Source: Solidesulfovibrio carbinoliphilus subsp. oakridgensis
GTDB taxonomy: Bacteria; Desulfobacterota; Desulfovibrionia; Desulfovibrionales; Desulfovibrionaceae
Direction of reading: 5' to 3'
NCBI RefSeq assembly: GCF_000177215.2
Contig: NZ_CM001368.1
Span: 2,927,001 to 2,991,000 of the forward strand
Length of the DNA stretch: 64,000 nt
Shown: positions 1 to 64,000 of the stretch, in pieces
Position numbering within the stretch: position 1 is the stretch's first letter
Layout of the letters: each line of letters opens with the position of its first letter
The notes under the pieces: model-generated
Database searches by the model: none
What the model was told of the DNA's origin: nothing
What the model saw: only the letters and a program-made list of their open reading frames with translations
Program-made: the position numbers and the translations under genes

Positions 1-465
1 GCGGCGGCCGTCAATCCGTCGGTCGATTTCACGGCCCACGCCGGCTTCCTGGACGGCCCCGGCATGCTGGCCCTCCTTGACGGCGCGGACGTGGCCGTGG
101 ACGCCCTGGGAGGCCTGGCCGACCGGCCGGCCCTGGCGGCGGCCGCCCGCAGCCGCGGCATCCCGCTGGTGACCGGGGCCGTGGCCGGCTACACCGGCAT
201 CGTGGCCACGGTCCTGCCCGGGGCCGCCTCGCCCCTGGACCTTTTCGCCGGGTCGGCCAGGGGCCGGTCGGCCGAGGACACGCTCGGCTGCCCGTCGGCG
301 GCGGTCATGGCCGTGGCCGCGCTCCAGGCGGCCGAGGTGGTGCGCCTGCTGGCCGGCCGCGCCCCGGCCCTGGCCGGCAAGGCCCTGGTGGCCGACTTCG
401 AGACCATGCGCTTTGACACCATCGTCCTGGCCGCCCCTGGTGACACGGCGGGGCGGACGCGCTAA
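1..465 (+). CDS. ThiF/HesA/MoeB-family adenylyltransferase, C-terminal part
   Basis: The gene runs off the left edge: the frame is open from base 1 and the first ATG inside the window (64) is internal. The visible 154 residues match the second half of the E1-like fold: a stretch DVAVDALGGLADR, like the family's DNLxxR region, then GIPLVTGAVAGYTGIV, then a late CPSAAVMAVAALQAAEVVRLL helix. These enzymes adenylate the C-terminal glycine of ThiS, MoaD or another sulfur-carrier protein. The N-terminal nucleotide-binding loop lies outside the window, and the usual zinc CxxC pairs are not evident here, so which carrier is served cannot be decided. It ends 45 bases before the next gene on the same strand and may be cotranscribed with it. 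Confidence 0.8.
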   Translation, partial: AAAVNPSVDFTAHAGFLDGPGMLALLDGADVAVDALGGLADRPALAAAARSRGIPLVTGAVAGYTGIVATVLPGAASPLDLFAGSARGRSAEDTLGCPSAAVMAVAALQAAEVVRLLAGRAPALAGKALVADFETMRFDTIVLAAPGDTAGRTR

Positions 466-510
466 AAGGCGTCAAGGCGCGGCTTTTTTCCGGCCGCCCA
501 AGGACGCCAC

Positions 511-1788
511 ATGACTCTCAAATCGGACTGCTGTCTCCTGGCCACCCCGCTGCTGCTGACGGGGTTCGCGCTCGGGGAGCGCCTGCAAAACATCATCGGT
601 TCGGCCCCGCCGGCGGTCCGCGTGGCCATTGCCGACCTCATGCTGTCGATCAAGACCTCGCTCGACGTTCTGCCCGTCCTGCCCAGCCTGGCCGCGCCGG
701 AGACCCCGGTCACGGACTGGGAGTCCATGCTGACGGCGCTCACCTCGGTGCGCCGGGAGCTCGACATCGTCAAGGCCCACAAGATCGAGGACCTGCGCCG
801 GGCCAACCCGGGCTTCGTCCAGCTCGAATACCGGTTCGGCCTCCTTAAAAAGGCCCACGACAAGGCCAAGCTCATGCTCGAGATCCTCTACGAGCTGATA
901 AACGCCGGCCAGGACTTCCAGGCCGCCGACGAGATCCTGGAGCAGAGCGCCGAGATCATGCTCAAGGAGCTCAAGGCCGACCTCTACGTCTGCCGCCTGC
1001 GCGACGACGAGGGCCAGTGGGTCAACATCGCGGCCAACACCCACACCGGCCGGGCCACCCCCATTTTCGTGCGGTTCATGGAAGAGACCCTGCCCTACCA
1101 TCCGGTCATGCGGTCCGTGGCCGACCCCGAGGCCCTCTTCGTGGTCTCCAACAACCTGCAAGGCCCGGAGCGCGGCGGCGAATCCATCGACTGCGTGCCC
1201 TACCTCGAAGGCTTCCGCTGCCGGCTGTCCTTTTTCCTGCGCGAACCCGACGGCAACGCCTTCGGGCTCATCATGCTCTATTCGAAAAAGCCCAAGTTCT
1301 TCGACCGCTACGAGGCCGATTTCCTGGCCGACTGCGCCCGGATCGTGTCCCTGACCGTGGGCCGGCGGCTGGAACTCGGCCGCGACGCCCTGGCCAAGGC
1401 GGCCGGCGGCATGGCCCATGTCGGCAACAACGTGCTGGCCATCATCAAGAACGGCGCGGAACTGATCCTGGAAGACTGCGAGGACTTTCTCGACAACGAG
1501 GACGAGATCGCAACGGGGCTCATAAACGAAGCCATGCAGCTCGTGCCCGGTCCCTGGCCGCCGCTGGCCCCGGCCGCCCTGCGCCACCTGTTCGGCCTGA
1601 CCGTCGAGCGGATGGAAGTCGAAAAAAAGATGCAGTATGTGAATCTGATCGTGGAAAACGTCAACCGCCTCAGACAGGCCATCGCCAACCTGCTCAAAGC
1701 CGTGGAAAATCCCATCCTCATGCCCTACATCGGCGGCGAGGAAGTCCTCGACCTCGAACCCGGGGAAGAGGACGGCGCGGCCTCCTGA
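511..1788 (+). CDS. GAF-domain protein with a degenerate histidine-kinase-like segment
   Basis: A cytoplasmic protein of 425 residues without signal peptide or membrane segment. Residues about 120-290 look like a GAF domain (two-part alpha/beta pattern with LKELKADLYVCRLRDDEG and a late FGLIMLYSKKPKFFDRYEADFL motif typical of GAF C-ends). Next comes AAGGMAHVGNNVLAIIKNGAEL, which resembles the H-box dimerisation helix of a histidine kinase (H near residue 305), but no HATPase domain (N, G1 or G2 boxes) follows; the C-terminus is helical and then acidic. It may be a signal-responsive dimerisation partner or a decayed kinase. It follows the ThiF-like gene by 45 bases. The function is not known. 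Confidence 0.7.
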   Translation: MTLKSDCCLLATPLLLTGFALGERLQNIIGSAPPAVRVAIADLMLSIKTSLDVLPVLPSLAAPETPVTDWESMLTALTSVRRELDIVKAHKIEDLRRANPGFVQLEYRFGLLKKAHDKAKLMLEILYELINAGQDFQAADEILEQSAEIMLKELKADLYVCRLRDDEGQWVNIAANTHTGRATPIFVRFMEETLPYHPVMRSVADPEALFVVSNNLQGPERGGESIDCVPYLEGFRCRLSFFLREPDGNAFGLIMLYSKKPKFFDRYEADFLADCARIVSLTVGRRLELGRDALAKAAGGMAHVGNNVLAIIKNGAELILEDCEDFLDNEDEIATGLINEAMQLVPGPWPPLAPAALRHLFGLTVERMEVEKKMQYVNLIVENVNRLRQAIANLLKAVENPILMPYIGGEEVLDLEPGEEDGAAS

Positions 1789-1874
1789 GGGCGGCCGACG
1801 AAGCCCGCCGGCCGGCCCGGCCCGTCCGAGCGGCCCGGCCGGCCGCCGGACGACGGTTGCGGCAGCGCCGCCGG

Positions 1875-2480
1875 CTATCCCGCGTGCACGTCCGGCAGGG
1901 CGCCTAGGGCCGCCTTGTCCACGGACAGGACCACCTGCCCATCCTCGTAGCGGCTGACCAGCCCGGCCGGGACCTGCACCTCGCGCGCGCCCCACAGATG
2001 CCCCTGGCGCAGGAGCAGGTGGGTGACCCGGCCGGTGTGCGGATCGGCCAGCACCCCGTCCACCCGGCCGGCCCTGCCGTCGGTGGCGAGGACCGGCTCG
2101 TGCCCGGCCAGGGCGACAGAGCCCTCGGGCGTGGCCGGATGCTCGAAGGTCCAGCCCGACGGGGCGATCGGCAGCCTGGTTTCCTCCGCCTTGGCCAGGC
2201 CGAGGAAAAACGAGGGCGGGTAGTAGTCGGCCTGGATGTATTCCTTGAGTTCCCCGGCCCGCTTGCGCGAGATAGTCAGGGTCACCGCGCCCGGGCCGGC
2301 CTGGCCGCAGTATTTTTTCGGAACGAGGCGCAGGGTGTTCGGCAGGGCGTCCTCCCGGACCACCAGGTGCGTGGCCGTGCCGGACTCGGGATTGATGATC
2401 ACATGGGCCACGCGGCCAAGGGGGCCGTCCGTGGCCGCCACCGGGGCGTTAAGGGCCAGGTCGAGGGCGTTTTCGGGCAT
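1875..2480 (-). CDS. PRC-barrel domain protein (two repeats)
   Basis: About 201 residues when started at the ATG at 2480, which has a GGAG five bases upstream; a longer frame to 2558 has no good ribosome-binding site. Two PRC-barrel-like halves are visible: VAATDGPLGRVAHVIINPESGTATHLVVRE near the N-terminus and VLATDGRAGRVDGVLADPHTGRVTHLLLRQ in the second half. These are the repeated beta-barrel pattern also seen in RimM and photosynthetic reaction-centre H subunits. Such stand-alone proteins are often stress- or envelope-associated, but no specific role is established. It is divergent from the cardiolipin synthase gene, so 2481-2623 must hold both promoters. Confidence 0.8.
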   Translation of the reverse strand: MPENALDLALNAPVAATDGPLGRVAHVIINPESGTATHLVVREDALPNTLRLVPKKYCGQAGPGAVTLTISRKRAGELKEYIQADYYPPSFFLGLAKAEETRLPIAPSGWTFEHPATPEGSVALAGHEPVLATDGRAGRVDGVLADPHTGRVTHLLLRQGHLWGAREVQVPAGLVSRYEDGQVVLSVDKAALGALPDVHAG

Positions 2481-2623
2481 GGGGGCTCCAGGGGGTTTGG
2501 CGAACGATTCCAGAACGTTTCTTGCCGGTTTGTCAGCCTCGGTATAAAGCAGTCCCATGGCAGGTCAAGCGATGGGGCCGCCCCCCGGCGGCGCGGCCCT
2601 GCCGCCAAACGCGGGAGAGACGC

Positions 2624-4039
2624 ATGTTCCTGTTGATCGTGCTCGGCATCTGCCACGCCGTGGGCGTGGCCTCGGCGGCCCGGGCCCTGTTTACGGCCCG
2701 TTCGCCCCAGGGGGCCATGGCCTGGGTCATGGGCATGATCACCTTTCCCTATGTGGCCGTGCCGCTCTACTGGATCCTCGGCCGCAACCGGTTTCTCGGC
2801 TACGTGGCCTCCCGGCGCGAGGGCGACCGGGTGGTGGATGCCCTGGCTCCGGAACTCGACCACTTCCGCGCCTTTCCCGATCCGCGCGCCCCGGACCTGC
2901 CCGGGCTTTTCCCGGTCCTCGAACGGCTGGCCGAGCTGCCTTTCACCTCGGGCAACGCGGTCACGCTCTTGATCGACGGGCAGGCCACCTTCGAGGCCAT
3001 CTTCGCCGACATCGACGCGGCCCAATCCTACGTCCTGGTCCAGTTTTTCATCATCCGCGACGACACCATCGGCCGGGCCCTGCGCGACCGGCTGGTGGCC
3101 AAGGCCCGGGCCGGTGTGGCGGTCCATCTCCTCTACGACGAGATCGGCTGCCACACGCTGGAGGCGGCCTACCTGGACAGCCTGCGCCAGGCCGGGGTCC
3201 GCGTCTCGGCCTTCAACACCACCCTTGGCTGGCGAAACCGCCTGCAGCTCAATTTCCGCAACCACCGCAAGATCGTGGTGGTGGACGGCCGGTCGGCCTT
3301 CGTGGGCGGGCACAACGTCGGGGACGAGTACATGGGCAAAAGCCAGCGCCTCGGGCACTGGCGCGACACCCATATCCGCTGCCTGGGGCCGGCCGTGTCG
3401 CTCGTGCAGCTGACCTTTGCCGAGGACTGGTACTGGGCCACCCGGGAGACGCTGGCCCTCGACTGGGAAATGCGCCACGCCAAGGCCGGCAACATGCCGG
3501 TCCTGGTCCTGCCGACCGGGCCCGCCGACGACATCGAGTCCTGCGACCTCTTTTTCCTCCAGGCCATCACCGCCGCCCGCCACCGGCTGTGGATCGTCAG
3601 CCCCTATTTCGTGCCGGACCAGGAGATCACCTCGGCCCTGCAACTGGCCGCCCTTCGCGGCGTGGACGTCCGCATCATGCTGCCGCTGCACCCGGACCAC
3701 AAGCTGGTCTACCTGGCCTCGTTCTCGTACCTGCCGGACCTCGAAACCCTGGGCGTCAAATTCTACCGCTACGTCAACGGTTTTTTGCACCAGAAGGTCA
3801 TCCTGGTCGACGACGTCATGGCCTCGGTCGGCACGGCCAACTGCGACAACCGGTCGTTTCGCCTGAATTTCGAGATCACCATGGCCGTGGCCGACCCGGA
3901 GTTCATCCGGCAGGTCGAGGCCATGCTCCTGGCCGACTTCGCCTGCTGCCAGCCGGTCTCGGCCGACGACTACGAGGACCGGACGTTCGTCTTCAAGACG
4001 GCCGTGATGCTCAGCCGCCTGCTCTCGCCCATTCTCTAG
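2624..4039 (+). CDS. cls: Cardiolipin synthase (phospholipase D superfamily)
   Basis: 471 residues from the ATG at 2624, preceded by GGGAGAG. Two N-terminal hydrophobic segments (about residues 1-20 and 30-52) are followed by two phospholipase-D modules. The first HKD motif is HRKIVVVDG at 214-222, with the usual following FVGGHN. The second starts at H389 (HQKVILVDD) followed by SVGTANCDNRSF. This is the ClsA-type layout, an inner-membrane enzyme that joins two phosphatidylglycerols into cardiolipin and glycerol. The 3' end overlaps the convergent cbiC gene by 29 bases. Confidence 0.93.
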   Translation: MFLLIVLGICHAVGVASAARALFTARSPQGAMAWVMGMITFPYVAVPLYWILGRNRFLGYVASRREGDRVVDALAPELDHFRAFPDPRAPDLPGLFPVLERLAELPFTSGNAVTLLIDGQATFEAIFADIDAAQSYVLVQFFIIRDDTIGRALRDRLVAKARAGVAVHLLYDEIGCHTLEAAYLDSLRQAGVRVSAFNTTLGWRNRLQLNFRNHRKIVVVDGRSAFVGGHNVGDEYMGKSQRLGHWRDTHIRCLGPAVSLVQLTFAEDWYWATRETLALDWEMRHAKAGNMPVLVLPTGPADDIESCDLFFLQAITAARHRLWIVSPYFVPDQEITSALQLAALRGVDVRIMLPLHPDHKLVYLASFSYLPDLETLGVKFYRYVNGFLHQKVILVDDVMASVGTANCDNRSFRLNFEITMAVADPEFIRQVEAMLLADFACCQPVSADDYEDRTFVFKTAVMLSRLLSPIL

Positions 4040-4757
4040 GCCGCCCCCTTTCAGGGGGTCCGGGGGGAATGATTCCCCCGGCCGCCGGAGGCATCTTCCT
4101 CTCCTGCCTTTCCAGCAGCAAGATCGCCAGGGCGTTGACCGTGGCCCCGGCCAGGGCCGAGCCGCCCTTGCGGCCGGACACGGTGATCCAGGGCACGTCG
4201 CCATGGGTCATAAGGAGCGCCTTGGACTCGGCCGCGTTGACGAACCCGACCGGCATGCCGATGACCAGCGCCGGCGCGGGTGCGCCCTCGTTTAGGCGCT
4301 TTAACAGCCGCAAAAGCGCCGTCGGGGCGTTGCCGATGGCAAAGACCAGGGGCCCGGCCAGGGTGGCCAGGGCCGCGTCCACGGCGGCCGCCGCCCGGGT
4401 GCCGCCCGAGGCGGTGGCCGTGGCCGCCACGTCGGGGTCGTTCAAAAGACACCGGACCGTGCAGCCAAGGGGGGTGAGCCGGCGCGGCGGCATGGCGCAT
4501 CGGGCCATTTCCGTGTCCGTGACGATGGTGGCCCCGGCGGCCAGGGCGGCCAGGCCGGCCTCGACCGCCCCGGGCGAGAACCGGACCAGGTCCAGCAGTT
4601 CGAAATCGGCCGTGGTGTGGATGAGCCGGCGCACGATGTCCCAGCGCGGCCCGTCAAAGGGGCGGGGCTCGGGGACCTCGGCGTCGATGATGGCCAGGGA
4701 TCTGGCTTCGATGGCCTCGGGCGCGGTGATGGGCAGGATGGCGTGGGGATCGTGCAT
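4011..4757 (-). CDS. cbiC: Precorrin-8X / cobalt-precorrin-8 methylmutase with repeat-encoded tail
   Basis: A 248-residue protein that moves the methyl group from C-11 to C-12 in corrin ring assembly (cobalamin pathway). Family motifs are present: H47 in RRLIHTTADFE (the proposed catalytic His), VTDTEMARCAMPP, AIGNAPTALLRLL, PALVIGMPVGFVNAAESK and WITVSGRKGGS. Normal family homology ends near residue 220. Residues 221-248 (KMPPAAGGIIPPGPPERG and on) are encoded by a dispersed G/C palindromic repeat, so the tail was probably gained when the repeat replaced the original stop region. No other cobalamin genes are adjacent. The upstream region was checked for a B12 riboswitch and none was convincing. 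Confidence 0.93.
   Translation of the reverse strand: MHDPHAILPITAPEAIEARSLAIIDAEVPEPRPFDGPRWDIVRRLIHTTADFELLDLVRFSPGAVEAGLAALAAGATIVTDTEMARCAMPPRRLTPLGCTVRCLLNDPDVAATATASGGTRAAAAVDAALATLAGPLVFAIGNAPTALLRLLKRLNEGAPAPALVIGMPVGFVNAAESKALLMTHGDVPWITVSGRKGGSALAGATVNALAILLLERQERKMPPAAGGIIPPGPPERGRPREWARAGG
4044..4097. repeat. G/C palindromic intergenic repeat, copy 1
   Basis: On the minus strand it reads GATGCCTCCGGCGGCC, then a G-run / AATCATT / C-run palindrome, then GGACCCCCTGAAAGGGGG. The same order of modules recurs at 25991, 52618 and, inverted, 58692. Here it lies between convergent cls and cbiC and codes for the CbiC tail. Confidence 0.8.
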
Positions 4758-5204
4758 GGGGTACCTCGTTGCGCCACGGTATCCGTCTTTGCCGGCCCGG
4801 CCAAGGCGTGGCCGGAGAGGGCGGGATTGGCTGATCGTGCTACGAAAATAAATTCAGTACAAATATATGGACAAGAAGTTCTGAATGATGTTGTAAAAAA
4901 CGTGCCCCGCGCCGGCCTGGCACCTTCTCTTTTTGGCGTATGGTGGTATGGTATCGCCAGCGGTTCCGCAGGCGGCCCGGCGCAATGGGCCGGAGCCTCC
5001 GGGGGTCGCCTGGGGCAGGAAAGAATTTTCGCGGCGGCAGCTCCCGGGTCGGCGGCGGCAGGCACCCCGTCCATCCGGCCCCGGGGCGGCCTTTTGCGAA
5101 AAGGGACCCGGGCGCGGCCAAGGCCACGGCGTTTCCCCCCGCCGACGGGGAACCCGTGGCCTTAGCCCTGGTCCAGGTGGCGGACTGCCCGCCGCCGGCC
5201 CCGG

Positions 5205-5239
5205 CCCGTCCCGTCCCGTCCCGTCCCGTCCCGTCCCGT
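5205..5239. repeat. Pentanucleotide tandem repeat (CCCGT)7
   Basis: Seven perfect CCCGT units followed by one imperfect unit (CCCGC). A five-base unit would shift frame on slippage, but no credible gene crosses it; it sits about 80 bases upstream of a Fur-like box. Confidence 0.9.
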
Positions 5240-5321
5240 CCCGCCCCGGCGCGGCCTCCTTGGCCCGATGCGGGTCCGTGGCGGACAAGCCGGGGACATC
5301 GAAAAAAACTGCATTTTGATC

Positions 5322-5338
5322 TTGATTCTTATTCTCAA
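5322..5338 (+). promoter_or_regulatory. Possible Fur-type operator
   Basis: TTGATTCTTATTCTCAA is an imperfect inverted repeat (TTGA-N9-TCAA) that, read on the other strand, contains TGAGAATAAGAATCA. This is close to the 7-1-7 Fur consensus TGATAAT-N-ATTATCA. It stands in an AT-rich island upstream of a terminated stretch without a clear gene. Recognition is by eye only. Confidence 0.35.
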
Positions 5339-5339
5339 T

Positions 5340-5557
5340 TCTACTAGAAATGGCTGCAACGCATCCGGCAACGGCCGGGAGCGGGGCAGGAGCCGTTGCC
5401 GCGGACCAGTGGCGTCTGGACGCGGCAACGGCTGCCCGATCGAACCGCAAGCAGGCCGCGGGCCATCCGCGGCAAGCCCGATAGCATCCCATCACCTCCA
5501 GAACCCTCAACCCCACGACGACGGCCGGATCCCTCGGGATCCGGCCGTTTGTTTTTT
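5340..5557 (+). ncRNA. Candidate small RNA below the Fur-like box
   Basis: Between the Fur-like box and a strong intrinsic terminator lie about 200 bases with no supported protein. Just before the terminator is a C-rich stretch around 5488-5518 (CACCTCC, ACCCTC, ACCCCAC) of the kind that pairs with Shine-Dalgarno sequences. This layout is that of iron-responsive regulatory RNAs such as RyhB or FsrA, but there is no sequence match to either that I can claim. A 44-residue reading frame at 5350-5484 is an alternative explanation but lacks a ribosome-binding site. Confidence 0.3.
5521..5557 (+). terminator. Intrinsic terminator
   Basis: ACGGCCGGATCCC and its perfect reverse complement are separated by two bases and followed by TTGTTTTTT. 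It points rightward, yet no plus-strand gene ends upstream of it within the preceding kilobase, which is the reason to suspect an RNA gene. Confidence 0.8.
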
Positions 5558-5626
5558 GGGGGAGCGCCCAGGGAAAGGCCCGGTGGCGGGGCGGCCGAGG
5601 CGCGGCCGCCCCGCCTGCCGTGGCTT

Positions 5627-5756
5627 AAAGGCCCGCCGGCACGATCCGGCCCGGCGGGTCTCGGGTGTTGCGATCCTTGAAAAATACGCCGGGTTTTTTT
5701 TAATAAAAAATAATCATCTTAAATGGTTATTTATGAAAAGAGTATATGCTTTTCAT
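5627..5756 (-). ncRNA. Intergenic element A (related to the element at 20672-20836)
   Basis: Reading leftward from the end of the PH-domain gene: an 8-bp inverted repeat ATGAAAAG/CTTTTCAT (5733-5756), an AT-rich stretch, then CCGGCGTATTTTTCAAGG and TCGCAACACCCGAGAC (5658-5693), then a hairpin CCCGCCGG/CCGGCGGG (5631-5658) followed by TTTAAG. The same order of motifs (GAAAAG/CTTTTC hairpin, CCGGCG-ATTT, GGTCGCAACAC-GAGAC, GC hairpin) occurs after the gene ending at 20662. It is either a small RNA with its own promoter or a structured 3' end. Confidence 0.35.
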
Positions 5757-5766
5757 GGGCGCGACC

Positions 5767-6324
5767 CTAGGTGACCGGGGTCCGGGGCGGCGGCGTCCCG
5801 TCCGCCGGAGCCTGGGGCTTCGGCCCCTGGGGCCGGGGCGGCCCGGCCGGGGAAAGGTTTTTTCCCTCCCGGCGCAGGGCGTCCAGGAACCGGGCCGGAT
5901 CGTCGGGACTGACCACCACCGCGAAGCCCTGCCGGGTGGGCACGTACACGGCCCGCCCCTTGTCCGTCACGAAGACCAGCGCCTTCTCGCCGTCGGACAG
6001 CCTGTACCAGCCGGCGGCCAGCCCCGGGAGCCCGAGGCCGTTGGTGCGCCACTTGAGGCTTTTGGGCCCGGCCTGGCCGAGGTCCAGGCGCACGGCCGCG
6101 TCCGCGTCCACGTCGGCCAGGGGAATCTCCCGGCCGTAGAGCCCGCCCTTGACCACCAGCGTCCCGTTTCGAAGCGCGATCTCGGCCTGGGCCGCCCGCT
6201 GGATGGTGAAGGAAAGAAAAAGGAAAAATCCCACCCACAACACCAGCATGCCGCCGAACAGGGCCGTCAGCCACCCCGTCCGGATGGAACTGGCCGCCAT
6301 GGCGAAGACTTGGCCCCACTCCAT
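5767..6324 (-). CDS. Membrane-anchored bacterial PH-like domain protein
   Basis: 185 residues from the ATG at 6324, which has GGGGAGG five bases upstream; the open frame continues much further upstream but without family character. One hydrophobic segment (about residues 15-40) is followed by a beta-rich segment (IALRNGTLVVKGGLYGREIPLADVD, then WRTNGLGLPGLAAGWYRLSDGEKALVFVTDKGRAVYVPT). The latter resembles the bacterial PH domains often found C-terminal to membrane helices. The last about 35 residues are proline-rich. Exact function unknown; it is probably an envelope or accessory protein. Confidence 0.65.
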   Translation of the reverse strand: MEWGQVFAMAASSIRTGWLTALFGGMLVLWVGFFLFLSFTIQRAAQAEIALRNGTLVVKGGLYGREIPLADVDADAAVRLDLGQAGPKSLKWRTNGLGLPGLAAGWYRLSDGEKALVFVTDKGRAVYVPTRQGFAVVVSPDDPARFLDALRREGKNLSPAGPPRPQGPKPQAPADGTPPPRTPVT

Positions 6325-6558
6325 GGTCACCTCCCCTGGCGGTGCGCCCGCCTGCCCGCATTCCCGGCGGGCCGTCCAGGATGTGGTTGCATACAATGCG
6401 GCGGGGGGCAACGCTCCGACCCGATATTTCCATCCCGTCCCGTCCCGGCCGCAGAGGGGGGGGACCGGGCGGGTGGAAAGGGCGGTTGCCGTCCCCCTCT
6501 CCGGTCTGTAAGGTCCGCGCGCGGCCCCCGGGCCGACACGCATCCCCGACGGCGGCCC

Positions 6559-7425
6559 ATGAGCTGGTTTTTCCTGGCCTGCACCACGGCCCTGACCCAG
6601 GCGGTCAAGGACACCTTTCTCAAGAAATCCCTGGGCACGACCGACGCCGGCCTGGCCATGCTGGTCTATACCGCGTCCGCCTCGGCCGTCCTGTGGATCG
6701 GCGCGGGCGCAAGCCCCGCCCCGCCCCTCGGGGCCTCGTTCTGGCCGCTTCTGACCGTGGCCGGGGCCCTGGGCGGCCTCACCTACTGGCTCTACGGCCA
6801 GGCCCTCAAGCGCGGCGACCTGTCCCTGACCCTGCCCATGCTGGCCTTCACCCCGCTTTTTCTGCTCGCCACCTCGCCCCTGACCGTGGGCGAGTTTCCG
6901 GAACCGGCCGGCCTCGCCGGCGTCTCCCTGGTCGTGGCCGGGGCCTACGTCCTCAATCTCCGGGAGCGGCGCCACGGCCTGCTCGGCCCGGTCCGGGCCC
7001 TCGTGACCAACCCGGGCTCCCGGCTGATGCTCCTGGTGGCCGTCATCTGGAGCCTTGGGGCCAACCTGGACAAGCTTGGCCTGACCGCCTCCTCCCCGGC
7101 CCTGTGGGGCGCGTCCGTTTACACCGCCACGACCCTCGCCCTTTTGCCGACGGTCCTGGCGCGCCCGGGGCGGGTGGTGCGCCAACTGGCCGGCCTGCCG
7201 TGGCCGCTTCTGGTCGCCGGCTGCCTGGAGGCCGTCGGCATCTTCTGCCAGATGCTGGCCCTGCCCCAGACCCAGGTCGCCTACGTCATCGCGGTCAAAA
7301 GGCTCAGCATCGTGTTCGCGGTGCTCCTTGGCGCGGCCGTCTTCCGGGAGCCCGATCTGGCCCATCGCCTGCCCGGCGCGCTTTTGATGGTGGCGGGCGT
7401 TTTCTTTATCGCGGTTTTCGGATAA
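6559..7425 (+). CDS. EamA/DMT-family transporter
   Basis: 288 residues, almost entirely hydrophobic, about ten membrane helices in two five-helix halves, as in the drug/metabolite transporter superfamily. Each half carries the small-residue-rich end helix with acidic-proline loop seen in EamA proteins (PLTVGEFPEP and AAVFREPDLAHRLPGALLMVAGVFFI). The start at 6559 (MSWFFLACTTAL) gives a first helix at the N-terminus; the upstream extension of the frame is low-complexity. It sits 35 bases before paaK on the same strand, so the two may form an operon. Substrate unknown. Confidence 0.85.
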   Translation: MSWFFLACTTALTQAVKDTFLKKSLGTTDAGLAMLVYTASASAVLWIGAGASPAPPLGASFWPLLTVAGALGGLTYWLYGQALKRGDLSLTLPMLAFTPLFLLATSPLTVGEFPEPAGLAGVSLVVAGAYVLNLRERRHGLLGPVRALVTNPGSRLMLLVAVIWSLGANLDKLGLTASSPALWGASVYTATTLALLPTVLARPGRVVRQLAGLPWPLLVAGCLEAVGIFCQMLALPQTQVAYVIAVKRLSIVFAVLLGAAVFREPDLAHRLPGALLMVAGVFFIAVFG

Positions 7426-7460
7426 GAGGCCCAACCGATCTTGCTATCCCGGAGCCCGTC

Positions 7461-8759
7461 ATGAGCCGTTACCGTTTCCTGCCCGAACTTTCCCCCGAGG
7501 CCCTGGCCGCCAGGCAGGCCGAGGGCCTCAACTGGACCTGCCGCCACGCCTTTGCCGGCAACCCCGTCTACCGGGAGCGGCTTGCCGCTTCGGGCTACGA
7601 GCCGGGCCAGGAGCTGACGCTCAATGACCTGGCCCGCCTGCCCGTGACCACGGTCGAGGACCTGCGCCAGGGCTATCCCCTGCCGCTGCTGTCCGTGCCC
7701 GAGGAAGACGTGGTCCGGATCCACGCCTCGTCCGGCACCACGGGCAAGCGCAAGATCCTGGCCTACACCCAGCGGGACATCGATACCTGGAAGGACATGT
7801 TCGCCCGCTGCTACGAGCTGGCCGGCCTGACCCCCCGCGACCGGGTCCAGATCACGGTGGGCTACGGCCTGTGGACGGCCGGGGCCGGGTTCCAGCTCGG
7901 CTGCGAGCGGTTCGGGGCCATGGCCGTGCCGGTCGGACCGGGCAACATGGAGATCCACCTCCAGCTTCTGGAAGACCTCGGCGCCACCTGCCTGTGCTCC
8001 ACGGCCTCCATGGCGCTGCTTTTGGCCGAGGAGGTCCACAAGCGGGACCTGCGAAAGCGCATCAAGCTCAAGAAAGTCATTTTCGGGGCCGAGACCCACA
8101 CCGACAAGATGCGCCGGCGCTTCGAGCAGTGGCTCGGCATCGAGGAGAGCTACGACATCACGGGCATGACCGAGCTCTACGGTCCGGGCTCGGGCCTCGA
8201 GTGCGCGGCCCACGACGGCATCCACTACTGGGCCGACCTTTTTATCCTGGAAGTCCTCGATCCCGTGACGCTCGCGCCGGTGGCCCCGGGCGAGGTGGGC
8301 GAGATGGTGGTGACGAGCCTTTGCAAGGAGGCCGCGCCCTTGATCCGCTATCGGACCCGGGACCTGACCCGGCTTCTGCCCGACCCCTGCCCGTGCGGCC
8401 TGTCCCTGCCGCGCCACGACCGGATTCTTGGCCGCTCCGACGACATGTTCGTCTTTCGGGGCGTCAACATCTATCCCGGGCAGATCGCGGCCGTGCTCGA
8501 TGGCTTCAAGGACGTGGACAGCGAATTCCAGATCCGGCTTTTGCGCCACGACGGCCGGGACCAGATGGTGGTCAAGGTCGAGCGGCGGCCCGCCGCCGGA
8601 GCGGACCTGGACCAGAACCTGTCGGAAGCCATCTCCATCGAGCTGCGAAAGCACCTGTTCGTGCGCGGCTGGGTCGAGATCCTGGCCCCGGGCAGCCTGC
8701 CGCGCAGCTGCGGCAAGACCCGGCGCGTCATCGACGACCGAAACGGCATCGAGGATTAA
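7461..8759 (+). CDS. paaK: Phenylacetate-CoA ligase family (PaaK-like) AMP-forming ligase
   Basis: 432 residues, the usual PaaK length. The ATP/AMP-binding loop SSGTTGKRK is at 90-98; YDITGMTELYGPG is the adenylate-recognition motif; RYRTRDLTRLL and GRSDDMFVFRGVNIYP are the hinge and C-terminal domain motifs. The C-terminus carries SCGKTRRVID with the catalytic-lysine region. The enzyme makes phenylacetyl-CoA (or another aryl-CoA) from the acid, ATP and CoA; in anaerobes homologues act in amino-acid fermentation together with indolepyruvate oxidoreductases, which are not in this window. Ribosome-binding site GGAG; downstream is a repeat and then a convergent gene. Confidence 0.88.
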   Translation: MSRYRFLPELSPEALAARQAEGLNWTCRHAFAGNPVYRERLAASGYEPGQELTLNDLARLPVTTVEDLRQGYPLPLLSVPEEDVVRIHASSGTTGKRKILAYTQRDIDTWKDMFARCYELAGLTPRDRVQITVGYGLWTAGAGFQLGCERFGAMAVPVGPGNMEIHLQLLEDLGATCLCSTASMALLLAEEVHKRDLRKRIKLKKVIFGAETHTDKMRRRFEQWLGIEESYDITGMTELYGPGSGLECAAHDGIHYWADLFILEVLDPVTLAPVAPGEVGEMVVTSLCKEAAPLIRYRTRDLTRLLPDPCPCGLSLPRHDRILGRSDDMFVFRGVNIYPGQIAAVLDGFKDVDSEFQIRLLRHDGRDQMVVKVERRPAAGADLDQNLSEAISIELRKHLFVRGWVEILAPGSLPRSCGKTRRVIDDRNGIED

Positions 8760-8958
8760 CCCTCCCCGTTCCCCGCCCCGGGTTTCCAAAGGGGGGTGAC
8801 CCCCCCTTTGGCCGCCGGAGGCATCTTCTCTTTCCTCCCCCGTCCCCTCTCCCGCTCGTGTCGCGTTCTCGAAATTCCTGCATATGGATTTCGAGGACAA
8901 CATGCTTAAATAATTATTTATCTAAAAAATAGTAACATCTTTTTTAGCGAACGCCCCG
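8760..8958. repeat. Intergenic region with palindromic repeat copy and AT-rich patch
   Basis: CAAAGGGGGGT and its reverse complement (8787-8810) form a strong hairpin able to end both convergent genes, followed by the GGCCGCCGGAGGCATCTTC module (8810-8828) shared with the other repeat copies. Bases 8880-8945 are strikingly AT-rich (TTAAATAATTATTTATC) with no recognisable gene. Confidence 0.7.
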
Positions 8959-9258
8959 CTAGCGCAGGCCGCAGGCCCTGTCGCACCGCTCCCGCACGCT
9001 TTCGCCGGGCAGCCCCAGGTGGGCGGCCACGCAGGCCTGGCACAGGCCCATGGGCTCGGGGAGCGTCATGCCGGCGGTACGGGCGTTTTCCAGGACCATG
9101 GCGAAGACGGCCTCGGCCAGGTCGGCCCGGGCCGGGGCCGGGGCCGGACGGGGGCCGGTGGCGGCCGGCCCGGCCTGGGGACGGGAGGTCAGGGACAGGC
9201 CCAGCACGGTGAGGAGGGCCAGGACGGTGGCGGCAAGGATCTTCTTGACAAGAGGCAT
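8959..9258 (-). CDS. Small exported protein of unknown function
   Basis: 99 residues from the ATG at 9258 (GGAG upstream). A signal peptide or anchor (MPLVKKILAATVLALLTVLGLSL) is followed by an Ala/Pro-rich linker (about 25-45) and a short folded part with four cysteines (GLCQACVAAHLGLPGESVRERCDRACGLR). The CxxC...C...C pattern in a periplasmic setting suggests disulfides or metal binding, but there is no family I recognise. It is divergent from the LysR gene, 173 bases away. Confidence 0.6.
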   Translation of the reverse strand: MPLVKKILAATVLALLTVLGLSLTSRPQAGPAATGPRPAPAPARADLAEAVFAMVLENARTAGMTLPEPMGLCQACVAAHLGLPGESVRERCDRACGLR

Positions 9259-9431
9259 GATTTTTCTCCGGCGGTTGGCGCCGGCCCGGTCTTTACGGCG
9301 GGCCGGCCGTGTGCCATAGGCGAACGGACTACGGGCGCAATGTAGCAGGCCGGCCGGCACGCGATCCAATCGCAATGTCGGAAGCGGGCCTTCCAAATCC
9401 CTGAAGGCGTCTTTCGCCGGGAGGGGGAGCG

Positions 9432-10331
9432 GTGGAATTTTACCATCTGCGGACGTTTGTGGCCGTGGCCGAGGAAGAGCACCTGACCCGGGCGGCCGAA
9501 CGCCTCGGCGCCAGCCTGCCGGCTGTCAGCGCCCACGTCCGGGGCCTCGAGGAAGAGCTCGGGGTGCCGCTTTTTTTGCGCACGCCCAAGGGCATGCGCC
9601 TGACCGGCGAGGGCCGGGCCTTGCTCGCCGAGGCCAGGCTCGCCCTGTCGAGCCTGGAGGCCGTGCGGACCCGGGCCGGGGCCTTGCGCCAGGACGTGAC
9701 GGGCGTGGCCCGGATCGGGCTCAACAACGAGGCGGCCCGGATGCGGGTGCCGGAGTTGCTGGCGGCGCTCACCCGTCGCCATCCGGGGGTGGAGATCCAT
9801 CTCGTCAACTCCAGTTCCCCGCGCATCCTCGACAACGTGCGCCTGGGCAGGCTCGACCTGGGGTTTGTCTACGACAACATCCTCGAGCCGGGCCACGAGA
9901 TCGAGGCCATGGCCCTGGAAGACGTGGACATGGCGGTGGTCGGGCCGACGTCCTGGGCCGACCGGGTCTGCCGGGCGGACTGGGAGGAGCTGGCCAGGCT
10001 CCCGTGGGTCTGGTTCTCGGAGCGGTGCCCGTTCCAATATTTGCTTGAATCGTCGTTTTCCTGCCGGGACTTGGCGCTTAACAAGGTCATGGTCGGGGAC
10101 AACGACGCCACGCTGCGCACGCTGGTCGCGGCCGGCATCGGGCTCACACTCCTGCGCAAGGACGACGCGCTGGAGGCCGAGGCCGCCGGCGAGGTCTGCC
10201 TGTGGCGGCGGGAAGGATTGCGGCTGGGGCTGTCCCTGGTCCATCGGCGGGAGAGGGCCGATGACCGGGTGATCGCGGCGATTGTGTCGGCTGTGACCGA
10301 AGTCTGGGGCCTGCCTGCCCGGCGTCGGTGA
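9432..10331 (+). CDS. LysR-family transcriptional regulator
   Basis: 299 residues with a GTG start behind GGGGGAG. The N-terminal winged helix-turn-helix is clear (MEFYHLRTFVAVAEEEHLTRAAERL...PAVSAHVRGLEEELGVPLFLRTPKG), followed by the two-lobed effector domain (ARIGLNNEAARMRVPELL; IHLVNSSSPRILDNVRLGRLDLGFVYD). The effector is unknown. LysR proteins usually regulate a divergent neighbour, which here is the small exported protein at 8959-9258. Confidence 0.9.
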   Translation: MEFYHLRTFVAVAEEEHLTRAAERLGASLPAVSAHVRGLEEELGVPLFLRTPKGMRLTGEGRALLAEARLALSSLEAVRTRAGALRQDVTGVARIGLNNEAARMRVPELLAALTRRHPGVEIHLVNSSSPRILDNVRLGRLDLGFVYDNILEPGHEIEAMALEDVDMAVVGPTSWADRVCRADWEELARLPWVWFSERCPFQYLLESSFSCRDLALNKVMVGDNDATLRTLVAAGIGLTLLRKDDALEAEAAGEVCLWRREGLRLGLSLVHRRERADDRVIAAIVSAVTEVWGLPARRR

Positions 10332-10373
10332 CGGCGAACCGTTGACTGTTTTTCTGCGCAGGAGAGACACCCG

Positions 10374-11234
10374 ATGAGCGAGGCGGCGGCGCCCGGCCAG
10401 GAATATTTTCCGTGGCGGGCTGTGTGCGGCATGGCGGCCCTGGTCCTGACCCTGGCGGTCATGGCCCTGGCCCAATCGAATCATGTGGAAGACGACCCGG
10501 TCGCCAACCAGGTGCTGTCCGGCGGGGCGTTCGGCTACGGCGACAATGCCGGCCGGCAGGTGATCGTGCCGGTGGAGACGGGGCTGGCCCGGGGCATGAA
10601 GGGGTTTCGCAAGGCCGTGGCCGTGCCCGGCCGGGTGGTGGACCTGGCCTATGCCGGGGTCCAGCGGGGCGGCGAGGCCGACCGTTTGTCCCCGGCGTCC
10701 TTTCGGGACACGGCCGGAGCGGTCTTCGCGGCCAGCGAGCCCGTGGGCCCTGGCGGGGACGTGCTGGTCGCCACCGAGGAGTTTCTGGCCGGACGGCGGG
10801 TTCTGGCCGTGACCCCGCTTGAGGACCGCGAGTGCCCGGGCCGGCTCCGGGATACGCTGGCCGAGCGGGCCGGCCGGCCCGTCGCCTGGTGCAGAGACGT
10901 GGGCAAGGTGGAGGGGGGCGGGGTCCTGACCCTGGCCCGGTTCGTGCCCCGGGGCCGCGAGGAGCTGGTCACCCTGGCCTACGCCGACGCGGACGGCGCG
11001 ATTTTCCTGGATTATCCGGGCAACGCCGATCCGGGCGGCACCTGGCGGGTGGACGACGGCGGCGAGTTTCCGGTGGAAGGCTACCGGCCGCTGTTTGCCT
11101 TCCGGACCGGGGCCGGCCTGGAGCTGGCCGTCCGGTGGTCCGGCACCGAGGGCGAGGCCATGAACCTCTACCGCCAGGAGGGCCGGACCTTCGTGCCGTT
11201 CGTGGCGGCCTCGTGGTACCATCCGGACGAGTGA
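10374..11234 (+). CDS. Hypothetical membrane-anchored protein
   Basis: 286 residues; one membrane segment at about 15-35 (AVCGMAALVLTLAVMALA) and a soluble, probably periplasmic remainder rich in beta-strand patterns (REELVTLAYADADGAIFLDYPGNADPGG; PLFAFRTGAGLELAVRW). Two cysteines (ECPG and WCRD) could pair. It follows the LysR gene by 42 bases with a GGAG site, so the two may be cotranscribed. I do not recognise the family. Confidence 0.6.
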   Translation: MSEAAAPGQEYFPWRAVCGMAALVLTLAVMALAQSNHVEDDPVANQVLSGGAFGYGDNAGRQVIVPVETGLARGMKGFRKAVAVPGRVVDLAYAGVQRGGEADRLSPASFRDTAGAVFAASEPVGPGGDVLVATEEFLAGRRVLAVTPLEDRECPGRLRDTLAERAGRPVAWCRDVGKVEGGGVLTLARFVPRGREELVTLAYADADGAIFLDYPGNADPGGTWRVDDGGEFPVEGYRPLFAFRTGAGLELAVRWSGTEGEAMNLYRQEGRTFVPFVAASWYHPDE

Positions 11235-11367
11235 GCCCGGTTTCTTGCCAGGCTTTCGGCCGCCGTTCCCGCGCGTCGGGGACGGCGGCTTTTTTGCGAT
11301 GACGCCCGGCCGGCGAGCCGGTAGTGTCGGGACCGGGCCGCGAGCGGCCGCAAGGGAGGAGACGGGC

Positions 11368-11628
11368 GTGGAAGACGACAAGGTGGCGGGCGAAGGCAAC
11401 GGAACCCCAAGCGAGGTGGCCTGGCTCATGCGCGACGGGCTGTCGCCGATTCGGGCCTGGCGGGAGCACCTGGGCGTGTCCCAGGAGGAGCTGGCCCGGC
11501 GGCTTTCGGCCAAGCCGGCGGCCGTGGCCCAGATGGAGGCCCGGTCGGCCCGGCCCCGGGCGGCCATGCTTAAGAAGGTCGCGGCGGCCCTCGATATCGA
11601 CTGGGAATTGCTGCGGATCGGGAAATAG
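11368..11628 (+). CDS. XRE-family helix-turn-helix protein
   Basis: 86 residues from a GTG with AGGAGG eight bases upstream. The helix-turn-helix is IRAWREHLGVSQEELARRLSAKPAAVAQMEARSARPRAAMLKKVAAALDI, the canonical Cro/C1 pattern, and fills most of the protein. No second gene of a toxin-antitoxin pair is adjacent; the downstream 190 bases hold only GC-rich inverted repeats. It probably acts as a small DNA-binding regulator. Confidence 0.8.
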   Translation: MEDDKVAGEGNGTPSEVAWLMRDGLSPIRAWREHLGVSQEELARRLSAKPAAVAQMEARSARPRAAMLKKVAAALDIDWELLRIGK

Positions 11629-11816
11629 CGGCCCAGGGCGGACCGGGCGTTCCCGGGGAAACCGTGCGGACGCCCGGTGGCAACGCCCGGCGGGCCGGGT
11701 GGTTCCCGGCCCGCCGCGGCAGGCGGCAAAGGGCCCGGGCCGTCGGTCCGGGCCCGCGCCCCGAGGGGCGCGGCCGGGAAGCGGACGGCGCCTCTCGGAC
11801 CGGGGTCGGGAGGCGG

Positions 11817-12290
11817 CTACTGCTGCGGGTTGAAGACCTGGAAGGTCTTCTTGACCGAGGAGCCGTCCTCGGCCGTGGCGGTCAGGGTCCAGTCGCCGCT
11901 GGCCATCTCCCATTCCTTCTCGAACGTGAACGTGCAGTTGTATTCCTTGCCCGTGGCCACGTCGGCCACGGTCTCCGTGCTGAAGACCACCGCGTTCTTG
12001 CTCGGGTCGATCAGTCCCGGCGAGGCCGTCACGATCTTGACCTTGGACGTGCCGCCCTCGGGCTTGAGCGTGCGGAAGCGCAGCCCGAAGGTGGTGCCGA
12101 GCTTCCGGGGAATGGACGTGGTCGAGAGGGTGAGCGCTCCGTTGGCGTCATAGGTGCCGTAATCCACCAGGACGATGGTCGGTTCCTGGGATTTCTCCTC
12201 TTTGCCGCCAAGTCCGAAGAAGCTCATGGTCGAAGAGCAGGAAGCCAAAAGCAGGCACAAGATCGGCAAAACTGCAAGCAGGCGTTTCAC
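11817..12290 (-). CDS. Outer-membrane or periplasmic lipoprotein, possible DUF3859 type
   Basis: 157 residues with a classic lipobox (LLLASC, cysteine at 18) after a short basic N-terminus. The mature part has an immunoglobulin-like beta pattern: PTIVLVDYGTYDAN, then IPRKLGTTFGLRFRTLKPEG, ending WTLTATAEDGSSVKKTFQVF. This resembles DUF3859 proteins, an assignment made from memory of the pattern and held loosely. No partner genes adjacent. Confidence 0.7.
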   Translation of the reverse strand: MKRLLAVLPILCLLLASCSSTMSFFGLGGKEEKSQEPTIVLVDYGTYDANGALTLSTTSIPRKLGTTFGLRFRTLKPEGGTSKVKIVTASPGLIDPSKNAVVFSTETVADVATGKEYNCTFTFEKEWEMASGDWTLTATAEDGSSVKKTFQVFNPQQ

Positions 12291-12396
12291 GCGCGTTCCT
12301 CCGCGGCCCGGCAGGCCGCTTGTTCTTTATGATTGCCCACATGACCCCTGGCGCCGCCAGTGTCAAGGCCGGCGCCAGGGAAAGCCAGGCCGGGCC

Positions 12397-12882
12397 CTAT
12401 GTCCCGGCCGGATCGCCAAAGGCCAGTCCGGCCAGCGGGGTCTTGCCCGCGAAAAAGGCGTCAAGCGCCGCCTTCTGGCCGGAAACGAGCCGCAGCCCGG
12501 CCACGGGCAGGGGCCCGGACTGGCCGCCGTACATGGCCACCGCCCGGTCGATCCACTCGGCCGGCACGAAATCCGCCGCCAGTTTGAGAACCTGCCGGGT
12601 TCCTTCCTCGTAGACGGCCAGCGGCTGCGGATAGCGGACGTGCCCTGGCCCGAGGACCAGGTTGCCGGTGCGCGAAAGCGCCTCCTCGGCCCGGGACGGG
12701 GTCACCCCGGCCCACTTGCCGAGCAGTTCCCCGAAGGCCGGCCGCAGGGCCAGATAGTAAAACGGGTCGAGCTTGAGGGCCGCCGACACGCCGGGCACGT
12801 TCAAAATCGACGGGGACGCGGCGAAATGGCGGGCCAGGGCCTGCTCCAGCCGGGACAGGATTTCCGCATAGTCCACAAGCAT
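12397..12882 (-). CDS. Hypothetical protein, third gene of the ParB-like/SPL-like operon
   Basis: 161 residues, soluble, no membrane segment. It begins five bases after the stop of the SPL-like radical SAM gene, with GAGG before the ATG, so it is almost surely translated from the same mRNA. Motifs worth noting are LDPFYYLALRPAFGELLGKWAG and GNLVLGPGHVRYPQPLAVYEEGTRQVLKLAADF. No family recognised; the operon position suggests that it serves the radical SAM protein. Confidence 0.65.
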   Translation of the reverse strand: MLVDYAEILSRLEQALARHFAASPSILNVPGVSAALKLDPFYYLALRPAFGELLGKWAGVTPSRAEEALSRTGNLVLGPGHVRYPQPLAVYEEGTRQVLKLAADFVPAEWIDRAVAMYGGQSGPLPVAGLRLVSGQKAALDAFFAGKTPLAGLAFGDPAGT

Positions 12883-12887
12883 GTCCG

Positions 12888-13979
12888 TCAGCCTCCCCGG
12901 TTGCGGGCCACGTCGAGCAGATGGGCGGCCAGGCCCCCAAGCATCCGTGGCGTGCGGCCGAAAACCTCGCGCCAGACCTCGTCGGATTCCATACAGAAAT
13001 AGAGGCCCCTCGAAAAGCCGTAACCGGCCAGCCGGGCCGCCAGAAACCGGAACTGGCGGACCCGCAGCGGCCGCAACAGCCTTTTTTTGCCGTCCGGGCC
13101 GAGGGCGAATTCCCCGATCATGTAGGCCGGCAGGGCCCGCCCCTCCTCGGCCAGCCGGCGCGGCAGCTCGGGCAGGCAGCGGAAGGACCCCAGGCTCATG
13201 TAGGCGATGTCGGCCGGCTGCAAATAGTCGAAAATCAGGTCCACCGTGGCCGCGTACCCGGCTTCCCAGCCCGGGAAAAAGCAGATCGGGTCGAAGTGCA
13301 GGCAGACCCGGAACCCGGCCCGGGCGCAGGTCCGGGCCGCGGCCAGCCGGGCTTCGAGGGGGGCGGTGTCCCGCTCCTCGGCCGCGATGATTTCCGGGGC
13401 GTTGACCGACCAGGCCGGCAGCACCCGCTCCGGGTGCGGATCGGCCTCCATCCAGGTCAGGTCCGCGGTCTTGGATTTGAGTTCCAGGATGACGTTGTCG
13501 TAATCGGAGAGAAATCCCAGGAGCTCCCGGGTGTGGCCGGTTATGGGTTCGAGGGCCAGGGAATCGGCGAACTGGCCGGTCCCGACCCGGAAGGGCCGGG
13601 TCCGGTCCCGGCCGAAGGTCCGGTCCAGCTCCGCGAACATGGCCCCGGTGTTGGCAAAGGCGGTCAGCGTCCGGTCGCGGAAATAGGCCCGCAGGATGCA
13701 GTAGGAGCAGTCCATGGGGCAGTTCTCGCCGATGTGGATGATCTGGTAGCCGCAGCAGCGGTAGTTGCGCGTGGCCGGGCAGGGGCGCAAAAACCGGCCC
13801 TTGTGGGCTTTGACGTGGAGCGTGCGGCCGCCGTCCGCCGAAACGGGCAGGGGATCGCCGGGCGAGAGGACCACCTGCCGGACCCCGGGCAGGGCAGCCC
13901 GGGCCCGGGCCGCCATGGGGGTCGCGGCCACGGCCGCGTCCACGGCCAAAAGGCCGATGTCCCAGGGGGCCGGGCTCAT
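12888..13979 (-). CDS. Spore photoproduct lyase-like radical SAM protein
   Basis: 363 residues. The radical SAM cluster motif CPMDCSYC (Cys 87, 91, 94) follows GYQIIHIGEN, as in SplB-family proteins, and the surrounding RAYFRDRTLTAFANT, GTGQFADSLALEPITGHTRELL and ILELKSKTADL stretches match that family rather than HydE or BioB. SplB proper repairs the spore photoproduct, a thymine dimer made in dry spores by UV; this organism group does not sporulate, so the substrate is open. The start overlaps the stop of the ParB-like gene (ATGA), indicating translational coupling. Confidence 0.8.
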   Translation of the reverse strand: MSPAPWDIGLLAVDAAVAATPMAARARAALPGVRQVVLSPGDPLPVSADGGRTLHVKAHKGRFLRPCPATRNYRCCGYQIIHIGENCPMDCSYCILRAYFRDRTLTAFANTGAMFAELDRTFGRDRTRPFRVGTGQFADSLALEPITGHTRELLGFLSDYDNVILELKSKTADLTWMEADPHPERVLPAWSVNAPEIIAAEERDTAPLEARLAAARTCARAGFRVCLHFDPICFFPGWEAGYAATVDLIFDYLQPADIAYMSLGSFRCLPELPRRLAEEGRALPAYMIGEFALGPDGKKRLLRPLRVRQFRFLAARLAGYGFSRGLYFCMESDEVWREVFGRTPRMLGGLAAHLLDVARNRGG

Positions 13980-15076
13980 GCCGGGTCCTCGTCCCGGGCC
14001 ACGGCCAGGAGTTTCGGCAGGTCCGGCGCGGCGGCCATGGCCGCCAGGTCCGCCGCGGCCCGGGACAGTTCGGCCGGGCTTTTGACCAGGACCTCCACGG
14101 TCACGGCGTCGGACTCGAAGCCCTGGCTCGGCCGGATCTTCACCCGGCTGCCGGCCAGGAGCCTGCGGGAGAGGGCGGTAAACCGGGCCTCCAGGGTGGT
14201 GGTGGCCGGGTAGCGGATGCGGCGCAGGCTGGCCAGGATGCCGGCGGCCAAGTCGTTTGGCGACAGACCCCGGCCGGGCAGGTCCAGGGCCCCGGACCGG
14301 GCGAGGAGCGCCGCCGGCCGCTCCCCGGCGATCCTGGCCGCCTCGGCCAGCCAGGTGAGCGCATTGTCCAGGTTGGCCCGGGACCACCGGACCGCGCCGA
14401 GAAGCGGTGTGAGCCCGGCCAGGGTGTCGGGATCGCAGCCGGCCAAGAGGGGCGCCGCGCCAAGGGGCACGTGGCCCGAGGCGAGCAGCCCGTCCAGGGC
14501 GGCCGGCAGCCCGAGCCAGCGCGCAACCAGCAGAGCCCGCCGGTCGGCCGGGGCGAAAAGCTGCGGCCCGGCCAGGGCCAGGAAATCCTCCACCGGCCCA
14601 AGGGCCGTGAAATAGCGGCCGGCCGCCACGGCCATGGCGTCGGTCACCGGCCGGCCGAGGTTCGAGGCCAGGTAGGCCAGGCCCAGGCGGACGGGCAGGG
14701 GCAGGGCCACGTCCGCCTCGGGCGCGGCTGCTTTTGGAAGCGAGGCCACGGCCTCTTGTGGAAGCGCGGCCACGGCTGCTTTTGGGAGCGCGGCCACGGC
14801 CGCCTGGGGTGCGGCCACGTCCGCCTCGGGCGCGGCCACGGCCGCGAGATCCACGGCCACGGCCGCCAGTGTCCGGCCCCGCATCTCCCGCAGGGCCAGG
14901 GTGCGGCGGGAACCGGCCACCAGCACCGGGCGGCCCTCGGCCAGGGCGACCAGCGCCGGGCTGGCCTGGCCGAACCGGGTGAGGGAAGTGAGAAGCGCCT
15001 CGTCGGGCGGGGCGGACCAGAAAAGATGGGCCGGCGTGGTGTCCACGTCGCGGGGGTGTAAAAAGAGTGTCTGCAC
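13976..15076 (-). CDS. ParB-like N-terminal domain protein
   Basis: 366 residues with a GTG start. Residues 1-70 follow the ParB/sulfiredoxin-type pattern: LFLHPRDVDTTP, then PDEALLTSLTRFGQASPALVALAEGRPVLVAGSRRTLALREM, including the GSRR motif that in ParB binds nucleotide. Residues about 75-125 are an Ala/Pro/Val tandem repeat (AAVAALPKAAVAALPQ and on). The remainder is helical and lacks an obvious ParB helix-turn-helix. It is the first gene of the operon with the SPL-like gene. Chromosome partition ParB normally sits beside ParA, which is absent, so another DNA- or nucleotide-linked role is more likely. Confidence 0.65.
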   Translation of the reverse strand: MQTLFLHPRDVDTTPAHLFWSAPPDEALLTSLTRFGQASPALVALAEGRPVLVAGSRRTLALREMRGRTLAAVAVDLAAVAAPEADVAAPQAAVAALPKAAVAALPQEAVASLPKAAAPEADVALPLPVRLGLAYLASNLGRPVTDAMAVAAGRYFTALGPVEDFLALAGPQLFAPADRRALLVARWLGLPAALDGLLASGHVPLGAAPLLAGCDPDTLAGLTPLLGAVRWSRANLDNALTWLAEAARIAGERPAALLARSGALDLPGRGLSPNDLAAGILASLRRIRYPATTTLEARFTALSRRLLAGSRVKIRPSQGFESDAVTVEVLVKSPAELSRAAADLAAMAAAPDLPKLLAVARDEDPA

Positions 15077-15427
15077 GTGTCGGTATTATTACGGTTTTTC
15101 CGTAGAGTACAGGATTTCAGGGGGTTGTCGCCTTGACAAGGAGGTGACGCCTGCCCCACTATGCCCAAACTCAAGGAAAAGCCAAGGCTTCTCGGGCCTC
15201 GGATTTCCCCGGGCGCTCTTTCTCTTCGTTACGCTCGTCGCCAGGCCGCGCCAGCGGCTCTCGATACGCTCCAGGCGAAACGCCTTCCGGCGTTTCCCGG
15301 ACTGTGACAATGCCTCAAGCCCCGGGGGGAAAGACGCGGTCTTTCCCCCTGGCCAGACTGTGTCTCAGGGTTTGATACACACGGCAATGCAGGGATTTTA
15401 CAGAACGCGACAACAAGGGAGAAGGGA
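15077..15427. other. Divergent intergenic region and EF-G-paralogue leader
   Basis: From left: a CGGTATTATTACGG stretch and the hairpin ACGG-TTTTT-CCGT (15091-15103) in the promoter region of the leftward ParB-like gene; a possible 48-residue reading frame 15161-15307 with AAGGAGG rather far (14 bases) upstream, not convincing; the hairpin GAAACGCC/GGCGTTTC (about 15279-15298); and a perfect 11-bp hairpin GGGGGAAAGAC/GTCTTTCCCCC (15325-15349) about 80 bases before the EF-G-like start. The last two hairpins would lie in the leader of the rightward gene. Confidence 0.45.
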
Positions 15428-17500
15428 ATGTCGGAAAATCTTGCCAGCCAACGCACCTACGCCCTGGTCGGCCACGGCGGATGCGGCAAAACCTCGGTGG
15501 CCGAGATGCTCCTTTTCACGACCGGAGCCGTGGCGCGCCTGGGCAGGATCGAGGACGGGACCACCGCGCTCGACTACGAGCCCGAGGAAGTCAAGCGCCG
15601 GGGCAGCACCCAGCCCGGTCTGGCCACCTACCTGCACAACAAGAACCGGCATTTTCTCCTCGACATCCCGGGCGACGGCAGCTTCAACGGCGACCTGCCC
15701 TATCTGCTGCGGGCCGTGGACGGCGTCGTGTTCGTGGTCGATGCCGTGGACGGCGTCAAGCCCCTGACCAAGAAGCTCTGGGGCGAGGTGGCCAAGCTCG
15801 GCCTGCCGACCATTTTCTTCATCAACAAGATGGACCGCGACCGGGCCGATTTCGACCTGGCCCTTGCCGGCATCCGCGAAAAGCTCGGGGTCAAGACCTA
15901 CATCCAGAACCTGCCCATCGGGGCCCGGGAAGACTTCAAGGGCGTGGTCAACGTCCTCGAGGGCAAGGCCTATCTCTTCGACGACAAGGGCGGGGTGGCC
16001 GAGGGTCCGGTGCCCGACGACATGGCCGACGAGGTCGAGACCCTGCGCGAGACCATGGTCGAGGAAATCGCCGTGGCCGACGAGCAGCTCATGGAGCGCT
16101 ACCTCGAAGGCGAGGAAATCTCCACCGAGGAACTCCTGGCCACGGTCCACAAGGCCACCCTGTCCGGCCAGCTCTGCCCGGTCTGCTGCGGCGCGGCCTT
16201 AAAGGGCATGGGCGGCACCCGGCTGCTGGCCGCCATCCAGAATTTCCTGCCCGGACCCCTCGAAGGGGCCGAGGGCCAGAAGACCATCGCCCTCGACGGG
16301 GGCGCGACCATGCCGGCCGCGGAAACGGGCCCCGTGGTCGCCTTTGTCTTCAAGACGCTGTTCGATCCCTTTGCCGGCCAGCTGTCCATGGTCCGGGTCC
16401 TGAGCGGCACCCTGACGCCGAACCTCGACCTGCAAAACCCGGCCACCGACACCCTGGAGCGTTCCGGCCAGCTCCTCCTGCCGCTCGGCAAGGAGACCGT
16501 CATCTCCAAGGAGCCGGCCGGCCCGGGGTCGCTCGTGGCCCTGGCCAAACTCAAGGACACGGCCACCGGCCACACCCTGTCCGATCCCAAAAAGCCCGTC
16601 ATCGTGCCAGCCCCGGTCCTGCCGCCGCCCATGATCTCCTACGCCCTGGCTCCGGCCGAGAAGGGCGACGAGGACAAGGTCTTCGCGGCCATGTCCAAGC
16701 TTTTGGACGAGGACATCACGCTTTCCATCACCCGCGACGAGGAGACCGGCGACATCCTGCTTTCCGGCATGGGCCAGACCCACCTGGAGACGGCCGTGGA
16801 AAAGGCCCGCCGCCGTTTCAAGGTCAGCCCGGTGCTCAAAGCCCCCAAGATTCCCTACCGCGAATCGGTCAAGGGCAAGGTCGAGGTCCAGGGGCGCCAC
16901 AAGAAGCAGACCGGCGGCCGGGGCCAGTTCGGCGACTGCTGGATCCGCATGGAAGGCCAGCCGCGCGGGGCGGGCTACGCGTTCGTGGACGCCATCGTCG
17001 GCGGGGCCATCCCGCGCCAGTACATCCCGGCCGTGGACAAGGGCGTGGTGGAGTCGGCCCATCGGGGCTACGTGGCCGGCTATCCCATGGTCGACTTCAA
17101 GGTGACGCTCTACGACGGCACCTTCCACACCGTCGATTCCTCGGAAATGGCCTTCAAGATCGCGGGGTCCATCGCCTTCAAGGCGGCCTGCGAAAAGCTC
17201 AAGATCTCGCTTCTGGAACCCATCGTGCTGGTGTCCGTCAGCTGCCCGGACGAGTACATGGGCGACATCATCGGCGACCTGTCCAGCCGCCGGGGCAAGG
17301 TGCTCGGTTCGGATTCCACCGGCGGCATCACCGAGATCCAGGCCCACGTGCCCATGGCCGAGATGCAGGAATACGCCAAGACACTCAGTTCCATGACCGG
17401 CGGCCAGGGGGCCTTCACCATGGCCTTTGACCACTACGAGGAGTGCCCGCCGCCGGTGGCCGAAAAAGTCATCGCCGAGAGCAAAAAGAAGGACGAGTAA
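15428..17500 (+). CDS. Elongation factor G-like GTPase (EF-G2 type) lacking the switch-II histidine
   Basis: 690 residues with all five EF-G domains; the start ATG has GGGAGAAGGGA upstream. G1 is GHGGCGKTS (15-23) and G4 is NKMD (133-136). Domain II has LSMVRVLSGTLTPN, and domain IV has RHKKQTGGRGQFGDCWI and GYPMVDFKVTLYDGTFHTVDSSEMAF. The G3 motif is DIPGD (79-83) where canonical EF-G has DTPGH; that histidine normally activates the hydrolytic water. It belongs to the EF-G-like paralogues that accompany the main fusA; whether it translocates, recycles ribosomes or does something else is unknown. No str-operon genes (rpsL, rpsG, tuf) are adjacent, as expected for a paralogue. Confidence 0.88.
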   Translation: MSENLASQRTYALVGHGGCGKTSVAEMLLFTTGAVARLGRIEDGTTALDYEPEEVKRRGSTQPGLATYLHNKNRHFLLDIPGDGSFNGDLPYLLRAVDGVVFVVDAVDGVKPLTKKLWGEVAKLGLPTIFFINKMDRDRADFDLALAGIREKLGVKTYIQNLPIGAREDFKGVVNVLEGKAYLFDDKGGVAEGPVPDDMADEVETLRETMVEEIAVADEQLMERYLEGEEISTEELLATVHKATLSGQLCPVCCGAALKGMGGTRLLAAIQNFLPGPLEGAEGQKTIALDGGATMPAAETGPVVAFVFKTLFDPFAGQLSMVRVLSGTLTPNLDLQNPATDTLERSGQLLLPLGKETVISKEPAGPGSLVALAKLKDTATGHTLSDPKKPVIVPAPVLPPPMISYALAPAEKGDEDKVFAAMSKLLDEDITLSITRDEETGDILLSGMGQTHLETAVEKARRRFKVSPVLKAPKIPYRESVKGKVEVQGRHKKQTGGRGQFGDCWIRMEGQPRGAGYAFVDAIVGGAIPRQYIPAVDKGVVESAHRGYVAGYPMVDFKVTLYDGTFHTVDSSEMAFKIAGSIAFKAACEKLKISLLEPIVLVSVSCPDEYMGDIIGDLSSRRGKVLGSDSTGGITEIQAHVPMAEMQEYAKTLSSMTGGQGAFTMAFDHYEECPPPVAEKVIAESKKKDE

Positions 17501-17808
17501 AAGAAGTGGGGCGCCGCCCCACGCCCTGCCGGGGCTCTGCCCCGGACCCTGCCAGGGCTCTGCCCTGGACCCGCCGGGGGGGATTTTCCAGCCCCCCCGG
17601 ACCCCCCCGATAGGGGCCGGCGGGCGCGATGACGCACGGCCGGCCCCGAAACAGGCCGTGGCCCGGATGACGACCAGGGCCTGCCCGGGGCGGCCGACGC
17701 GGCGCAAACCTTGAAGCGTTTTTTGGGAAGGAGGGGGTCCGGGGGGAGGGAACCCTTTTTTGCAAAAAAGGGTTCCCTCCCCCGGTTCCTCGTAGAGCAT
17801 CACCACAC
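17501..17808. repeat. Repeat-filled intergenic region with 42-bp perfect palindrome
   Basis: 17507-17612 is a tandem of related modules (GGGGCTCTGCCCCGGACCC, CAGGGCTCTGCCCTGGACCC, then the G-run/C-run palindrome and GGACCCCCCCGA). 17742-17783 is a perfect 42-base palindrome (GGGGGAGGGAACCC, T6, G, C, A6, and back) that ends 25 bases before the start of the regulator gene. The palindrome could stop transcription from the left or lie in the leader of the regulator mRNA. No protein gene seen. Confidence 0.75.
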
Positions 17809-19212
17809 ATGGCCCATATTCTCCTTATCGACGACGACGCCATCCTGCGCGAGACTTTTGGCGGGCTGATGCGCCGGCTTGGCCATACCCTCGACTGGGC
17901 CGGGTCCCTGGAGGAGGGGCGGCTGGCGCTGGTGCATGGCCGGACCGACGTGGTGCTGCTCGATTTGCGGCTGCCGGACGGCTATGGCCTGGACATGATG
18001 CCCGAGATCCGGGCCGCGCCGGGTTCGCCGGAAGTGATCATCGTCACCGGCCAGGAGGACCCCGAGGGCGCGGCCCTGGCCATCAAGTCCGGGGCCTGGG
18101 ACTACATCCAGAAGCCCTTGACCCCCCACCGCGTCACCCTGCCGCTGACCCGGGCCCTGGAGTACCGGGCCCAAAAGGCGGCCCGGCGTCCCCGGGCCGT
18201 GCTCAAGCGCGAGGCCATCGTCGGCGTGGGGCCGGCCATGGAGGCCTGCCTGGACCTGGTGGCCCAGGCGGCCGATTCCGACGCCTCGGTCCTCATCGCC
18301 GGCGAGACGGGCACGGGCAAGGAGCTTTTCGCCCGGGCCATCCACGTCAATTCGCCCCGGGCCAACAACAACTTCGTGGTGGTGGACTGCGCGGCCCTGC
18401 CCGAGACCCTGGTCGAGAGCGTCCTTTTCGGCCACGTGAAGGGGGCCTTCACCGGGGCGGACCGCGACCGGGACGGGCTTTTCAAGCTGGCCGATGGGGG
18501 AACGCTTTTTCTGGACGAGATCGGCGAGCTCTCCCCCGGCATCCAGAAGACCTTTTTGCGCGTGCTGCAAGACGGTCGGTTCCGGCCGGTCGGGTCCAAA
18601 AACGAACTGCAAAGCGATTTCCGGCTGGTCTCGGCCACCAACCGCGACCTGTCCGCCATGGCGGCAAGCGGCGTCTTTCGCGAGGACCTGCTCTACAGGC
18701 TGCGCACCATCGTCATCACCCTGCCCGCCCTGCGGCTTCGGGCCGAGGATATCAAGCCCCTGGCCATCCACTACATGAACCGGCTGTGCGAGCGGTACCG
18801 GCTGCCGACCAAGGGCTTTTCCGAGGAATTCTTTCAGGCCCTTGCCGCCTACACCTGGCCGGGCAACGTCCGGGAGCTGTGCAGCACCATGGAGCGGGTG
18901 CTCCTGCAGCACCGCACCGAGCCGGTGCTCTATCCCAAGCACCTGCCCGACGAGATCCGCATCCAGGTGCTCAAGGCCAGCGCCGGGTGCGAGCCGTCCG
19001 GGCCGGCCCCGGCCGAGGGGACCGAGGCCGGGGGCGTGCCGCCCTGGAAGGAATTTCGCCGGCAGGCACTGGACGAGGCCGAGCGGGGATATCTGCGCGA
19101 ACTCCTGCGCGCCTCGGCCGGCAACGTCTCCCGGGCCGCCCGCCTAAGCGGCCTGTCGCCGTCGCGCCTCTACGACCTCTTTCGCAAGTACAACATGCCG
19201 ACGCGGCCGTAG
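17809..19212 (+). CDS. Sigma-54-dependent response regulator (NtrC family)
   Basis: 467 residues: receiver domain (1-120, acidic pocket DDD at 8-10, phospho-acceptor D52, conserved K near 107 in IQKPLT), AAA+ domain (Walker A GETGTGKE; GAFTGA loop for sigma-54 contact; Walker B GGTLFLDEIGEL; ATNRDLSAM; second arginine-finger region), and a C-terminal Fis-type helix-turn-helix (SAGNVSRAARLSGLSPSRLYDLFRKY). It activates sigma-54 promoters when phosphorylated. No histidine kinase is adjacent, so the signal is unknown. The start is fixed by the receiver domain. Confidence 0.93.
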   Translation: MAHILLIDDDAILRETFGGLMRRLGHTLDWAGSLEEGRLALVHGRTDVVLLDLRLPDGYGLDMMPEIRAAPGSPEVIIVTGQEDPEGAALAIKSGAWDYIQKPLTPHRVTLPLTRALEYRAQKAARRPRAVLKREAIVGVGPAMEACLDLVAQAADSDASVLIAGETGTGKELFARAIHVNSPRANNNFVVVDCAALPETLVESVLFGHVKGAFTGADRDRDGLFKLADGGTLFLDEIGELSPGIQKTFLRVLQDGRFRPVGSKNELQSDFRLVSATNRDLSAMAASGVFREDLLYRLRTIVITLPALRLRAEDIKPLAIHYMNRLCERYRLPTKGFSEEFFQALAAYTWPGNVRELCSTMERVLLQHRTEPVLYPKHLPDEIRIQVLKASAGCEPSGPAPAEGTEAGGVPPWKEFRRQALDEAERGYLRELLRASAGNVSRAARLSGLSPSRLYDLFRKYNMPTRP

Positions 19213-19468
19213 AGGATCAGGGCTCTGCCCCGGACCCCGCCGGGGGGGATCATCCCCCCCGGACCCCCTGGCCGGTCGTCGTCGGGCGGTCCTTCCCGGG
19301 CACGCGTGACGGGGGGGACCGGGGGGAATCATTCCCCCCGGCAGGTCCAGGGCAGCGCCCTGGCAGGGTCCGGGACAGCGTCCCGGCGGGGTCCGGGGCA
19401 GCGCCCCGGCGGGGGCTGGGGCGGGGCCCCAGCTTGCCAGCGGGGCCGGGGTCCCGTACCGTGGCCGC
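19213..19468. repeat. Repeat-filled intergenic region
   Basis: Two blocks: 19219-19270 (GGGCTCTGCCCCGGACCCCGCC, then the G-run/ATCAT/C-run palindrome and GGACCCCCTGG) and 19312-19440 (palindrome GGGGGGAATCATTCCCCCC followed by three tandem units of the type GTCCGGGGCAGCGCCCCGGCG). All can fold into stable hairpins. No gene seen; the promoter of the following gene must lie in or before it. Confidence 0.75.
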
Positions 19469-20662
19469 ATGGACCAACCGACGCTGACGCTTCGAAACAA
19501 CGAGGAACGACGCCTTCTCGCCGGACACCTGTGGGTGTTCAGCAACGAGGTGGATATCAAGAAAACCCCGCTGACCGGGTTCGCGCCCGGCCAGTCCGCC
19601 GTGGTCACGGCCTCGCGCGGCCGGCCGATCGGCGTGGCCACGGTCAACCCGGGCTCGCTCATCTGCGCCCGGATCATGGACCGCGATCCGCAGACGGTGA
19701 TCGACACGGACTTCTTCCGAAGCCGCCTGCGCGACGCCCTGGCCCTTCGGGAACGCCTCTACGCCACGCCCCACTACCGGCTGCTTTTTTCCGAAGGCGA
19801 CCACGTGCCGGGCCTGGTCCTCGACCGCTACGGCGACGTGGTGGTGGCCCAGCTGACCACGGCCGGCATGGACCGGCGGCGGGAGGAGATCGTGGCCGCC
19901 ATCGTGGCCGAACTGGCGCCCAAGACCATTATCTTCCGCAACGATGCCACCATCCGCGATCTGGAAGGCCTGCCCCGGGATGTGGAGACCGTTTACGGCA
20001 CGGCGCCGGACACCCTGACCATAAACGAGGACGGGGCGGTCTTCGAAGTGCCGGCCCTTTCCGGCCAGAAGACGGGCTGGTTCTACGACATGCGGGAAAA
20101 CAGGACCCGGCTTTGCCGCCTGACGCCGGGCCGGACCGTGCTCGATCTCTTCGCCTACGCCGGGGCCTTTTCCGTGCGGGCCGCCCTGGCCGGGGCATCG
20201 GCAGTCACCTGCCTGGATTCCTCCGAGACGGCCTGCGCCATGGCCCGGGACAACGCCACCCGAAACGGGGTCGGGGGAAAGGTCGCGACCGTCAAGGCCG
20301 ACGCGGCCGCCTTTCTGGAAGAGTGCGCCGCCTCCGGCCGGACCTTTGACGTGGTGAGCCTCGATCCGCCGGCCCTGGTCAAGCGCAAAAAGGACCTGGA
20401 GGCGGGACTGCGGGCCTACGAGCGCTTAAACCGCCTGGCCATGGACGTCCTGGCCGACGACGGCCTGCTCATGACCTGCTCGTGCTCCCAGCACGTGGAC
20501 GCCTGGGAGCTGCGGCGGGTGGCCCTGCGCGCGGCCATGGCCGCCGGCCGGCGCGGCCAGATCCTGGAACAGGGCCATCAAGGCCCGGACCATCCGGCCC
20601 ATCCGGCCATGGCCGAAACCGATTATCTCAAATCGTTCATCCTGCGGCTGCTGCGTCCCTAG
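19469..20662 (+). CDS. rlmI: RlmI-type 23S rRNA (cytosine-5) methyltransferase
   Basis: 397 residues, typical length. An N-terminal PUA domain (LTLRNNEERRLLAGHLWVFSNEVD...SLICARIMD) is followed by the RlmI core (YATPHYRLLFSEGDHVPGLVLDRYGDVVVAQ) and a class-I methyltransferase domain (TVLDLFAYAGAFSVRAALAGASAVTCLDSS is the SAM-binding loop; DVVSLDPPALVKRKKD is the target-base motif; MTCSCSQHVD carries the catalytic cysteines). Homologues methylate C1962 of 23S rRNA in E. coli. The gene stands alone. Confidence 0.88.
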   Translation: MDQPTLTLRNNEERRLLAGHLWVFSNEVDIKKTPLTGFAPGQSAVVTASRGRPIGVATVNPGSLICARIMDRDPQTVIDTDFFRSRLRDALALRERLYATPHYRLLFSEGDHVPGLVLDRYGDVVVAQLTTAGMDRRREEIVAAIVAELAPKTIIFRNDATIRDLEGLPRDVETVYGTAPDTLTINEDGAVFEVPALSGQKTGWFYDMRENRTRLCRLTPGRTVLDLFAYAGAFSVRAALAGASAVTCLDSSETACAMARDNATRNGVGGKVATVKADAAAFLEECAASGRTFDVVSLDPPALVKRKKDLEAGLRAYERLNRLAMDVLADDGLLMTCSCSQHVDAWELRRVALRAAMAAGRRGQILEQGHQGPDHPAHPAMAETDYLKSFILRLLRP

Positions 20663-20671
20663 GGCCGCGTC

Positions 20672-20836
20672 CATGGAAAAGGCACAGGCTTTTCTATGAG
20701 TAATATTGAGTAATGACTGATTGTCCTTGAAAATACCGGCGCATTTGTAGGGTCGCAACACGAGACAGCGCCTGACGCCCGCCATGACAAGACCCCGGCC
20801 GCCGGTATTCCCGGCCGGCCGGGGTTTTCGTTTTCC
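20672..20836 (+). ncRNA. Intergenic element B (related to the element at 5627-5756)
   Basis: It starts ten bases after the rlmI stop: inverted repeat CATGGAAAAG/CTTTTCTATG (20672-20698), AT-rich stretch, CCGGCGCATTTGTAGGG then TCGCAACACGAGAC (20736-20766), and a strong terminator CCCCGGCCGCCGG/CCGGCCGGCCGGGG followed by TTTTCGTTTT (20793-20834). The motif order matches element A. It could be a small RNA of about 100-130 bases or an elaborate 3' end of rlmI. Confidence 0.4.
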
Positions 20837-20972
20837 GGCCCGCCGAAGAAAGGGAGGGGGACATGGAAAAAAGCGAGAAACACCTTGCCACGGGCCGTGT
20901 GCCCATCTATTAAGGAAACATAGGGAAAACCGGTTTCCCCCTTGTGTTCCTCTTTACCACCGGAGGTCGCCT

Positions 20973-21128
20973 ATGCTGTCCTGGACCATCACGTTCCTGG
21001 TCATCGCCCTGATCGCGGGCGTTCTGGGCTTTACCGGCGTTGCCCGCACGGCAACCGGCATCGCCAAAATCCTGTTCTTCCTGTTCCTGATCCTTTTCGT
21101 CGCATCCCTGTTGTTCCGGGGTTTCTAG
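20973..21128 (+). CDS. DUF1328 (YtjA/UPF0391) small membrane protein
   Basis: 51 residues, two membrane helices ([20 protein letters not shown] and [20 protein letters not shown]) joined by the family's [12 protein letters not shown] loop. The ATG at 20973 has CGGAGG seven bases upstream. Proteins of this family are widespread, stress-associated in some bacteria, and of unknown biochemical role. The gene is followed by a very strong bidirectional hairpin. Confidence 0.9.
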
Positions 21129-21139
21129 GACGCATACAA

Positions 21140-21199
21140 GACGGCCACGGGGCCGCGCGACCGGCAGTCAGGCCGGCGCGCGGCCCCGTGGCCGTCTTT
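21140..21199. terminator. Bidirectional terminator between convergent genes
   Basis: A perfect 20-bp stem (GACGGCCACGGGGCCGCGCG, 21140-21159, with its complement at 21177-21196) around a 17-base loop, followed on the plus strand by TTT. It serves the DUF1328 gene from the left and obg from the right. Confidence 0.8.
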
Positions 21200-21239
21200 C
21201 CCTGGCAGCCGGGCCCGCCCGGGCCCGGCTCCGATCTCC

Positions 21240-22505
21240 CTATTCCGCCACGGGGGCGGGGGCCGACTGGCCGGGCCTGGCCGGGGCGGCCGCCTGCCAC
21301 AGGGCTTCGAGCACCGCGTCCACGCCCTGGCCGGTCTTGGCGGACATGAAAAGGACCGTCTGGCCGGTGGCGGCCACGGCCGCCTGGCGCTCGGCCAAAT
21401 CCTCCGGGGTGAGGAGGTCGATCTTGTTGACCACCCGGATTTGGGGCCGCTCGGCCAGGGCCGGGTCGAAGCGGCGCAGCTCCTCGTCCACCACGCCAAA
21501 GGCCTCGAACACCCCTTCGGGCGAGGCGTCCTCGGCCGAAACCACGTGCAGGAGCACCCGGGTCCGCTCGACGTGGCGCAGGAACCGGTGCCCGAGGCCG
21601 TGGCCCAGGTGGGCGCCCTCGATAAGCCCCGGGATGTCGGCCAGAACCAGCCGCGTGCCGTAGTCGTCCTCGATGACGCCGAGGTTCGGGGTGAGCGTGG
21701 TGAAGGGATAGGCCGCGATCTTGGGCCTGGCCCGGGACACGGCCGCGATGAAGGTGGACTTGCCGGCATTGGGGAGGCCGATGATGCCGACGTCGGCCAG
21801 GACCTTGAGCACCAGCCGGATGCGCCGTTCCTCGCCGGACTCGCCGGGCTGGGCGAACCGCGGGGTGCGCATGGTGGAAGAGGCGAAGTGCAGGTTGCCC
21901 TTGCCACCTCGGCCGCCCTTGCAGGCGACATAGGTCTGGCCCGGCTCGGTCAGGTCGACCAAAAGCTCCGGGTCGCCCGCCTCCTCGACGGCCTCGCCGA
22001 AACCCTCGGGCTCGGACGGGGCGGGCAGGCCGTCGGGAGTCTCGGCGTCGTCCAGGTTTTCGGCCTCCCCGAGCTCCTCGGCCTCGGCATAGGCCTCGGC
22101 CGCTTCCCACTCCTCGACCGCGTCCGATTCCCGGGCCCCGGACAGGTGTTCGGCCTCGGCCAGTTCTGCGGCCTCGGGCCGGCCGTAGGTTTCCGTGCCA
22201 AGGGCCGGCAGTTCGTAGAGCTCGGTGCCGACCGGCACGTCGATGATCAGGTCTTCGGCGGCCTTGCCGTGCTTTTGCCGGCCCTTGCCGCCGTCGCCGC
22301 CTTTGGCCTCGTAGATGCGGCGCAGGCGCAGGTCGTAAAGGGTGAGCAGGTCCGGGTCGGCCCGGAAGACGACGTCCCCGCCCTTGCCGCCGTCGCCGCC
22401 GTCCGGGCCGCCCCTGGGAATGAATTTCTCGCGGCGAAACGACACCGCGCCGCGTCCGCCCTTGCCCGAGCGGACCACAATCCAGGCTTCGTCGACAAAA
22501 CGCAT
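21240..22505 (-). CDS. obgE: Obg family GTPase with a long acidic insertion
   Basis: 421 residues from the ATG at 22505 (GGAGG five bases upstream). The glycine-rich Obg fold opens the protein (MRFVDEAWIVVRSGKGGRGAVSF, GGPDGGDGGKGGDVVF, KGGRGGKGNLHFASS). The G domain has GLPNAGKS (243-250), DIPGLIEGAHLG, NKIDLL and MSAKTGQG. Residues about 100-180, inside the Obg fold, are an Ala/Glu/Asp-rich stretch (EAAELAEAEHLSGARESD and on) that E. coli ObgE lacks. Obg proteins bind the 50S subunit and take part in ribosome assembly and stress control. rplU and rpmA, its common neighbours, are not next to it. Confidence 0.93.
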   Translation of the reverse strand: MRFVDEAWIVVRSGKGGRGAVSFRREKFIPRGGPDGGDGGKGGDVVFRADPDLLTLYDLRLRRIYEAKGGDGGKGRQKHGKAAEDLIIDVPVGTELYELPALGTETYGRPEAAELAEAEHLSGARESDAVEEWEAAEAYAEAEELGEAENLDDAETPDGLPAPSEPEGFGEAVEEAGDPELLVDLTEPGQTYVACKGGRGGKGNLHFASSTMRTPRFAQPGESGEERRIRLVLKVLADVGIIGLPNAGKSTFIAAVSRARPKIAAYPFTTLTPNLGVIEDDYGTRLVLADIPGLIEGAHLGHGLGHRFLRHVERTRVLLHVVSAEDASPEGVFEAFGVVDEELRRFDPALAERPQIRVVNKIDLLTPEDLAERQAAVAATGQTVLFMSAKTGQGVDAVLEALWQAAAPARPGQSAPAPVAE

Positions 22506-22821
22506 GGAACCTCCGGTATGGCCGGGGCCTGCCGTCCTTCCGCCGGTGCGGCGAACGGGAGTCCCCGGGCGCAGGGCGTTTGGGCCCTGGTGAAAACGCA
22601 TGGGATGGGCCGGCCCGGGCAGCCGGGCGGCCTGTCCGGCCGGGAGCGGCGCGGACAGGGAAGCCCGTCTTTCGTCCGTGCCGGGCGTGCGGACGCGCGC
22701 GTCGGGCGCGGGCCGCTTTCGGGACATGGTACCCGATTTTCCGGGCCGTGGCGAGGTGCGGGTTGGCTTGCCCGCGGCCGGGCGCAATCCGGTCGGACGC
22801 CGGAACGCCGGCGTGTCTCCC

Positions 22822-22904
22822 AAAGAAAAGGGGGGCTCTGTGGGAGCCCCCGCGCAGGAGATGAAGGAGAGGTCAGAACAATAGGGAGGTATTGTCTGCT
22901 CTGC
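22822..22904 (-). ncRNA. Candidate sigma-54-controlled small RNA with CCUCCC loop
   Basis: The transcript is inferred from three signals in line: a sigma-54-type promoter with predicted start near 22904; a hairpin at 22874-22898 (CAGACAATA / TATTGTTCTG, one bulged base) exposing the six-base loop CCTCCC; and an intrinsic terminator GGGGGCTC/GAGCCCCC with TTTTCTTT (22822-22852). Between the hairpins lies CCTCTCCTTCATCTCCT, also complementary to Shine-Dalgarno sequences. Such exposed anti-Shine-Dalgarno loops are typical of RNAs that block translation of several mRNAs. No reading frame fits. It is not a family I can name. Confidence 0.5.
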
Positions 22905-22912
22905 CTGGCCTT

Positions 22913-22930
22913 ATTCCAAGATCCGTGCCA
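22913..22930 (-). promoter_or_regulatory. Sigma-54-type promoter of the candidate small RNA
   Basis: On the minus strand TGGCACGGATCTTGGAAT fits TGGCAC-N5-TTGCA with one mismatch (TTGG for TTGC). The AT-rich imperfect palindrome at 22950-22970, 20-40 bases upstream, could be an activator site. Confidence 0.5.
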
Positions 22931-23030
22931 CGCAAACGGGGTTTCTCCAGAATTATTTGATTAATTATTCTAAATATATAGAAAACAGCTAGGCCAGCAA
23001 AGTCGGGGCGGGCAGGAATCGTGTTCCGGT

Positions 23031-23061
23031 ATTACGGTAAAAAAGGAAATAATTACGGAAA
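23031..23061. promoter_or_regulatory. Direct repeats ATTACGG(T/A)AAAA
   Basis: ATTACGGTAAAA and ATTACGGAAAAA are spaced about 21 bases (two helical turns). A related ATTACGGTTTTTCCGTAG occurs at 15088-15105, in front of the ParB-like/SPL-like operon. Possibly binding sites of one regulator; none is assigned. Confidence 0.3.
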
Positions 23062-23161
23062 AAGACGACAGCTCGGCCGCTCCCCGCCCGAACGGGGGGA
23101 TGTACGGGAAGCGCGACCGATTGCCAAGCCCAAAACAACGCGGCCGGTCCGCAATCCCGGT

Positions 23162-24379
23162 TTACCGCAGGACCGGCCGCAGCACCCGGTCGAGTACACC
23201 CTGGACCTTGGAAATGGCCACCCCGTAGTTGGTGACCGGCACCCCGCGCCGCACGCACTCCTTGATGCGACGGAGCATCTCCATGCGGCCGAGCATGCAG
23301 GAGCCGCAGTGGATGACCAGGGCGAACCGTTCCAGGTCATCGGGGAAGTCGTGGCCGGCGTGCATCTCGAAATGCAGGTCCCGGCCCGTGTATTGGCCGA
23401 TCCAGCGGGGGATCTTGACCCGGCCGATGTCGTCGGCCTGGACGTGGTGGGAGCAGGCCTCGGCCATGAGCACCGTGTCGCCGTCCCGGAGTTTGTCGAT
23501 GGCTTGGGCCCCGGCGGCCAGCGTCGGCAGGTCGCCCTTGTAGCGGGCGAACAGCGTGGAAAAGGTGGTGAGCGGCACGTCGTCCGGCACGTCGCCCGAG
23601 ACCTTGAGGATGACCTGCGAGTCCGTGACCACCAGGGCCGGCGGCCGGCGGAGGTTTCCTAGCGCCGCCTCCAGTTCGCGCTCCTTGACCGTCACGGCCA
23701 CGGCGTCGCCGTCGAGGATCTCGCGCAGGACCTGGACCTGCGGCAGGATCAGCCGGCCCTTGGGCGCGGCCAGGTCGATGGGCACCACGCAGACCACCGT
23801 GTCGCCCTCGCCAAAAAGGTCGCCGGCCAGGACCGGCTCGCGCAGGGCCTCGGCCGGGGCAAGGGTCATTATCGCCTCCTTGACCGCGACGGCCCCCTGG
23901 CCCGTGGCCGCGCTGGCCTCGGCCGTGCGGATGCCTTGGTCCCGGCACCAGGCCAGGTCCGAGGCCGGGGGCGAAGCCAGGTCGGTCTTGTTGAAGACGA
24001 CCAGAAACGGGACGTCCAGCCGGCGGATGTCCGCGATGACGGCCCGCTCGGCTTCGGTCAGGCCCGGGCCGGCCTCGGCCACCACCACGGCGATGTCCGT
24101 GCGCCACAGGACCTTTTTCGTGGCCGCCATGCGCAGGGCCCCCAGCTCGCCCGTATCGTCCAGGCCGGCCGTGTCGTAGAAGGTGACCGGCCCGAGCGGC
24201 AACAGTTCGTAGGCCTTGGCCACGGGATCGGTGGTGGTGCCGGCCACATCCGAGACGATGGCCACATCCTGGCCGGTCATGGCGTTAAGAAGCGACGACT
24301 TGCCGGCGTTGGTGCGGCCGACCAGGGTGATGACGAGCCGGACCCCGCGCGGGGCCTTGGTTTCGGAGGCTTCAGCCAT
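23162..24379 (-). CDS. hydF: [FeFe]-hydrogenase maturation GTPase HydF
   Basis: 405 residues. The GTPase domain has GRTNAGKSS (21-29), DVAGTTTDP, DTAGLDDTGELG and FNKTDL. The C-terminal cluster-binding part has C309-S-H311 and HCGSC at 357-361, which fits the HydF signature CxH-N(about 46)-HCxxC. HydF is the scaffold on which the di-iron precursor of the H-cluster is completed and handed to the hydrogenase. It overlaps hydE by eight bases and serves the HndD hydrogenase encoded about 4 kb upstream. HydG, the third maturase, is not in this window. Confidence 0.95.
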   Translation of the reverse strand: MAEASETKAPRGVRLVITLVGRTNAGKSSLLNAMTGQDVAIVSDVAGTTTDPVAKAYELLPLGPVTFYDTAGLDDTGELGALRMAATKKVLWRTDIAVVVAEAGPGLTEAERAVIADIRRLDVPFLVVFNKTDLASPPASDLAWCRDQGIRTAEASAATGQGAVAVKEAIMTLAPAEALREPVLAGDLFGEGDTVVCVVPIDLAAPKGRLILPQVQVLREILDGDAVAVTVKERELEAALGNLRRPPALVVTDSQVILKVSGDVPDDVPLTTFSTLFARYKGDLPTLAAGAQAIDKLRDGDTVLMAEACSHHVQADDIGRVKIPRWIGQYTGRDLHFEMHAGHDFPDDLERFALVIHCGSCMLGRMEMLRRIKECVRRGVPVTNYGVAISKVQGVLDRVLRPVLR

Positions 24380-25367
24380 GGTGTTTCCTTTTGGAGTTGC
24401 CGCGGGCCGTGGACGGCACGAGGCCGACCCGTTCGATGGCCCGGCGCACGGCCGCGACGCGTGCGGCCGCGTCGGCCCGAAAGGCGTTTTTCCCGGGATA
24501 GATGGCGTAATCGCCGCTGACCGTTTCCGGGGTCAACGACGGCATGACCACGTTGGCCCCGACGGTCAGGCCCTGCTCCCTAGCCCCGTCGCGCAGGGCG
24601 TTCAGGGCCGAGGTGGAGGGGATGTTGGCCAGGGGGTTTAACAGCCGCAGGATGGCCATGGCCCGAAAGGCCGTCAGGATCGATCCGGAGGCCTCGTCGC
24701 CGTAGGGCGTGTCCGGGTTCGGCACAAAGGGCCCGACGGCCAGCATGTCCAGGTCCAGATCGGACAGGCGGATGAGATCCTTGGCCAGGATTTCCGGCGT
24801 CATGCCCGGCAGGTCGGTGATGAGGCCCGAGCCGACCTCGTAGCCGGCCTTCTTGAGGGCCTCGATGCGCGAGAGCCGGTCGGAAAGGAGCAGGCCCGGC
24901 CGGCAGCGGGCATAGAGGGCCTCGTCGAAGGTCTCGACCTTGAGCAGATACCGGTTGGCCCCGAGGGCATGCCAGTAGGCGAAATCGGCCTCGGGCCGGT
25001 CGCCGAGCGACAGGGTCACGGCCACGTCGGCGATCTCCCGGGCCCCGGTCACGATCCGGCCGATGTCCTCCCGGGTGTAGGCGAAGTCGTCGCCCGACTG
25101 GACCACCACCGTGCCGAGCTGCAGGTCCCGGGCCAGGCCCACGCAGGCCAGGATGTCGGGCACGTCCAGGCGGTAGCGGGAAAGCCGCCTGTTGCCGCGG
25201 CGCAGGCCGCAGTAGCGGCAGTTTTTCTCGCAGTGGTTGGAGAATTCGATGACCCCGCGAAGGAACACCTCGTTGCCGAAGTTCTGCCGGGTCAGGGCGT
25301 CGGCGGCGGAAAAAAGGCCCGGGTCGTCGGCCCCGGCGAGCAGCTGCGTGATTTCGGATGGGCGCAT
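24372..25367 (-). CDS. hydE: [FeFe]-hydrogenase maturation radical SAM enzyme HydE
   Basis: 331 residues. Radical SAM motif CEKNCRYC (Cys 46, 50, 53), preceded by the HydE/PylB-type FLRGVIEFSNH. Later motifs are VVQSGDD (SAM-binding), ETFDEALYARCRPG, VGSGLITDLPGMTPE and PNPDTPYGD. HydE acts on the HydG-made Fe(CO)2CN-cysteine complex on the way to the H-cluster di-iron unit. It starts 16 bases after the preceding gene and overlaps hydF, so the maturation genes form one operon. Confidence 0.93.
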   Translation of the reverse strand: MRPSEITQLLAGADDPGLFSAADALTRQNFGNEVFLRGVIEFSNHCEKNCRYCGLRRGNRRLSRYRLDVPDILACVGLARDLQLGTVVVQSGDDFAYTREDIGRIVTGAREIADVAVTLSLGDRPEADFAYWHALGANRYLLKVETFDEALYARCRPGLLLSDRLSRIEALKKAGYEVGSGLITDLPGMTPEILAKDLIRLSDLDLDMLAVGPFVPNPDTPYGDEASGSILTAFRAMAILRLLNPLANIPSTSALNALRDGAREQGLTVGANVVMPSLTPETVSGDYAIYPGKNAFRADAAARVAAVRRAIERVGLVPSTARGNSKRKHHG

Positions 25368-25383
25368 GGGGACTCCGGGTTGG

Positions 25384-25986
25384 TCAGGCCAGCCGGCGGG
25401 CGGCGGTCCGGGCGGCCACGCATTCGCAGACCAGCCGGTAGGCGCCGACGGCGGCGGGGGGCAGGCCGTCCGGGCCGGCCCCGGTTTCGGCCCGGTCCAG
25501 CAGGTCGGCCACGTCGGCCGTGACGGCGAGCCACAGGCCGAGGGGGGCCGGGACCGGGCCGTGGAGGTAGTGGCCGGCCAGCACGGTGTCCCCGACGAGG
25601 AGGATCGGGGCCAGGGGCAGGGCGGCGGTCAGGTAGAGCCGGACCTTCTGGGGGTGGCGCGAGGCCAGGGTGTCCAGGAAGGCGGCCGAGGCCGCGAACT
25701 CCCGCTGCAGGGTCGCGGCCGGCATGTCCTGGCGCAGGACCCCCCGAAACTCGTCCCACCAGTCCGCCCCGGTCCGGGGATCGAGGGAGACGATGTCGCA
25801 CCGCTCGAACTCCGGCCGGGCCATGGCCACGTCCAGGGCGTCGATCATGGCCCGGTCGCGGGCGAAATTGGAATAGAGGGCGGCGTGGAAAAAGAGCCGG
25901 TCCGCCCCGGCCACCAGCCCGGGCAGGCCAACCCCGGCCAGCCCCGCCAGGACCCGCACCCCGGTATTTTCCTGTTCCCTATTCAT
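25384..25986 (-). CDS. Unknown protein of the hydrogenase maturation operon
   Basis: 200 residues starting at 25986, where its ATG overlaps the aspA stop (ATGA), which decides the start. Soluble. Segments to note: RLFFHAALYSNFARDRAMIDALDVAM, IVSLDPRTGADWWDEF, and LAPILLVGDTVLAGHYLHG, where the last looks like a beta-hairpin of a phospholipase-D-like or effector-sensing fold without the HKD residues. I recall an uncharacterised gene in the same position (between aspA and hydE) in other Desulfovibrio, which would make it a candidate maturation accessory; that is from memory. Function unknown. Confidence 0.7.
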   Translation of the reverse strand: MNREQENTGVRVLAGLAGVGLPGLVAGADRLFFHAALYSNFARDRAMIDALDVAMARPEFERCDIVSLDPRTGADWWDEFRGVLRQDMPAATLQREFAASAAFLDTLASRHPQKVRLYLTAALPLAPILLVGDTVLAGHYLHGPVPAPLGLWLAVTADVADLLDRAETGAGPDGLPPAAVGAYRLVCECVAARTAARRLA

Positions 25987-27482
25987 TCCCACCCCCTTTC
26001 TCCCCCTTCCAGGGGGTCCGGGGGGGATGATCCCCCCCGGCCGCCGGAGGCATCCCCCTTTTCTCCCTCCGCTTGCCGCAGGCAGGCATAGTCTTGCGTC
26101 TCATATCCGAGCTTGCGCATCCTCTTGGGCGCGAGGAGCGCGGCGGCGTCTTCGGGCGCGAGCATCCCCTTGGCGGCGAGGTGTTCGGCCAGGGGCCGGC
26201 CGGCGGCGTCGGCTTCGGCCAGGAGCCGGGAGACGGCCGCGTAGCCGAGGGCCGGCACGAGCACCGTGGCCAGGGCGTGGCTTTTTTCCACCAGCTCCCG
26301 GCAGCGGGCTTCGCCCGCCGTGATGCCGGCCAGGCACTTGTCCGTGAAAAGGCGCGCCGCCTGGACGAGGAGGCGCAGCGACTCCAGGAGGCTGTGGGCG
26401 AGAAGCGGCATGAACTGGTTGATCTGGAGCTGGCCGAGGCCCGCGGCCAGGGTCAGGGCCTGATGGTTGGCCATGACGCGAAGGGCCACCTGGCCCACGC
26501 ATTCCGGGATGACCGGGTTGACCTTGCCGGGCATGATGGACGACCCGGCCTGCAAGGCGGGCAGGGTGATCTCGCCGATGCCGGTGGCCGGGCCGCTGGC
26601 CAGAAGCCGCAGGTCCGAGGAGATTTTGAGCAGATTGGCGGCAAAGGCCGAGAGGATGCCCGAAACCTCGACGAACGGGTCGGCGTTGGCCGTGGCGTCG
26701 ATCAGATTTTCGGCCCGGGACACCGGCAGGCCGGTCAGGGTGCGCAGGTGTTCGGCGGCCCGGAAAATGAAATCGCGCGGCGCACCCAGGCCCGTGCCGA
26801 TGGCCGTGCCGCCAAGGGGCACCTGCTTGATCCGCTCGCGGCATTTGAAGATGCGCCACCGGTCACGTGAGAGGGCTTCGGCAAAGGCCCCGAATTCCAT
26901 GCCGAGCGTCAGGGGCACGGCGTCCATGAGCTCGGTGCGGCCGACCTTGACCACGTGGGCAAAGGCCGCCTCCTTGGTCTGGAAGGCCTCCTGGAGCCGG
27001 GCCGTTTCGGCTTCGAGGTCTTTCAAGAGCCACAGCGCGGCCACGCGAAGGGCCGTGGGAAAGGTGTCGTTGGTCGATTGGTGGAGGTTCACGTGGCCAA
27101 GCGGCGAAAGAAAGGCGTAGTCCCCGGGGGCCCGGCCCAGAAGCTCCAAGGCCCGGTTGGCCACCACCTCGTTGACGTTCATGTTGGTGGAGGTGCCGGC
27201 CCCGCCCTGGAAGGGATCGACCGGAAACTGGGCGTCGTGCCGGCCGTCGGCCACTTCCCGGCAGGCGGCCACGATGGCCTCGGCCCGCAGGGCGTCGAGG
27301 TGGCCGGTCTCCTGGTTGGCCAGGGCGCAGGCCGCCTTGACCAGGGCGAAGGCGCGGAGGAATTCCGGAAAAAGACGCTGGCCGGAGACGGGAAAATTCT
27401 CGACCGCCCGAAGCGTGTGGATGCCGTATAGGGCGCCCTCGGGGAGCGGCTTCGCTCCCAGGGCATCGCTTTCCTGTCGCAT
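25983..27482 (-). CDS. aspA: Aspartate ammonia-lyase with repeat-encoded tail
   Basis: 499 residues from the ATG at 27482 (GGGAGCAGG upstream); family length is about 470. Motifs of the fumarase/aspartase superfamily: GAGTSTNMNVNEVVANRALELLG, PLGHVNLHQSTNDTFPTALR, KVGRTELMDAVPLTLGMEFGAFAE and the signature GSSIMPGKVNPVIPE. It releases ammonia and fumarate from aspartate. It heads the operon with the unknown gene, hydE and hydF. Residues about 476-499 (GDASGGRGGSSPPDPLEGG and on) come from a dispersed palindromic repeat and run to an ATGA overlap with the next gene. Confidence 0.93.
   Translation of the reverse strand: MRQESDALGAKPLPEGALYGIHTLRAVENFPVSGQRLFPEFLRAFALVKAACALANQETGHLDALRAEAIVAACREVADGRHDAQFPVDPFQGGAGTSTNMNVNEVVANRALELLGRAPGDYAFLSPLGHVNLHQSTNDTFPTALRVAALWLLKDLEAETARLQEAFQTKEAAFAHVVKVGRTELMDAVPLTLGMEFGAFAEALSRDRWRIFKCRERIKQVPLGGTAIGTGLGAPRDFIFRAAEHLRTLTGLPVSRAENLIDATANADPFVEVSGILSAFAANLLKISSDLRLLASGPATGIGEITLPALQAGSSIMPGKVNPVIPECVGQVALRVMANHQALTLAAGLGQLQINQFMPLLAHSLLESLRLLVQAARLFTDKCLAGITAGEARCRELVEKSHALATVLVPALGYAAVSRLLAEADAAGRPLAEHLAAKGMLAPEDAAALLAPKRMRKLGYETQDYACLRQAEGEKGDASGGRGGSSPPDPLEGGERGWE
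25991..26054. repeat. G/C palindromic repeat, copy inside the aspA 3' end
   Basis: In the same orientation as aspA: GATGCCTCCGGCGGCC, G7-ATCAT-C7 palindrome, GGACCCCCTGGAAGGGGG. It encodes the extra C-terminal residues of AspA and provides the G-rich ribosome-binding region of the next gene. Confidence 0.85.
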
Positions 27483-27932
27483 GAAGCCTGCTCCCCGAAT
27501 GGCGACCCGATGCGCGCACGAGTCACCGGACCATCCGGCTCCCCGCGAACGCTGCGGCGGCATCGGTAACACGAATCGTCAGAAAGATCATTGCCTCCGG
27601 CGGCTGGGGCGCTGCCCCAGACCCCGCCGGGGCGCTGCCCCGGACCCCGCCGGAGGCGCTGCCCCGGACCCCGCCAGGGCGCCGCCCTGGACCCGCCGGG
27701 GGGAATGATTCCCCCCGGACCCCCCCGATGGTGGGGCCGGGACGGGTGCGGCGTAGGTCCGAGAGGGGGGACGGACGCCGCATCGATTCCGGCCCCACCA
27801 GCGTTTGGACGCATCGGGGGACACGAGGAGAAACAGTTCAAAGAGCGTACCCCGTCCCCCTTTCGGGGGGTCCGGGGGGGATGATCCCCCCCGGTGGGGT
27901 GGGTCTGGGAGGGGCAAAGCCCCTCCCAATTC
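27483..27932. repeat. Repeat array between hndD and aspA
   Basis: 27591-27729: four tandem units of the type GGGGCGCTGCCCCGGACCCCGCC followed by the G6-AATGATT-C6 palindrome and GGACCCCCCCGATGG. 27730-27854: unique sequence without a gene. 27855-27900: another palindrome module. 27907-27928: hairpin GGGAGGGG/CCCCTCCC directly after hndD, a likely terminator. No protein gene is supported; 27483-27590 should contain the aspA promoter. Confidence 0.75.
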
Positions 27933-29690
27933 TTATAACCGCTGGCGCTTGAAGTAGTGGGTGTGGAGCAGGTGGTGCGACTTCTCGGACAGCGGCTTGC
28001 CGAGGAACTTCTCGTAGAGTTCGATAATGTAGGGGTTCTGGTGCGACTTGCGCAGCGGCTTGCCCGCGTCCTCGTCGTAGAGGACCTGGGTGCGCAGCTT
28101 TAAGAGTTCCACGTCGCCGTGGTGGTACGGCTGTCCGCCGCCGCCGATGCAGCCGCCCGGGCAGGCCATGACCTCGATGGCGTGGAAGGTCTCGCCTTCG
28201 CGCACGCGCTCCAGCAGCTTTCTGGCATTGCCGAGGCCGTGGGCCACGCCGATGACCAGCTCGTGGGGGCCGACCTTGACCACGGCCCGCTTGACGCCTT
28301 CCATGCCGCGCACGCTTTCGAACTCGACCTTTTCCAGGGTCTCGCCGGTGGCCAGTTCGTAGGCGGTGCGAAGGGCGGCCTCGATGACGCCGCCGGTGAC
28401 GCCGAAGATCGGGGCGGCACCCGTGGACGCGCCGAGCGGGGCGTCGAAGTCCTCGTCGGGCAGACCGGCGAAGTCGATGTTCATGAGCTTGATCAGCCGG
28501 GCCAGTTCGCGGGTGGAGATGACGACGTCCACGTCCGGGTTGCCGTCCACGGCGAATTCCGGCCGGGCCCGCTCATACTTCTTGGCCAGGCAGGGCATGA
28601 CCGAGACCACGACCAGCTTGTCCCGCGGGATGCCGAGGAGGTCGGCGTAGTAGGTCTTGGCAATGGCGCCGAACATCTGCTGGGGCGACTTGGCGGTGGA
28701 GGGCACGTCGAGCATGTCCGGGAACTGGTGTTCGAAGAACTTGACCCAGCCCGGGCAGCAGGAGGTGAGGATCGGGAGCTTGGCCGTCTGGTCGCCGTTT
28801 AAGTGGCGGGTCAGGCGGTCCAGGAATTCCGAACCCTCTTCCATGATGGTCAGGTCGGCGGCGAAGTCGGTGTCGAAGATGTGGTCGAAGCCGAGGCGGC
28901 GAAGGGCGGCGGCCATCTTGCCCGTGACCGAGGTGCCCGGCGCGATGCCGAGGTCCTCGCCGAGGGCGGCGCGCACGGCCGGAGCGGTCTGGACGATGAC
29001 CACCTTGTCCGGGTTGGCCAGGGCGTCGAGGACTTCCCGGGTGTGGTCGTGCTCGACCAGGGCGCCGACCGGGCACACGGCCACGCACTGGCCGCAGTTG
29101 GTGCACACGGTGTCGGCCAGGTTCATCTCGAAGGCCGGGGCGACCACGGCGGTGAAGCCGCGGTTGACGCCGGAGAGCACGCCGCAGGTCTGGACGACGT
29201 TGCACATGGTCTCGCAGCGGCGGCACATGATGCACTTATCCATGTCGCGGATGATCGAGGGGGAGATGTCTTTGCGGTAGTGGGACATCTCGCCGCCGTC
29301 GTAGGGAGACTCGCGCACGCCGAAGCGTTCGGCCAGGGTCTGGAGCTCGCACTCGCCGGACTTGGCGCACACGAGGCAGTCCTTGGGGTGGTCGGACAGC
29401 AGGAGTTCGAGCACCGTGCGGCGGGCATTGAGGACGCGCAGCGTGTTGGTCTTGACCACCATGCCCTCGGACACGGGGGTGGCGCAGGCCGGGGCCAGGT
29501 TGCGCCGGCCCTGGACCTCGACGACGCAGATGCGGCAGGAGGCGCCCTTGTTGTTGATGCGCAGATCCTCAAGATTGAGGTAGCACAAGGTCGGGATATC
29601 GATATCCAGCTTTCTGGCGGCGTCCAGAATGGTGCTGTCGGCCGGCACGGACGTCGTCTTGCCGTCTATGGTTATTGTCATCATGGACAT
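27933..29690 (-). CDS. hndD: HndD, catalytic [FeFe] subunit of the electron-bifurcating hydrogenase
   Basis: 585 residues; ATG at 29690 with AGGAGG six bases upstream. N-terminal [2Fe-2S] ferredoxin fold (CYLNLEDLRINNKGASCRIC...CATP), a His-ligated cluster region (HPKDCLVCAKSGECELQ), a two-[4Fe-4S] domain (CIMCRRCETMC; CTNCGQCVAVCPVGAL), then the H-cluster domain with L1 TSCCPGWVKF, L2 MPCLAKKYE and L3 MACPGGCIGGGGQP, carrying the cysteines that hold the cluster. In D. fructosivorans the HndABCD complex couples H2 oxidation to reduction of NAD(P)+ and ferredoxin by flavin-based bifurcation. It is cytoplasmic, the last gene of the operon, and needs HydE/HydF (encoded nearby) plus HydG. Confidence 0.97.
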   Translation of the reverse strand: MSMMTITIDGKTTSVPADSTILDAARKLDIDIPTLCYLNLEDLRINNKGASCRICVVEVQGRRNLAPACATPVSEGMVVKTNTLRVLNARRTVLELLLSDHPKDCLVCAKSGECELQTLAERFGVRESPYDGGEMSHYRKDISPSIIRDMDKCIMCRRCETMCNVVQTCGVLSGVNRGFTAVVAPAFEMNLADTVCTNCGQCVAVCPVGALVEHDHTREVLDALANPDKVVIVQTAPAVRAALGEDLGIAPGTSVTGKMAAALRRLGFDHIFDTDFAADLTIMEEGSEFLDRLTRHLNGDQTAKLPILTSCCPGWVKFFEHQFPDMLDVPSTAKSPQQMFGAIAKTYYADLLGIPRDKLVVVSVMPCLAKKYERARPEFAVDGNPDVDVVISTRELARLIKLMNIDFAGLPDEDFDAPLGASTGAAPIFGVTGGVIEAALRTAYELATGETLEKVEFESVRGMEGVKRAVVKVGPHELVIGVAHGLGNARKLLERVREGETFHAIEVMACPGGCIGGGGQPYHHGDVELLKLRTQVLYDEDAGKPLRKSHQNPYIIELYEKFLGKPLSEKSHHLLHTHYFKRQRL

Positions 29691-29708
29691 TGCGGACCTC
29701 CTTGATCC

Positions 29709-31184
29709 TTATATCTTGATGATGGAGTCGAATTTGCACTTGTCGTAGCAGGCGCCGCACTTGATGCACTTGGTGGCGTCGATGGTATGCGGCTGCTTCT
29801 TCGTGCCGGAGATGCACTCCACCGGGCAGACCTTGGTGCACAGGGTGCAACCGGTGCACTTGGCGGGATCGATGGTGTAGGTCAGCATGGCCGTGCAGAC
29901 GTGGGCCGGACACTTCTTGTCCTGGACGTGGGCCGCGTACTCGTGGCCGAAGGTGTCCATGGTCGAGAGAATGGGGTTCGGCATGGTCTGGCCAAGGCCG
30001 CAAAGCGCCGTGTCCTTGATGACCTCGGACAGGGACTTGAGCCTGTCGAGATCGGCCTGGGTGCCCTTGCCCTTGGTGATCTTGTCCAGGATCTCGTAGA
30101 GGCGCTTGGAACCGACGCGGCAGGGCGTGCACTTGCCGCAGGTCTCGTCCATGGTGAAGTCGAGGAAGAACTTGGCGATGGACACCATGCAATCGTCCTC
30201 GTCCATGACGACCATGCCGCCGGAACCCATCATGGACTTGCGCGCGATCAGCGACTCGTAGTCGATGGCCACGTCGAGGTCCTTGTAGGACAGGGCCCCG
30301 CCCGAGGGGCCGCCGGTCTGCACGGCCTTGAAGGCCTTGCCGTCCGGGCAGCCGCCGCCGATGTCGAAGATGACCTCGCGCAGGGTGATGCCCATGGGCA
30401 CTTCGATCAGGCCCACGTTCTGGATCTTGCCGGCCAGGGCGAAGACCTTGGTGCCCTTGGTGGTGGCGGTGCCGATGCCGGCGAACCAGTCGGCGCCGTT
30501 CAGGATGATGGCGGGCACGTTGGCGAAGGTCTCGACGTTGTTGACGATGGTCGGCTTTTCCCAATAGCCGGACTGGGCCGGGAAGGGCGGCTTGCTGACG
30601 GGCTCGCCGCGCTGGCCTTCCATGGACCGGATAAGGGCCGTTTCCTCGCCGCAGACGAAGGCGCCGGCCCCGTACTTGATTTCGATGTCGAAATCAAAGC
30701 CCGAGCCGAAGATGTTGGTGCCAAGGAGCCCGTAGTCCCGGGCGTCGTCGATGGCCTTTTTCAGGCGCTTTATTGCCAGCGGATACTCGGCCCGGATGTA
30801 GACCGTGCCCACGGTGGCGCCGATGGCATAGCCGCCGATGGCCATGGCCTCGACCACGGAGTGGGGGTCGCCCTCGAGGACGGCGCGGTCCATGAATGCG
30901 CCGGGGTCGCCTTCGTCGGCGTTGCAGACCATGTATTTCTGGTCCGCGGCGTTGGCCAGGGCGATGCCCCACTTGACGCCGGTGGGGAAGCCGCCGCCGC
31001 CCCGGCCGCGAAGCCCGGAGCGTTTGATCAGGTCCACCACGTCGGCCGGGCTCATGGTCAGGACCTTGGCCAGGCCCTCGTAGCCGCGCAGGGCGATGTA
31101 ATCGTCGATATTTTCGGGATCGATGAAGCCGCAGTTGCGGGTGGCGATCCGAAGCTGCTTTTTCTGGGTGGTCGTCGCTGCCAT
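29709..31184 (-). CDS. hndC: HndC, NuoF-like flavin and NAD(P)-binding subunit
   Basis: 491 residues. After an N-terminal [2Fe-2S]-lacking segment come the NuoF motifs: RGRGGGGFPTGVKWG (NADH/FMN loop), CNADEGDPGAFMDR, GAFVCGEETALIRSMEG, GPSGGAL and the [4Fe-4S] site CGKCTPCRVG. The C-terminus is a two-cluster ferredoxin domain (CTGCTLCTKVCPVECISG; CIKCGACYDKCKF). This is the subunit proposed to carry the bifurcating flavin. It lies 23 bases after hndB and 18 before hndD. Confidence 0.96.
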   Translation of the reverse strand: MAATTTQKKQLRIATRNCGFIDPENIDDYIALRGYEGLAKVLTMSPADVVDLIKRSGLRGRGGGGFPTGVKWGIALANAADQKYMVCNADEGDPGAFMDRAVLEGDPHSVVEAMAIGGYAIGATVGTVYIRAEYPLAIKRLKKAIDDARDYGLLGTNIFGSGFDFDIEIKYGAGAFVCGEETALIRSMEGQRGEPVSKPPFPAQSGYWEKPTIVNNVETFANVPAIILNGADWFAGIGTATTKGTKVFALAGKIQNVGLIEVPMGITLREVIFDIGGGCPDGKAFKAVQTGGPSGGALSYKDLDVAIDYESLIARKSMMGSGGMVVMDEDDCMVSIAKFFLDFTMDETCGKCTPCRVGSKRLYEILDKITKGKGTQADLDRLKSLSEVIKDTALCGLGQTMPNPILSTMDTFGHEYAAHVQDKKCPAHVCTAMLTYTIDPAKCTGCTLCTKVCPVECISGTKKQPHTIDATKCIKCGACYDKCKFDSIIKI

Positions 31185-31207
31185 ATCGTCGTCTCCCGGT
31201 AGGTTTT

Positions 31208-31588
31208 TTACAGGACTACCCGTTCGTAGTTGACGGGGATGATTCCCTCCACCGGTTCGCCGCGCATGACGTACTCGGTGATCAGTTCCCGGGCCTTGGT
31301 TTCATCGACCCCGCCAAACACCACCGGGGCCTTGCCCGGCAGCGTGATCTCCACGGTCGGTTCGGCGTAGCAGTAGGTCATGCAGCCCGACTGCATGAAT
31401 TCCACCCCGGTCAGGCCGTTTTGGGCCACCTCGTCCTGCATGGCCTCCAGGGCGGTCCTGCCGCCGGCGGCGATGGAACAGGTGGCCAGCGACACGTTGA
31501 TGATGGTCTTGCCGTTCTTGGCGGCCTTGCGGTCCAGGATCTCCTGACGCTTGACCTTTAATTCGTCGAGGGTCTTTATGGTGCTCAT
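31208..31588 (-). CDS. hndB: HndB, thioredoxin-like [2Fe-2S] subunit
   Basis: 126 residues, the same length class as HndB of D. fructosivorans. Cysteines in ATCSIAAGG and SGCMTYCYAEP provide the four-cysteine [2Fe-2S] pattern of thioredoxin-like ferredoxins. It passes electrons within the Hnd complex. RBS GGAG before the ATG at 31588; 72 bases after hndA. Confidence 0.95.
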   Translation of the reverse strand: MSTIKTLDELKVKRQEILDRKAAKNGKTIINVSLATCSIAAGGRTALEAMQDEVAQNGLTGVEFMQSGCMTYCYAEPTVEITLPGKAPVVFGGVDETKARELITEYVMRGEPVEGIIPVNYERVVL

Positions 31589-31660
31589 GAAGCGCTCCTT
31601 GGCTGTCTGGCTGTCGTTGCGGCCTCCCCGGCCCGTCCGGCCGGGGCAGAGGGGGCCTGC

Positions 31661-32176
31661 CTAGTAGTCGGCCAGGATCTTTTTCACCTGGCCGGCGGTG
31701 ACGTTGCCATAGACCTTCTCCCCGACCATGACGATGGGAGCCAGGGCGCAGCCGCCGACGCAACGCAGGGTGTCGATGGAGAACTTGCCGTCAGGGGTGA
31801 CGTCGCCGATGTCGATCTTGAGCTGTTCCTTGAAGGCCCGCACGACCTTGTCCGCGCCCTTGACGAAGCAGGCGGTGCCCATGCACACGGAAATGGGGTG
31901 CTTGCCCTTGGGGACCATGGTGAAAAAGGTGTAGAAGCTGACCACGCCGTAGACCTGGGCCAGCGGCACTTCCATGTAGTCGGCCACGAACTGCTGCACT
32001 TCGATGGGCAGGTAGCCGAAGACGCTCTGGGCTTTGTGGAGCACGGTGACCAGATGGCCTTGCTTCTGGGGCAGGGCCTCGATGAACTGGACGACTTCCC
32101 GGTACAGCGGCTGGGGCAGCACGGCCTGGTCCGGCACCCGGCATTCTCCGACCGCTTGACAAGTTGAGTTTTGCAT
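31661..32176 (-). CDS. hndA: HndA, NuoE-like [2Fe-2S] subunit
   Basis: 171 residues from the ATG at 32176 (MQNSTCQAVGEC), the start that matches the D. fructosivorans protein as I recall it and has AGGAGAGGTG upstream; the frame is open to 32242 but the added residues look like leader sequence. N-terminal helical NuoE part (GHLVTVLHKAQSVFGYLP), then the [2Fe-2S] thioredoxin-like part with CMGTAC and CVGGC. First gene of hndABCD. Confidence 0.96.
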   Translation of the reverse strand: MQNSTCQAVGECRVPDQAVLPQPLYREVVQFIEALPQKQGHLVTVLHKAQSVFGYLPIEVQQFVADYMEVPLAQVYGVVSFYTFFTMVPKGKHPISVCMGTACFVKGADKVVRAFKEQLKIDIGDVTPDGKFSIDTLRCVGGCALAPIVMVGEKVYGNVTAGQVKKILADY

Positions 32177-32296
32177 ACGGAAGCACCTCTCCTTGTGGCA
32201 TTTTTGAAGTTCCTGGAAAGCGATGTCCGCGCCTGCCGCCAAGAAAGCCTCTCCCGGTGCGGTGGACGTGGTCGCGCGGCCTCGCCGTCATTTCCT

Positions 32297-32337
32297 GCCC
32301 CCCTGACTTTGTGATTATTTTCACAATCTAGGGGGGC
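32297..32337. promoter_or_regulatory. CRP/FNR- or Rex-like palindrome nested in a larger inverted repeat
   Basis: TTGTGATTATTTTCACAA (32309-32326) is a perfect TTGTGA-N6-TCACAA palindrome. This is the CRP core, the type I recall for HcpR in Desulfovibrio, and also close to the Rex consensus TTGTGAA-N4-TTCACAA. It is flanked symmetrically by GCCCCCCT and AGGGGGGC, making a 41-base palindrome. It lies 121 bases upstream of hndA and downstream of the sigma-54-type promoter, a position suited to repression or to a second promoter. Confidence 0.65.
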
Positions 32338-32409
32338 TTACTTCCATCGGTTTGCCCAGCCTCGGCTTCGGCTGGACAAAGCCGTGTGTTCCCTAATCTG
32401 CCCCCCAGG

Positions 32410-32427
32410 CAGCAAATTCCGGGCCAA
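32410..32427 (-). promoter_or_regulatory. Sigma-54-type promoter upstream of hndA
   Basis: On the minus strand TTGGCCCGGAATTTGCTG fits TTGGCAC-N5-TTGCT with one mismatch (C for A at the -24 element). The predicted start is near 32400, giving a leader of about 224 bases that includes the 41-base palindrome. Confidence 0.45.
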
Positions 32428-32854
32428 CTATAAAAACGGAATAATTTCAGTGCGTTGTATTTTTCGGCTGGAATGGCGGTCCGGCTGCGGAGGCCGGACG
32501 GGACATCGGTGGGCGGGAGAGGCGGCGGAGACTTGGCGAGTGATTTTAAAAAGCCTTTAAAATCAGGTGTCTTGAAAGAGAAAAGACAAAGTGCGCTAGC
32601 CGGCGGGAAAAAATGGGTCAAAATGCTCCCCCTCCCGGGCGGCCCAGGCTTCTGTTTGCAGCCGTCTGCACGGTATTGGGTTTTCAGGTCCATCGTAGCA
32701 TAAACGTCTTGGAAATGCATCCCCCTTTTCGGGCGAACGCGGCCTGGGCGGGCCGGCGCGAAGGCCGGCGGCGGCGCTTGGAACGGGAAGGGGGCAGGCG
32801 TGGCGGGAAAGGAAGGGACTCCGGCCATCCCGGCAGGGCCGGGACGGCCGGGGC

Positions 32855-34633
32855 TTAGGCCAGCATGTCGTCGATGAGCTGGCGCAGGTCGGCGGCCTGG
32901 CCGGTCAGCCGGGCCACGGCCGTGTCCGATTCCTCCATGGCCGCGGCCGTGTCGAGGGAGATGCGGTGGATCGATTCCACGGTGCGGGCGATCTCCTCGG
33001 TCACGGCCGACTGCTCGTCGGCCGCCGTGGCAATGGCCTGGACCTGGTCGGCCGAGGCCGTGACCAGGCCGACGATGCCGGAGAGGGCCTCCCCGGACCG
33101 GCGGGCCAGGGTGTCGGCCGCCTCGATGGCCGTGGCCGTTTCCTGGACGCTGACCACGTGCTCCCGGGTGCCGCATTGGATGGCGGTGACGGCCTGCTCC
33201 ACCTCCTTGGTCGCGGTCATGGTCTTTTCGGCCAGCTTTCGGACCTCGTCGGCCACCACGGCGAAGCCCCGGCCGGCGTCCCCGGCCCGGGCCGCCTCGA
33301 TGGCGGCGTTTAAGGCCAGCAGGTTGGTCTGGTCCGCGATGTCGGAGATGACGTTGATGATGGCGCCAATGCCTTGGGCCTCCTGGCCAAGGGCCGTGAT
33401 GTCCTCGCGCAGGGCCCCGGCCTTGTCCCGGATCCGGCTGATCAGGGTCACGAGTTCGAGCACGGTCCTGGACCCGTCTGCGGCCTTTTGCCGGGCGTCC
33501 GTGGCCGTGTCCGCGGCCGCGGCCGCGTTTTTGGCCACCTCCATGACCACGGTGTTCATTTCGCCGATGGCCAGCGTGGTCTCCTGGGCCGCGTCCTTCT
33601 GGGTCCTGGCCCCGCCGAGGGCGAGACGGACCTTTTCGTAGAGCGCCTCCCCGGTCTGGCCCAGGTTGGCCAGCACGCCTTCCAGGGTGTGGGCGGCGGC
33701 CACCGCTCCCTCGCGCCGGGCGGCGATGGCCCCCTCCCGGGCCGACTCGGCCTCGGCCAGGCAGGTTCCGGCCCGCTCGGCCTCGCTGGCCGCCTCGCGG
33801 GTCTTCTGGTCGGCCTCGAGGATCTTCCGCTTGAGGTTGTCGACCAGGGTGCACAGGGCGTTGGCCAGGGTGGTGATTTCGTCCATGCGGCCGCCTGTCA
33901 TCCTCCGGTCCACCCGCTTGTGGATCTCCAGGCAGGCGTCCATGTCGCCCGTGGCGATGCGTTCGCTGTGCGATGACAGAAAGGCCAGCCGGTCGATGAT
34001 GGACCGCTTCATGAAAAACCACAGCGCGGCCACGAGTGCCGCCAGTCCGGCCAGGGAGAGCAGGCCCGCCTTGACCTGCGTGTTCCGCAGGGCCGCCATC
34101 TCCGGAGACACGTCCTCGGCGGTCACCAGGGCCCCGAGGACGGCCCGGCTGGCGCCGTGGCAGTGGTGGCACTCGGGCGCGTTCTTGACCGCCCGGATGG
34201 TGAGGAAGGTCGGCCGGCCGGCCACGTCTTCCAGGCTGTCGGCGTCCTGGCCCTGGCCGAGGGCCTGGTCCAGGAGCGCGGCCAGGCCCGGGTCGGCCAC
34301 GGTGTCGGTCAGCCGCCGGCCCAGGGCGGCCGGGTCCGTGCCGTAGGTCACCGACCCTCGGAAGTCGGTCAGAAAGACCCGGGACTTGTCGCCGGCGGCG
34401 GCGATCTTGGCGAACTGGGCCGTGGTCCCCTCGTTGTCGCCAAGGACCATGGGTTCGTTGACCACCAGGGAGGTGAGGGTGGCCGCGCGCATGGCCGCCT
34501 CCCGGGTGCGGCCCACGGCCATGTCGTGCTGCCACAGGGCGTTGGCCGCGAAAAGCCCGGCCAGGGTGGCGGTGACGACGAGGCTGACGAGGAGGAGCGC
34601 CTTGGCGCCGAGGGAATGGGTGCGTTTGGACAT
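32855..34633 (-). CDS. c-type-heme chemoreceptor (DcrA-like MCP)
   Basis: 592 residues from the ATG at 34633 (GGGAG upstream). Membrane helix about 10-33; periplasmic domain 34-187 of the DUF3365/heme type with one c-heme motif CHHCH at 155-159; second helix about 188-207; HAMP 209-265; then the cytoplasmic methyl-accepting coiled coil with the conserved hairpin [38 protein letters not shown]. It resembles D. vulgaris DcrA, a heme-containing receptor proposed to sense oxygen or redox potential. The preceding gene on the same strand, 110 bases away, encodes a tetraheme cytochrome. Confidence 0.9.
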
Positions 34634-34743
34634 GGTGCGTCTCCCGGGCGGATCGGGTCCTGGTGGCGGTTGGGATGGCCGGCCCTGGTCGTCTCGGCCC
34701 CGGCGGCGGCGGCCGGAAACGCCGCCGGGCCTGGACGTCCGCG

Positions 34744-35214
34744 TCAGTGGGCCCCGGCCCGCAGGAGCGGCTTGAAGCCGAAGGCGCGGACCCGGGTGGC
34801 GTTGTGGCACCCCTGGCAGTCGGCCACGGAAAGCTTGCCCTTGATGGCTGCCGGATCGCCGGTGGCGGCGTGGACCGAGCCCGGGCCGTGGCAGACCTCG
34901 CAGCCGGCGTCGGCCAGCTCCGGCGTGGCCGAAAGGCTCGTGAAGCCGCCGGGCCGGCCGTAGCCCGTGGCATGGCAGGCAAAGCAGCCGGCCAGCTCCT
35001 CCGGGGTCAGGCTTTTGGCCATGAGCCTGACACTCCGGGACGAATGGGCCTTTTTGGAATGCTTGCTGTAGGCGTCGTACTCGGCGGCGTGGCACCCGGC
35101 GCAGGCGGCGTTGCCGACATAGCGGGCCTCGTCGCACCGGCCCTCGCCGGCAAACCGGAAGCAACAAACGGCCAGGGTCGCGGCCAGAACGCGGAAAACG
35201 GATCGCCATGCCAT
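34744..35214 (-). CDS. Periplasmic tetraheme cytochrome c
   Basis: 156 residues with an N-terminal signal peptide (about 1-27) and four CxxCH motifs: CAGCH (38-42), CFACH (77-81), CEVCH (105-109) and CQGCH (133-137). The spacing and the CHGPGSVH sequence after the third heme resemble the cytochrome c554/multiheme NapC-NrfH partner type. Several further histidines ([13 protein letters not shown], final GAH) could be distal ligands. Its position just upstream of the heme chemoreceptor gene suggests a shared redox-sensing or electron-donor role, which is inference. Confidence 0.88.
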
Positions 35215-35590
35215 GTCCGTGCTCCTTGGGGCGGCGAAGCGGGGCGGCCGGCAAAGAGGCGGCCCGCGCCTCGCTTGCGGTGGAAACCCGCGCGTTCCTG
35301 GCCGGGGCCGGGGTCACGCGGGGCGGTTGTTTTCGTGATAACCAAGAGCAAGATGCATACCGGAAGCCCGGTTTCGGCCGCGTTTGGCGGCAGGCGGGCC
35401 AGGGGCGGGCAGGGGGCGGGGACGCGGCGCGGCGGCCGGCTTTAGAGGGCCGTAAATACTGAATATATTCTTGCGATGGGTCCGGAGGCGGCGAGGGGGC
35501 CGGGGACAACGGCCGGGGAGCCGGGCCGCGGGCCGGGAAGGGCGGGGGGCGGGGTGTGACCTTTTGCCTCAAACCCGCCGCCATGGTGGG
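35215..35590. other. Intergenic region, promoter of the cytochrome gene
   Basis: GC-rich with two AT-richer patches: around 35330-35360 (possible leftward promoter of the cytochrome) and 35448-35474 (ATACTGAATATATTC, containing the palindrome GAATATATTC). No gene or strong terminator recognised. Confidence 0.4.
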
Positions 35591-36919
35591 TCAGATGATA
35601 TTGTACTCGCGGATCTTGCGGTAGAGCGTCTTGCGGGAGATGCCAAGGGCGGTGGCGGCCAGGGTCCGGTTGTTGCCGAAGCAGGCCAGGACCTTGCCGA
35701 TGTGCTCGCGTTCCACGGCCTCAAGCGACAGGAAGTCGTGGTCGCCCTCGGCCTGGAGCGAAAGCTCGCGGGGCAGGGCGTTTTCCGTGATGACCCCGGC
35801 CTCGGACAGGATGACCCCGCGTTCGATGACGTTTCGAAGCTCCCGGATGTTGCCGGGCCACTGGTAGTTGATGAGGCACGACATGGCCCGGTCGGAAATG
35901 CGGTAGGTGCCGCCGGCCTGAACCCGGTCCAGGAAATAATCGACCAGCAGCGGGATGTCCTCCTTGCGTTCGCGCAGGGGAGGCAGCTCGATGTTGAAGA
36001 CGTTGATGCGGTGGAAAAGGGCCTCGTGGAACCGGCCGGCCTCGGCCTCCTTGGCCAGGTTGCGGTTGGTGGCGAAAAGCAGGCGCAGGTCGGTGGTCCG
36101 CTCGTCCTTGTCCCCGACCCGGCGGTAGGTCTTGTTCTCGAGGGTGCGCAGGAGCGAGGCCTGGACCTCCATGGGCAGCTCGCCGATCTCGTCGAGAAAA
36201 AGCGTGCCCTTGTTGGCAAAGGTCATGAGCCCTTCGCGGTTCTCGGTGGCCCCGGTGAAGGCGCCCTTGACGTAGCCGAAGAGTTCGCTACGGGCCAGCT
36301 CCTTTTGCAGGGTGGCGCAGTTCTTTATGACATACGGCTTGTCGGCCCGGCGGGACAGGGCCTGGATGGCCGTGGCCGCCACCTCCTTGCCGGACCCGGA
36401 TTCGCCGGTAATGAGGACCGGCACGTCGGTGGGGGCGACTTTTTCGATGAGAAACCGGATCTGCTTGACCGCCGCCGAGTTGCCGACGATCTGCTGGGGC
36501 TGGTTCCGGCTCTGGGCGTGTTTGAGCTGGCGGTTCTCGAACCGCAGGCAGGCCCGCTGGTAGGCCCGCTCGACGATGAGCTCCAGCTCCTCGAGGTTGA
36601 ACGGCTTGGTGATGTAGTCGTAGGCCCCGAGCTTCATGGCCTCGACCGCGCTGTCGATGTTGCCGTGACCGGTGATGATGATGACCTCGACGTCGGGCAT
36701 GTGCTGGCGGATTTCGACCAGGAGGTCGAGGCCGTCGGCGTCGGGCAGGCGCAGGTCGAGGACCACCACTTCGTAGGTGTTGCGCCGGGTCATCTCGCGG
36801 GCCTGGTGGGCGGTTTCCGCGGCCGTGACCGTGCGGGCCGGGGAGGACAGCTCCTTTTTGAGCAACTTGCCGATGGAGGGCTCGTCGTCAACCACCAAAA
36901 CGGAATAGGGGCTGGTCAC
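35591..36919 (-). CDS. Sigma-54-dependent response regulator (NtrC family)
   Basis: 442 residues. Receiver domain with DDE at 11-13, D55 and K in TKPFNLEE; AAA+ domain with GESGSGKE, GAFTGA, GTLFLDEIGEL and ATNRNL; C-terminal Fis-type helix-turn-helix (NNRTLAATALGISRKTLYRKIREY). The ATG overlaps the stop of the kinase gene (ATGA), so the kinase encoded immediately upstream is its partner. Likely targets are sigma-54 promoters, possibly that of the operon's own alcohol dehydrogenase. Confidence 0.95.
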   Translation of the reverse strand: MTSPYSVLVVDDEPSIGKLLKKELSSPARTVTAAETAHQAREMTRRNTYEVVVLDLRLPDADGLDLLVEIRQHMPDVEVIIITGHGNIDSAVEAMKLGAYDYITKPFNLEELELIVERAYQRACLRFENRQLKHAQSRNQPQQIVGNSAAVKQIRFLIEKVAPTDVPVLITGESGSGKEVAATAIQALSRRADKPYVIKNCATLQKELARSELFGYVKGAFTGATENREGLMTFANKGTLFLDEIGELPMEVQASLLRTLENKTYRRVGDKDERTTDLRLLFATNRNLAKEAEAGRFHEALFHRINVFNIELPPLRERKEDIPLLVDYFLDRVQAGGTYRISDRAMSCLINYQWPGNIRELRNVIERGVILSEAGVITENALPRELSLQAEGDHDFLSLEAVEREHIGKVLACFGNNRTLAATALGISRKTLYRKIREYNII

Positions 36920-38130
36920 GATGTTTTATCCGGATTGACCGGGAACTTCACGGTGAAGACCGCGCCCTGGCCGGGCTGGCTTTTGACCGTGATGTCCCCG
37001 TGGTGTTTCTGGACGATGGACATGCATGTGGAGAGGCCGATGCCGATGCCCTTGCCCGCCCGTTTGGTGGTGAAAAAGGGTTCGAAGAGCTTGTCCATGT
37101 GTTCGGCCCGGATGCCGTAGCCCGAGTCTTCCACGGACAGGCAGACCGACTCCGGGACGGACTGGAAGGTGGTGATGACGATGCGGCCGGGCCCGGCGAT
37201 GGCGTCCATGGCGTTGACGAGGAGGTTCAGCATCACCTGCTTGATCTGGTGTTCGTCGCCGAGGACCTTGGGCAGGCTTTCGCACAGGTCCACGCGCACG
37301 GTGATCTTGGCCTGGTTGCGCTGTTTGAGGTGGCTGCGCAGGAGTTTCAGCGTATCCTCGACCACGGCGTTCAGGCTCACCGGGGAAAAGCTCACGGTCT
37401 TGTGCCGGGAAAAGGTGAGCAGCGTAGTCACGATGTCCTGGCAGCGGCGGCATTCGAGGAGGATGGTGCTGACGTAGTCCTCCACGTCTTCCATGACGCC
37501 CGGGTCCACCTTTTCGCGCAGGGCCGGCAGGCGGCGGCGCAGGCCCTCGGCAAAGCCGAAGATGGCGGTCAGCGGGTTGTTGACCTCATGGGCCACGCCC
37601 GTGGCCAGCATGCCGATGGTGGCCATCTTCTCGGCCTGGTAGAACTTGGCCTGGTATTCCTTCTCCCGGGTCACGTCGCGCTTGAAGACCAGGATGTGGC
37701 TCTCGGGATCGTCCGGGTGGCGGATGGGGGAGGCCACCATCTCGTATTGGATGTTTTTTCCGCCGATCTTGAAAATGGCCGTCTCCCGGCAGATGTCGCC
37801 CGTGGCAAAGGACTTGCTGGCCGGGCACTCGGGGCAGGGGGTGTCCTGGTTGCGGAAGATCTTGTAGCAGAACTGCCCTTCCGGGGCCGGCTGCGGGAAG
37901 GTCTGGCGGAAGACGTGGTTGACCGACAGGATGCGCAGGTCGGGCGCGAGGACCATCATGATGTCCGTTATGCCGTCGAGGATGGCCGCGATTTCGCGGC
38001 GGCGCTGGGAGGACTGGGCGTTGGCGTCTTTTAAGGCCTCGATGGTCTGGCGCAGCTCCTGGAAAAATCCGAGCTTGCTGTGCTCGATGCCGATGAGGTC
38101 CTCGAGGGACGGGGCGCGCCAGGGCGTCAC
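36916..38130 (-). CDS. PAS-domain sensor histidine kinase
   Basis: 404 residues from a GTG at 38130 that overlaps the alcohol dehydrogenase stop (GTGA) and has AGGAGG upstream; longer frames would run through that gene. A coiled coil (about 15-50) precedes a PAS domain (about 46-155) with cysteines 88, 99, 102 and 114 (CYKIF...CPECPA...GDIC), a pattern that could bind metal or form disulfides. Then come H181 in GVAHEVNNPLTAIFGF, the N box NLLVNAMDAI, G1 DSGYGI, the F box FEPFFTTK and G2 GKGIGIGLST. No membrane helices, so it senses a cytoplasmic signal. Confidence 0.92.
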   Translation of the reverse strand: MTPWRAPSLEDLIGIEHSKLGFFQELRQTIEALKDANAQSSQRRREIAAILDGITDIMMVLAPDLRILSVNHVFRQTFPQPAPEGQFCYKIFRNQDTPCPECPASKSFATGDICRETAIFKIGGKNIQYEMVASPIRHPDDPESHILVFKRDVTREKEYQAKFYQAEKMATIGMLATGVAHEVNNPLTAIFGFAEGLRRRLPALREKVDPGVMEDVEDYVSTILLECRRCQDIVTTLLTFSRHKTVSFSPVSLNAVVEDTLKLLRSHLKQRNQAKITVRVDLCESLPKVLGDEHQIKQVMLNLLVNAMDAIAGPGRIVITTFQSVPESVCLSVEDSGYGIRAEHMDKLFEPFFTTKRAGKGIGIGLSTCMSIVQKHHGDITVKSQPGQGAVFTVKFPVNPDKTS

Positions 38131-39269
38131 CAGGCCTCCTGGCAGACGCCAAGGAGCGATTCCCAGCTGGCCGGCCGGGGATTGGTCAGGGTGCAGGCGT
38201 CGTTGACCGCCGTCTTGGCGATGGTTTCCAGACAGCTGCTGTCCGGCAGGATGTCCCGCAGCCGGACCGGCACGTTGAAGTCCCCGAAAAACCGCTCCAG
38301 CCAGTCGATGCCGGCCAGGGCGATGTATTCCGAGGAGCACATGCGCGGGCCGCACACGATCCGGCCGATGGCGGCCAGCTTGTCCACGCCCGCCGGGAGG
38401 TTGAACCGCATGACCGGCGGCAGGAGGATCGGATGGACGAGGCCGTGGAGCACGTCGAACATGCCGCCGAGGGAATGGGCCAGGGAGTGGCCGATGCCAA
38501 GCCCGGCGTTGGAAAAGGACATGCCGGCGGCCGTGGCCGCGATGCTCAGGTTTTCGAGCGCCTCGATGGACCGGTCGTTTAGGGCCGGGCGCAGGTTCTG
38601 GGCGATCAACCGGATGGCTTTCAAGGCCTGGAGCTCGGTGAAGGGCGAAGACAAGAGCGACAGGTAGGATTCCACGGCGTGGGCAAAGGCGTCGATGGCC
38701 GAGGCGATAATCAGCTCTTCGCTCTTGGTGAGTAAGACCAGCGGGTCGATGATGGAAATATTGGGCACGAGCGACCGGCTGATGATCGACATCTTCACCT
38801 GCCGGGCCACGTCGGTGATGATGCAGAACTGGGAGATGTCCGAGCCCGAGCCGGCGGTTGTCGGCAGAAAGATCATGGGGGGCAGGGGCCGCATGATCCG
38901 GTTGGCCCCTTCGTAGTCGCTGATCCGTCCGCCGTTGCCGACGATGGTGGCGATGCCCTTGGCCGCGTCCATGGGGCTGCCGCCGCCGACCGCGATGATG
39001 ACGTCGGCCCGCTCGCGCACGTAGATTTCCGCGCCGTCGTGAACCTGATAGTCGCGGGGATTGGAATTGACGGCGTCGTAGTAGACCCACTCCAGGCCGT
39101 TGTCGCGCAGGATCTCCATGATCCGATCGACCCAGCCGGCCCCGACCAGGCCCTGGTCGCTGACCAGGAGCACACGCCGGCCGCCGAGGCGCTTGGCGCA
39201 GGAAGCCAGGTGGACGATGCTTCCCCGGCCGAAGATGATCTCCGGAATGGCGAATTTGCTGATCCGCAT
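38127..39269 (-). CDS. Iron-containing alcohol dehydrogenase
   Basis: 380 residues from the ATG at 39269 (AAGGAG upstream), typical group III Fe-ADH length. NAD-binding GGGSPMDAAKG; metal-site motifs DAFAHAVESYLS (Asp and first His), GHSLAHSLGG and HGLVHPILLP (remaining histidines). It interconverts a primary alcohol and its aldehyde with NAD(H) in the cytoplasm; ethanol is a common substrate in Desulfovibrio. The aldehyde product could feed the Mop aldehyde oxidoreductase of this chromosome region. First gene of an operon with the kinase and regulator; divergent from tetR. Confidence 0.92.
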   Translation of the reverse strand: MRISKFAIPEIIFGRGSIVHLASCAKRLGGRRVLLVSDQGLVGAGWVDRIMEILRDNGLEWVYYDAVNSNPRDYQVHDGAEIYVRERADVIIAVGGGSPMDAAKGIATIVGNGGRISDYEGANRIMRPLPPMIFLPTTAGSGSDISQFCIITDVARQVKMSIISRSLVPNISIIDPLVLLTKSEELIIASAIDAFAHAVESYLSLLSSPFTELQALKAIRLIAQNLRPALNDRSIEALENLSIAATAAGMSFSNAGLGIGHSLAHSLGGMFDVLHGLVHPILLPPVMRFNLPAGVDKLAAIGRIVCGPRMCSSEYIALAGIDWLERFFGDFNVPVRLRDILPDSSCLETIAKTAVNDACTLTNPRPASWESLLGVCQEAW

Positions 39270-39666
39270 GGCGCTCCTTGGGGGTGGGGCGGACAGGATC
39301 CCGGCGCTCCCGGCGGCAACACGCCAGCGCAGGGGCCCGGGGGCCGGCCGGTCTCCGTCCGCTGGAGCCGCTCCCCGTGTACCGGGCCGCCGCCGGCCGG
39401 CAGGGGCAACCTTGCGGGAGATCAGGCACGATTCTCGTCGGTTGGAAAGTATAACGCCGCCATCCAAAAGGTCAAGCGGGCCGGGCGTCGGGCAGGCCGG
39501 GGCGGGCCATTCGCGCCCCCCGAAACGAGGAGGGAAAAAGGCGCACCCGCAGGCGCGAAGGGGCAATCGGTATCGTTGCAACGATAAAGGACGCGCAAAA
39601 GAGTTGCCAGCCGAAGGCGTCCGGGATAGATACCGACTGAACAGCCATTCAAGAAGAGGTGGCCCC
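39270..39666. other. Divergent promoter region between adh operon and tetR
   Basis: About 400 bases without a gene. The main feature is the 16-bp perfect palindrome at 39571-39586, with nearby half-site-like ATCGGTATCG (39566-39575) and GATACCGA (39630-39637). Promoters for both directions should lie here. Confidence 0.5.
39571..39586. promoter_or_regulatory. Probable TetR operator
   Basis: TATCGTTGCAACGATA is a perfect 16-bp palindrome, 81 bases before the TetR-type gene, in the space shared with the divergent alcohol dehydrogenase operon. Length and symmetry suit a TetR dimer. Confidence 0.6.
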
Positions 39667-40263
39667 GTGGAAGCCAAGATCAACGCCATTGTCGCGGCCG
39701 CGAGCAGACTCTTTGCGGCCAACGGCTTCGACGCCACTTCCGTCCACGACATCGCGGCCCAGGCCGGGGTGGCGGCGGGCACGATCATCTATCATTTCAA
39801 GTCCAAGAAAAATCTTCTCTTCATCATCGCCCGCCAGGCCCTGTCCGGACTCTTGCGGGCCCTGGGCAGGGAAGCCGCGGCCGCGGCCGAGCCCTGGACG
39901 GCCTTGCAAGCCATGGCCCGGGCCTTTTTCCGCCATGTCCGCGACAACCGCGACGCCTTTGGCGTCCTCTTCCGGGACGACCCCTTTCTGCGCTTCGACC
40001 TCGACCGCCATCCCATGGCCGACCTGGCCATGCTGGAGCGGCGGTGCGCCGAACTGATCGGCCTGGAACTTGAACGAGGATTCAGCTCGGGAGTCTTCCA
40101 CGAGGTGCCGGTGGCGGAGACCACGCGCGTCATCCGGGGCCTGTGGCTCGGTTGCGCCCAGACCCTGGTCCGGGACCCGTCCCTGGCCGATCCCACGGCC
40201 GAGGTGGTGGCCTTCATGGCCGGCCGGCTTTTGGCCGGCCGGGGCGGGTGCCCGGAAGGATGA
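39667..40263 (+). CDS. TetR-family transcriptional regulator
   Basis: 198 residues from a GTG with GAGG seven bases upstream. N-terminal helix-turn-helix: INAIVAAASRLFAANGFDATSVHDIAAQAGVAAGTIIYHFKSKKNLL; the rest is the helical ligand-binding/dimer domain. It probably represses itself and the divergent alcohol dehydrogenase/kinase/regulator operon through the palindrome between them, giving that operon both a repressor and a sigma-54 activator. Confidence 0.92.
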   Translation: MEAKINAIVAAASRLFAANGFDATSVHDIAAQAGVAAGTIIYHFKSKKNLLFIIARQALSGLLRALGREAAAAAEPWTALQAMARAFFRHVRDNRDAFGVLFRDDPFLRFDLDRHPMADLAMLERRCAELIGLELERGFSSGVFHEVPVAETTRVIRGLWLGCAQTLVRDPSLADPTAEVVAFMAGRLLAGRGGCPEG

Positions 40264-40432
40264 GGGCGCTTGACGGTTTTTCTATGGCAAATAGAGGTTT
40301 ATGGTGTGACGGTTCTTGTCGGTGCGGCCCAGGAACGGCCGTGTCAGGGACGGGCGGTGGCCGGCGGCGGGCGAAGCGGCCGCTGCCGAAACATGGGTCC
40401 GCAACGGGTGTTGCAAGGCAAGGAGGCTTTCC

Positions 40433-42340
40433 ATGCAGTGGTTTTACGACATGCGGGTCGGGTCGAAGCTCATTATGGCCTTTATTCTCATGGCGGCCAT
40501 CACGGCGGTGGTGGGGTACCTCGGCATCGACAAGATGGGCGTTATAAGCGGCATGGCCGACGATATGTACGCCAAGGAGCTCCTCGGCGTATCGTATGTC
40601 AAGGAAGCCAATATCAATCTCGTCTACCTCGACCGGGCCACGAAAAATCTGCTTCTGGCCTCATCGGAAGCCGATCGCAGCAAGTACCAGGAAGGGATCG
40701 CCAAATATCGGCTGGAATACCAGAGACAGCTCGACCTGGCCCGGCCGCTTTTTTACACCGACAAGGGAAAGGAGCTCCTGGCCAAGCTTGGCCGGGCCTG
40801 GGACGAATACCAGCCCCTCCTCAACAGGATCGTCGAAATCGCCAAGAACGAAGACCTTGCGGCCAAGCGGGACTCCGTGGATCTGTCCATGGGCCAGGGG
40901 CGTGAGAAGATCAACGTCATCGACGATGCCCTGACCGAACTGACCAGGGTCAAGGAAGCCAACGCCAAAAGCTATGCGGACCTGACCACCCAGATCTACG
41001 ACAGCAGCCGCCTGCTCCTGCTCGGCATCATCGCGGGCAGCGTGCTTTTGGGGTTGGGCCTTGGCATTTTCATCGCCCGGATCATCAGCCGTCCCCTGAA
41101 CCGGAGCGTGGCCTTTGCCAACGCCCTGGCCAAGGGCGACACGGGCCAGTCCCTGGACATCCACCAGAAGGACGAGGTGGGTGTCCTGTGCGACGCCCTG
41201 CGGTCCGTGGCCAAGGCCGAGGCCGACGTGGCCGAAACCGTCTCGCGCATGGCCCAGGGCGACCTGGAAGTGACGATCACCCCCCGGTCCCAGGCCGACG
41301 TTCTTCTCTCGTCCCTGGGCGGGCTGCTGGCCGCGGACCGGACCGTGGCCGCCCTGGCCGTCAAGCTGGCCGAGGGCGACCTGCGGGTGGAAGTCCGGGA
41401 GCGGTCCGAACAGGACGGCCTGATGCTCGCGCTCAAGGAAATGGTCGGCCGGCTGGTGTCGGTGGTCCAGGAGGTCCAGTCCGGGGCCGAGAATGTGGCC
41501 TCCGGGGCCCAGGAGATGAGCGCCTCCTCCGAATCCCTGTCCCAGGGCGCCTCCGAGCAGGCCTCGGCCGTGGAGGAGAGTTCCTCGTCCATGGAGGAGA
41601 TGAGCGCGGCCATCAACCAGAACGCGGACAACGCCCGCCAGACCGAGGGACTGGCCCGCAAGGCCGCCGAGGACGCCAAGGAATCGGGCGGCGCCATGAC
41701 CCGGACCGTGGCCGCCATGCGCGACATCGCGGCCAAGATCTCGATCATCGAGGAAATCGCCCGGCAGACGGATCTCTTGGCCCTCAATGCCGCCATCGAG
41801 GCGGCCCGGGCCGGGGAGCAGGGCCGGGGCTTCGCGGTGGTGGCCTCGGAGGTCCGCAAGCTGGCCGAACGCAGCCAGGCCGCGGCCGCCGAGATCAACA
41901 CCCTGTCCGCCTCCAGCCTGGCCGTGGCCGAAGGGGCCGGCAAGCTGCTCGAAAAGCTGGTGCCGGACATCTTAAAGACCTCCGATCTGGTCCAGGAGAT
42001 CGCGGCCTCGTCCACGGAACAGAGCGCCGGCGCCTCCCAGGTCAACCGGGCCCTGCAGCAGCTCGACCAGGTGGTGCAGCAAAACGCCTCGGCTTCCGAA
42101 GAGCTGGCCTCCACGGCCGAGGAGCTTTCCTCCCAGGCCGAGCAGCTCCAGGCCACCATCGGCTTTTTCCGGTTAAACGGCGGCCGGGCCGCCGTCCAGC
42201 GTCCGGTCCCGCCGGCCCGGGCCGCCAAGGCCGTGGCCGCCCGGGCCCCGGGCAAGGCCCTGCCGGCTGCCGGCCGTGGCGTGCCTTTGGACCTCGGCAA
42301 CGACCTCGGAGCCGATGACAAGCAGTTCGAACGGTTCTGA
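40433..42340 (+). CDS. Methyl-accepting chemotaxis protein with 4HB sensor and tandem HAMP units
   Basis: 635 residues from the ATG at 40433 (AAGGAGG). Membrane helices about 10-32 and 200-222 enclose a four-helix-bundle periplasmic domain (4HB_MCP type, [20 protein letters not shown]). After the second helix come the canonical HAMP ([17 protein letters not shown]) and further HAMP-like units ([34 protein letters not shown]), then the signalling coiled coil with [39 protein letters not shown]. It pairs with the CheW gene 126 bases downstream. Its signalling half is nearly identical at DNA level to the receptor at 43209-45224. Confidence 0.92.
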
Positions 42341-42466
42341 GGCGGCCTCCCCCAGGGCGGCCGTCGCTTCCTGGAGCGCACGAAGACGGAAAAGAGCCTC
42401 TCCCCGGGAGCCGCGGACACGGATATCGGGGAACGACACGACCGGGGCGAGCAAGGAGAACCCATC

Positions 42467-42994
42467 ATGGCCGACGCAGGCAACACGCAATCCCAGCGCT
42501 ATCTGACCCTGACCCTTGGCGGCGAACTGTTCGCCCTGGACATTTTCGCGGTCCGGGAGATCCTCGATTACAGCGAGATCACGCGCATTCCCCAAACTCC
42601 GGCCTCCATGCGCGGCGTGGTCAACGTCCGGGGCAACGCCGTGCCCGTGGTGGACCTCGGCCTCAAGCTCGGGCTCGGCGAGGTCGCCCACACCATCCAT
42701 ACCCGCATCGTCATCATGGAAGTCTCCCATGACGGCCAAACCGCCCTCATGGGGGCCCTGGCCGATTCCGTCAAGGAGGTGCTGGACCTGAGTGCCGACA
42801 CCATGGCCCCGCCGCCCAAACTCGGCGCGTCCGTGGACGCCGGATGCCTCAAGGGCATCACCAACCACGGCGGCCGGTTCATCCTGCATCTGGACATGGA
42901 CCGGGTCTTTTCCACGGACGAGATCCACGACTTGAGCGGCCTGCTGGCGGAGGGGGGGCCGGGGGCGGACGCGGAAGCCGGGGCCCTGGCCTGA
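42467..42994 (+). CDS. cheW: Chemotaxis adaptor CheW
   Basis: 175 residues with AAGGAG before the start. The whole protein is one CheW domain: [60 protein letters not shown], then RIVIMEV and [16 protein letters not shown]. It couples receptors to CheA. It lies between two paralogous receptors and upstream of cheA, so this group can form one receptor array. Confidence 0.94.
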
Positions 42995-43208
42995 GCCGGA
43001 CCCGGCCCGGCGGGAATTTTGTATTTGTTCGGCGATAGGAAATATTGCATGGTGTCGCTTTGGTTGCGGCCATCCGATGCAAGGGAAGTGTCTGGGGCGT
43101 CCCGGCCGGGGGAGGACTCCGGCCATGGCCGGGCGGATACGGGTGCGAGTGTGGTGGGGGCCGGCTTCTTTTCCGGGCCATGAGGATATCAATCGCCGAG
43201 GAGGGCGT

Positions 43209-45224
43209 ATGCAGTGGTTTTATGACATGCGGGTGGGAACGAAGCTGATCCTGGCCTTTGTCCTCATGGCGGTGCTGACCGCCCTGGTCGGCTCCATGGG
43301 CATCCACAATCTCGGCATCATGAACGACCTGGCCGGCGCCATGTACACCCGGGAGACGCTCGGCCTCAGCGCCATCAAGGAAGCCAACATCAACCTGGTC
43401 TATATAGACCGCAACGTCAAAAACTACATCCTGGCCGCGACCCCGGAAGAGCGCAAGGAGTTCCTCGACCGGATACGCTTCTACAAGAAAGGCTTCCAGG
43501 ACAGCGTGGCCCTGGCCCAACCGGCGTTTTACACCGAAAAGGGCAAGCAGTTGCTTCAGGTCCTCGACAAGGCCTGGGCCGAACTGCAACCGGTCTTCGA
43601 CCAGATCGTGGCCGCCGCCGCCAAGGAGGACCTGGAGGCCAAGCGGGAATCCGTGTCCCTCATGATGGGGACGGGCCGGGAAAAGCTGCGGGCCGTGGAC
43701 GAGGCCCTGGACGTCCTGTCCCAGCGCAAGGCGGAAAACGCCAAGAATTTCGCCGCCGAGACCAGCCGGATCTACGAGACGGACCGGCTCTACCTGAGCG
43801 GCCTGGTCATCGGCAGCGTCCTGCTCGGCCTCGTGCTCGGGGTGTTCATTTCCCGGGCCATCAGCCGGCCCCTTGGCCGCTGCATGGACTTCGCCAAGTC
43901 GCTGGCCGCCGGGGACACCGGGCAGGCGCTCGACGTCCGCCGGGCCGACGAGGTGGGGCAGGTCTGCGAGGCGCTCCGGGCCGTGGCCGAGGCGGAAAGC
44001 GGGGTGGCGCAGAATGTGGCCCGCATGGCCCTTGGCGACCTGGAGGTGCGGATCACGCCCCGGTGCGAGGCCGACGTGCTCCTCAAATCCCTGGCCGGCC
44101 TCTTGGCCGCGGACAAAAGCGTGGTCGAGGCGGCCGGCAAGATGGCCACCGGCGACCTGGACGTCGACATCCGCCTGCGCTCCGAAAACGACGCCCTCAT
44201 GAAGGCCCTTGGCGCCCTGCTCGAGGCCGACAAGAACGTGGCCGCCCTGGCCGGCCGGCTGGCCGACGGCGAGCTGCGCCTGGATGTCACGGAGCGGTCC
44301 GAGCGCGACGGCCTCATGCGGTCGCTTCGGGAAATGGTCGGCCGGCTGACGGCCGTGGTCCAGGAGGTCCAGTCCGGGGCCGGAAACATGGCCGCCGGGG
44401 CCGAACAGCTGTCCGCCTCGTCCGAATCCCTGTCCCAGGGCGCCTCCGAGCAGGCCTCGGCCGTGGAGGAGAGCTCCTCGTCCATGGAGGAGATGAGCGC
44501 GGCCATCAACCAGAACGCGGACAACGCCCGCCAGACCGAATCCCTGGCCCGCAAGGCCGCCGAGGACGCCCGGGAGTCCGGCGACGCCATGACCAAGACC
44601 GTGGCCGCCATGCGCCAGATTGCCGCCAAAATATCCATTATCGAGGAGATCGCCCGCCAGACGGATCTCCTGGCCTTGAACGCCGCCATCGAGGCGGCCC
44701 GGGCCGGAGAGCAGGGCCGGGGGTTCGCGGTGGTGGCCTCGGAGGTCCGCAAGCTGGCCGAGCGGAGCCAGGCCGCGGCCGCCGAAATAAACACCCTGTC
44801 CGCCTCCAGCCTGGACGTGGCCGAGGGCGCGGGCAAGCTACTCGAAAAGCTCGTGCCCGATATCTTGAAGACCTCCGAACTCATCCAGGAGATCGCGGCC
44901 TCCTCCCACGAGCAGAGCGCCGGCGCCTCCCAGGTCAACAAGGCCCTGCAACAGCTCGACCAGGTGGTGCAGCAAAATGCCTCCTCCTCCGAAGAGCTGG
45001 CCTCCACGGCCGAGGAGCTCTCGTCCCAGGCCGAGCAGCTCCAGGCCACCATGGCCTTTTTCCAGGTGGGCAACCGGTCGCCGCGCCAGATCGCCGCGCC
45101 GGCCGCGCCCAAACGGGCCCCGGTCCGTGGCGCCAAGGCGCTGCCCGGCGCGAGGACACAGCCCCCCCTGGTCGATCTCGGCCTGCCGGGCGAAGCCGAG
45201 GACGTCCATTTCGAGCGGTTCTGA
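43209..45224 (+). CDS. Methyl-accepting chemotaxis protein with 4HB sensor and an extra HAMP-like unit
   Basis: 671 residues from the ATG at 43209 (GAGGAGG). Same plan as the receptor at 40433: helices about 10-32 and 200-222, periplasmic four-helix bundle, HAMP, then HAMP-like units, but with three ([47 protein letters not shown]) instead of two, which accounts for the extra length. The signalling tip is identical in sequence to its paralogue. A product of local duplication around cheW; ligands unknown. Confidence 0.92.
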
Positions 45225-45306
45225 GGCGACGACGCGGGCCTGTTTGCGGCCATGACCAGTCGGCGGGTATGCCGGGCGGCCCGGGCCGCCAAGGAGCGTT
45301 GCGATC

Positions 45307-47340
45307 GTGGACCACGTGCAAGCCTTCCGGGAAGAGGCGCTGGAACTGCTGGAAACGGTGGAGCACACCGTGCTCGAACTGGAGGCCGATCCGCAGGACA
45401 GCGACAAGGTGGACAAGCTCTTTCGGGCCATGCACACCATCAAGGGCTCGGGGGCCATGTTCGGTTTCGACGAGGTGGCCCGGTTCACCCACCAGGTGGA
45501 AACGGTCTGGGACCAGGTCCGGTCCGGCAAGCTGACGGCGGACAAGGACCTGCTCGACCTGACGCTTCTGTGCCGCGACCACATCCTGGGCCTGTTGTCC
45601 CGGGGCGAGGACGAGGCCTCGGCCGAGGCCTCCGACGGGCTGTCCGGCCGCCTGCGGTCCCTGGCCGGCCTCGAGGCCGACGGCGACCCGGCCGGGCCGG
45701 CGCCCAAGGTTGCGGCCGACGGGCCCCGGCCGGTCCCGCACGCGGCCACCTGGTGGCTGCGCTACCGGCCCAAGGCCGACACCTACCTGTCCGGCCAGGA
45801 CCCCCTGGGGCTCCTGGCGGAAGTCGGGGCCCTGGGGCAGGCCCGGGCCGTGGTCCACGCCGAGGCGACGCCACCCCTCGAGGCCCTCGATCCCGAGGCC
45901 GTGACCGTGTGGTGGGACGTGCTGCTGGTCGGCGGCGCGGGCGAGGACGCCCTGCGCGACGTGTTCGTGTTCGTGGAGGACGAGCACGACGTGCTGGTCA
46001 GTCGTCTGGCCAAAACCGCATTGCGGGCCACGGACCTGGACGAGGTCCAGGCGCTTTTGGCCGCATCGGCCTTTGAGGACGCCCATGCCCTGGCCACGGA
46101 CCTGGATCGCCGGCTGGCGGCCCGGGTGTCGCGGCGGGCCAAACCCAGGCCCAAGCCGAAAGACGCGGGCGACGGCGCGGCCAGCATCCGGGTGGAGGCC
46201 AGCCGGCTCGACCGGCTGGTCGATCTGGTCGGGGAGCTGGCCATCATCCAGTCCCGGTTGTCCGAGCGCGCGGCGGCCGGGGTCGATCCGGCCGGCCGGG
46301 CCATTGCCGAGGAGCTGGAACGGGTGGCGGCCCGGCTTCGCGACGAGACCCTCGGCCTTCGCATGGTGCCGATCGGCGGGCTCTACGGCACGCTGCGCCG
46401 GCTGGTGCGCGACCTGGCCGGGGAACTCGGCAAGGAGGCGGCCTTTGTCGGCGAGGGCGGGGACACCGAACTCGACAAACACGTCATGGACCAGTTGAAG
46501 GACCCTCTCGTCCACATCCTGCGCAACTCCCTGGACCACGGCCTCGAATCGCCCGAAAAGCGCCTGGCCGCCGGCAAGCCGGCCCAGGGTACGGTCCGGC
46601 TCCAGGCCGACCACGTCGGCGGCGAGGTCCGCATCGTCATCACCGACGACGGGGGCGGGGTCGACCTGGAACGGGTCCGGCAAAAGGCCCTGGAAAAGGG
46701 CCTGCTCGCCCCGGGCGAGGAAGCGGACGAACGGACCATCCTCAACTGTCTTTTCTGCCCGGGGTTTTCCACGGCCAAGGAGGTCAGCAGCGTGTCCGGC
46801 CGGGGGGTCGGCATGGACGTGGTCAAGCGCAACATCGAGGAGCTCGGCGGCCGCGTCAGCCTGGAGAGCCGGTCGGGCCTCGGCACCACCCTGACCGTGC
46901 GCCTGCCCCTGACCCTGGCCATCATCGACGGCCTGCAGGTGCGGGTGGGAAACGAGGACTACATCATTCCCCTGGTCGCGGCCCGGGCCTGCCTGGAGCG
47001 GTTTCTCGATGCCGATCCGCCGGCCGTCGGCGTGGTCACCTGGCGCGACAAGATGACCCCGTGCCTGAGCCTTCGCCGGATTTTCGGCGTGGCCGGGCCG
47101 TCGCCGCGCTACGAGCGGGTGATCATGGTCGCGGCCGGGGACGCGGAAGTGGGGCTGGCCGTGGACGTGGTGGTGGGCCAGCGGCAGGCGGTCATCAAGA
47201 AGCTCAGCGACGTCTACCGGCGGGTGGAGTGCGTTTCCGGCACCACGGTCAACGGCGACGGCACCATCTCGCTCATCCTGGATGTGGCCCGGCTGGCCCG
47301 GTACGCCGGCACCCTGGGCGAGGCCCATTGCGCGCTGTGA
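45307..47340 (+). CDS. cheA: Chemotaxis histidine kinase CheA
   Basis: 677 residues from a GTG (AAGGAG ten bases upstream). The P1 phosphotransfer domain has H43 in AMHTIKGSG; a linker/P2-like region at about 130-290; P3 dimerisation (RVEASRLDRLVDLVGELAIIQSRL); P4 ATP-binding with HILRNSLDHGLE (N box), ITDDGGGVD (G1) and SGRGVGMDVV (G2); and the P5 CheW-like domain (LAIIDGLQVRVGNEDYIIPL). It phosphorylates CheY/CheB, which are not in this window, nor is cheR. It ends the MCP-cheW-MCP-cheA cluster. Confidence 0.94.
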   Translation: MDHVQAFREEALELLETVEHTVLELEADPQDSDKVDKLFRAMHTIKGSGAMFGFDEVARFTHQVETVWDQVRSGKLTADKDLLDLTLLCRDHILGLLSRGEDEASAEASDGLSGRLRSLAGLEADGDPAGPAPKVAADGPRPVPHAATWWLRYRPKADTYLSGQDPLGLLAEVGALGQARAVVHAEATPPLEALDPEAVTVWWDVLLVGGAGEDALRDVFVFVEDEHDVLVSRLAKTALRATDLDEVQALLAASAFEDAHALATDLDRRLAARVSRRAKPRPKPKDAGDGAASIRVEASRLDRLVDLVGELAIIQSRLSERAAAGVDPAGRAIAEELERVAARLRDETLGLRMVPIGGLYGTLRRLVRDLAGELGKEAAFVGEGGDTELDKHVMDQLKDPLVHILRNSLDHGLESPEKRLAAGKPAQGTVRLQADHVGGEVRIVITDDGGGVDLERVRQKALEKGLLAPGEEADERTILNCLFCPGFSTAKEVSSVSGRGVGMDVVKRNIEELGGRVSLESRSGLGTTLTVRLPLTLAIIDGLQVRVGNEDYIIPLVAARACLERFLDADPPAVGVVTWRDKMTPCLSLRRIFGVAGPSPRYERVIMVAAGDAEVGLAVDVVVGQRQAVIKKLSDVYRRVECVSGTTVNGDGTISLILDVARLARYAGTLGEAHCAL

Positions 47341-47365
47341 CAGGCCGGGTCGCCGCCGGACGGCC

Positions 47366-50300
47366 TCAGGCGGCCCGGCGGCGGGCGTCCAGGTAGTAGA
47401 GGACCGGCACCACCATCCTTGAGAAGACCGTGGCCGCCACTTCGCCGGCCATGAGCGAAATGGCCAGCCCCTGGAAGATGGGGTCGAAAAGGATCACAAA
47501 GGCCCCGGCCACCACGCTGACCGCCGTCAGGAGCATGGGCCGGAAGCGCACGGCCCCGGCCTCCTCCACCGCGTCGGCCAGACCCACCCCCTCCCCCCGG
47601 CGCATCTCGATGAAATCCACCAGGATAATCGAGTTGCGCACCACGATGCCCGCCCCGGCGATGAACCCGATCATGGACGTGGCCGTGAAAAAGGCCCCGG
47701 CCAGGGCGTGGGCCGGGATGATGCCGATCAAGGACAGCGGGATCGGGGCCATGATGGCCAAGGGCGTGGTGTAGGAGCCGAACCAGCCGACGGTCAGGAT
47801 GTAGATGAGGACCATGACCACGGCAAAGGCCAGGCCCATGTCCCGGAAGACCTCGTAGGTGATCTGCCACTCCCCGTCCCACTTGAGGCTGTAGTCCGCC
47901 GTCTGGTCGGGCATGGCCGTCCACAGGACCGGCAGGCCGGCCCTGGAGACTGTCTGCCAGGCGCCCCGGCCGGATGCGCCCAGGGCGTCGATGGCCGCGT
48001 TCACCCGGTTCATGGCATAGATGGGGCTCTCCTCCCGGCCGGCCACGTCGCCGGTCACGTAGACCACGGGCAGGAGGTTCTTGTGGTACAGGGCCGTCGG
48101 CTCCTCGTGCTCGCCGATGCTCGCGATCTGGTCCAGGGACACCATGCGGCCGTTCTCGCCCCGGACGGTGAGAGCCCCGAGGTCCCGGGCGTCGGCCCGG
48201 TGGCGCAGGGGCAGGCGGACCACGATGGGCGCGTCCTCCCGGGCGGCCGCGTCGTGAAGTAACCCGGCCACGGTGCCGGCCACGCTTGCCGTCACGTCGC
48301 GCAGGGCCCGGTCCGGGTCCACGCCTGCGGTCAGCGCCTTGTCGCGCTCGACCCGGATCACCCGCTCGGGCCGGGGATCGTCCACGTACCAGTCCACATC
48401 CACCACCTCGGGCGTCTCCCGCAGGATGTCGCGGACCTGCCGGGCGACAGCCTGCCGGCCGGCGTCGGTGGGCCCGTAGATCTCGGCCACCAGCGTCTGG
48501 AGCACGGGCGGGCCGGGCGGGGCCTCCACGGTCTTGAGTTTGGCCCGGTACCGGGCGGCGATGGGGGCGAGTGCCTGGCGGATCTCCTTGGCGATGGCGT
48601 GGCTTTGCCGGTCGCGCTCGCCCTTCTCCCGGAGGTTCACCGTGATGGCGGCCTCGTGCTGGCCGCTTCGCAGGTAGTAGTGGCGGATGAGGCCGTTGAA
48701 ATCCGTGGGCGCGGCCGTGCCGGCGTAGACGACCGCGCCGGTGACGTCCGGCCGGGCCAGGATCGTCCGGGCCAGCTCCCGGCTGGCGGCGGTCGTCTCC
48801 TCGAGGGTGGTGCCGCGCGGCATGTCGACCACCACCGACACCTCGCTCTTGTTGTCAAAGGGCAGCATCTTGACCAGCACGGCCTTGGCCGGAAAAAGGG
48901 CGCAGGCCCCGAGGAAAAGGGCCAGGACCGCGGCCAGGAAGCTCCACCGCCAGACCGGGCGCTTGAGGAGCCGGTCCATGAGCCAGCGGTAGGCCCGGGT
49001 GCCGGCGTCGTCCGGGATCTCGCCGTGGGGCCGGGTGCCCTCGGGCGGGGCCTTCAAGGTCCGTTTGGCCGTCCAGGGGGTAATGAGAAAGGCCACGGCC
49101 ATGGACAGGAGCATGGCTACCGACGCGCCGACCGGCATGGGCCGCATGTAGGGGCCCATGAGCCCGCCCACGTAGGCCATGGGCGCGATGGCGGCGATGA
49201 CCGTGAAGGTGGCCAGGACCAGGGGGGCCCGGACTTCGCCCACGGCCTCCACGATGACCTTGGAAAGGGGCCGGCCCCGGGCCCCGGGCAGGGAGAGGTG
49301 GCGCACGATGTTTTCCACGTCCACGATGGGGTCGTCGACCAGGATGCCGATGCAGAAGATGAGCGCGAAAAGGGTGACGCGGTTGAGCGTGTAGCCCATG
49401 AGCCAGTAAGTGGCCAGGGTGATGGCGAGCGTCACCGGCACGGCCACCATGACCACCAGGCTGGCCCGCAGGCCGAGAAAGAGGGCCACCACCCCGCCGA
49501 CCGTGACCGCGGCCAACGCGAGGTGCTTGAGCAGCTCGTCCACCTTGTGCTTGGCCGTCTGGCCGTAGTCCCGGGTGACGGTGACCTGGACGTCGGCCGG
49601 CAGGAGGTAGCCGCGAAGGGCCTCGATGCGGCGCAGGGCCTCGGCGGCGACCCGGGTGGCGTTCTCGCCGGTCCGCTTGGCCACCGAAAGCGTCACGGCC
49701 GGGAAGGCCTCGCCCGGTCCGGCGTCCTTGTTCTCCCCGGCCAGACCCCGGCCGGGCAGGTAGAAGACGTAGTCCCCGGGCTCGTCAAAGCCGTCTTTGA
49801 CCGAGGCCACGTCGGCAAGGGAGATCGGCCGGCCGTTTTTGACGGCCACCACGGCCCGGGCCAGCTCCTTTTCGGTGCGGAAAAAGTTGTCGAGCCGGAT
49901 GGACACGGCCTGGCCGGACTGGAAGGCGTCGCCGATGGTCCGGCCGGCGTTCTGGGCGCCAAGGGCGTCGAGGAGGTCCACGGCGTCGAGGCCCTGGGCC
50001 CGCAGCCGGTCCGGGTCCGGTTCCACCATGACCGCCCGCCTGCGTCCGCCCGTGATCGTGGTCTCGGCCACGCCCGGGATGCGGCGGACCTCGTCGTTGA
50101 CGGCGCCGACCATGGTCCGAAGCTGCCTGGAATCGTAGGCCCCGCCCCAGAAGGCGGCCACCAGCACGGGCACGTCGTCGATGGAGTGGGGCTTTAAAAT
50201 CGGCCGGGAGCAGCCGGGCGGAATCCAGTCCAGGTGCTGGTAGAGCTTGGTGTAGGTGGCCAGCACGCTTTTTTCGGTGTTCTCCCCGACCCGGAAGCGG

Positions 50301-50617
50301 ACCACGGTCAGGGCCTCGCCGGCCATGGCCGTGGAATAGACGTATTCCACGCCCGCAATCTCCCACAGGATCTTCTCCATGGGGCCGATGACCCGGTTTT
50401 CCACCTCCTTGGGCGTGGCCCCGGGCATGGTCACGTGGATGTCGATCATGGGCACCACGATCTGCGGCTCTTCCTCGCTCGGCGTGGCCAGGATGGCCAG
50501 GACGCCGGTCAGGACGGCGGCCAGGATCAAAAGCGGGGCCAGCTTGGCGTCGACGAAAAGGGCGGTCAGCCGGGTCAGCCAGTCGCCGTGGCGGCCGTGG
50601 GGCTCAGGCCCGGTCAC
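47366..50617 (-). CDS. RND efflux pump, inner-membrane transporter
   Basis: 1083 residues, the usual size. About twelve membrane helices in two halves around large periplasmic loops; helix 4 carries the proton-relay acidic pair in GILVDDPIVDVENI. Early motif: VTMPGATPKEVENRVIGPMEKILWEIAGVEYVYSTAMAG. The sequence looks closer to uncharacterised AcrB/MdtBC-like pumps than to CzcA metal pumps, but the substrate is not evident. Its ATG overlaps the stop of the membrane-fusion gene (ATGA). No outer-membrane TolC-type gene follows, so an unlinked one must be used. Confidence 0.92.
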   Translation of the reverse strand: MTGPEPHGRHGDWLTRLTALFVDAKLAPLLILAAVLTGVLAILATPSEEEPQIVVPMIDIHVTMPGATPKEVENRVIGPMEKILWEIAGVEYVYSTAMAGEALTVVRFRVGENTEKSVLATYTKLYQHLDWIPPGCSRPILKPHSIDDVPVLVAAFWGGAYDSRQLRTMVGAVNDEVRRIPGVAETTITGGRRRAVMVEPDPDRLRAQGLDAVDLLDALGAQNAGRTIGDAFQSGQAVSIRLDNFFRTEKELARAVVAVKNGRPISLADVASVKDGFDEPGDYVFYLPGRGLAGENKDAGPGEAFPAVTLSVAKRTGENATRVAAEALRRIEALRGYLLPADVQVTVTRDYGQTAKHKVDELLKHLALAAVTVGGVVALFLGLRASLVVMVAVPVTLAITLATYWLMGYTLNRVTLFALIFCIGILVDDPIVDVENIVRHLSLPGARGRPLSKVIVEAVGEVRAPLVLATFTVIAAIAPMAYVGGLMGPYMRPMPVGASVAMLLSMAVAFLITPWTAKRTLKAPPEGTRPHGEIPDDAGTRAYRWLMDRLLKRPVWRWSFLAAVLALFLGACALFPAKAVLVKMLPFDNKSEVSVVVDMPRGTTLEETTAASRELARTILARPDVTGAVVYAGTAAPTDFNGLIRHYYLRSGQHEAAITVNLREKGERDRQSHAIAKEIRQALAPIAARYRAKLKTVEAPPGPPVLQTLVAEIYGPTDAGRQAVARQVRDILRETPEVVDVDWYVDDPRPERVIRVERDKALTAGVDPDRALRDVTASVAGTVAGLLHDAAAREDAPIVVRLPLRHRADARDLGALTVRGENGRMVSLDQIASIGEHEEPTALYHKNLLPVVYVTGDVAGREESPIYAMNRVNAAIDALGASGRGAWQTVSRAGLPVLWTAMPDQTADYSLKWDGEWQITYEVFRDMGLAFAVVMVLIYILTVGWFGSYTTPLAIMAPIPLSLIGIIPAHALAGAFFTATSMIGFIAGAGIVVRNSIILVDFIEMRRGEGVGLADAVEEAGAVRFRPMLLTAVSVVAGAFVILFDPIFQGLAISLMAGEVAATVFSRMVVPVLYYLDARRRAA

Positions 50618-51822
50618 TTGGGCGCTCCGGCCAGCCGGTCGCCCTCGCGAAGGACGGCCCCGGGGGCGCAGGCCAGGCGCTCGCCGTCGGCCAGGCCGCT
50701 TAGGATGTCCGCGAAGCGGTCGTGGCCGGCCGCGTCAAAGGCTTCGGAGTCGGTCAGGTAGGTCTGGCCGTCGAACTCGGCGGCCAGATAGCTGCCGCCG
50801 GTCTTGACCACCCGGAAGTGGAGCACGCCGTCGCCCCCGGCCACGGCCACGGTCGGCAGGTCGCCGCGCCGGGACAGGCAGGCCTCGGGCACGAGCAGCT
50901 TCTCGGCGGTGCGGGCCGGCACGAACACCCGGCCGAACATGCCGGCCCGGGGCGGGCCTTCGGCGCCGGGCACGGCGTCCGGCAGGGCGCATTTGAGCTT
51001 GAAGGTCCGGCTGCCCGGGTCCACCCGGCCGACCACGGCCGAGACGGCCACGGCAAAAGGGGCCTTGGCCAGGGACGGGACCACGGCCAGGATCTTCTGG
51101 CCCAGGGCGAGGCCGGACAGCAGGGACTCGTCCACCTGGGCCGTCAGCTCGTAGCCGCCGGCGGCCGTGTCGATGAGGACCAGCGGTGAGCCGGCCGTGA
51201 CGAAGGCGCCCTGGTCCACGTAGCGGCGGGCCAGGATGCCGTCAAAGGGGGCGGTGATGCGGGTGTAGGTGCGAAGGGCGGCCAGTTCCCCGAGCTTGGC
51301 GGCCGCGGCCCCTTCCTGGGCGGCGGCCGCCTCGGCCTGCCGGGTCAGGGCGTCGTACTCGGCCCTGGCCTTGTCGGCGTCCTCCTGGCTGACCGCCCGC
51401 TGGGCCAGGAGCTTTTCCATGCGGGAAAGGGTGGTCCGGGCCAGGCCGGCCTTGGCGAGCAGGGCTTGTTTTTCACGTGAAACCTGCTCCCGCGAGGCCC
51501 GAAGGCCGGCTTCCTGGCTGGTCAGGTCCCGGTCGTCCAGGCGCAGGAGCAGCTGGCCGGCCTTGACCAGATCGCCCTCCCGGGCCAGGGCCGCCTCCAC
51601 CGTGCCCGAGACCTTGCTGGCCAGGGTCACGCTCTGTTCGGACTCCACGGCGGCCGGAAAGGACCGGCATTCCACCACCGGCCGGCGCGCGGCCGCCAGG
51701 ACCGGGGCCGCGACCTCACGGACGGAGCCGGCGGACGCGGCCGTTTCGGGCTTGTCCCGGGAACAGGCCGGGAGCAGCCAGCAGGCCGCAACGGCGAGGA
51801 AGAGGGAGAGGTGTGGGCGCAT
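50614..51822 (-). CDS. RND efflux periplasmic adaptor lipoprotein
   Basis: 402 residues from the ATG at 51822, which puts a lipoprotein signal (MRPHLSLFLAVAACWLLPAC, cysteine 20) at the N-terminus; the ATG 18 bases upstream is less likely. HlyD/AcrA plan: lipoyl half (SEQSVTLASKVSGTVEAALAREGDLVKAGQLLLRLDD), coiled-coil hairpin (about 85-150), second lipoyl half (RITAPFDGILARRYVDQGAFVTAGSPLVLI) and beta-barrel. It links the inner-membrane pump to an outer-membrane channel. Confidence 0.9.
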   Translation of the reverse strand: MRPHLSLFLAVAACWLLPACSRDKPETAASAGSVREVAAPVLAAARRPVVECRSFPAAVESEQSVTLASKVSGTVEAALAREGDLVKAGQLLLRLDDRDLTSQEAGLRASREQVSREKQALLAKAGLARTTLSRMEKLLAQRAVSQEDADKARAEYDALTRQAEAAAAQEGAAAAKLGELAALRTYTRITAPFDGILARRYVDQGAFVTAGSPLVLIDTAAGGYELTAQVDESLLSGLALGQKILAVVPSLAKAPFAVAVSAVVGRVDPGSRTFKLKCALPDAVPGAEGPPRAGMFGRVFVPARTAEKLLVPEACLSRRGDLPTVAVAGGDGVLHFRVVKTGGSYLAAEFDGQTYLTDSEAFDAAGHDRFADILSGLADGERLACAPGAVLREGDRLAGAPK

Positions 51823-51938
51823 GGTTCCAGGAAGTTCCATGCAATGCGGCCGTTGTCAACGGGCCGCTTTCTGTTGTTCGAAGCAGAACTGCAGGGGAGC
51901 GCCCTCATTTCACAGAGTGGCGATAGGAAATGGCCGCC

Positions 51939-52556
51939 TTACGGCCCCGGAAAACGCCAGGGCGGCACCGGGGCGCAGTTGACGGCGTCCACACGCCAAC
52001 AGTCGGTGTCCGGGGTCAGGATGTTCAGGTGGCAGTAGTCCTGGCCCAGGCGGAAGAGGTGGGTGAGATCCATGCCCAGGGCGTGGCAGAGGATGGCCCG
52101 GTTGACCCCGCCGTGGGCCACGACCAGGATGTTGCCCGGCATGCCGGCCAGTTCGCCGAGGGCGGCCACGGCCCGTGCCTGGACGTCGGCGAAGCTTTCG
52201 CCGCCGTCCGGGCGGAAGCCGGCCATGTCGCAGCCCCGGCGCTGGTAGGCTCCGGGAAACTGCGCGTCCACCTCCTCCCGGGTCAGGCCCTCCCAGGCCC
52301 CGAGCTTGATCTCGCGCAGCCGGGGTTCCGGCATGAGCGCGATCTTGCGGCCCTCGAGGACGAGGGCCGCGGTCTCCAGGCAGCGGGTCAGGTCGGAGAC
52401 CACGGCCAGGGTGAAGGCCACGTCGGCCAGCCCCTCCCGCCACAGCTGGGCCTGGGCCCGGCCCTCCTCGGTCAGGGGATGGTCGGCCTGGCCCACGAAC
52501 CGGCGCGGTGTGCGCTGCTCGATGGCCCCGTGGCGCAGAAGGTAAATGGTGCCCAC
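51939..52556 (-). CDS. Histidine phosphatase superfamily protein (phosphoglycerate-mutase-like)
   Basis: 205 residues. Catalytic RHG motif at the N-terminus (YLLRHGAIEQR), second arginine in SDLTRCLETA, acidic LREIKLGAWEGLTREE, and VVAHGGVNRAI for the second His. The family includes CobC (alpha-ribazole phosphatase) and many broad phosphatases. It is the last gene of the molybdenum-hydroxylase cluster, 112 bases (with a repeat copy) after the NTP transferase-HD gene, so a phosphate ester of that pathway is the plausible substrate; this is inference. Confidence 0.85.
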   Translation of the reverse strand: MGTIYLLRHGAIEQRTPRRFVGQADHPLTEEGRAQAQLWREGLADVAFTLAVVSDLTRCLETAALVLEGRKIALMPEPRLREIKLGAWEGLTREEVDAQFPGAYQRRGCDMAGFRPDGGESFADVQARAVAALGELAGMPGNILVVAHGGVNRAILCHALGMDLTHLFRLGQDYCHLNILTPDTDCWRVDAVNCAPVPPWRFPGP

Positions 52557-52617
52557 TTCGCGCCTCCCGAAAACGCGTCCTTGATGATGCCTCCAACCTA
52601 TCCTCCCCCCCTCCTCC

Positions 52618-52664
52618 CTTCAAGGGGTCCGGGGGGATTATCCCCCCGGCCGCCGGAGGCATCT
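52618..52664. repeat. G/C palindromic repeat copy
   Basis: On the minus strand GATGCCTCCGGCGGCC, G6-ATAAT-C6 palindrome, GGACCCCTTGAAGGG, directly after the stop region of the NTP transferase-HD gene. Confidence 0.85.
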
Positions 52665-52668
52665 TATC

Positions 52669-53874
52669 TTATCTTCCCCTCTCCCCCTCCCTGGCCCGCT
52701 GATAGGCTTCGGGCGGAGGCGGGCCGGGGCGGAAGCCGGCGGCGGCGATGACGGCCTCGGCCGGGGCGCCGAGGGCGGCCTCGACCCGGGCCAGGACGCG
52801 CAGCGCGTTTTGCCGGCGCCGGGCGATGGCGGCCGTGGCGTCGGGGTCGGCCGCGAACAGGTCGAGCTTTTGTTGGAACCGGGAAGCCACGGGCACGAGC
52901 CACCGGCCGAAGACGAACTTGTCGGCCAGGTAGACGATCTCGCGTTCGGTCAAGGGCGCGTCGTCGGCCAGTTCGCAGTCGCGGTGGGCGGCCACGATGG
53001 CGGCGGCCGCGTCGAAGCCGAGGCCGGAAAGCAGTTCGCCGCCGGCGGCTTCGTGGTGGGGCCGGCCCTTGGCCACGTCGTGGAGGAGGGCGGCGGCTTT
53101 TATCAGCGCGATGTCGAGTGCCGCCCCGGCGGCGTTCAGGGCCCGGCCGAGGGCCTCGGCCACGGCGGCCACGCCCCGGGCATGGGCCAGTCCCTGGGGC
53201 GGGACGCGTTCGATGGCCAGGAGCGCCTCGGCCTCGGCCGGGGTGGGGATGGACCGCCTGGGGGCCAGGGTGCGAAGGACGGCGTAGTCCTCGGGGGTGT
53301 CCATGTCGGCCAGGATGTTGGCGTCCGGCACCGGGATTTCCTCGAAGGCGAAGGGGGCCAGCGCCTGGCGCAGGCCGCCGTTGCCCCGGTGGGCCAGGAC
53401 GGCCGGCAGGAGCGAGGCGGCGAGGCACGGCGGATGGCCGCGCTGGCCGGAAAAGACCGGATAGACCAGAGGCGGGGCGCCGGCCTCGGCCAGCCGGGCC
53501 AGGAGGCGGGCGACGGTGGCCGGCCGGAACAGCGGCACATCGACCGGCGTCACGCAGACCTGGGCGCAGCCGGCCGGCACGGCGGCCAGCCCCGCCCTGA
53601 CCGAGGAAAACATGCCGGTCTCGTAGTCCGGGTTGTAGACCGCCCGGACGGCGAGGCGCACAGCCTCGGCCGCCACCTCCAGGGCCCGGTGGCCCGTGAC
53701 CACCACGATGTCGTCCAGGCCGGCCCGGCGGAAGGTGTCGACGAGAAGGCCCAGGGCCGTCCGGCCGTCCAGGGCCAGAAGCGGCTTGAACCCGGCGCCC
53801 ATGCGCGAGGACAGGCCGCCGGCCAGAATGACGGCGCAGGCCCGGAGAGGGGCGCCTGGGGACGACGGCGTCAT
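52669..53874 (-). CDS. MobA/MocA-like nucleotidyltransferase fused to an HD domain
   Basis: 401 residues from the ATG at 53874 (overlapping the xdhC stop, ATGA). Residues 12-205 are a molybdopterin nucleotidyltransferase: VILAGGLSSRMGAGFKPLLALDG, NPDYETGMFSSVRAGL, CVTPVDVPLF, GQRGHPPCL and NILADMDTPEDY, closest to MocA, which makes the cytosine dinucleotide form of the molybdenum cofactor used by aldehyde oxidoreductases of the Mop type. Residues about 215-370 form an HD phosphohydrolase domain (H231, HD at 265-266, HH at 273-274). I recall NCBI naming such proteins as DVU_1551 family NTP transferases. The role of the HD half is unknown. Confidence 0.88.
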   Translation of the reverse strand: MTPSSPGAPLRACAVILAGGLSSRMGAGFKPLLALDGRTALGLLVDTFRRAGLDDIVVVTGHRALEVAAEAVRLAVRAVYNPDYETGMFSSVRAGLAAVPAGCAQVCVTPVDVPLFRPATVARLLARLAEAGAPPLVYPVFSGQRGHPPCLAASLLPAVLAHRGNGGLRQALAPFAFEEIPVPDANILADMDTPEDYAVLRTLAPRRSIPTPAEAEALLAIERVPPQGLAHARGVAAVAEALGRALNAAGAALDIALIKAAALLHDVAKGRPHHEAAGGELLSGLGFDAAAAIVAAHRDCELADDAPLTEREIVYLADKFVFGRWLVPVASRFQQKLDLFAADPDATAAIARRRQNALRVLARVEAALGAPAEAVIAAAGFRPGPPPPEAYQRAREGERGR

Positions 53875-54914
53875 GGCCGGCCGGCGGCCCGGTGCTCGAT
53901 CAGCTCGGCCACGATGCTGACCGCGATCTCCTCGGGCGTTTCGGCCGCGATCTCGAGACCGATGGGGCTTTTGACCCGGGCCAGATCGGCGGTGGTGAAG
54001 CCGGCGGCCAGCAGCTTGTCGTAGATGGCGTCGCGCTTGGGGATGGACCCGATCATGCCGATGTACCCGGCCGGCGTGCGCAGGGCCTCGGCCAGGGCGT
54101 CGTGGTCGTGGGCGTGGCCGCGCGTGACGATGACGATGCAGGCGGCGTCCGTGATCTCCCGGCCGGCCAGCCAGCCGACGGCCGGGTCGATGACAGCCGT
54201 GTCCACGGCGAACGGGAACCGGTCGAGGTTGGCGAATTCCGGCCGGTCGTCGAGGACGGTGATCCGAAACCCGACCATGGCCGCGATCTGGCCGGTGGGG
54301 CGGCTGACGTGGCCGCCGCCGCAGAGGATGAGCGGGGTCGGGGACAGGGCCGGCTCCAGGAAATAGCGGGCCCCGGCGCAGGCGAGGACGATGGGGGCCA
54401 GAATGCCCCGGCCCTGGCGTTTGGCCGCGGCCAGGATCTCCGGGCCCGGGGAGGGGCCGACCAGGGTGCCGTCCGGCAAAAGCAGGCATCGGCCGGCGGG
54501 CGCGCCGCCGCCGTTTTCGTCCAGGCCGGTGATGAGCAGCCCCCGGCTGCCCTGGGCCAGCAGGTCGGCCAAGCGGGCGAACAGGGCCGCGGTCGCCGGC
54601 TCGGGGTCCAGGCGTTCGAGAAAGACCCGCATCCGGCCGCCGCAGATGAGGTCCGCGCCCTTGGATGCCTGTCCGGTCATGTCGAAGTCCATGAGCCGGG
54701 AGCCGCCGTTCGCCAGGACCACGGCGGCCTCGGCCATGGCCAGCCCTTCGGCCAGTCCGCCGCCCACGGTGCCGGCGATCTTGTCGCCCTCGAAGACGAG
54801 CATTTTGGAGCCGGCGGTGCGGGGGGTCGAGCCTTCGTTGGTGACGATGGTGGCCGCGACCACGGATCGGCCGGCGGCCAGGGTGTCGCGGATGGTGCGG
54901 ATGAGTTCGATCAT
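53871..54914 (-). CDS. xdhC: XdhC/CoxF-family cofactor-sulfuration protein
   Basis: 347 residues from the ATG at 54914. N-terminal XdhC domain (VVAATIVTNEGSTPRTAGSKMLVFEGDKIAGTVGGGLAEG) and C-terminal Rossmann domain (LILCGGGHVSRPTGQIAAMVGFRITVLDDRPEFANLDRFP, then IVIVTRGHAHDHDALAEAL and YIGMIGSIPKRD). Homologues bind the molybdenum cofactor, promote its sulfuration and insert it into xanthine-oxidase-family enzymes; here the client should be Mop. Start and stop overlap the neighbouring genes by four bases. Confidence 0.92.
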   Translation of the reverse strand: MIELIRTIRDTLAAGRSVVAATIVTNEGSTPRTAGSKMLVFEGDKIAGTVGGGLAEGLAMAEAAVVLANGGSRLMDFDMTGQASKGADLICGGRMRVFLERLDPEPATAALFARLADLLAQGSRGLLITGLDENGGGAPAGRCLLLPDGTLVGPSPGPEILAAAKRQGRGILAPIVLACAGARYFLEPALSPTPLILCGGGHVSRPTGQIAAMVGFRITVLDDRPEFANLDRFPFAVDTAVIDPAVGWLAGREITDAACIVIVTRGHAHDHDALAEALRTPAGYIGMIGSIPKRDAIYDKLLAAGFTTADLARVKSPIGLEIAAETPEEIAVSIVAELIEHRAAGRP

Positions 54915-55972
54915 GGTCGGGCGGCCGCTCCTTTGGCCGGATGGGTGAGGCGGGGGCCGTCCGCGGTCCGTTCGATGCGCCCGAGGATCGGCCCCAGGCG
55001 GCGAAGGCGGCTTCCGCACGGGCAGGGGCCGGAAAGCATGCGGGCGGCGTCGCCGGTCCGGTAGCGGACAAAGGGCATGGCCCGCGGGGCGAGCGTGGTG
55101 AAGACCACCTCGCCCACGTGGCCGTCCGGCAGCGGAGCCCCGGTGGCCATGTCCACCACCTCGAAATAGAGTTCGGTTTCACGCAGATGATAGCCGCAAA
55201 AGGCCTCGCACTCCACCCCGCCGCCGTAGCCCATCTCCGTGGCCCCGTAGTGGTCGAAGACGGCCGCTCCGAAGCGGGCGGCGAGCAGGTCCTTCCAGCC
55301 CCCGGGCAGGGCCTCGGCCGAGAGGAGGATGGTGCGAAGCGTGGCCCCGGCGGCGGCGCAGACGCCGGCATCGTCCACGGCCCGCCGGATCTGGGACGGC
55401 GCGGCCACCAGGACGTCCGGCCGGTGGAGGCGCAAATCCGCGGCCAGCCGGACCGGATCGCCGGTCGGGTCGCCGAGGATGCCCCGGGCCCCGAGGCGGG
55501 GAAGCGTCTGGCACAGGAGATCGCCGATGCTGTCCGGCCGGCTTCCCGGCATGAGGATAAGGACCGTGTCCCCGGGTTCGACCAAGGTCGCGATGCCGAC
55601 GTGGAAAAAGCGGCGGATGGCCTCGATGTCGGCGCCGGTAAAGGCCACGCGCTTGGGCGGACCGGTGGTGCCGGAGGTCGTGAGCGTCACCATGCGGGCC
55701 ACGTCGTCCTGGGACACGGTGAGAAACCGGGCATGGGCCTCGGTCAGGTCGGCCTGTTCGGTGAAAGGCAGGGTGGCGAAATCGGCAAGCGTCCGGGGAA
55801 AGTCCGGCGAAAGGCCGGCCAGCCGGTCGCGGTAAAAGGGGGCCGTGGCGGCATGGGCCACGGCCCGGCCAAGGGCCGCGACATGCCAGGCGGCGAGCCC
55901 TTCGGGCGTGGGCGGCGTCTCCGGCGCGCCAAGGCCCGCCGCGACGAACCCGTCCACGGGGCTCAGGCGCAT
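54911..55972 (-). CDS. PaaK-like AMP-dependent ligase of the molybdenum-hydroxylase cluster
   Basis: 353 residues, shorter than PaaK (430). The AMP-binding loop TSGTTGPPK (99-107), the adenylate motif HYGATEMGYGGGVECEAF, and RYRTGDAARML are intact. The protein ends with a short CPCGSRLRRLGPILGRI part instead of the full C-terminal domain that normally positions CoA, so it may only adenylate or may use another acceptor. I recall the NCBI name DVU_1553 family AMP-dependent CoA ligase. The acyl substrate is unknown. It overlaps trsS by ten bases and xdhC by four. Confidence 0.85.
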   Translation of the reverse strand: MRLSPVDGFVAAGLGAPETPPTPEGLAAWHVAALGRAVAHAATAPFYRDRLAGLSPDFPRTLADFATLPFTEQADLTEAHARFLTVSQDDVARMVTLTTSGTTGPPKRVAFTGADIEAIRRFFHVGIATLVEPGDTVLILMPGSRPDSIGDLLCQTLPRLGARGILGDPTGDPVRLAADLRLHRPDVLVAAPSQIRRAVDDAGVCAAAGATLRTILLSAEALPGGWKDLLAARFGAAVFDHYGATEMGYGGGVECEAFCGYHLRETELYFEVVDMATGAPLPDGHVGEVVFTTLAPRAMPFVRYRTGDAARMLSGPCPCGSRLRRLGPILGRIERTADGPRLTHPAKGAAARP

Positions 55973-57324
55973 GGCCGGCCCCGGTGGAGGGTCGTGCCGT
56001 CCGTTGCCGTCAGGTTGTAGAGGCAAAAGGGCACCAGCCGGTTGTCGGCCGTGGCCACGTGGATGCAGCAGCCGCGCGTGCGTTCGAGGTCGAGCGTCCA
56101 GGCGTCCTGGAAGGCCATGGCCGAGAGGGTGAACCGCCGGGAGGTGGCGGCGTCGGCCAGGAACCGGTCGAAGTCGTCCATGGGGCCGCCTTCTTTCGGG
56201 GGAAAGGTCGGCGCGGCCCACTGCCGGGCCACGAAACCCTTGGCCCGCCGGGCCCCTTCGTCCGCCGCGATGGGGGCCGGTGCCGGGGAGCAGCAGGACG
56301 CGGCCTGGCCCGCGGCCGGGACGAGGCCGGCCTCGCCGTCGAGCAGGTAGGGCTGGGAAAAGGAGCACAGCGAATGCTCGCAGCCCGGCGGATGGAAGTC
56401 CTCGGCCCGGATCATGCCGCCCGTCTGGGCTTCGAGGCCGCGCATGAGGTCCGGCAGGGTGACGCGTTCGCCGGCCCCGGACTCCCAGGGATAGCGGCCA
56501 AAGGAGCTGGCCGGCTGGAAATGGACGCCGCGCACGCCCGGGGCCCTGGACCGGGCCAGCCGGACGATGTCCCCGAGCTGGCCGTCGTTTACCCCGGGCA
56601 CGATGGTCGGCACCAGGACCACGCCGAGGCCGGCTGCCACGCACCGGTCGATGGCGGCGAGCTTTTCGGCCAGCAGCGGTGCCCCGCGAAGCGTTGCAAA
56701 CACGTCGTCGGTCGTGCCGTCGAACTGCAGAAAGACCGAAACCAGGCCGGCGTCGGCCAGCCGGCGAGCCAGACCCGGGTCGCGGGCCAGGGCCAGACCG
56801 TTGGTGTTGACCTGGACAAAGGCGAAGCCGGCCGCCCGGCAGGCGGCCACCACGGCCGGCAGGTCGGCCCGCACGGTGGGCTCGCCGCCGGAGAGCTGGA
56901 CATTGACCGGGCCCGTGGCCGCGAAAATCCGGGCGAACCGGTCGGCCAGGGCGCCCACCGTCGGATCGGGCGCCGGAGCCTCGCCGGAGCGGGCGAAGCA
57001 GACCGGACAGGCCAGGTTGCAGCGGCCGGTCACCTCGAAAAGGGCGGTGCAGGTCCGCTGGCCGTGCTCCGGACACAGGCCGCAGTCGTGGGGGCAGCCC
57101 AGGCGCGATTCGGTCAGGACCGGCGGCGGGGCCCCCGGCACCTTGGGCCGGTTCCAGCCGGCAATGCCGGGCGGGCCGTGCCAGAACCGGGTGCGAAATT
57201 CTCCGTGCTCCGGGCAGTCCTTGACGATGTAGCCGTCCAGGCCGTCGGTCTCGCGCCGGGCGGCCACCCGGCGCAGGCAGATCGGGCACAGGCTGGCCGT
57301 GGGGATGGGCTTTTGGGCGTTCAT
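55963..57324 (-). CDS. trsS: Radical SAM protein, TrsS type
   Basis: 453 residues. The N-terminus is cysteine-rich (CPIC, CPEHGEF, CPHDCGLCPEHGQRTC), then the radical SAM motif CNLACPVC (Cys 102, 106, 109), SGGEPT at 145-150 and later VNTNGLALA, FLQFDGTTDDVF and VPTIVPGVNDGQ, all typical of the MoaA/SPASM-like core. Cysteines follow at 315, 320 and a CC pair at 344-345. NCBI describes a radical SAM (seleno)protein family named TrsS next to the methyltransferase TrsM; here no in-frame TGA is needed, so this is the cysteine form if the assignment holds. Substrate unknown. Confidence 0.85.
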   Translation of the reverse strand: MNAQKPIPTASLCPICLRRVAARRETDGLDGYIVKDCPEHGEFRTRFWHGPPGIAGWNRPKVPGAPPPVLTESRLGCPHDCGLCPEHGQRTCTALFEVTGRCNLACPVCFARSGEAPAPDPTVGALADRFARIFAATGPVNVQLSGGEPTVRADLPAVVAACRAAGFAFVQVNTNGLALARDPGLARRLADAGLVSVFLQFDGTTDDVFATLRGAPLLAEKLAAIDRCVAAGLGVVLVPTIVPGVNDGQLGDIVRLARSRAPGVRGVHFQPASSFGRYPWESGAGERVTLPDLMRGLEAQTGGMIRAEDFHPPGCEHSLCSFSQPYLLDGEAGLVPAAGQAASCCSPAPAPIAADEGARRAKGFVARQWAAPTFPPKEGGPMDDFDRFLADAATSRRFTLSAMAFQDAWTLDLERTRGCCIHVATADNRLVPFCLYNLTATDGTTLHRGRPCA

Positions 57325-57326
57325 GG

Positions 57327-57770
57327 CTAGTCCCGGGGCTCGGACGGATCGATGCCGGCTCCGGCCAGGATGGTCAGGATCTTGTCCCAGGCCTCGGCGA
57401 GCAAGCCCCCGCACCGGGACATGTCGGGCCTGCCTTCGCCGAGAATGGCCTGGCAGCTGATGTCGCCGTAGACGGCCGTGACCCGCTCCGTGAACCACTC
57501 CACGTATTCGGTGACCAGGAGATCGGCCCGTTCGTTTTGCAGTTCCTCTTCCCGGCCCCGGCCGACGTGGAGCCCGAGAACCAGGCAGCCGCCGGTCAGG
57601 ATGCCGCAGGTCAGGCCGCAGGCGCCCATGCCGTGGCAGACGCCCGAGGCGGCGCGCACCAGCTCCCAGTTCTCGATGCCCTGGGCCCGCAGGGCCAGGA
57701 GGACCAGGATCTGGCTGCAACAGTAGTTTTTGGCGGCAAGGGGCATGATTTCGAGCAGGGTGGGGTTCAT
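57327..57770 (-). CDS. C_GCAxxG_C_C family protein
   Basis: 147 residues from the ATG at 57770 (overlapping the methyltransferase stop). Cysteines at 17, 18, 45, 51, 55, 62, 106 and 120; the family signature appears as GVCHGMGACGLTCGILTGGCLVLG, with M-G-A-C where many members have G-C-A. These proteins are thought to bind a metal or cluster through the four conserved cysteines and often accompany redox or molybdenum enzymes. I recall a NCBI family named after DVU_1555. It could shuttle electrons or sulfur in the cluster's modification. Confidence 0.85.
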   Translation of the reverse strand: MNPTLLEIMPLAAKNYCCSQILVLLALRAQGIENWELVRAASGVCHGMGACGLTCGILTGGCLVLGLHVGRGREEELQNERADLLVTEYVEWFTERVTAVYGDISCQAILGEGRPDMSRCGGLLAEAWDKILTILAGAGIDPSEPRD

Positions 57771-58471
57771 GAAGCCTCCTTGGCCGCGACGCACAGGCAG
57801 TAGCCGTAGCGCGGGCGCGGACCCGCGCCCGCGCATTCCGTTTCGCGGCCGGTGATCATCTCGATGACGCTTTTGGCCGAGCCCAGGGCAAAGGTCAGCT
57901 TGCACGCCAGTTCGGTCAGAAGCCGGGTGTGGTCCTCGAAAAAAAGGGGGGTCAGCCCGGCCTCGGCCAGCCGGGCCTCGAAAACGGGCCGGGCCACGGC
58001 CCCGGCCGCGCAGCCCCCGGCCGCAAAGGCCCCCGGCTGCGGCGCGGCGCCCTGGCGCACGTAGAGGTCGGCCAGGACCGCCCGGCCGCCGGCTTTAAGC
58101 ACCCGGGCGATCTCGGCCAGACAGCCGGCCGCGTCGCCCGAGGCCGACAGCACGCACTCGCAAAAGACCCCGTCCAGGCAGGCGTCGGCCAGGGGCAGGG
58201 CCTGGCCCGCCCCCCGGACCACCGGGCCGTGGACCCGGGCCTCCCCCGCGAACCGGACCGACGGGTCCAGGCCCACGGCGGCAAGCCCCGCCCCGGCCAG
58301 CCGGGCCAGGGTCGTTCCGGGGCCGCAGCCGAGGTCCAGCACCCGGGCCCCGGGCGCGAAGCCGCAAGCCGCCAAGCCCCGTTCGGTCAAGGCCAGTCCG
58401 CCCGGGCGCAGCGTCTCGCCGGCCACCCGGCGGAAATCCTCGCGCTCGTAGGGCGAAACGCCTTGCGGCAC
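57767..58471 (-). CDS. trsM: SAM-dependent methyltransferase, TrsM type
   Basis: 234 residues from a GTG at 58471 that overlaps the stop of the 71-residue gene (TAGTG), with GGAGG seven bases upstream. Class-I methyltransferase: VLDLGCGPGTTLARLAGAGLAAVGLDPS is motif I, DGVFCECVLS follows, and RVLKAGGRAVLADLYV is the post-motif. The C-terminal part carries several cysteines (ELACKL, ETECAG, YCLCVAAK). Named in NCBI, as I recall, DVU_1556 family methyltransferase or TrsM, always beside TrsS. The methyl acceptor is unknown. Confidence 0.87.
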   Translation of the reverse strand: MPQGVSPYEREDFRRVAGETLRPGGLALTERGLAACGFAPGARVLDLGCGPGTTLARLAGAGLAAVGLDPSVRFAGEARVHGPVVRGAGQALPLADACLDGVFCECVLSASGDAAGCLAEIARVLKAGGRAVLADLYVRQGAAPQPGAFAAGGCAAGAVARPVFEARLAEAGLTPLFFEDHTRLLTELACKLTFALGSAKSVIEMITGRETECAGAGPRPRYGYCLCVAAKEAS

Positions 58472-58686
58472 TACTTGTCCTCCAGAAGCTGCTCCACTTC
58501 GAGCATTTTGCCCGTGGCCACGTACTCGGGGAGCAAGGACATGCCGCACTTGGGGCAGGCCAGGACCGTGATGGTGAAGCCGCCGTCCAGGTAATTGACG
58601 GCCACGGGCGTGGGGGCCAGCGGTGCGTCGCAGGCCGCGCAGACCCAGTCACCCGAGGTGGGGAGGTAGACAAGCGAATCGTTCAT
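58471..58686 (-). CDS. Small four-cysteine (zinc-ribbon or rubredoxin-like) protein
   Basis: 71 residues. Two CxxC pairs, CAAC (16-19) and CPKC (44-47), in a beta-ribbon setting (WVCAACDAPL; ITVLACPKCGMSLLPEYVATGKM), enough to hold one zinc or iron. I recall the NCBI name DVU_1557 family redox protein. Its GGAGG ribosome-binding site, 11 bases before the ATG, lies inside the palindromic repeat copy at 58692-58736, and its stop overlaps the methyltransferase start. Confidence 0.85.
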   Translation of the reverse strand: MNDSLVYLPTSGDWVCAACDAPLAPTPVAVNYLDGGFTITVLACPKCGMSLLPEYVATGKMLEVEQLLEDK

Positions 58687-58691
58687 GGGTG

Positions 58692-58888
58692 GGATGCCTC
58701 CGGCGGCCGGGGGGAATAATTCCCCCCGGACCCCCTTAACGGTTACTCTTGCCGTCTTCCGGGGCCTTCCGCCCCGCGTAAATATGTGCCGCCTCCCCCC
58801 GCTGGGGAGGGTCCGGGAGGGGATCATCCCCTCCCGGCGGGGTCCGGGGCAGCGCCCCGGCCGCCGGAGGCATCTTTTCTTTTTCTTC
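58692..58888. repeat. Two palindromic repeat copies between cluster genes
   Basis: 58692-58736: inverted copy (plus strand GATGCCTCCGGCGGCC, G6-AATAATT-C6, GGACCCCC) that contributes the GGAGG used by the 71-residue gene. 58737-58795 unique. 58796-58875: palindrome GGGAGGGGATCATCCCCTCCC, a GTCCGGGGCAGCGCCCCGG unit and the GCCGCCGGAGGCATC module, just after the stop of the flavoprotein-like gene. Hairpins here could separate the two transcript parts. Confidence 0.8.
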
Positions 58889-61189
58889 CTACTTCCCCAC
58901 GCCGGCCACGGTCATGCGGTGGCTGTAGGCGGCAAACACCCGGGCCGTGCCGCCTTCCAGGGCGTATTCGACCCAGTAGGTGACCCGGTGGGGGGTGAAG
59001 CTGGCCAGGAAACGGCCGTTCTCGCGATTGAGGAATTTCCGGCCCGTGGATTCGGCGTGGGCCAGGACCCGCTTGACGTCGTCGTCCAGGATGTGGCGGG
59101 CCTCCATGACGGCCCGGACCTCGGGCGTGACCGTGAAATCCGGTCCCACCGGGGCCTTCTCGTCCACGGCCTCGTTCCAGACCGTGCGCAAAAGCTCCCG
59201 GCGAAGCCTGGCCCGGGTCTCGTGGCGCATGGAAAAGCCGGGGTCCGGCCGGGTGGCCGGATCGGCCGCGTCCCGGCCCGGGAAGAGGAGGTCGAGCAGG
59301 TGGTAGGCCCGCTTGCCGGCGTGGGAGAACCGGTCGCGGCACATGGCGCAGGTGGCCAGATAGTCCTGGCCGCTTTCGGACACGCGGCGCTTGGTGAAGG
59401 CGGCGGCCAGTTCCGGGTTGGCGTTGCCGAGCAGTCCCCCGAAGCCGCAGCATTCGGTCAGGCGGCCGGACAGGGGCAGTTCGGCGAAAGCCACGCCGCG
59501 CTTGGCCAGGATCTCGCGGATGGCGGCCTGGGTGGCGGCGTCGTGGCGCGAGGTGCAGGAATCGTGGACCGCGACGGCGGCCGGCGGGGTGAAGCCGGGG
59601 GCTTCGGGCAGCCCGGTCTCCTCGTTTAGGACCTGCCACAGGGACACGGCCGGGATGTCCGGCGCGGCCTGCCGGAAGACGGACAGGCAGGAGGCGCAGG
59701 CCGTGACCAGCCGGGGCCGGCCGAGCTTTTCCCAGTCCGCCTGGAAGGCGGCCACGGTTTCTTCGAAAAGAGCCTGCCGCCCGGCCCACAGGGCCGGGGC
59801 CCCGCAGCAGCCAAGGCCGAGGCCGACGCCGCCGGAAAGGCGTTCGCGCAAAAAGGCGTAAGCCTCGGGGATGCGGCCGTCGGGTTCGCCGCCGAGCTGG
59901 CAGCCCGGGAAAAAGAGGTGGTCGCAGGTTTCCCGGCCGGGTTCGGCCCGAAGGAGGGCGAAATCCGGGCCGTTGGAAAAGGCCATGTCCTCCAGGGCGA
60001 ACTCGTGGGCCGCTGGCGGCATCTTGCCCCGATTCACCATGTCGCGGCGCGAATCCAGGCACAGCTCGGCCATGGAGAAGTCTTCGGGGCAGACCTCGGT
60101 GCAAAGGCCGCACAGGGTGCACGAGTCGATCATCTGGTTGGCGTTGTGGTTGCCAAGGACGATGGACAGGTTGTTGTAGATCTGGCGGGCGTAGACCTTC
60201 GGATAGCCCTTGTAGTGCTTCAGGTATTCGCAGACCTTGACGCACTCCAGGCAGTCGCACTGGAGGCAGCGGCCGGCTTCGAGCCGGGCCGCGTCCGGCG
60301 TGTAGCCGGCGATCGGGTCTTGGGGGTCGATGCGCGAGGCGGGCGGCACGTCGGTCAGGTTCGTGGAGATCCGGGTGTCGGTCACGCCTTCCTTCTCGCG
60401 GCTGGCGGTGAGCGTTGCGCCGGAGAGGAAGCGGTCGATGGACACGGCGGCGCGACGGCCGTCGGCGACGAGGCCGATCATCGACCGGCTGGCGTCGTCG
60501 GCCGGCCATCCGCCGCAAAAAACGCCTGCCGGGCCGCAGGCCAGGGTCAGGGGATCGACGTCGGCGCGGGAGGGCGACAGGACGTTGTCCCGGGCGCATT
60601 CCACGTAGACGGCGTTGAAATCTTTCTGGACCGCCTCGAAAAGGGCGGCGTCCAGGGGCTGGCCGGTTTTGACGGTAACGCCCATCTGGGCGAGCACGGC
60701 CAGGGTTTCGGCCAGGACGGCCGGGGGGAGCAGGGCTTCGGGCAGTTCGGTCAGGATGCCGCCGGCCCGGTCGCGGGAGACGAACAACGTGACGGCGTAG
60801 CCCTTCTTGGCCAGGTCCCAGGCCAGGGACAGGGAGGACAGGTCGCCGCCGAGGGCGGCCACGGATTTGCCTTTGGCCGGCATGCAAAGCGGTTTGCCGC
60901 CGGAGGGGGTGGCCATGACGCAGGCCCGTTCCAGGTGCCCCATGGCGAGGGAGCCGCCGAGGTCCTGGCGGACGCAGGCCGCTTCGCAGGGGTGGTCGCA
61001 GATGCGGCCGAGCACGGCCGGCAGGGGCATGGTGCGGTCGAGGACCTTGCGCGCGCCAGGCAGGTCGCCGGTGGCCATCCTGGCCATGAATGCCCGCACA
61101 TCCACGTGGATGGGGCAGGCGGCCTGGCATTTGGGCTGTTCTTCCTGGATGCAGCGGTGCTCGATGGTCCGCAGGTCCTGTTGATTCAT
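58889..61189 (-). CDS. GltD-like/CCG-domain iron-sulfur oxidoreductase of the Mop cluster
   Basis: 766 residues from the ATG at 61189. The N-terminus is the Fe-S domain of GltD/DPYD-type proteins (CQAACPIHVD, CDHPCEAACVRQDLGG). The FAD-binding loop that should follow is degenerate (VAALGGDLSSLSLAWDLAKKG at 110-130 instead of GxGxxG) and the flavin domain is shortened. Then come CLQCDCLECVKVC, a ferredoxin pair (CTLCGLCTEVCPED) and two heterodisulfide-reductase-like CCG segments (LGCCGAPALW; ECCGFGGLLG) with CASCLSVF, CAMCRDRF and HDSCTSRHD. It is probably the electron partner of Mop or of the radical SAM protein. The position corresponds, from memory, to DVU_1558. Confidence 0.82.
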   Translation of the reverse strand: MNQQDLRTIEHRCIQEEQPKCQAACPIHVDVRAFMARMATGDLPGARKVLDRTMPLPAVLGRICDHPCEAACVRQDLGGSLAMGHLERACVMATPSGGKPLCMPAKGKSVAALGGDLSSLSLAWDLAKKGYAVTLFVSRDRAGGILTELPEALLPPAVLAETLAVLAQMGVTVKTGQPLDAALFEAVQKDFNAVYVECARDNVLSPSRADVDPLTLACGPAGVFCGGWPADDASRSMIGLVADGRRAAVSIDRFLSGATLTASREKEGVTDTRISTNLTDVPPASRIDPQDPIAGYTPDAARLEAGRCLQCDCLECVKVCEYLKHYKGYPKVYARQIYNNLSIVLGNHNANQMIDSCTLCGLCTEVCPEDFSMAELCLDSRRDMVNRGKMPPAAHEFALEDMAFSNGPDFALLRAEPGRETCDHLFFPGCQLGGEPDGRIPEAYAFLRERLSGGVGLGLGCCGAPALWAGRQALFEETVAAFQADWEKLGRPRLVTACASCLSVFRQAAPDIPAVSLWQVLNEETGLPEAPGFTPPAAVAVHDSCTSRHDAATQAAIREILAKRGVAFAELPLSGRLTECCGFGGLLGNANPELAAAFTKRRVSESGQDYLATCAMCRDRFSHAGKRAYHLLDLLFPGRDAADPATRPDPGFSMRHETRARLRRELLRTVWNEAVDEKAPVGPDFTVTPEVRAVMEARHILDDDVKRVLAHAESTGRKFLNRENGRFLASFTPHRVTYWVEYALEGGTARVFAAYSHRMTVAGVGK

Positions 61190-61207
61190 GGGAACCTTCC
61201 GGAGGAA

Positions 61208-61246
61208 ACGACGGGGCGAACACGTCATGCGTTCGCCCCGCCGTCC
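61208..61246. terminator. Intercistronic hairpin after mop
   Basis: ACGGGGCGAAC and GTTCGCCCCGCCGT (one bulged base) form a strong stem between mop and the following gene. There is no T-run on the minus strand, so partial termination or 3' protection of the mop message, giving more Mop than accessory proteins, is likelier than full termination. Confidence 0.5.
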
Positions 61247-61274
61247 GTTTGCGCTGGTCTAAGACCGATGGGGG

Positions 61275-64000
61275 CTATTTGCCAAGGGCTTTGAGGCCGG
61301 CAAGCACCTTCTCGGGGTAGGCCGGCAGATGGCGGATGCGCACGCCGCAGGCGTTGTAGATGGCGTTGATGATGGCCGGGTGCGGGCCGCACAAGGGCAC
61401 TTCACCGACGCCCGAGTTGCCGTAGGGGCCGTGCTCGCGCGGGGATTCCACGTAGTGGAGCTCCATGGCGTCCGGGATGTCCTTGATGTAGGGCACGCCG
61501 GCGCCGGCCAACGAGGAGTGCTTCTTGATGTCCTCGAAGTCCTCGGACAGGGCCAGGCCCACGCCCTGGGCCAAGCCGCCCCAGTTCTGGCCGTCGACGG
61601 TCTGGCGGTTGTTGATCGTGCCGATGTCCTCGACCAGGGTCATCTTGTCGACCTGGGTCTTGCCGGTGGCCAGCTCGACGGTGACCTCGGCCAGGAACAG
61701 GCCGTACATGTAGCAGCAGAACGGGGACCCGAGGCCGTTGGCGTCGCAGTCCTTGGCCGGGGCGGTCCAGGTGCCGTTGTAGCGGGTCTTGAGGCCTTCG
61801 GCGACCATCTCGTCGTAGGTCCGGAAGGTGCCGTCGGACTTGCGCATGGCATCGACGAGCTGCTTGCAGCCGTTGATGATGGCCTGGCCGACCATGACGT
61901 TGGAGCGGGAGCCGCCGGCCGGGCCGGAGTTCGGGCACTTGCCCGTGTCATTTAAGACCAGCTTGATCTTGGAAGCGCACAGGCCGAGCGGCTTCAGGGT
62001 CTCGTGGGCAAAGCCCAGGGTGCCGGCGTCGGAACCCTGGCCGTGGTCCTGCCAGGTGTTGTAGATGGTGACGCTGCCGTCGGCGTTGAGCTCGGCGTCG
62101 GCGCCGGCGGAGTCGGGGCCGTCAAGGCCGGAGCCGTAGATGCCGATGGCCACGCCCACGCCCTTTTTATGGGTGGCGGTGGAGTTCTTTTTGGCGTTGG
62201 CCAGGGCTTCCTTGTACTTGGGCCGCAGGATGTCGATCATCTCGGGCAGGGTCCAGGAATCGGGCACCTGGTCGGTCGGGGTGGTGTCGCCCGGGCGGTA
62301 CACGTTCGCATACCGGAATTCCAGGGGATCCATGCCGAGCTTTTCGGCCATCTCGTCCATCAGGCACTCGGAGGGGAACATGATCTCCGGCGAACCGTAG
62401 CCGCGGAAGGCCGAACCCCAGCCGTGGTTGGTGGCCACGCAGTAGCCCTTGGCGCGCATGTTCGGGATGCCGTAGCCGGCCATCCAGTACTGGGAGCCGC
62501 GAAGCGTCAGGAGGTCGCCGAACTCGGAATAGGGGCCGTGGTCCACGATCCACTCCATCTCGGAAGCCACGATCTTCTTGGTGGCCTTGTCGACGGCGAT
62601 CTTGCCCTTGGTCCAGAACGGGGAGCGCTTGCCGGTGTAGTACTGCTGCTGGGCGTAGTTGTAGTGCAGGTGGCAGGGGCGGCCGGTGGCCATGGCCGCG
62701 ACGCCGACCAGGGCTTCCATGGTCGGGCTGAACTTGTAGCCGAAGGTGCCGCCGGTGGGGAGCTGGATCAGGATCAGGTTCTCCGGCTCGACGCCGAGGC
62801 CCGGGGCGATCATGTACAGGTGCAGGTACAGGCCGATGGACTTGGAGTGGATGACGACCTTGCCTTCCTCGTTCAAGTAGGCAAAGCCGACGTCCGGCTC
62901 GATGGGCAGGTGCGGCTGGCGCTGGGTGTAGTAGTCGCCGCCCATGACTTCGTACTTGGCGTCATTGAAGAAGGGGGCCACGTCGGCGCCCTTGGCGTGG
63001 TTCTGCTCGTAGTAGGTGTTGGGCGTGCCGGGGTGGATCTCGATGGCGTCTTCGGCCATGGCCGCCGGGGCGCTCATGTAGGCCGGCAGGACTTCCAGGT
63101 CGACCTTCACCTTTTCGGCGGCGGCGCGGGCGTTCTTCTCGGAGTCGGCCGCGACGAGCGCGATGGCGTCGCCGTACTGGAACACCTTGTCGTCGCAAAG
63201 GATGGGGCGATCCCAGCCGTCACCCTTGTTGGTGGGGAAGGTGATAAGCCCGGTGATGCGGTTTTTGCCCTTCACGTCCTTGGCCGTGATGACGCTGTGC
63301 ACGCCCGGCATCTTGAGGGCTTCGGTGGCGTCCACGCCCTTGACGTTGGCGTGGGACACCCGGGCCTCGACAATGGCCAGGTGCAGGGTGTTGGGCGGCA
63401 GCTGGAGCTTCTGGTCGTCGCCAAAGGCCCATTGGCCCATGACCTTGGCCACGCCCGAGGGGCGCGGGGCGCGCGAACCGAAGATGTTCCCGTCGGCCGG
63501 CATGTTGTGGTTGATGTCGAGGGTCATTTCGCCGCGCAGGACCTTGGCCGCGTCCATGACCGCGTCGACCAGCGGGATGTAGCCGGTGCAACGGCACACG
63601 TTTTTGTGCTTCTGGAACCAGTCGCGGACCTGCTCGCGGGTGGGCTTGGGATTCTCGTCCAGAAGGCCCTTGGCGGACATGATGAAGCCCGGGGTGCAAA
63701 AGCCGCACTGGGCCGCGCCGTGGACGACCCAGGCGGTCTGGAGCGGGTGCAGGTTGGCCTGGTTGCCAAGACCTTCGATGGTGGTGATGCAGGCGTAGTC
63801 GGCCACGCGGCGGATCTTGGTGATGCAGGCGCGGGTGACCTTGCCGTCGATGATGACCGAGCAGGCGCCGCACTGGCCCTGGCCGCAGCCGACCTTGGTG
63901 CCGACCAGGTGCAGTTGCTCGCGCAGCACGTCGGACAGGAACGCATCCGGGTCGACGATGAGCTTGCGCTCGAAGCCGTTAACGATGAGGATTTTTTCCT
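61275..64000 (-). CDS. mop: Molybdenum aldehyde oxidoreductase (Mop), 5' end just outside
   Basis: The frame is open to the right edge; the residues before the first internal ATG (KILIVNGFERKLIVDPDAFLSDV) match the start of D. gigas Mop, so only a few codons are missing and the total should be near 910. First [2Fe-2S]: GCGQGQCGACSVI; second: AQCGFCTPGF and CRCTG. The molybdenum domains follow (GGTFGYKFSPTMEALVG; GWGSAFRGYGSPE; TWQDHGQGSDAG; GGSRSNVM), with GVGEVPLCGPH carrying the expected catalytic glutamate. The enzyme oxidises aldehydes to acids with a molybdopterin cytosine dinucleotide cofactor, passing electrons to flavodoxin or ferredoxin. First gene seen of the cluster that extends to 51939. 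Confidence 0.96.
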   Translation of the reverse strand, partial: EKILIVNGFERKLIVDPDAFLSDVLREQLHLVGTKVGCGQGQCGACSVIIDGKVTRACITKIRRVADYACITTIEGLGNQANLHPLQTAWVVHGAAQCGFCTPGFIMSAKGLLDENPKPTREQVRDWFQKHKNVCRCTGYIPLVDAVMDAAKVLRGEMTLDINHNMPADGNIFGSRAPRPSGVAKVMGQWAFGDDQKLQLPPNTLHLAIVEARVSHANVKGVDATEALKMPGVHSVITAKDVKGKNRITGLITFPTNKGDGWDRPILCDDKVFQYGDAIALVAADSEKNARAAAEKVKVDLEVLPAYMSAPAAMAEDAIEIHPGTPNTYYEQNHAKGADVAPFFNDAKYEVMGGDYYTQRQPHLPIEPDVGFAYLNEEGKVVIHSKSIGLYLHLYMIAPGLGVEPENLILIQLPTGGTFGYKFSPTMEALVGVAAMATGRPCHLHYNYAQQQYYTGKRSPFWTKGKIAVDKATKKIVASEMEWIVDHGPYSEFGDLLTLRGSQYWMAGYGIPNMRAKGYCVATNHGWGSAFRGYGSPEIMFPSECLMDEMAEKLGMDPLEFRYANVYRPGDTTPTDQVPDSWTLPEMIDILRPKYKEALANAKKNSTATHKKGVGVAIGIYGSGLDGPDSAGADAELNADGSVTIYNTWQDHGQGSDAGTLGFAHETLKPLGLCASKIKLVLNDTGKCPNSGPAGGSRSNVMVGQAIINGCKQLVDAMRKSDGTFRTYDEMVAEGLKTRYNGTWTAPAKDCDANGLGSPFCCYMYGLFLAEVTVELATGKTQVDKMTLVEDIGTINNRQTVDGQNWGGLAQGVGLALSEDFEDIKKHSSLAGAGVPYIKDIPDAMELHYVESPREHGPYGNSGVGEVPLCGPHPAIINAIYNACGVRIRHLPAYPEKVLAGLKALGK

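Follow-up and report, generated by a model that had tools for sequence, protein, structure and literature searches.

Mop, a molybdopterin-dependent aldehyde oxidoreductase, is encoded together with a radical SAM enzyme (TrsS), a methyltransferase (TrsM), and an adenylate-forming ligase in the window, a stretch of 64,000 nucleotides of Solidesulfovibrio carbinoliphilus subsp. oakridgensis DNA (contig NZ_CM001368.1, positions 2,927,001 to 2,991,000). We tentatively propose, at somewhat less than even confidence, that TrsS, TrsM, and the ligase form a shared set that would act on or through the C-terminal tail of a small four-cysteine protein, Cys4, for the electron-transfer side of Mop.

Organization of the Mop cluster

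An earlier note on this DNA had described a ten-gene minus-strand cluster, and this was borne out by a reading of the open reading frames (ORFs). The ten ORFs are all minus-strand and run from 51939 past 64000; nine of them exceed a curated NCBIfam cut-off in the profile scan, and five of the nine junctions are overlaps (Table 1). The histidine phosphatase lies under every NCBIfam cut-off, the nearest model being that for alpha-ribazole phosphatase. The HD domain, listed separately in the earlier note, is fused to the MocA-like NTP transferase. The Mop start codon is an ATG at window-equivalent position 64004, upstream of which lies an eleventh gene encoding a PF00994 MoCF-type protein (window-equivalent 64139-65257). 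Identity scans were run on the MoCF-type gene, a regulator pair, and two BadF genes, and the recurring flanking genes are annotated in part. Dispersed repeats lie within two gaps of the window cluster.

Table 1. Genes of the Mop cluster, with the junction to the following gene read 5' to 3' (bases)
Feature	Coordinates	Strand	Supporting matches	Junction
Mop, molybdopterin-dependent aldehyde oxidoreductase	61275..64000	-	NF045668 1609.6 bits, cut-off 1100; PDB 1dgj, 1sij/1vlb	gap 46
GltD-like/dicluster/CCG protein	58889..61228	-	NF045663 1040 bits, cut-off 530; Fer4_20, Fer4_17, CCG	gap 202
Cys4 small protein, DVU_1557 family	58471..58686	-	NF045645/DUF7479, 91.8 bits, cut-off 60	overlap 1
TrsM, SAM-dependent methyltransferase	57767..58471	-	NF045667 216 bits, cut-off 155	overlap 4
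C_GCAxxG_C_C family putative redox protein (CGC)	57327..57770	-	NF045669 168 bits, cut-off 103; PF09719	gap 2
TrsS, radical SAM enzyme	55963..57324	-	NF045646 623.3 bits, cut-off 490	overlap 10
PaaK-like adenylate-forming ligase	54911..55972	-	NF045666 401 bits, cut-off 300	overlap 4
XdhC-family aldehyde oxidoreductase maturation factor	53871..54914	-	NF045664 379 bits, cut-off 350	overlap 4
MocA-like NTP transferase fused to HD domain	52669..53874	-	NF045665 440 bits, cut-off 315; NTP_transf_3, HD	gap 112
Histidine phosphatase, alpha-ribazole-phosphatase-like	51939..52556	-	PF00300 passed; TIGR03162 152.5 bits, below cut-off 162.9	

Mop scored below the TIGR03311 model for selenium-dependent xanthine dehydrogenase (424.6 bits against a cut-off of 830.45). 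The GltD/CCG protein contains two HdrB/D-type cysteine-rich motifs, both of which are also found in 85/85 full-length GltD/CCG proteins, and a tail domain of approximately 90 residues. The ligase has the N-terminal adenylation domain (PF00501, 67.6 bits versus 29.9) and falls below the PaaK equivalog TIGR02155 (113.6 versus 646.3 bits). Its C-terminal shortening, already remarked upon in the earlier note, is real in the window, where 19 residues follow the model end and a Lys-Gly stub is kept, but it characterizes the branch to which the window belongs: the C-terminal domain is lost in 19 of 102 ligases, while 81 of the 102 continue for 60 to 140 residues past the model end.

Co-occurrence of Mop with the Trs genes

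We searched 297 genomes drawn from the window's phylum and 67 drawn from a second order. TrsS was over its cut-off in 25 of the 26 phylum genomes and 18 of the 20 second-order genomes that carry Mop, and Cys4 was present in every genome with Mop over the cut-off (26/26 and 20/20, or 46/46 in both draws); Fisher tests of this co-occurrence ignore kinship. One of the two second-order exceptions, G520, does give a TrsS match, at 469.8 bits and thus below the cut-off of 490. In G507, Mop, Cys4, TrsM, and CGC are present and no TrsS match was obtained, though the contig continues beyond them; this absence may be a real loss. Co-occurrence also holds when the genes are on separate contigs or at a distance from each other (22 kb in G534), and a comparison of neighborhoods found a similar cluster order in loci of many lineages. 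The idea that the Trs branch travels with Mop was thus upheld in nearly all genomes tested, even where the genes are unlinked.

Mop was missing from 22 named loci, 19 of which were included in a genome-wide Mop search (L097, L119, and L132 were excluded). Among 17 genomes whose Mop-side TrsS locus lacks Mop, the enzyme was found elsewhere over the cut-off in 11, at 1099.7 bits (cut-off 1100) in one, and as strong fragments in two; three had no Mop over the cut-off genome-wide. Several of the Mop-side loci without Mop are cut by a contig end.

Extra triplets of Mop, GltD/CCG protein, and Cys4 were found at L180, L181, L183, and L184, where TrsM, TrsS, and the ligase are absent from the fetched stretch. 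Genome G539 encodes three Mop, three Cys4, and one TrsS, and G523 encodes two, two, and one, respectively. Second Mop copies without the GltD/CCG protein and Cys4 occur at L188, L189, L195, L196, and, in broken form, L192. These second copies show that a Mop gene can do without an adjacent Cys4.

TrsS resembles tetraether lipid synthase

The best structural match of TrsS was tetraether lipid synthase (Tes/GDGT-MAS; 7tom/7tol, TM 0.76, E about 1e-40), whose ligands were taken from the available part of PMC9433317. Alignment of 59 TrsS proteins revealed invariant residues C13x2C16x20C37x2H40, C77/C81/C84/H87, C102/C106/C109, C320, M403, C419, and C434. The two enzymes have in common a rubredoxin-like Cys3His site of identical spacing, the N-terminal auxiliary cluster residues with a His, the radical SAM motif, and the C-terminal auxiliary cluster Met; counting residues places M403 opposite the labile Met439 of Tes. 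The residues of the rubredoxin site, the two auxiliary [4Fe-4S] sites, and the labile Met are all present in TrsS, and, as judged from these residues alone, its metal-site architecture is that of tetraether lipid synthase. TrsS differs from Tes in scoring 300.1 bits with NF045702 (cut-off 450), in having Val at the Tyr459 position in 42 of the 59 proteins, and in having 84 rather than 122 residues between its two aligned parts, among them Cys315, Cys320, and Cys344.

The accessible text of PMC13188914 includes TrsS among radical SAM selenoproteins; the window protein has Cys at position 315, and L132 has an in-frame TGA at the same position. The split TrsS of L067 was dismissed as a selenoprotein, its two parts being in different frames. 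TrsS has already been named, in Haft and Tolstoy 2025. Methylation of a pterin by TrsS was considered because the Pfam name of its zinc ribbon points to a pterin methylase (MJ0619), and was dropped after PMC9433317, the available part of which states that the MJ0619-type pterin methylase assignment could not be corroborated and leaves the bacterial homologues of the tetraether synthase family open.

The C-terminal tail of Cys4 is invariant

Cys4 is a 71-residue protein with two cysteine pairs and an invariant C-terminal tail (...EVEQLLEDK in the window; pattern E-x-x-LEDK-COOH). The tail LEDK ends 85 of 104 Cys4 copies, and Lys is C-terminal in 99, the other five having Lys third from the end; the 104 include repeats, L042 and L119 being one contig from two collections. 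After removal of copies above 75% identity (93 reduced to 68), the terminal Lys and, two positions earlier, Glu were found in 68/68 Mop-side copies (mean identity 47%), and the tail Leu was kept in 65. For these counts, L154 and L132, whose TrsS is incomplete or split and outside the tree, were assigned by hand to the Mop-less side. In the nine other cluster families, the best kept of the last four positions was the final Lys of Mop (40/78). Most Mop-less loci have a tail other than LEDK.

LEDK is encoded by 29 codon combinations and is retained where 74 to 356 bases separate Cys4 from the next gene. A Shine-Dalgarno origin of the tail was ruled out by this codon variety, the presence of other next genes, and these distances. 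Cys4 looks like a folded domain; its structure was predicted with modest confidence (pLDDT averaging 72, and 57 and 52 in the final two blocks), and a Foldseek search with it returned 81 matches, none with an E value up to 0.001.

One TrsS clade lacks Mop

The TrsS tree, from which pieces under 330 residues and TrsS of named loci under 400 residues or 350 bits were left out, contains a separate clade without Mop (9 rows, SH-aLRT 97). In several of its loci, a BadF-type activase and double-cubane reductases or RACo are encoded close by. The earlier note had said that finding TrsS, TrsM, and the ligase frequently without a molybdenum hydroxylase would refute its reading; this one clade is such a case. 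General independence of the Trs core from Mop was dismissed, as the nine Mop-less full-core loci of the tree form one clade and most other genomes carry Mop elsewhere.

A proposed function for the Trs set

We suggest that the cluster comprises two modules. The first would consist of Mop, the MoCF-type protein, XdhC, the NTP transferase/HD protein, and probably the phosphatase; the second would be the Trs set, which would leave Mop itself unmodified. The working aldehyde-oxidizing unit would consist of Mop, Cys4, and the GltD/CCG protein. Electrons would be withdrawn from aldehydes by Mop, whose putative electron-transfer partner is the GltD/CCG protein, with its GltD-like part, dicluster ferredoxin part, and two HdrB/D-type sites. 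A maturation set made up of TrsS, TrsM, and the ligase, usually joined by the C_GCAxxG protein, would work in trans, with Cys4 as the most likely target, at or through the tail E-x-x-L-E-D-K-COOH. The co-occurrence with Mop, the conserved TrsS ligand residues, the constancy of the Cys4 tail, the extra triplets in genomes with a single TrsS, and the D. gigas cluster speak for this view.

The chemistry that we propose for the Trs set, from substrate and order of steps to product and electron flow, would run as follows. The ligase would adenylate a carboxylate, either of an acyl group or of the Cys4 tail. TrsS would abstract hydrogen from an sp3 carbon, and the carbon radical would be trapped on the C-terminal auxiliary [4Fe-4S] cluster, as in tetraether lipid synthase, giving a C-S or C-C bond; TrsM would methylate. 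The finished thiol- or thioether-type group might then link Mop to the CCG sites by carrying electrons or acyl groups. Counting against the Cys4 tail as the target, the ten genes include neither a peptidase nor a known carrier-loading enzyme, Cys4 looks folded, and a conserved tail may serve for docking only. The second Mop copies that lack Cys4, the other tails of most Mop-less loci, and the absence of TrsS from G507 also count against it.

The earlier note had placed the modification on Mop itself or its molybdopterin cofactor, for which the co-occurrence and linkage of Trs and Mop speak. However, Desulfovibrio gigas carries a Trs core of matching gene order beside its Mop gene, and the tested 206-residue fragment of its Mop is 100% identical to the crystallized protein. 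In the available parts of PMC3877041 and PMC10223205, the structures, namely 1VLB (1.28 Å) and four further data sets (1.50-1.75 Å) from protein purified from D. gigas itself, are described with two [2Fe-2S] clusters and the ordinary pyranopterin cytosine dinucleotide only; the four data sets cover 907 residues with none missing. Because D. gigas combines the Trs core with a Mop that has an ordinary cofactor, modification of Mop is unlikely, and the Mop-less clade, which holds the same core, also argues against it; Cys4 or some partner molecule is a better candidate. It is improbable to a slightly greater degree that Mop catalyzes one of the reactions of a Trs biosynthetic pathway, oxidizing an aldehyde intermediate, so that the cluster would be one pathway rather than an enzyme with helpers. 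The recurring order and co-occurrence fit such a pathway, and the ligase could activate the acid made by Mop. Against it, divergent Mop proteins with their own GltD/CCG protein and Cys4 lie away from TrsS in places where aldehydes could arise, one close to a glycyl radical enzyme (L181) and another immediately following an iron alcohol dehydrogenase (L183), and D. gigas Mop is reported in the available text of PMC3877041 to accept a broad range of aldehydes.

The closest competitor, which we consider possible but doubtful, is a free small molecule, such as a thiol- or lipid-like redox carrier, made for Mop and the GltD/CCG protein; the conserved Cys4 tail may then be a docking site only. The lipid-coupling nature of the enzyme closest to TrsS, the heterodisulfide reductase-type CCG motifs, and the different redox setting of the Trs core in the Mop-less clade are consistent with a free carrier. 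However, a transporter or lipid gene is absent among the ten cluster genes, and a carrier by itself leaves the invariant terminal Lys of Mop-side Cys4 unexplained. That common regulation or transfer alone keeps the genes together, each with a function of its own, is very improbable: the Mop-less clade and the repeats in the two gaps would agree with it, but similar order across many lineages and co-occurrence of genes that lie apart do not. We retain action on or through the Cys4 tail as our tentative preference. A more elaborate form of it is speculative and on balance doubtful, slightly more so than the free carrier. Cys4 would be a ribosomally made carrier or scaffold, on whose LEDK tail the shared set builds a new prosthetic group of thiol or thioether type. 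The heterodisulfide reductase-like partner would read this group, which would be the missing electron acceptor arm of Desulfovibrio aldehyde oxidoreductase and, in the second clade, would serve ATP-driven double-cubane reductases instead.

Comparison with known systems

By curated cut-off, the window cluster contains the families of the NCBIfam Trs neighborhood (NF045645, NF045646, and NF045663-NF045669). Several of these models are named after D. vulgaris DVU_1551 to DVU_1557, and the names give no Trs function. The D. vulgaris gene set given in the earlier note agrees with them (DVU_1551, 1553, 1555, 1556, and 1557), DVU_1559 being an aldehyde oxidoreductase. The DVU155x genes are unnamed in the main text of a D. 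vulgaris fitness paper. We recognized no functional study of the Trs set in the literature searched, an absence that is unproven given Haft and Tolstoy 2025. The present analysis contributes the Cys4 tail, the extra Mop triplets, the TrsS clade without Mop, and the reasoning from D. gigas.

The D. gigas enzyme belongs to the same Mop family as that of the window. The aldehyde oxidoreductase of Desulfovibrio has been studied as a molybdenum enzyme for a long time, and for its external electron acceptor the available part of PMC3877041 offers only a proposal, flavodoxin; the accessible text of PMC3877041 and PMC10223205 treats the enzyme alone and does not mention the neighboring genes. If the Cys4 tail is the target, it would bear a new kind of protein-bound redox group. 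In that case, a bacterial branch of the tetraether synthase family would also gain a first function, and the system would have a defined substrate, enzyme set, and readout (the intact mass of a 71-residue protein) open to testing in laboratory strains.

In mycofactocin and similar systems, the exact C terminus of a small protein is worked on. No mycofactocin-like core-freeing peptidase was found among the ten cluster genes in the NCBIfam and Pfam scans of those genes. Like mycofactocin, the Trs set places a small protein with an invariant C terminus beside a radical SAM enzyme; unlike mycofactocin, this protein is a four-cysteine domain, and a ligase and a methyltransferase stand in place of the peptidase.

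Conservation of the Mop-Trs gene cluster

Profile scanning placed nine of the ten cluster genes over curated NCBIfam bit thresholds (the cut-offs used here), and several of the models carry the D. vulgaris names DVU_1551 to DVU_1557; the phosphatase matched Pfam PF00300 only and was over no NCBIfam cut-off. We compared TrsS neighbourhoods in 33 stretches from the window's phylum (L035-L067; L-numbers are fetched loci, G-numbers genomes) and in 80 named loci; seven further stretches (L068-L074) held only weaker TrsS/Tes-like genes. The gene order Mop-GltD/CCG-Cys4-TrsM-CGC-TrsS-ligase-XdhC-NTP transferase-phosphatase recurred, with local rearrangements and losses, in loci whose record titles name Desulfovibrio and other deltaproteobacteria, Acetobacterium, Clostridium, Chloroflexi, Acidobacteria, Pleomorphomonas, Spirochaetia and others. 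Mop was found in 58, the ligase in 67 and TrsM in 65 of the 80 named loci; the corresponding 45 for the small four-cysteine protein Cys4 is an undercount caused by the gene-calling rule, and 104 copies were recovered over all loci, repeats included. Of the 22 named loci with a member of the MoCF-type gene cluster (assigned by clustering, one scanned), most have it before Mop. A sigma-54 activator lies directly 3' of the phosphatase in seven named loci (one scanned).

Coordinates of the cluster and of features in related loci
Feature	Position	Strand or location	Content
Ten consecutive ORFs	51939 to window end	minus	Mop, GltD/dicluster/CCG, Cys4 (71 residues, four cysteines), TrsM, CGC, TrsS, PaaK-like ligase, XdhC, NTP-transferase/HD fusion, histidine phosphatase
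Mop start	64004 (window-equivalent)		own genome
MoCF-type gene, PF00994	64139-65257 (window-equivalent)	upstream of Mop	own genome, family scan
Regulatory genes	L155:3539-6308	just beyond window, 5' of MoCF-type gene	sigma-54-type response regulator and histidine kinase (scanned)
Ligase C-terminal stub	54911-54970		window
Dispersed repeat	52557-52668 and 58687-58888	both larger intra-cluster gaps	GC-rich, partly palindromic, GATGCCTCCGGCGGCCGGGG...; two inverted copies in the 202-base gap
Dispersed repeat, other window copies	near 4050, 8810, 19220-19410, 26011-26056, 27592-27894		GC-rich
Second Mop copy of G256	L192:5886-8838		split into two frames
Tandem TrsS/Tes-like radical SAM genes	L072:7489-12084		very long branches, without Trs partners
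TrsS with in-frame TGA	L132:9893 onward		PPG*EEAHCSF at the position of the window's Cys315; possible selenocysteine
Cysteine-desulfurase-like gene and gene of about 105 residues (Sporomusa)	L085:8510-9956 and L095:8520-9951	directly 5' of TrsS	desulfurase-like gene scanned in L085

Among 297 genomes drawn from the window's phylum, TrsS was over cut-off in 33, Mop in 26 and both in 25; among 67 genomes of a second order, that of G489 (source of L130; record title Eubacteriaceae bacterium), the counts were 21, 20 and 18. Fisher p values for this co-occurrence, uncorrected for kinship, were 2e-28 and 2e-11. Every Mop genome of the two draws also had Cys4 (26 of 26 and 20 of 20). TrsS was not over cut-off in G507, where Mop, Cys4, TrsM and CGC were present, in G241, where Mop was over cut-off as contig-edge pieces only and Cys4 was present, or in the Mop genome G520, where its match scored 469.8 bits against a cut-off of 490. 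Eight genomes of the phylum draw had TrsS without Mop over cut-off: six (G075, G108, G125, G131, G152 and G212) belong to a Mop-less TrsS clade, in G104 Mop was broken off at contig ends, and G253 had no Mop over cut-off. The equivalent genomes of the second order were G522 (Mop in pieces), G530 and G565.

For 19 of the 22 Mop-less named loci the whole genome was searched for Mop, which was over cut-off elsewhere in 11 of these genomes; the TrsS locus stops at a contig edge in several of the 11, where Mop may still be linked. Mop scored 1099.7 bits against a cut-off of 1100 in G495, and strong Mop fragments occurred in G485 and G494. No Mop over cut-off was detected in G486 (best match 393 bits), G490 (803 bits) or G492 (no match at E 1e-50), and G501 and G502 (L120 and L127) fall in the Mop-less clade. 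Mop and TrsS were clearly apart in G534 (22 kb, one contig) and on different contigs in, for example, G296 and G569.

The Trs core with and without Mop

In a TrsS tree of 121 rows, built by a quick method with SH-aLRT support only, nine Trs-core loci without Mop (L049, L050, L051, L054, L058, L064, L067, L120 and L127) formed one group with support of 97. In this clade the GltD half is mostly absent, and the CCG part and a tail of about 90 residues are encoded by separate genes; the exceptions are L127, with a long GltD/CCG gene, and L067, with the tail piece only. XdhC, NTP transferase and phosphatase were not found in the stretches of the clade. Family scans identified a BadF-type activase in L049, L051 and L120, and double-cubane-type reductases in L049 and L154 (a Mop-less copy outside the tree), with the L051 and L120 genes assigned by clustering; RACo was scanned in L058, and a gene of L064 clusters with it. 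The Trs core is thus a single unit with two different companions, Mop in one clade and something else in the second.

The ligase also varied along this tree. Nineteen of 102 ligases end 17 to 43 residues past the model end, and all 19, which keep a Lys-Gly pair in the C-terminal stub, lie in the window's branch. A majority (81 of 102) extend 60 to 140 residues past the model, with a Lys-Arg pair within the last 40 residues in 78. The shortening is thus a lineage trait, and the CoA-transfer half-reaction may be dispensable.

Cys4 and its C-terminal tail

Cys4 ends in LEDK in 85 of 104 copies and in Lys in 99; in the other five, all from Mop-less loci, Lys is third from the end. Among 68 non-redundant Mop-side copies of 47% mean identity, each of the four cysteines is kept in 67 or 68, Tyr32, Glu65, Glu69 and the final Lys71 (window numbering) in all 68, Leu68 in 65 and Asp70 in 63. 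Across the nine other cluster families, the best-conserved of the last four positions is the final Lys of Mop (40 of 78). A role for the tail-coding bases as the ribosome-binding site of the next gene was ruled out by the 29 codon combinations used, by retention of the tail with other next genes, and by its retention where the next gene lies 74 to 356 bases off (L183, L184, L181 and L180).

The same four loci each hold an additional Mop-GltD/CCG-Cys4 triplet whose Cys4 ends in LEDK; no gene for TrsM, TrsS, CGC or the ligase was found within their fetched stretches. One triplet (L181) lies near a glycyl radical enzyme and another (L183) immediately after an iron alcohol dehydrogenase. L187 combines a triplet with XdhC and NTP transferase, with TrsS on a separate contig; the L186 stretch is too short to judge Trs genes. 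Mop, Cys4 and TrsS numbered 3, 3 and 1 in G539, 2, 2 and 1 in G523, and 2, 2 and 2 in G525. Five second Mop copies (L188, L189, L192, which is broken, L195 and L196) lack GltD/CCG and Cys4. The copy-number pattern, in which TrsM and ligase copies were counted at loci only, is what one trans-acting set with several dedicated small partners would give.

Proposed target of the Trs proteins

The earlier note suggested that these genes form a dedicated pathway producing or installing an extra modification on or for Mop. The structure of D. gigas Mop is solved (1sij/1vlb group), and G311, a genome of the same family as the window, has a 206-residue Mop fragment matching it at 100% identity. Beside this fragment lie GltD/CCG, Cys4, TrsM, CGC, TrsS, ligase, XdhC and phosphatase; no NTP transferase was found in the fetched stretch around Mop. 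The available portions of two papers (PMC3877041; PMC10223205) report protein from D. gigas cells, one structure at 1.28 A, and four further ones at 1.50-1.75 A that have 907 residues, none of them missing; the only groups described there are pyranopterin cytosine dinucleotide and two [2Fe-2S] clusters. Had Mop or the cofactor carried a stable extra group, these structures should have shown it. D. gigas has Trs genes, yet those portions describe ordinary groups only, which makes a modification of Mop itself unlikely.

We suggest instead, as the likeliest reading, that the working unit would be Mop, GltD/CCG (the putative electron-transfer partner) and Cys4, and that TrsS, TrsM and the ligase would act on or through Cys4. 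All 85 full-length CCG proteins carry two heterodisulfide-reductase-type CCG motifs, which fits a thiol-type group linking Mop and acceptor; what the Trs set makes, where this is attached and how electrons travel are inferences. The strongest rival is that the Trs set makes a free small molecule, with Cys4 serving as a docking protein.

Comparison with known systems

Our literature search, whose scope did not extend to Haft and Tolstoy 2025 (mSystems, doi 10.1128/msystems.01417-24), recovered no recognised functional study of the Trs gene set. In the text available, PMC13188914 counts TrsS among the selenoprotein families and refers to that work, DVU_1559 appears in tables of two D. vulgaris papers, and a D. 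vulgaris fitness paper discusses a different, tungsten-type enzyme, DVU1179. In Sporomusa (L085 and L095), a gene of about 105 residues without a family match also lies directly 5' of TrsS.

The nearest solved structure to TrsS is the tetraether synthase GDGT-MAS (4.6e-79), and the AlphaFold2 model of TrsS (mean pLDDT 90.9) aligned with 7tom and 7tol at TM 0.76, well above MoaA. For tetraether synthase, the available text of PMC9433317 reports an intermediate joined to the C-terminal cluster by a carbon-sulfur bond, a sulfur-bearing lipid under limiting SAM and an M439A variant that is still active, and leaves bacterial homologues open. Invariant in 59 aligned TrsS proteins are the N-terminal cluster residues with a His, an RS motif and a Met that aligns, by residue count, with the labile Met439. 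TrsS is not Tes by the curated cut-off (300 versus 450 bits), and the position of Tes Tyr459 is Val in 42 of the 59. TrsS and GDGT-MAS share, with identical spacing, a rubredoxin-like C-x2-C-x20-C-x2-H motif.
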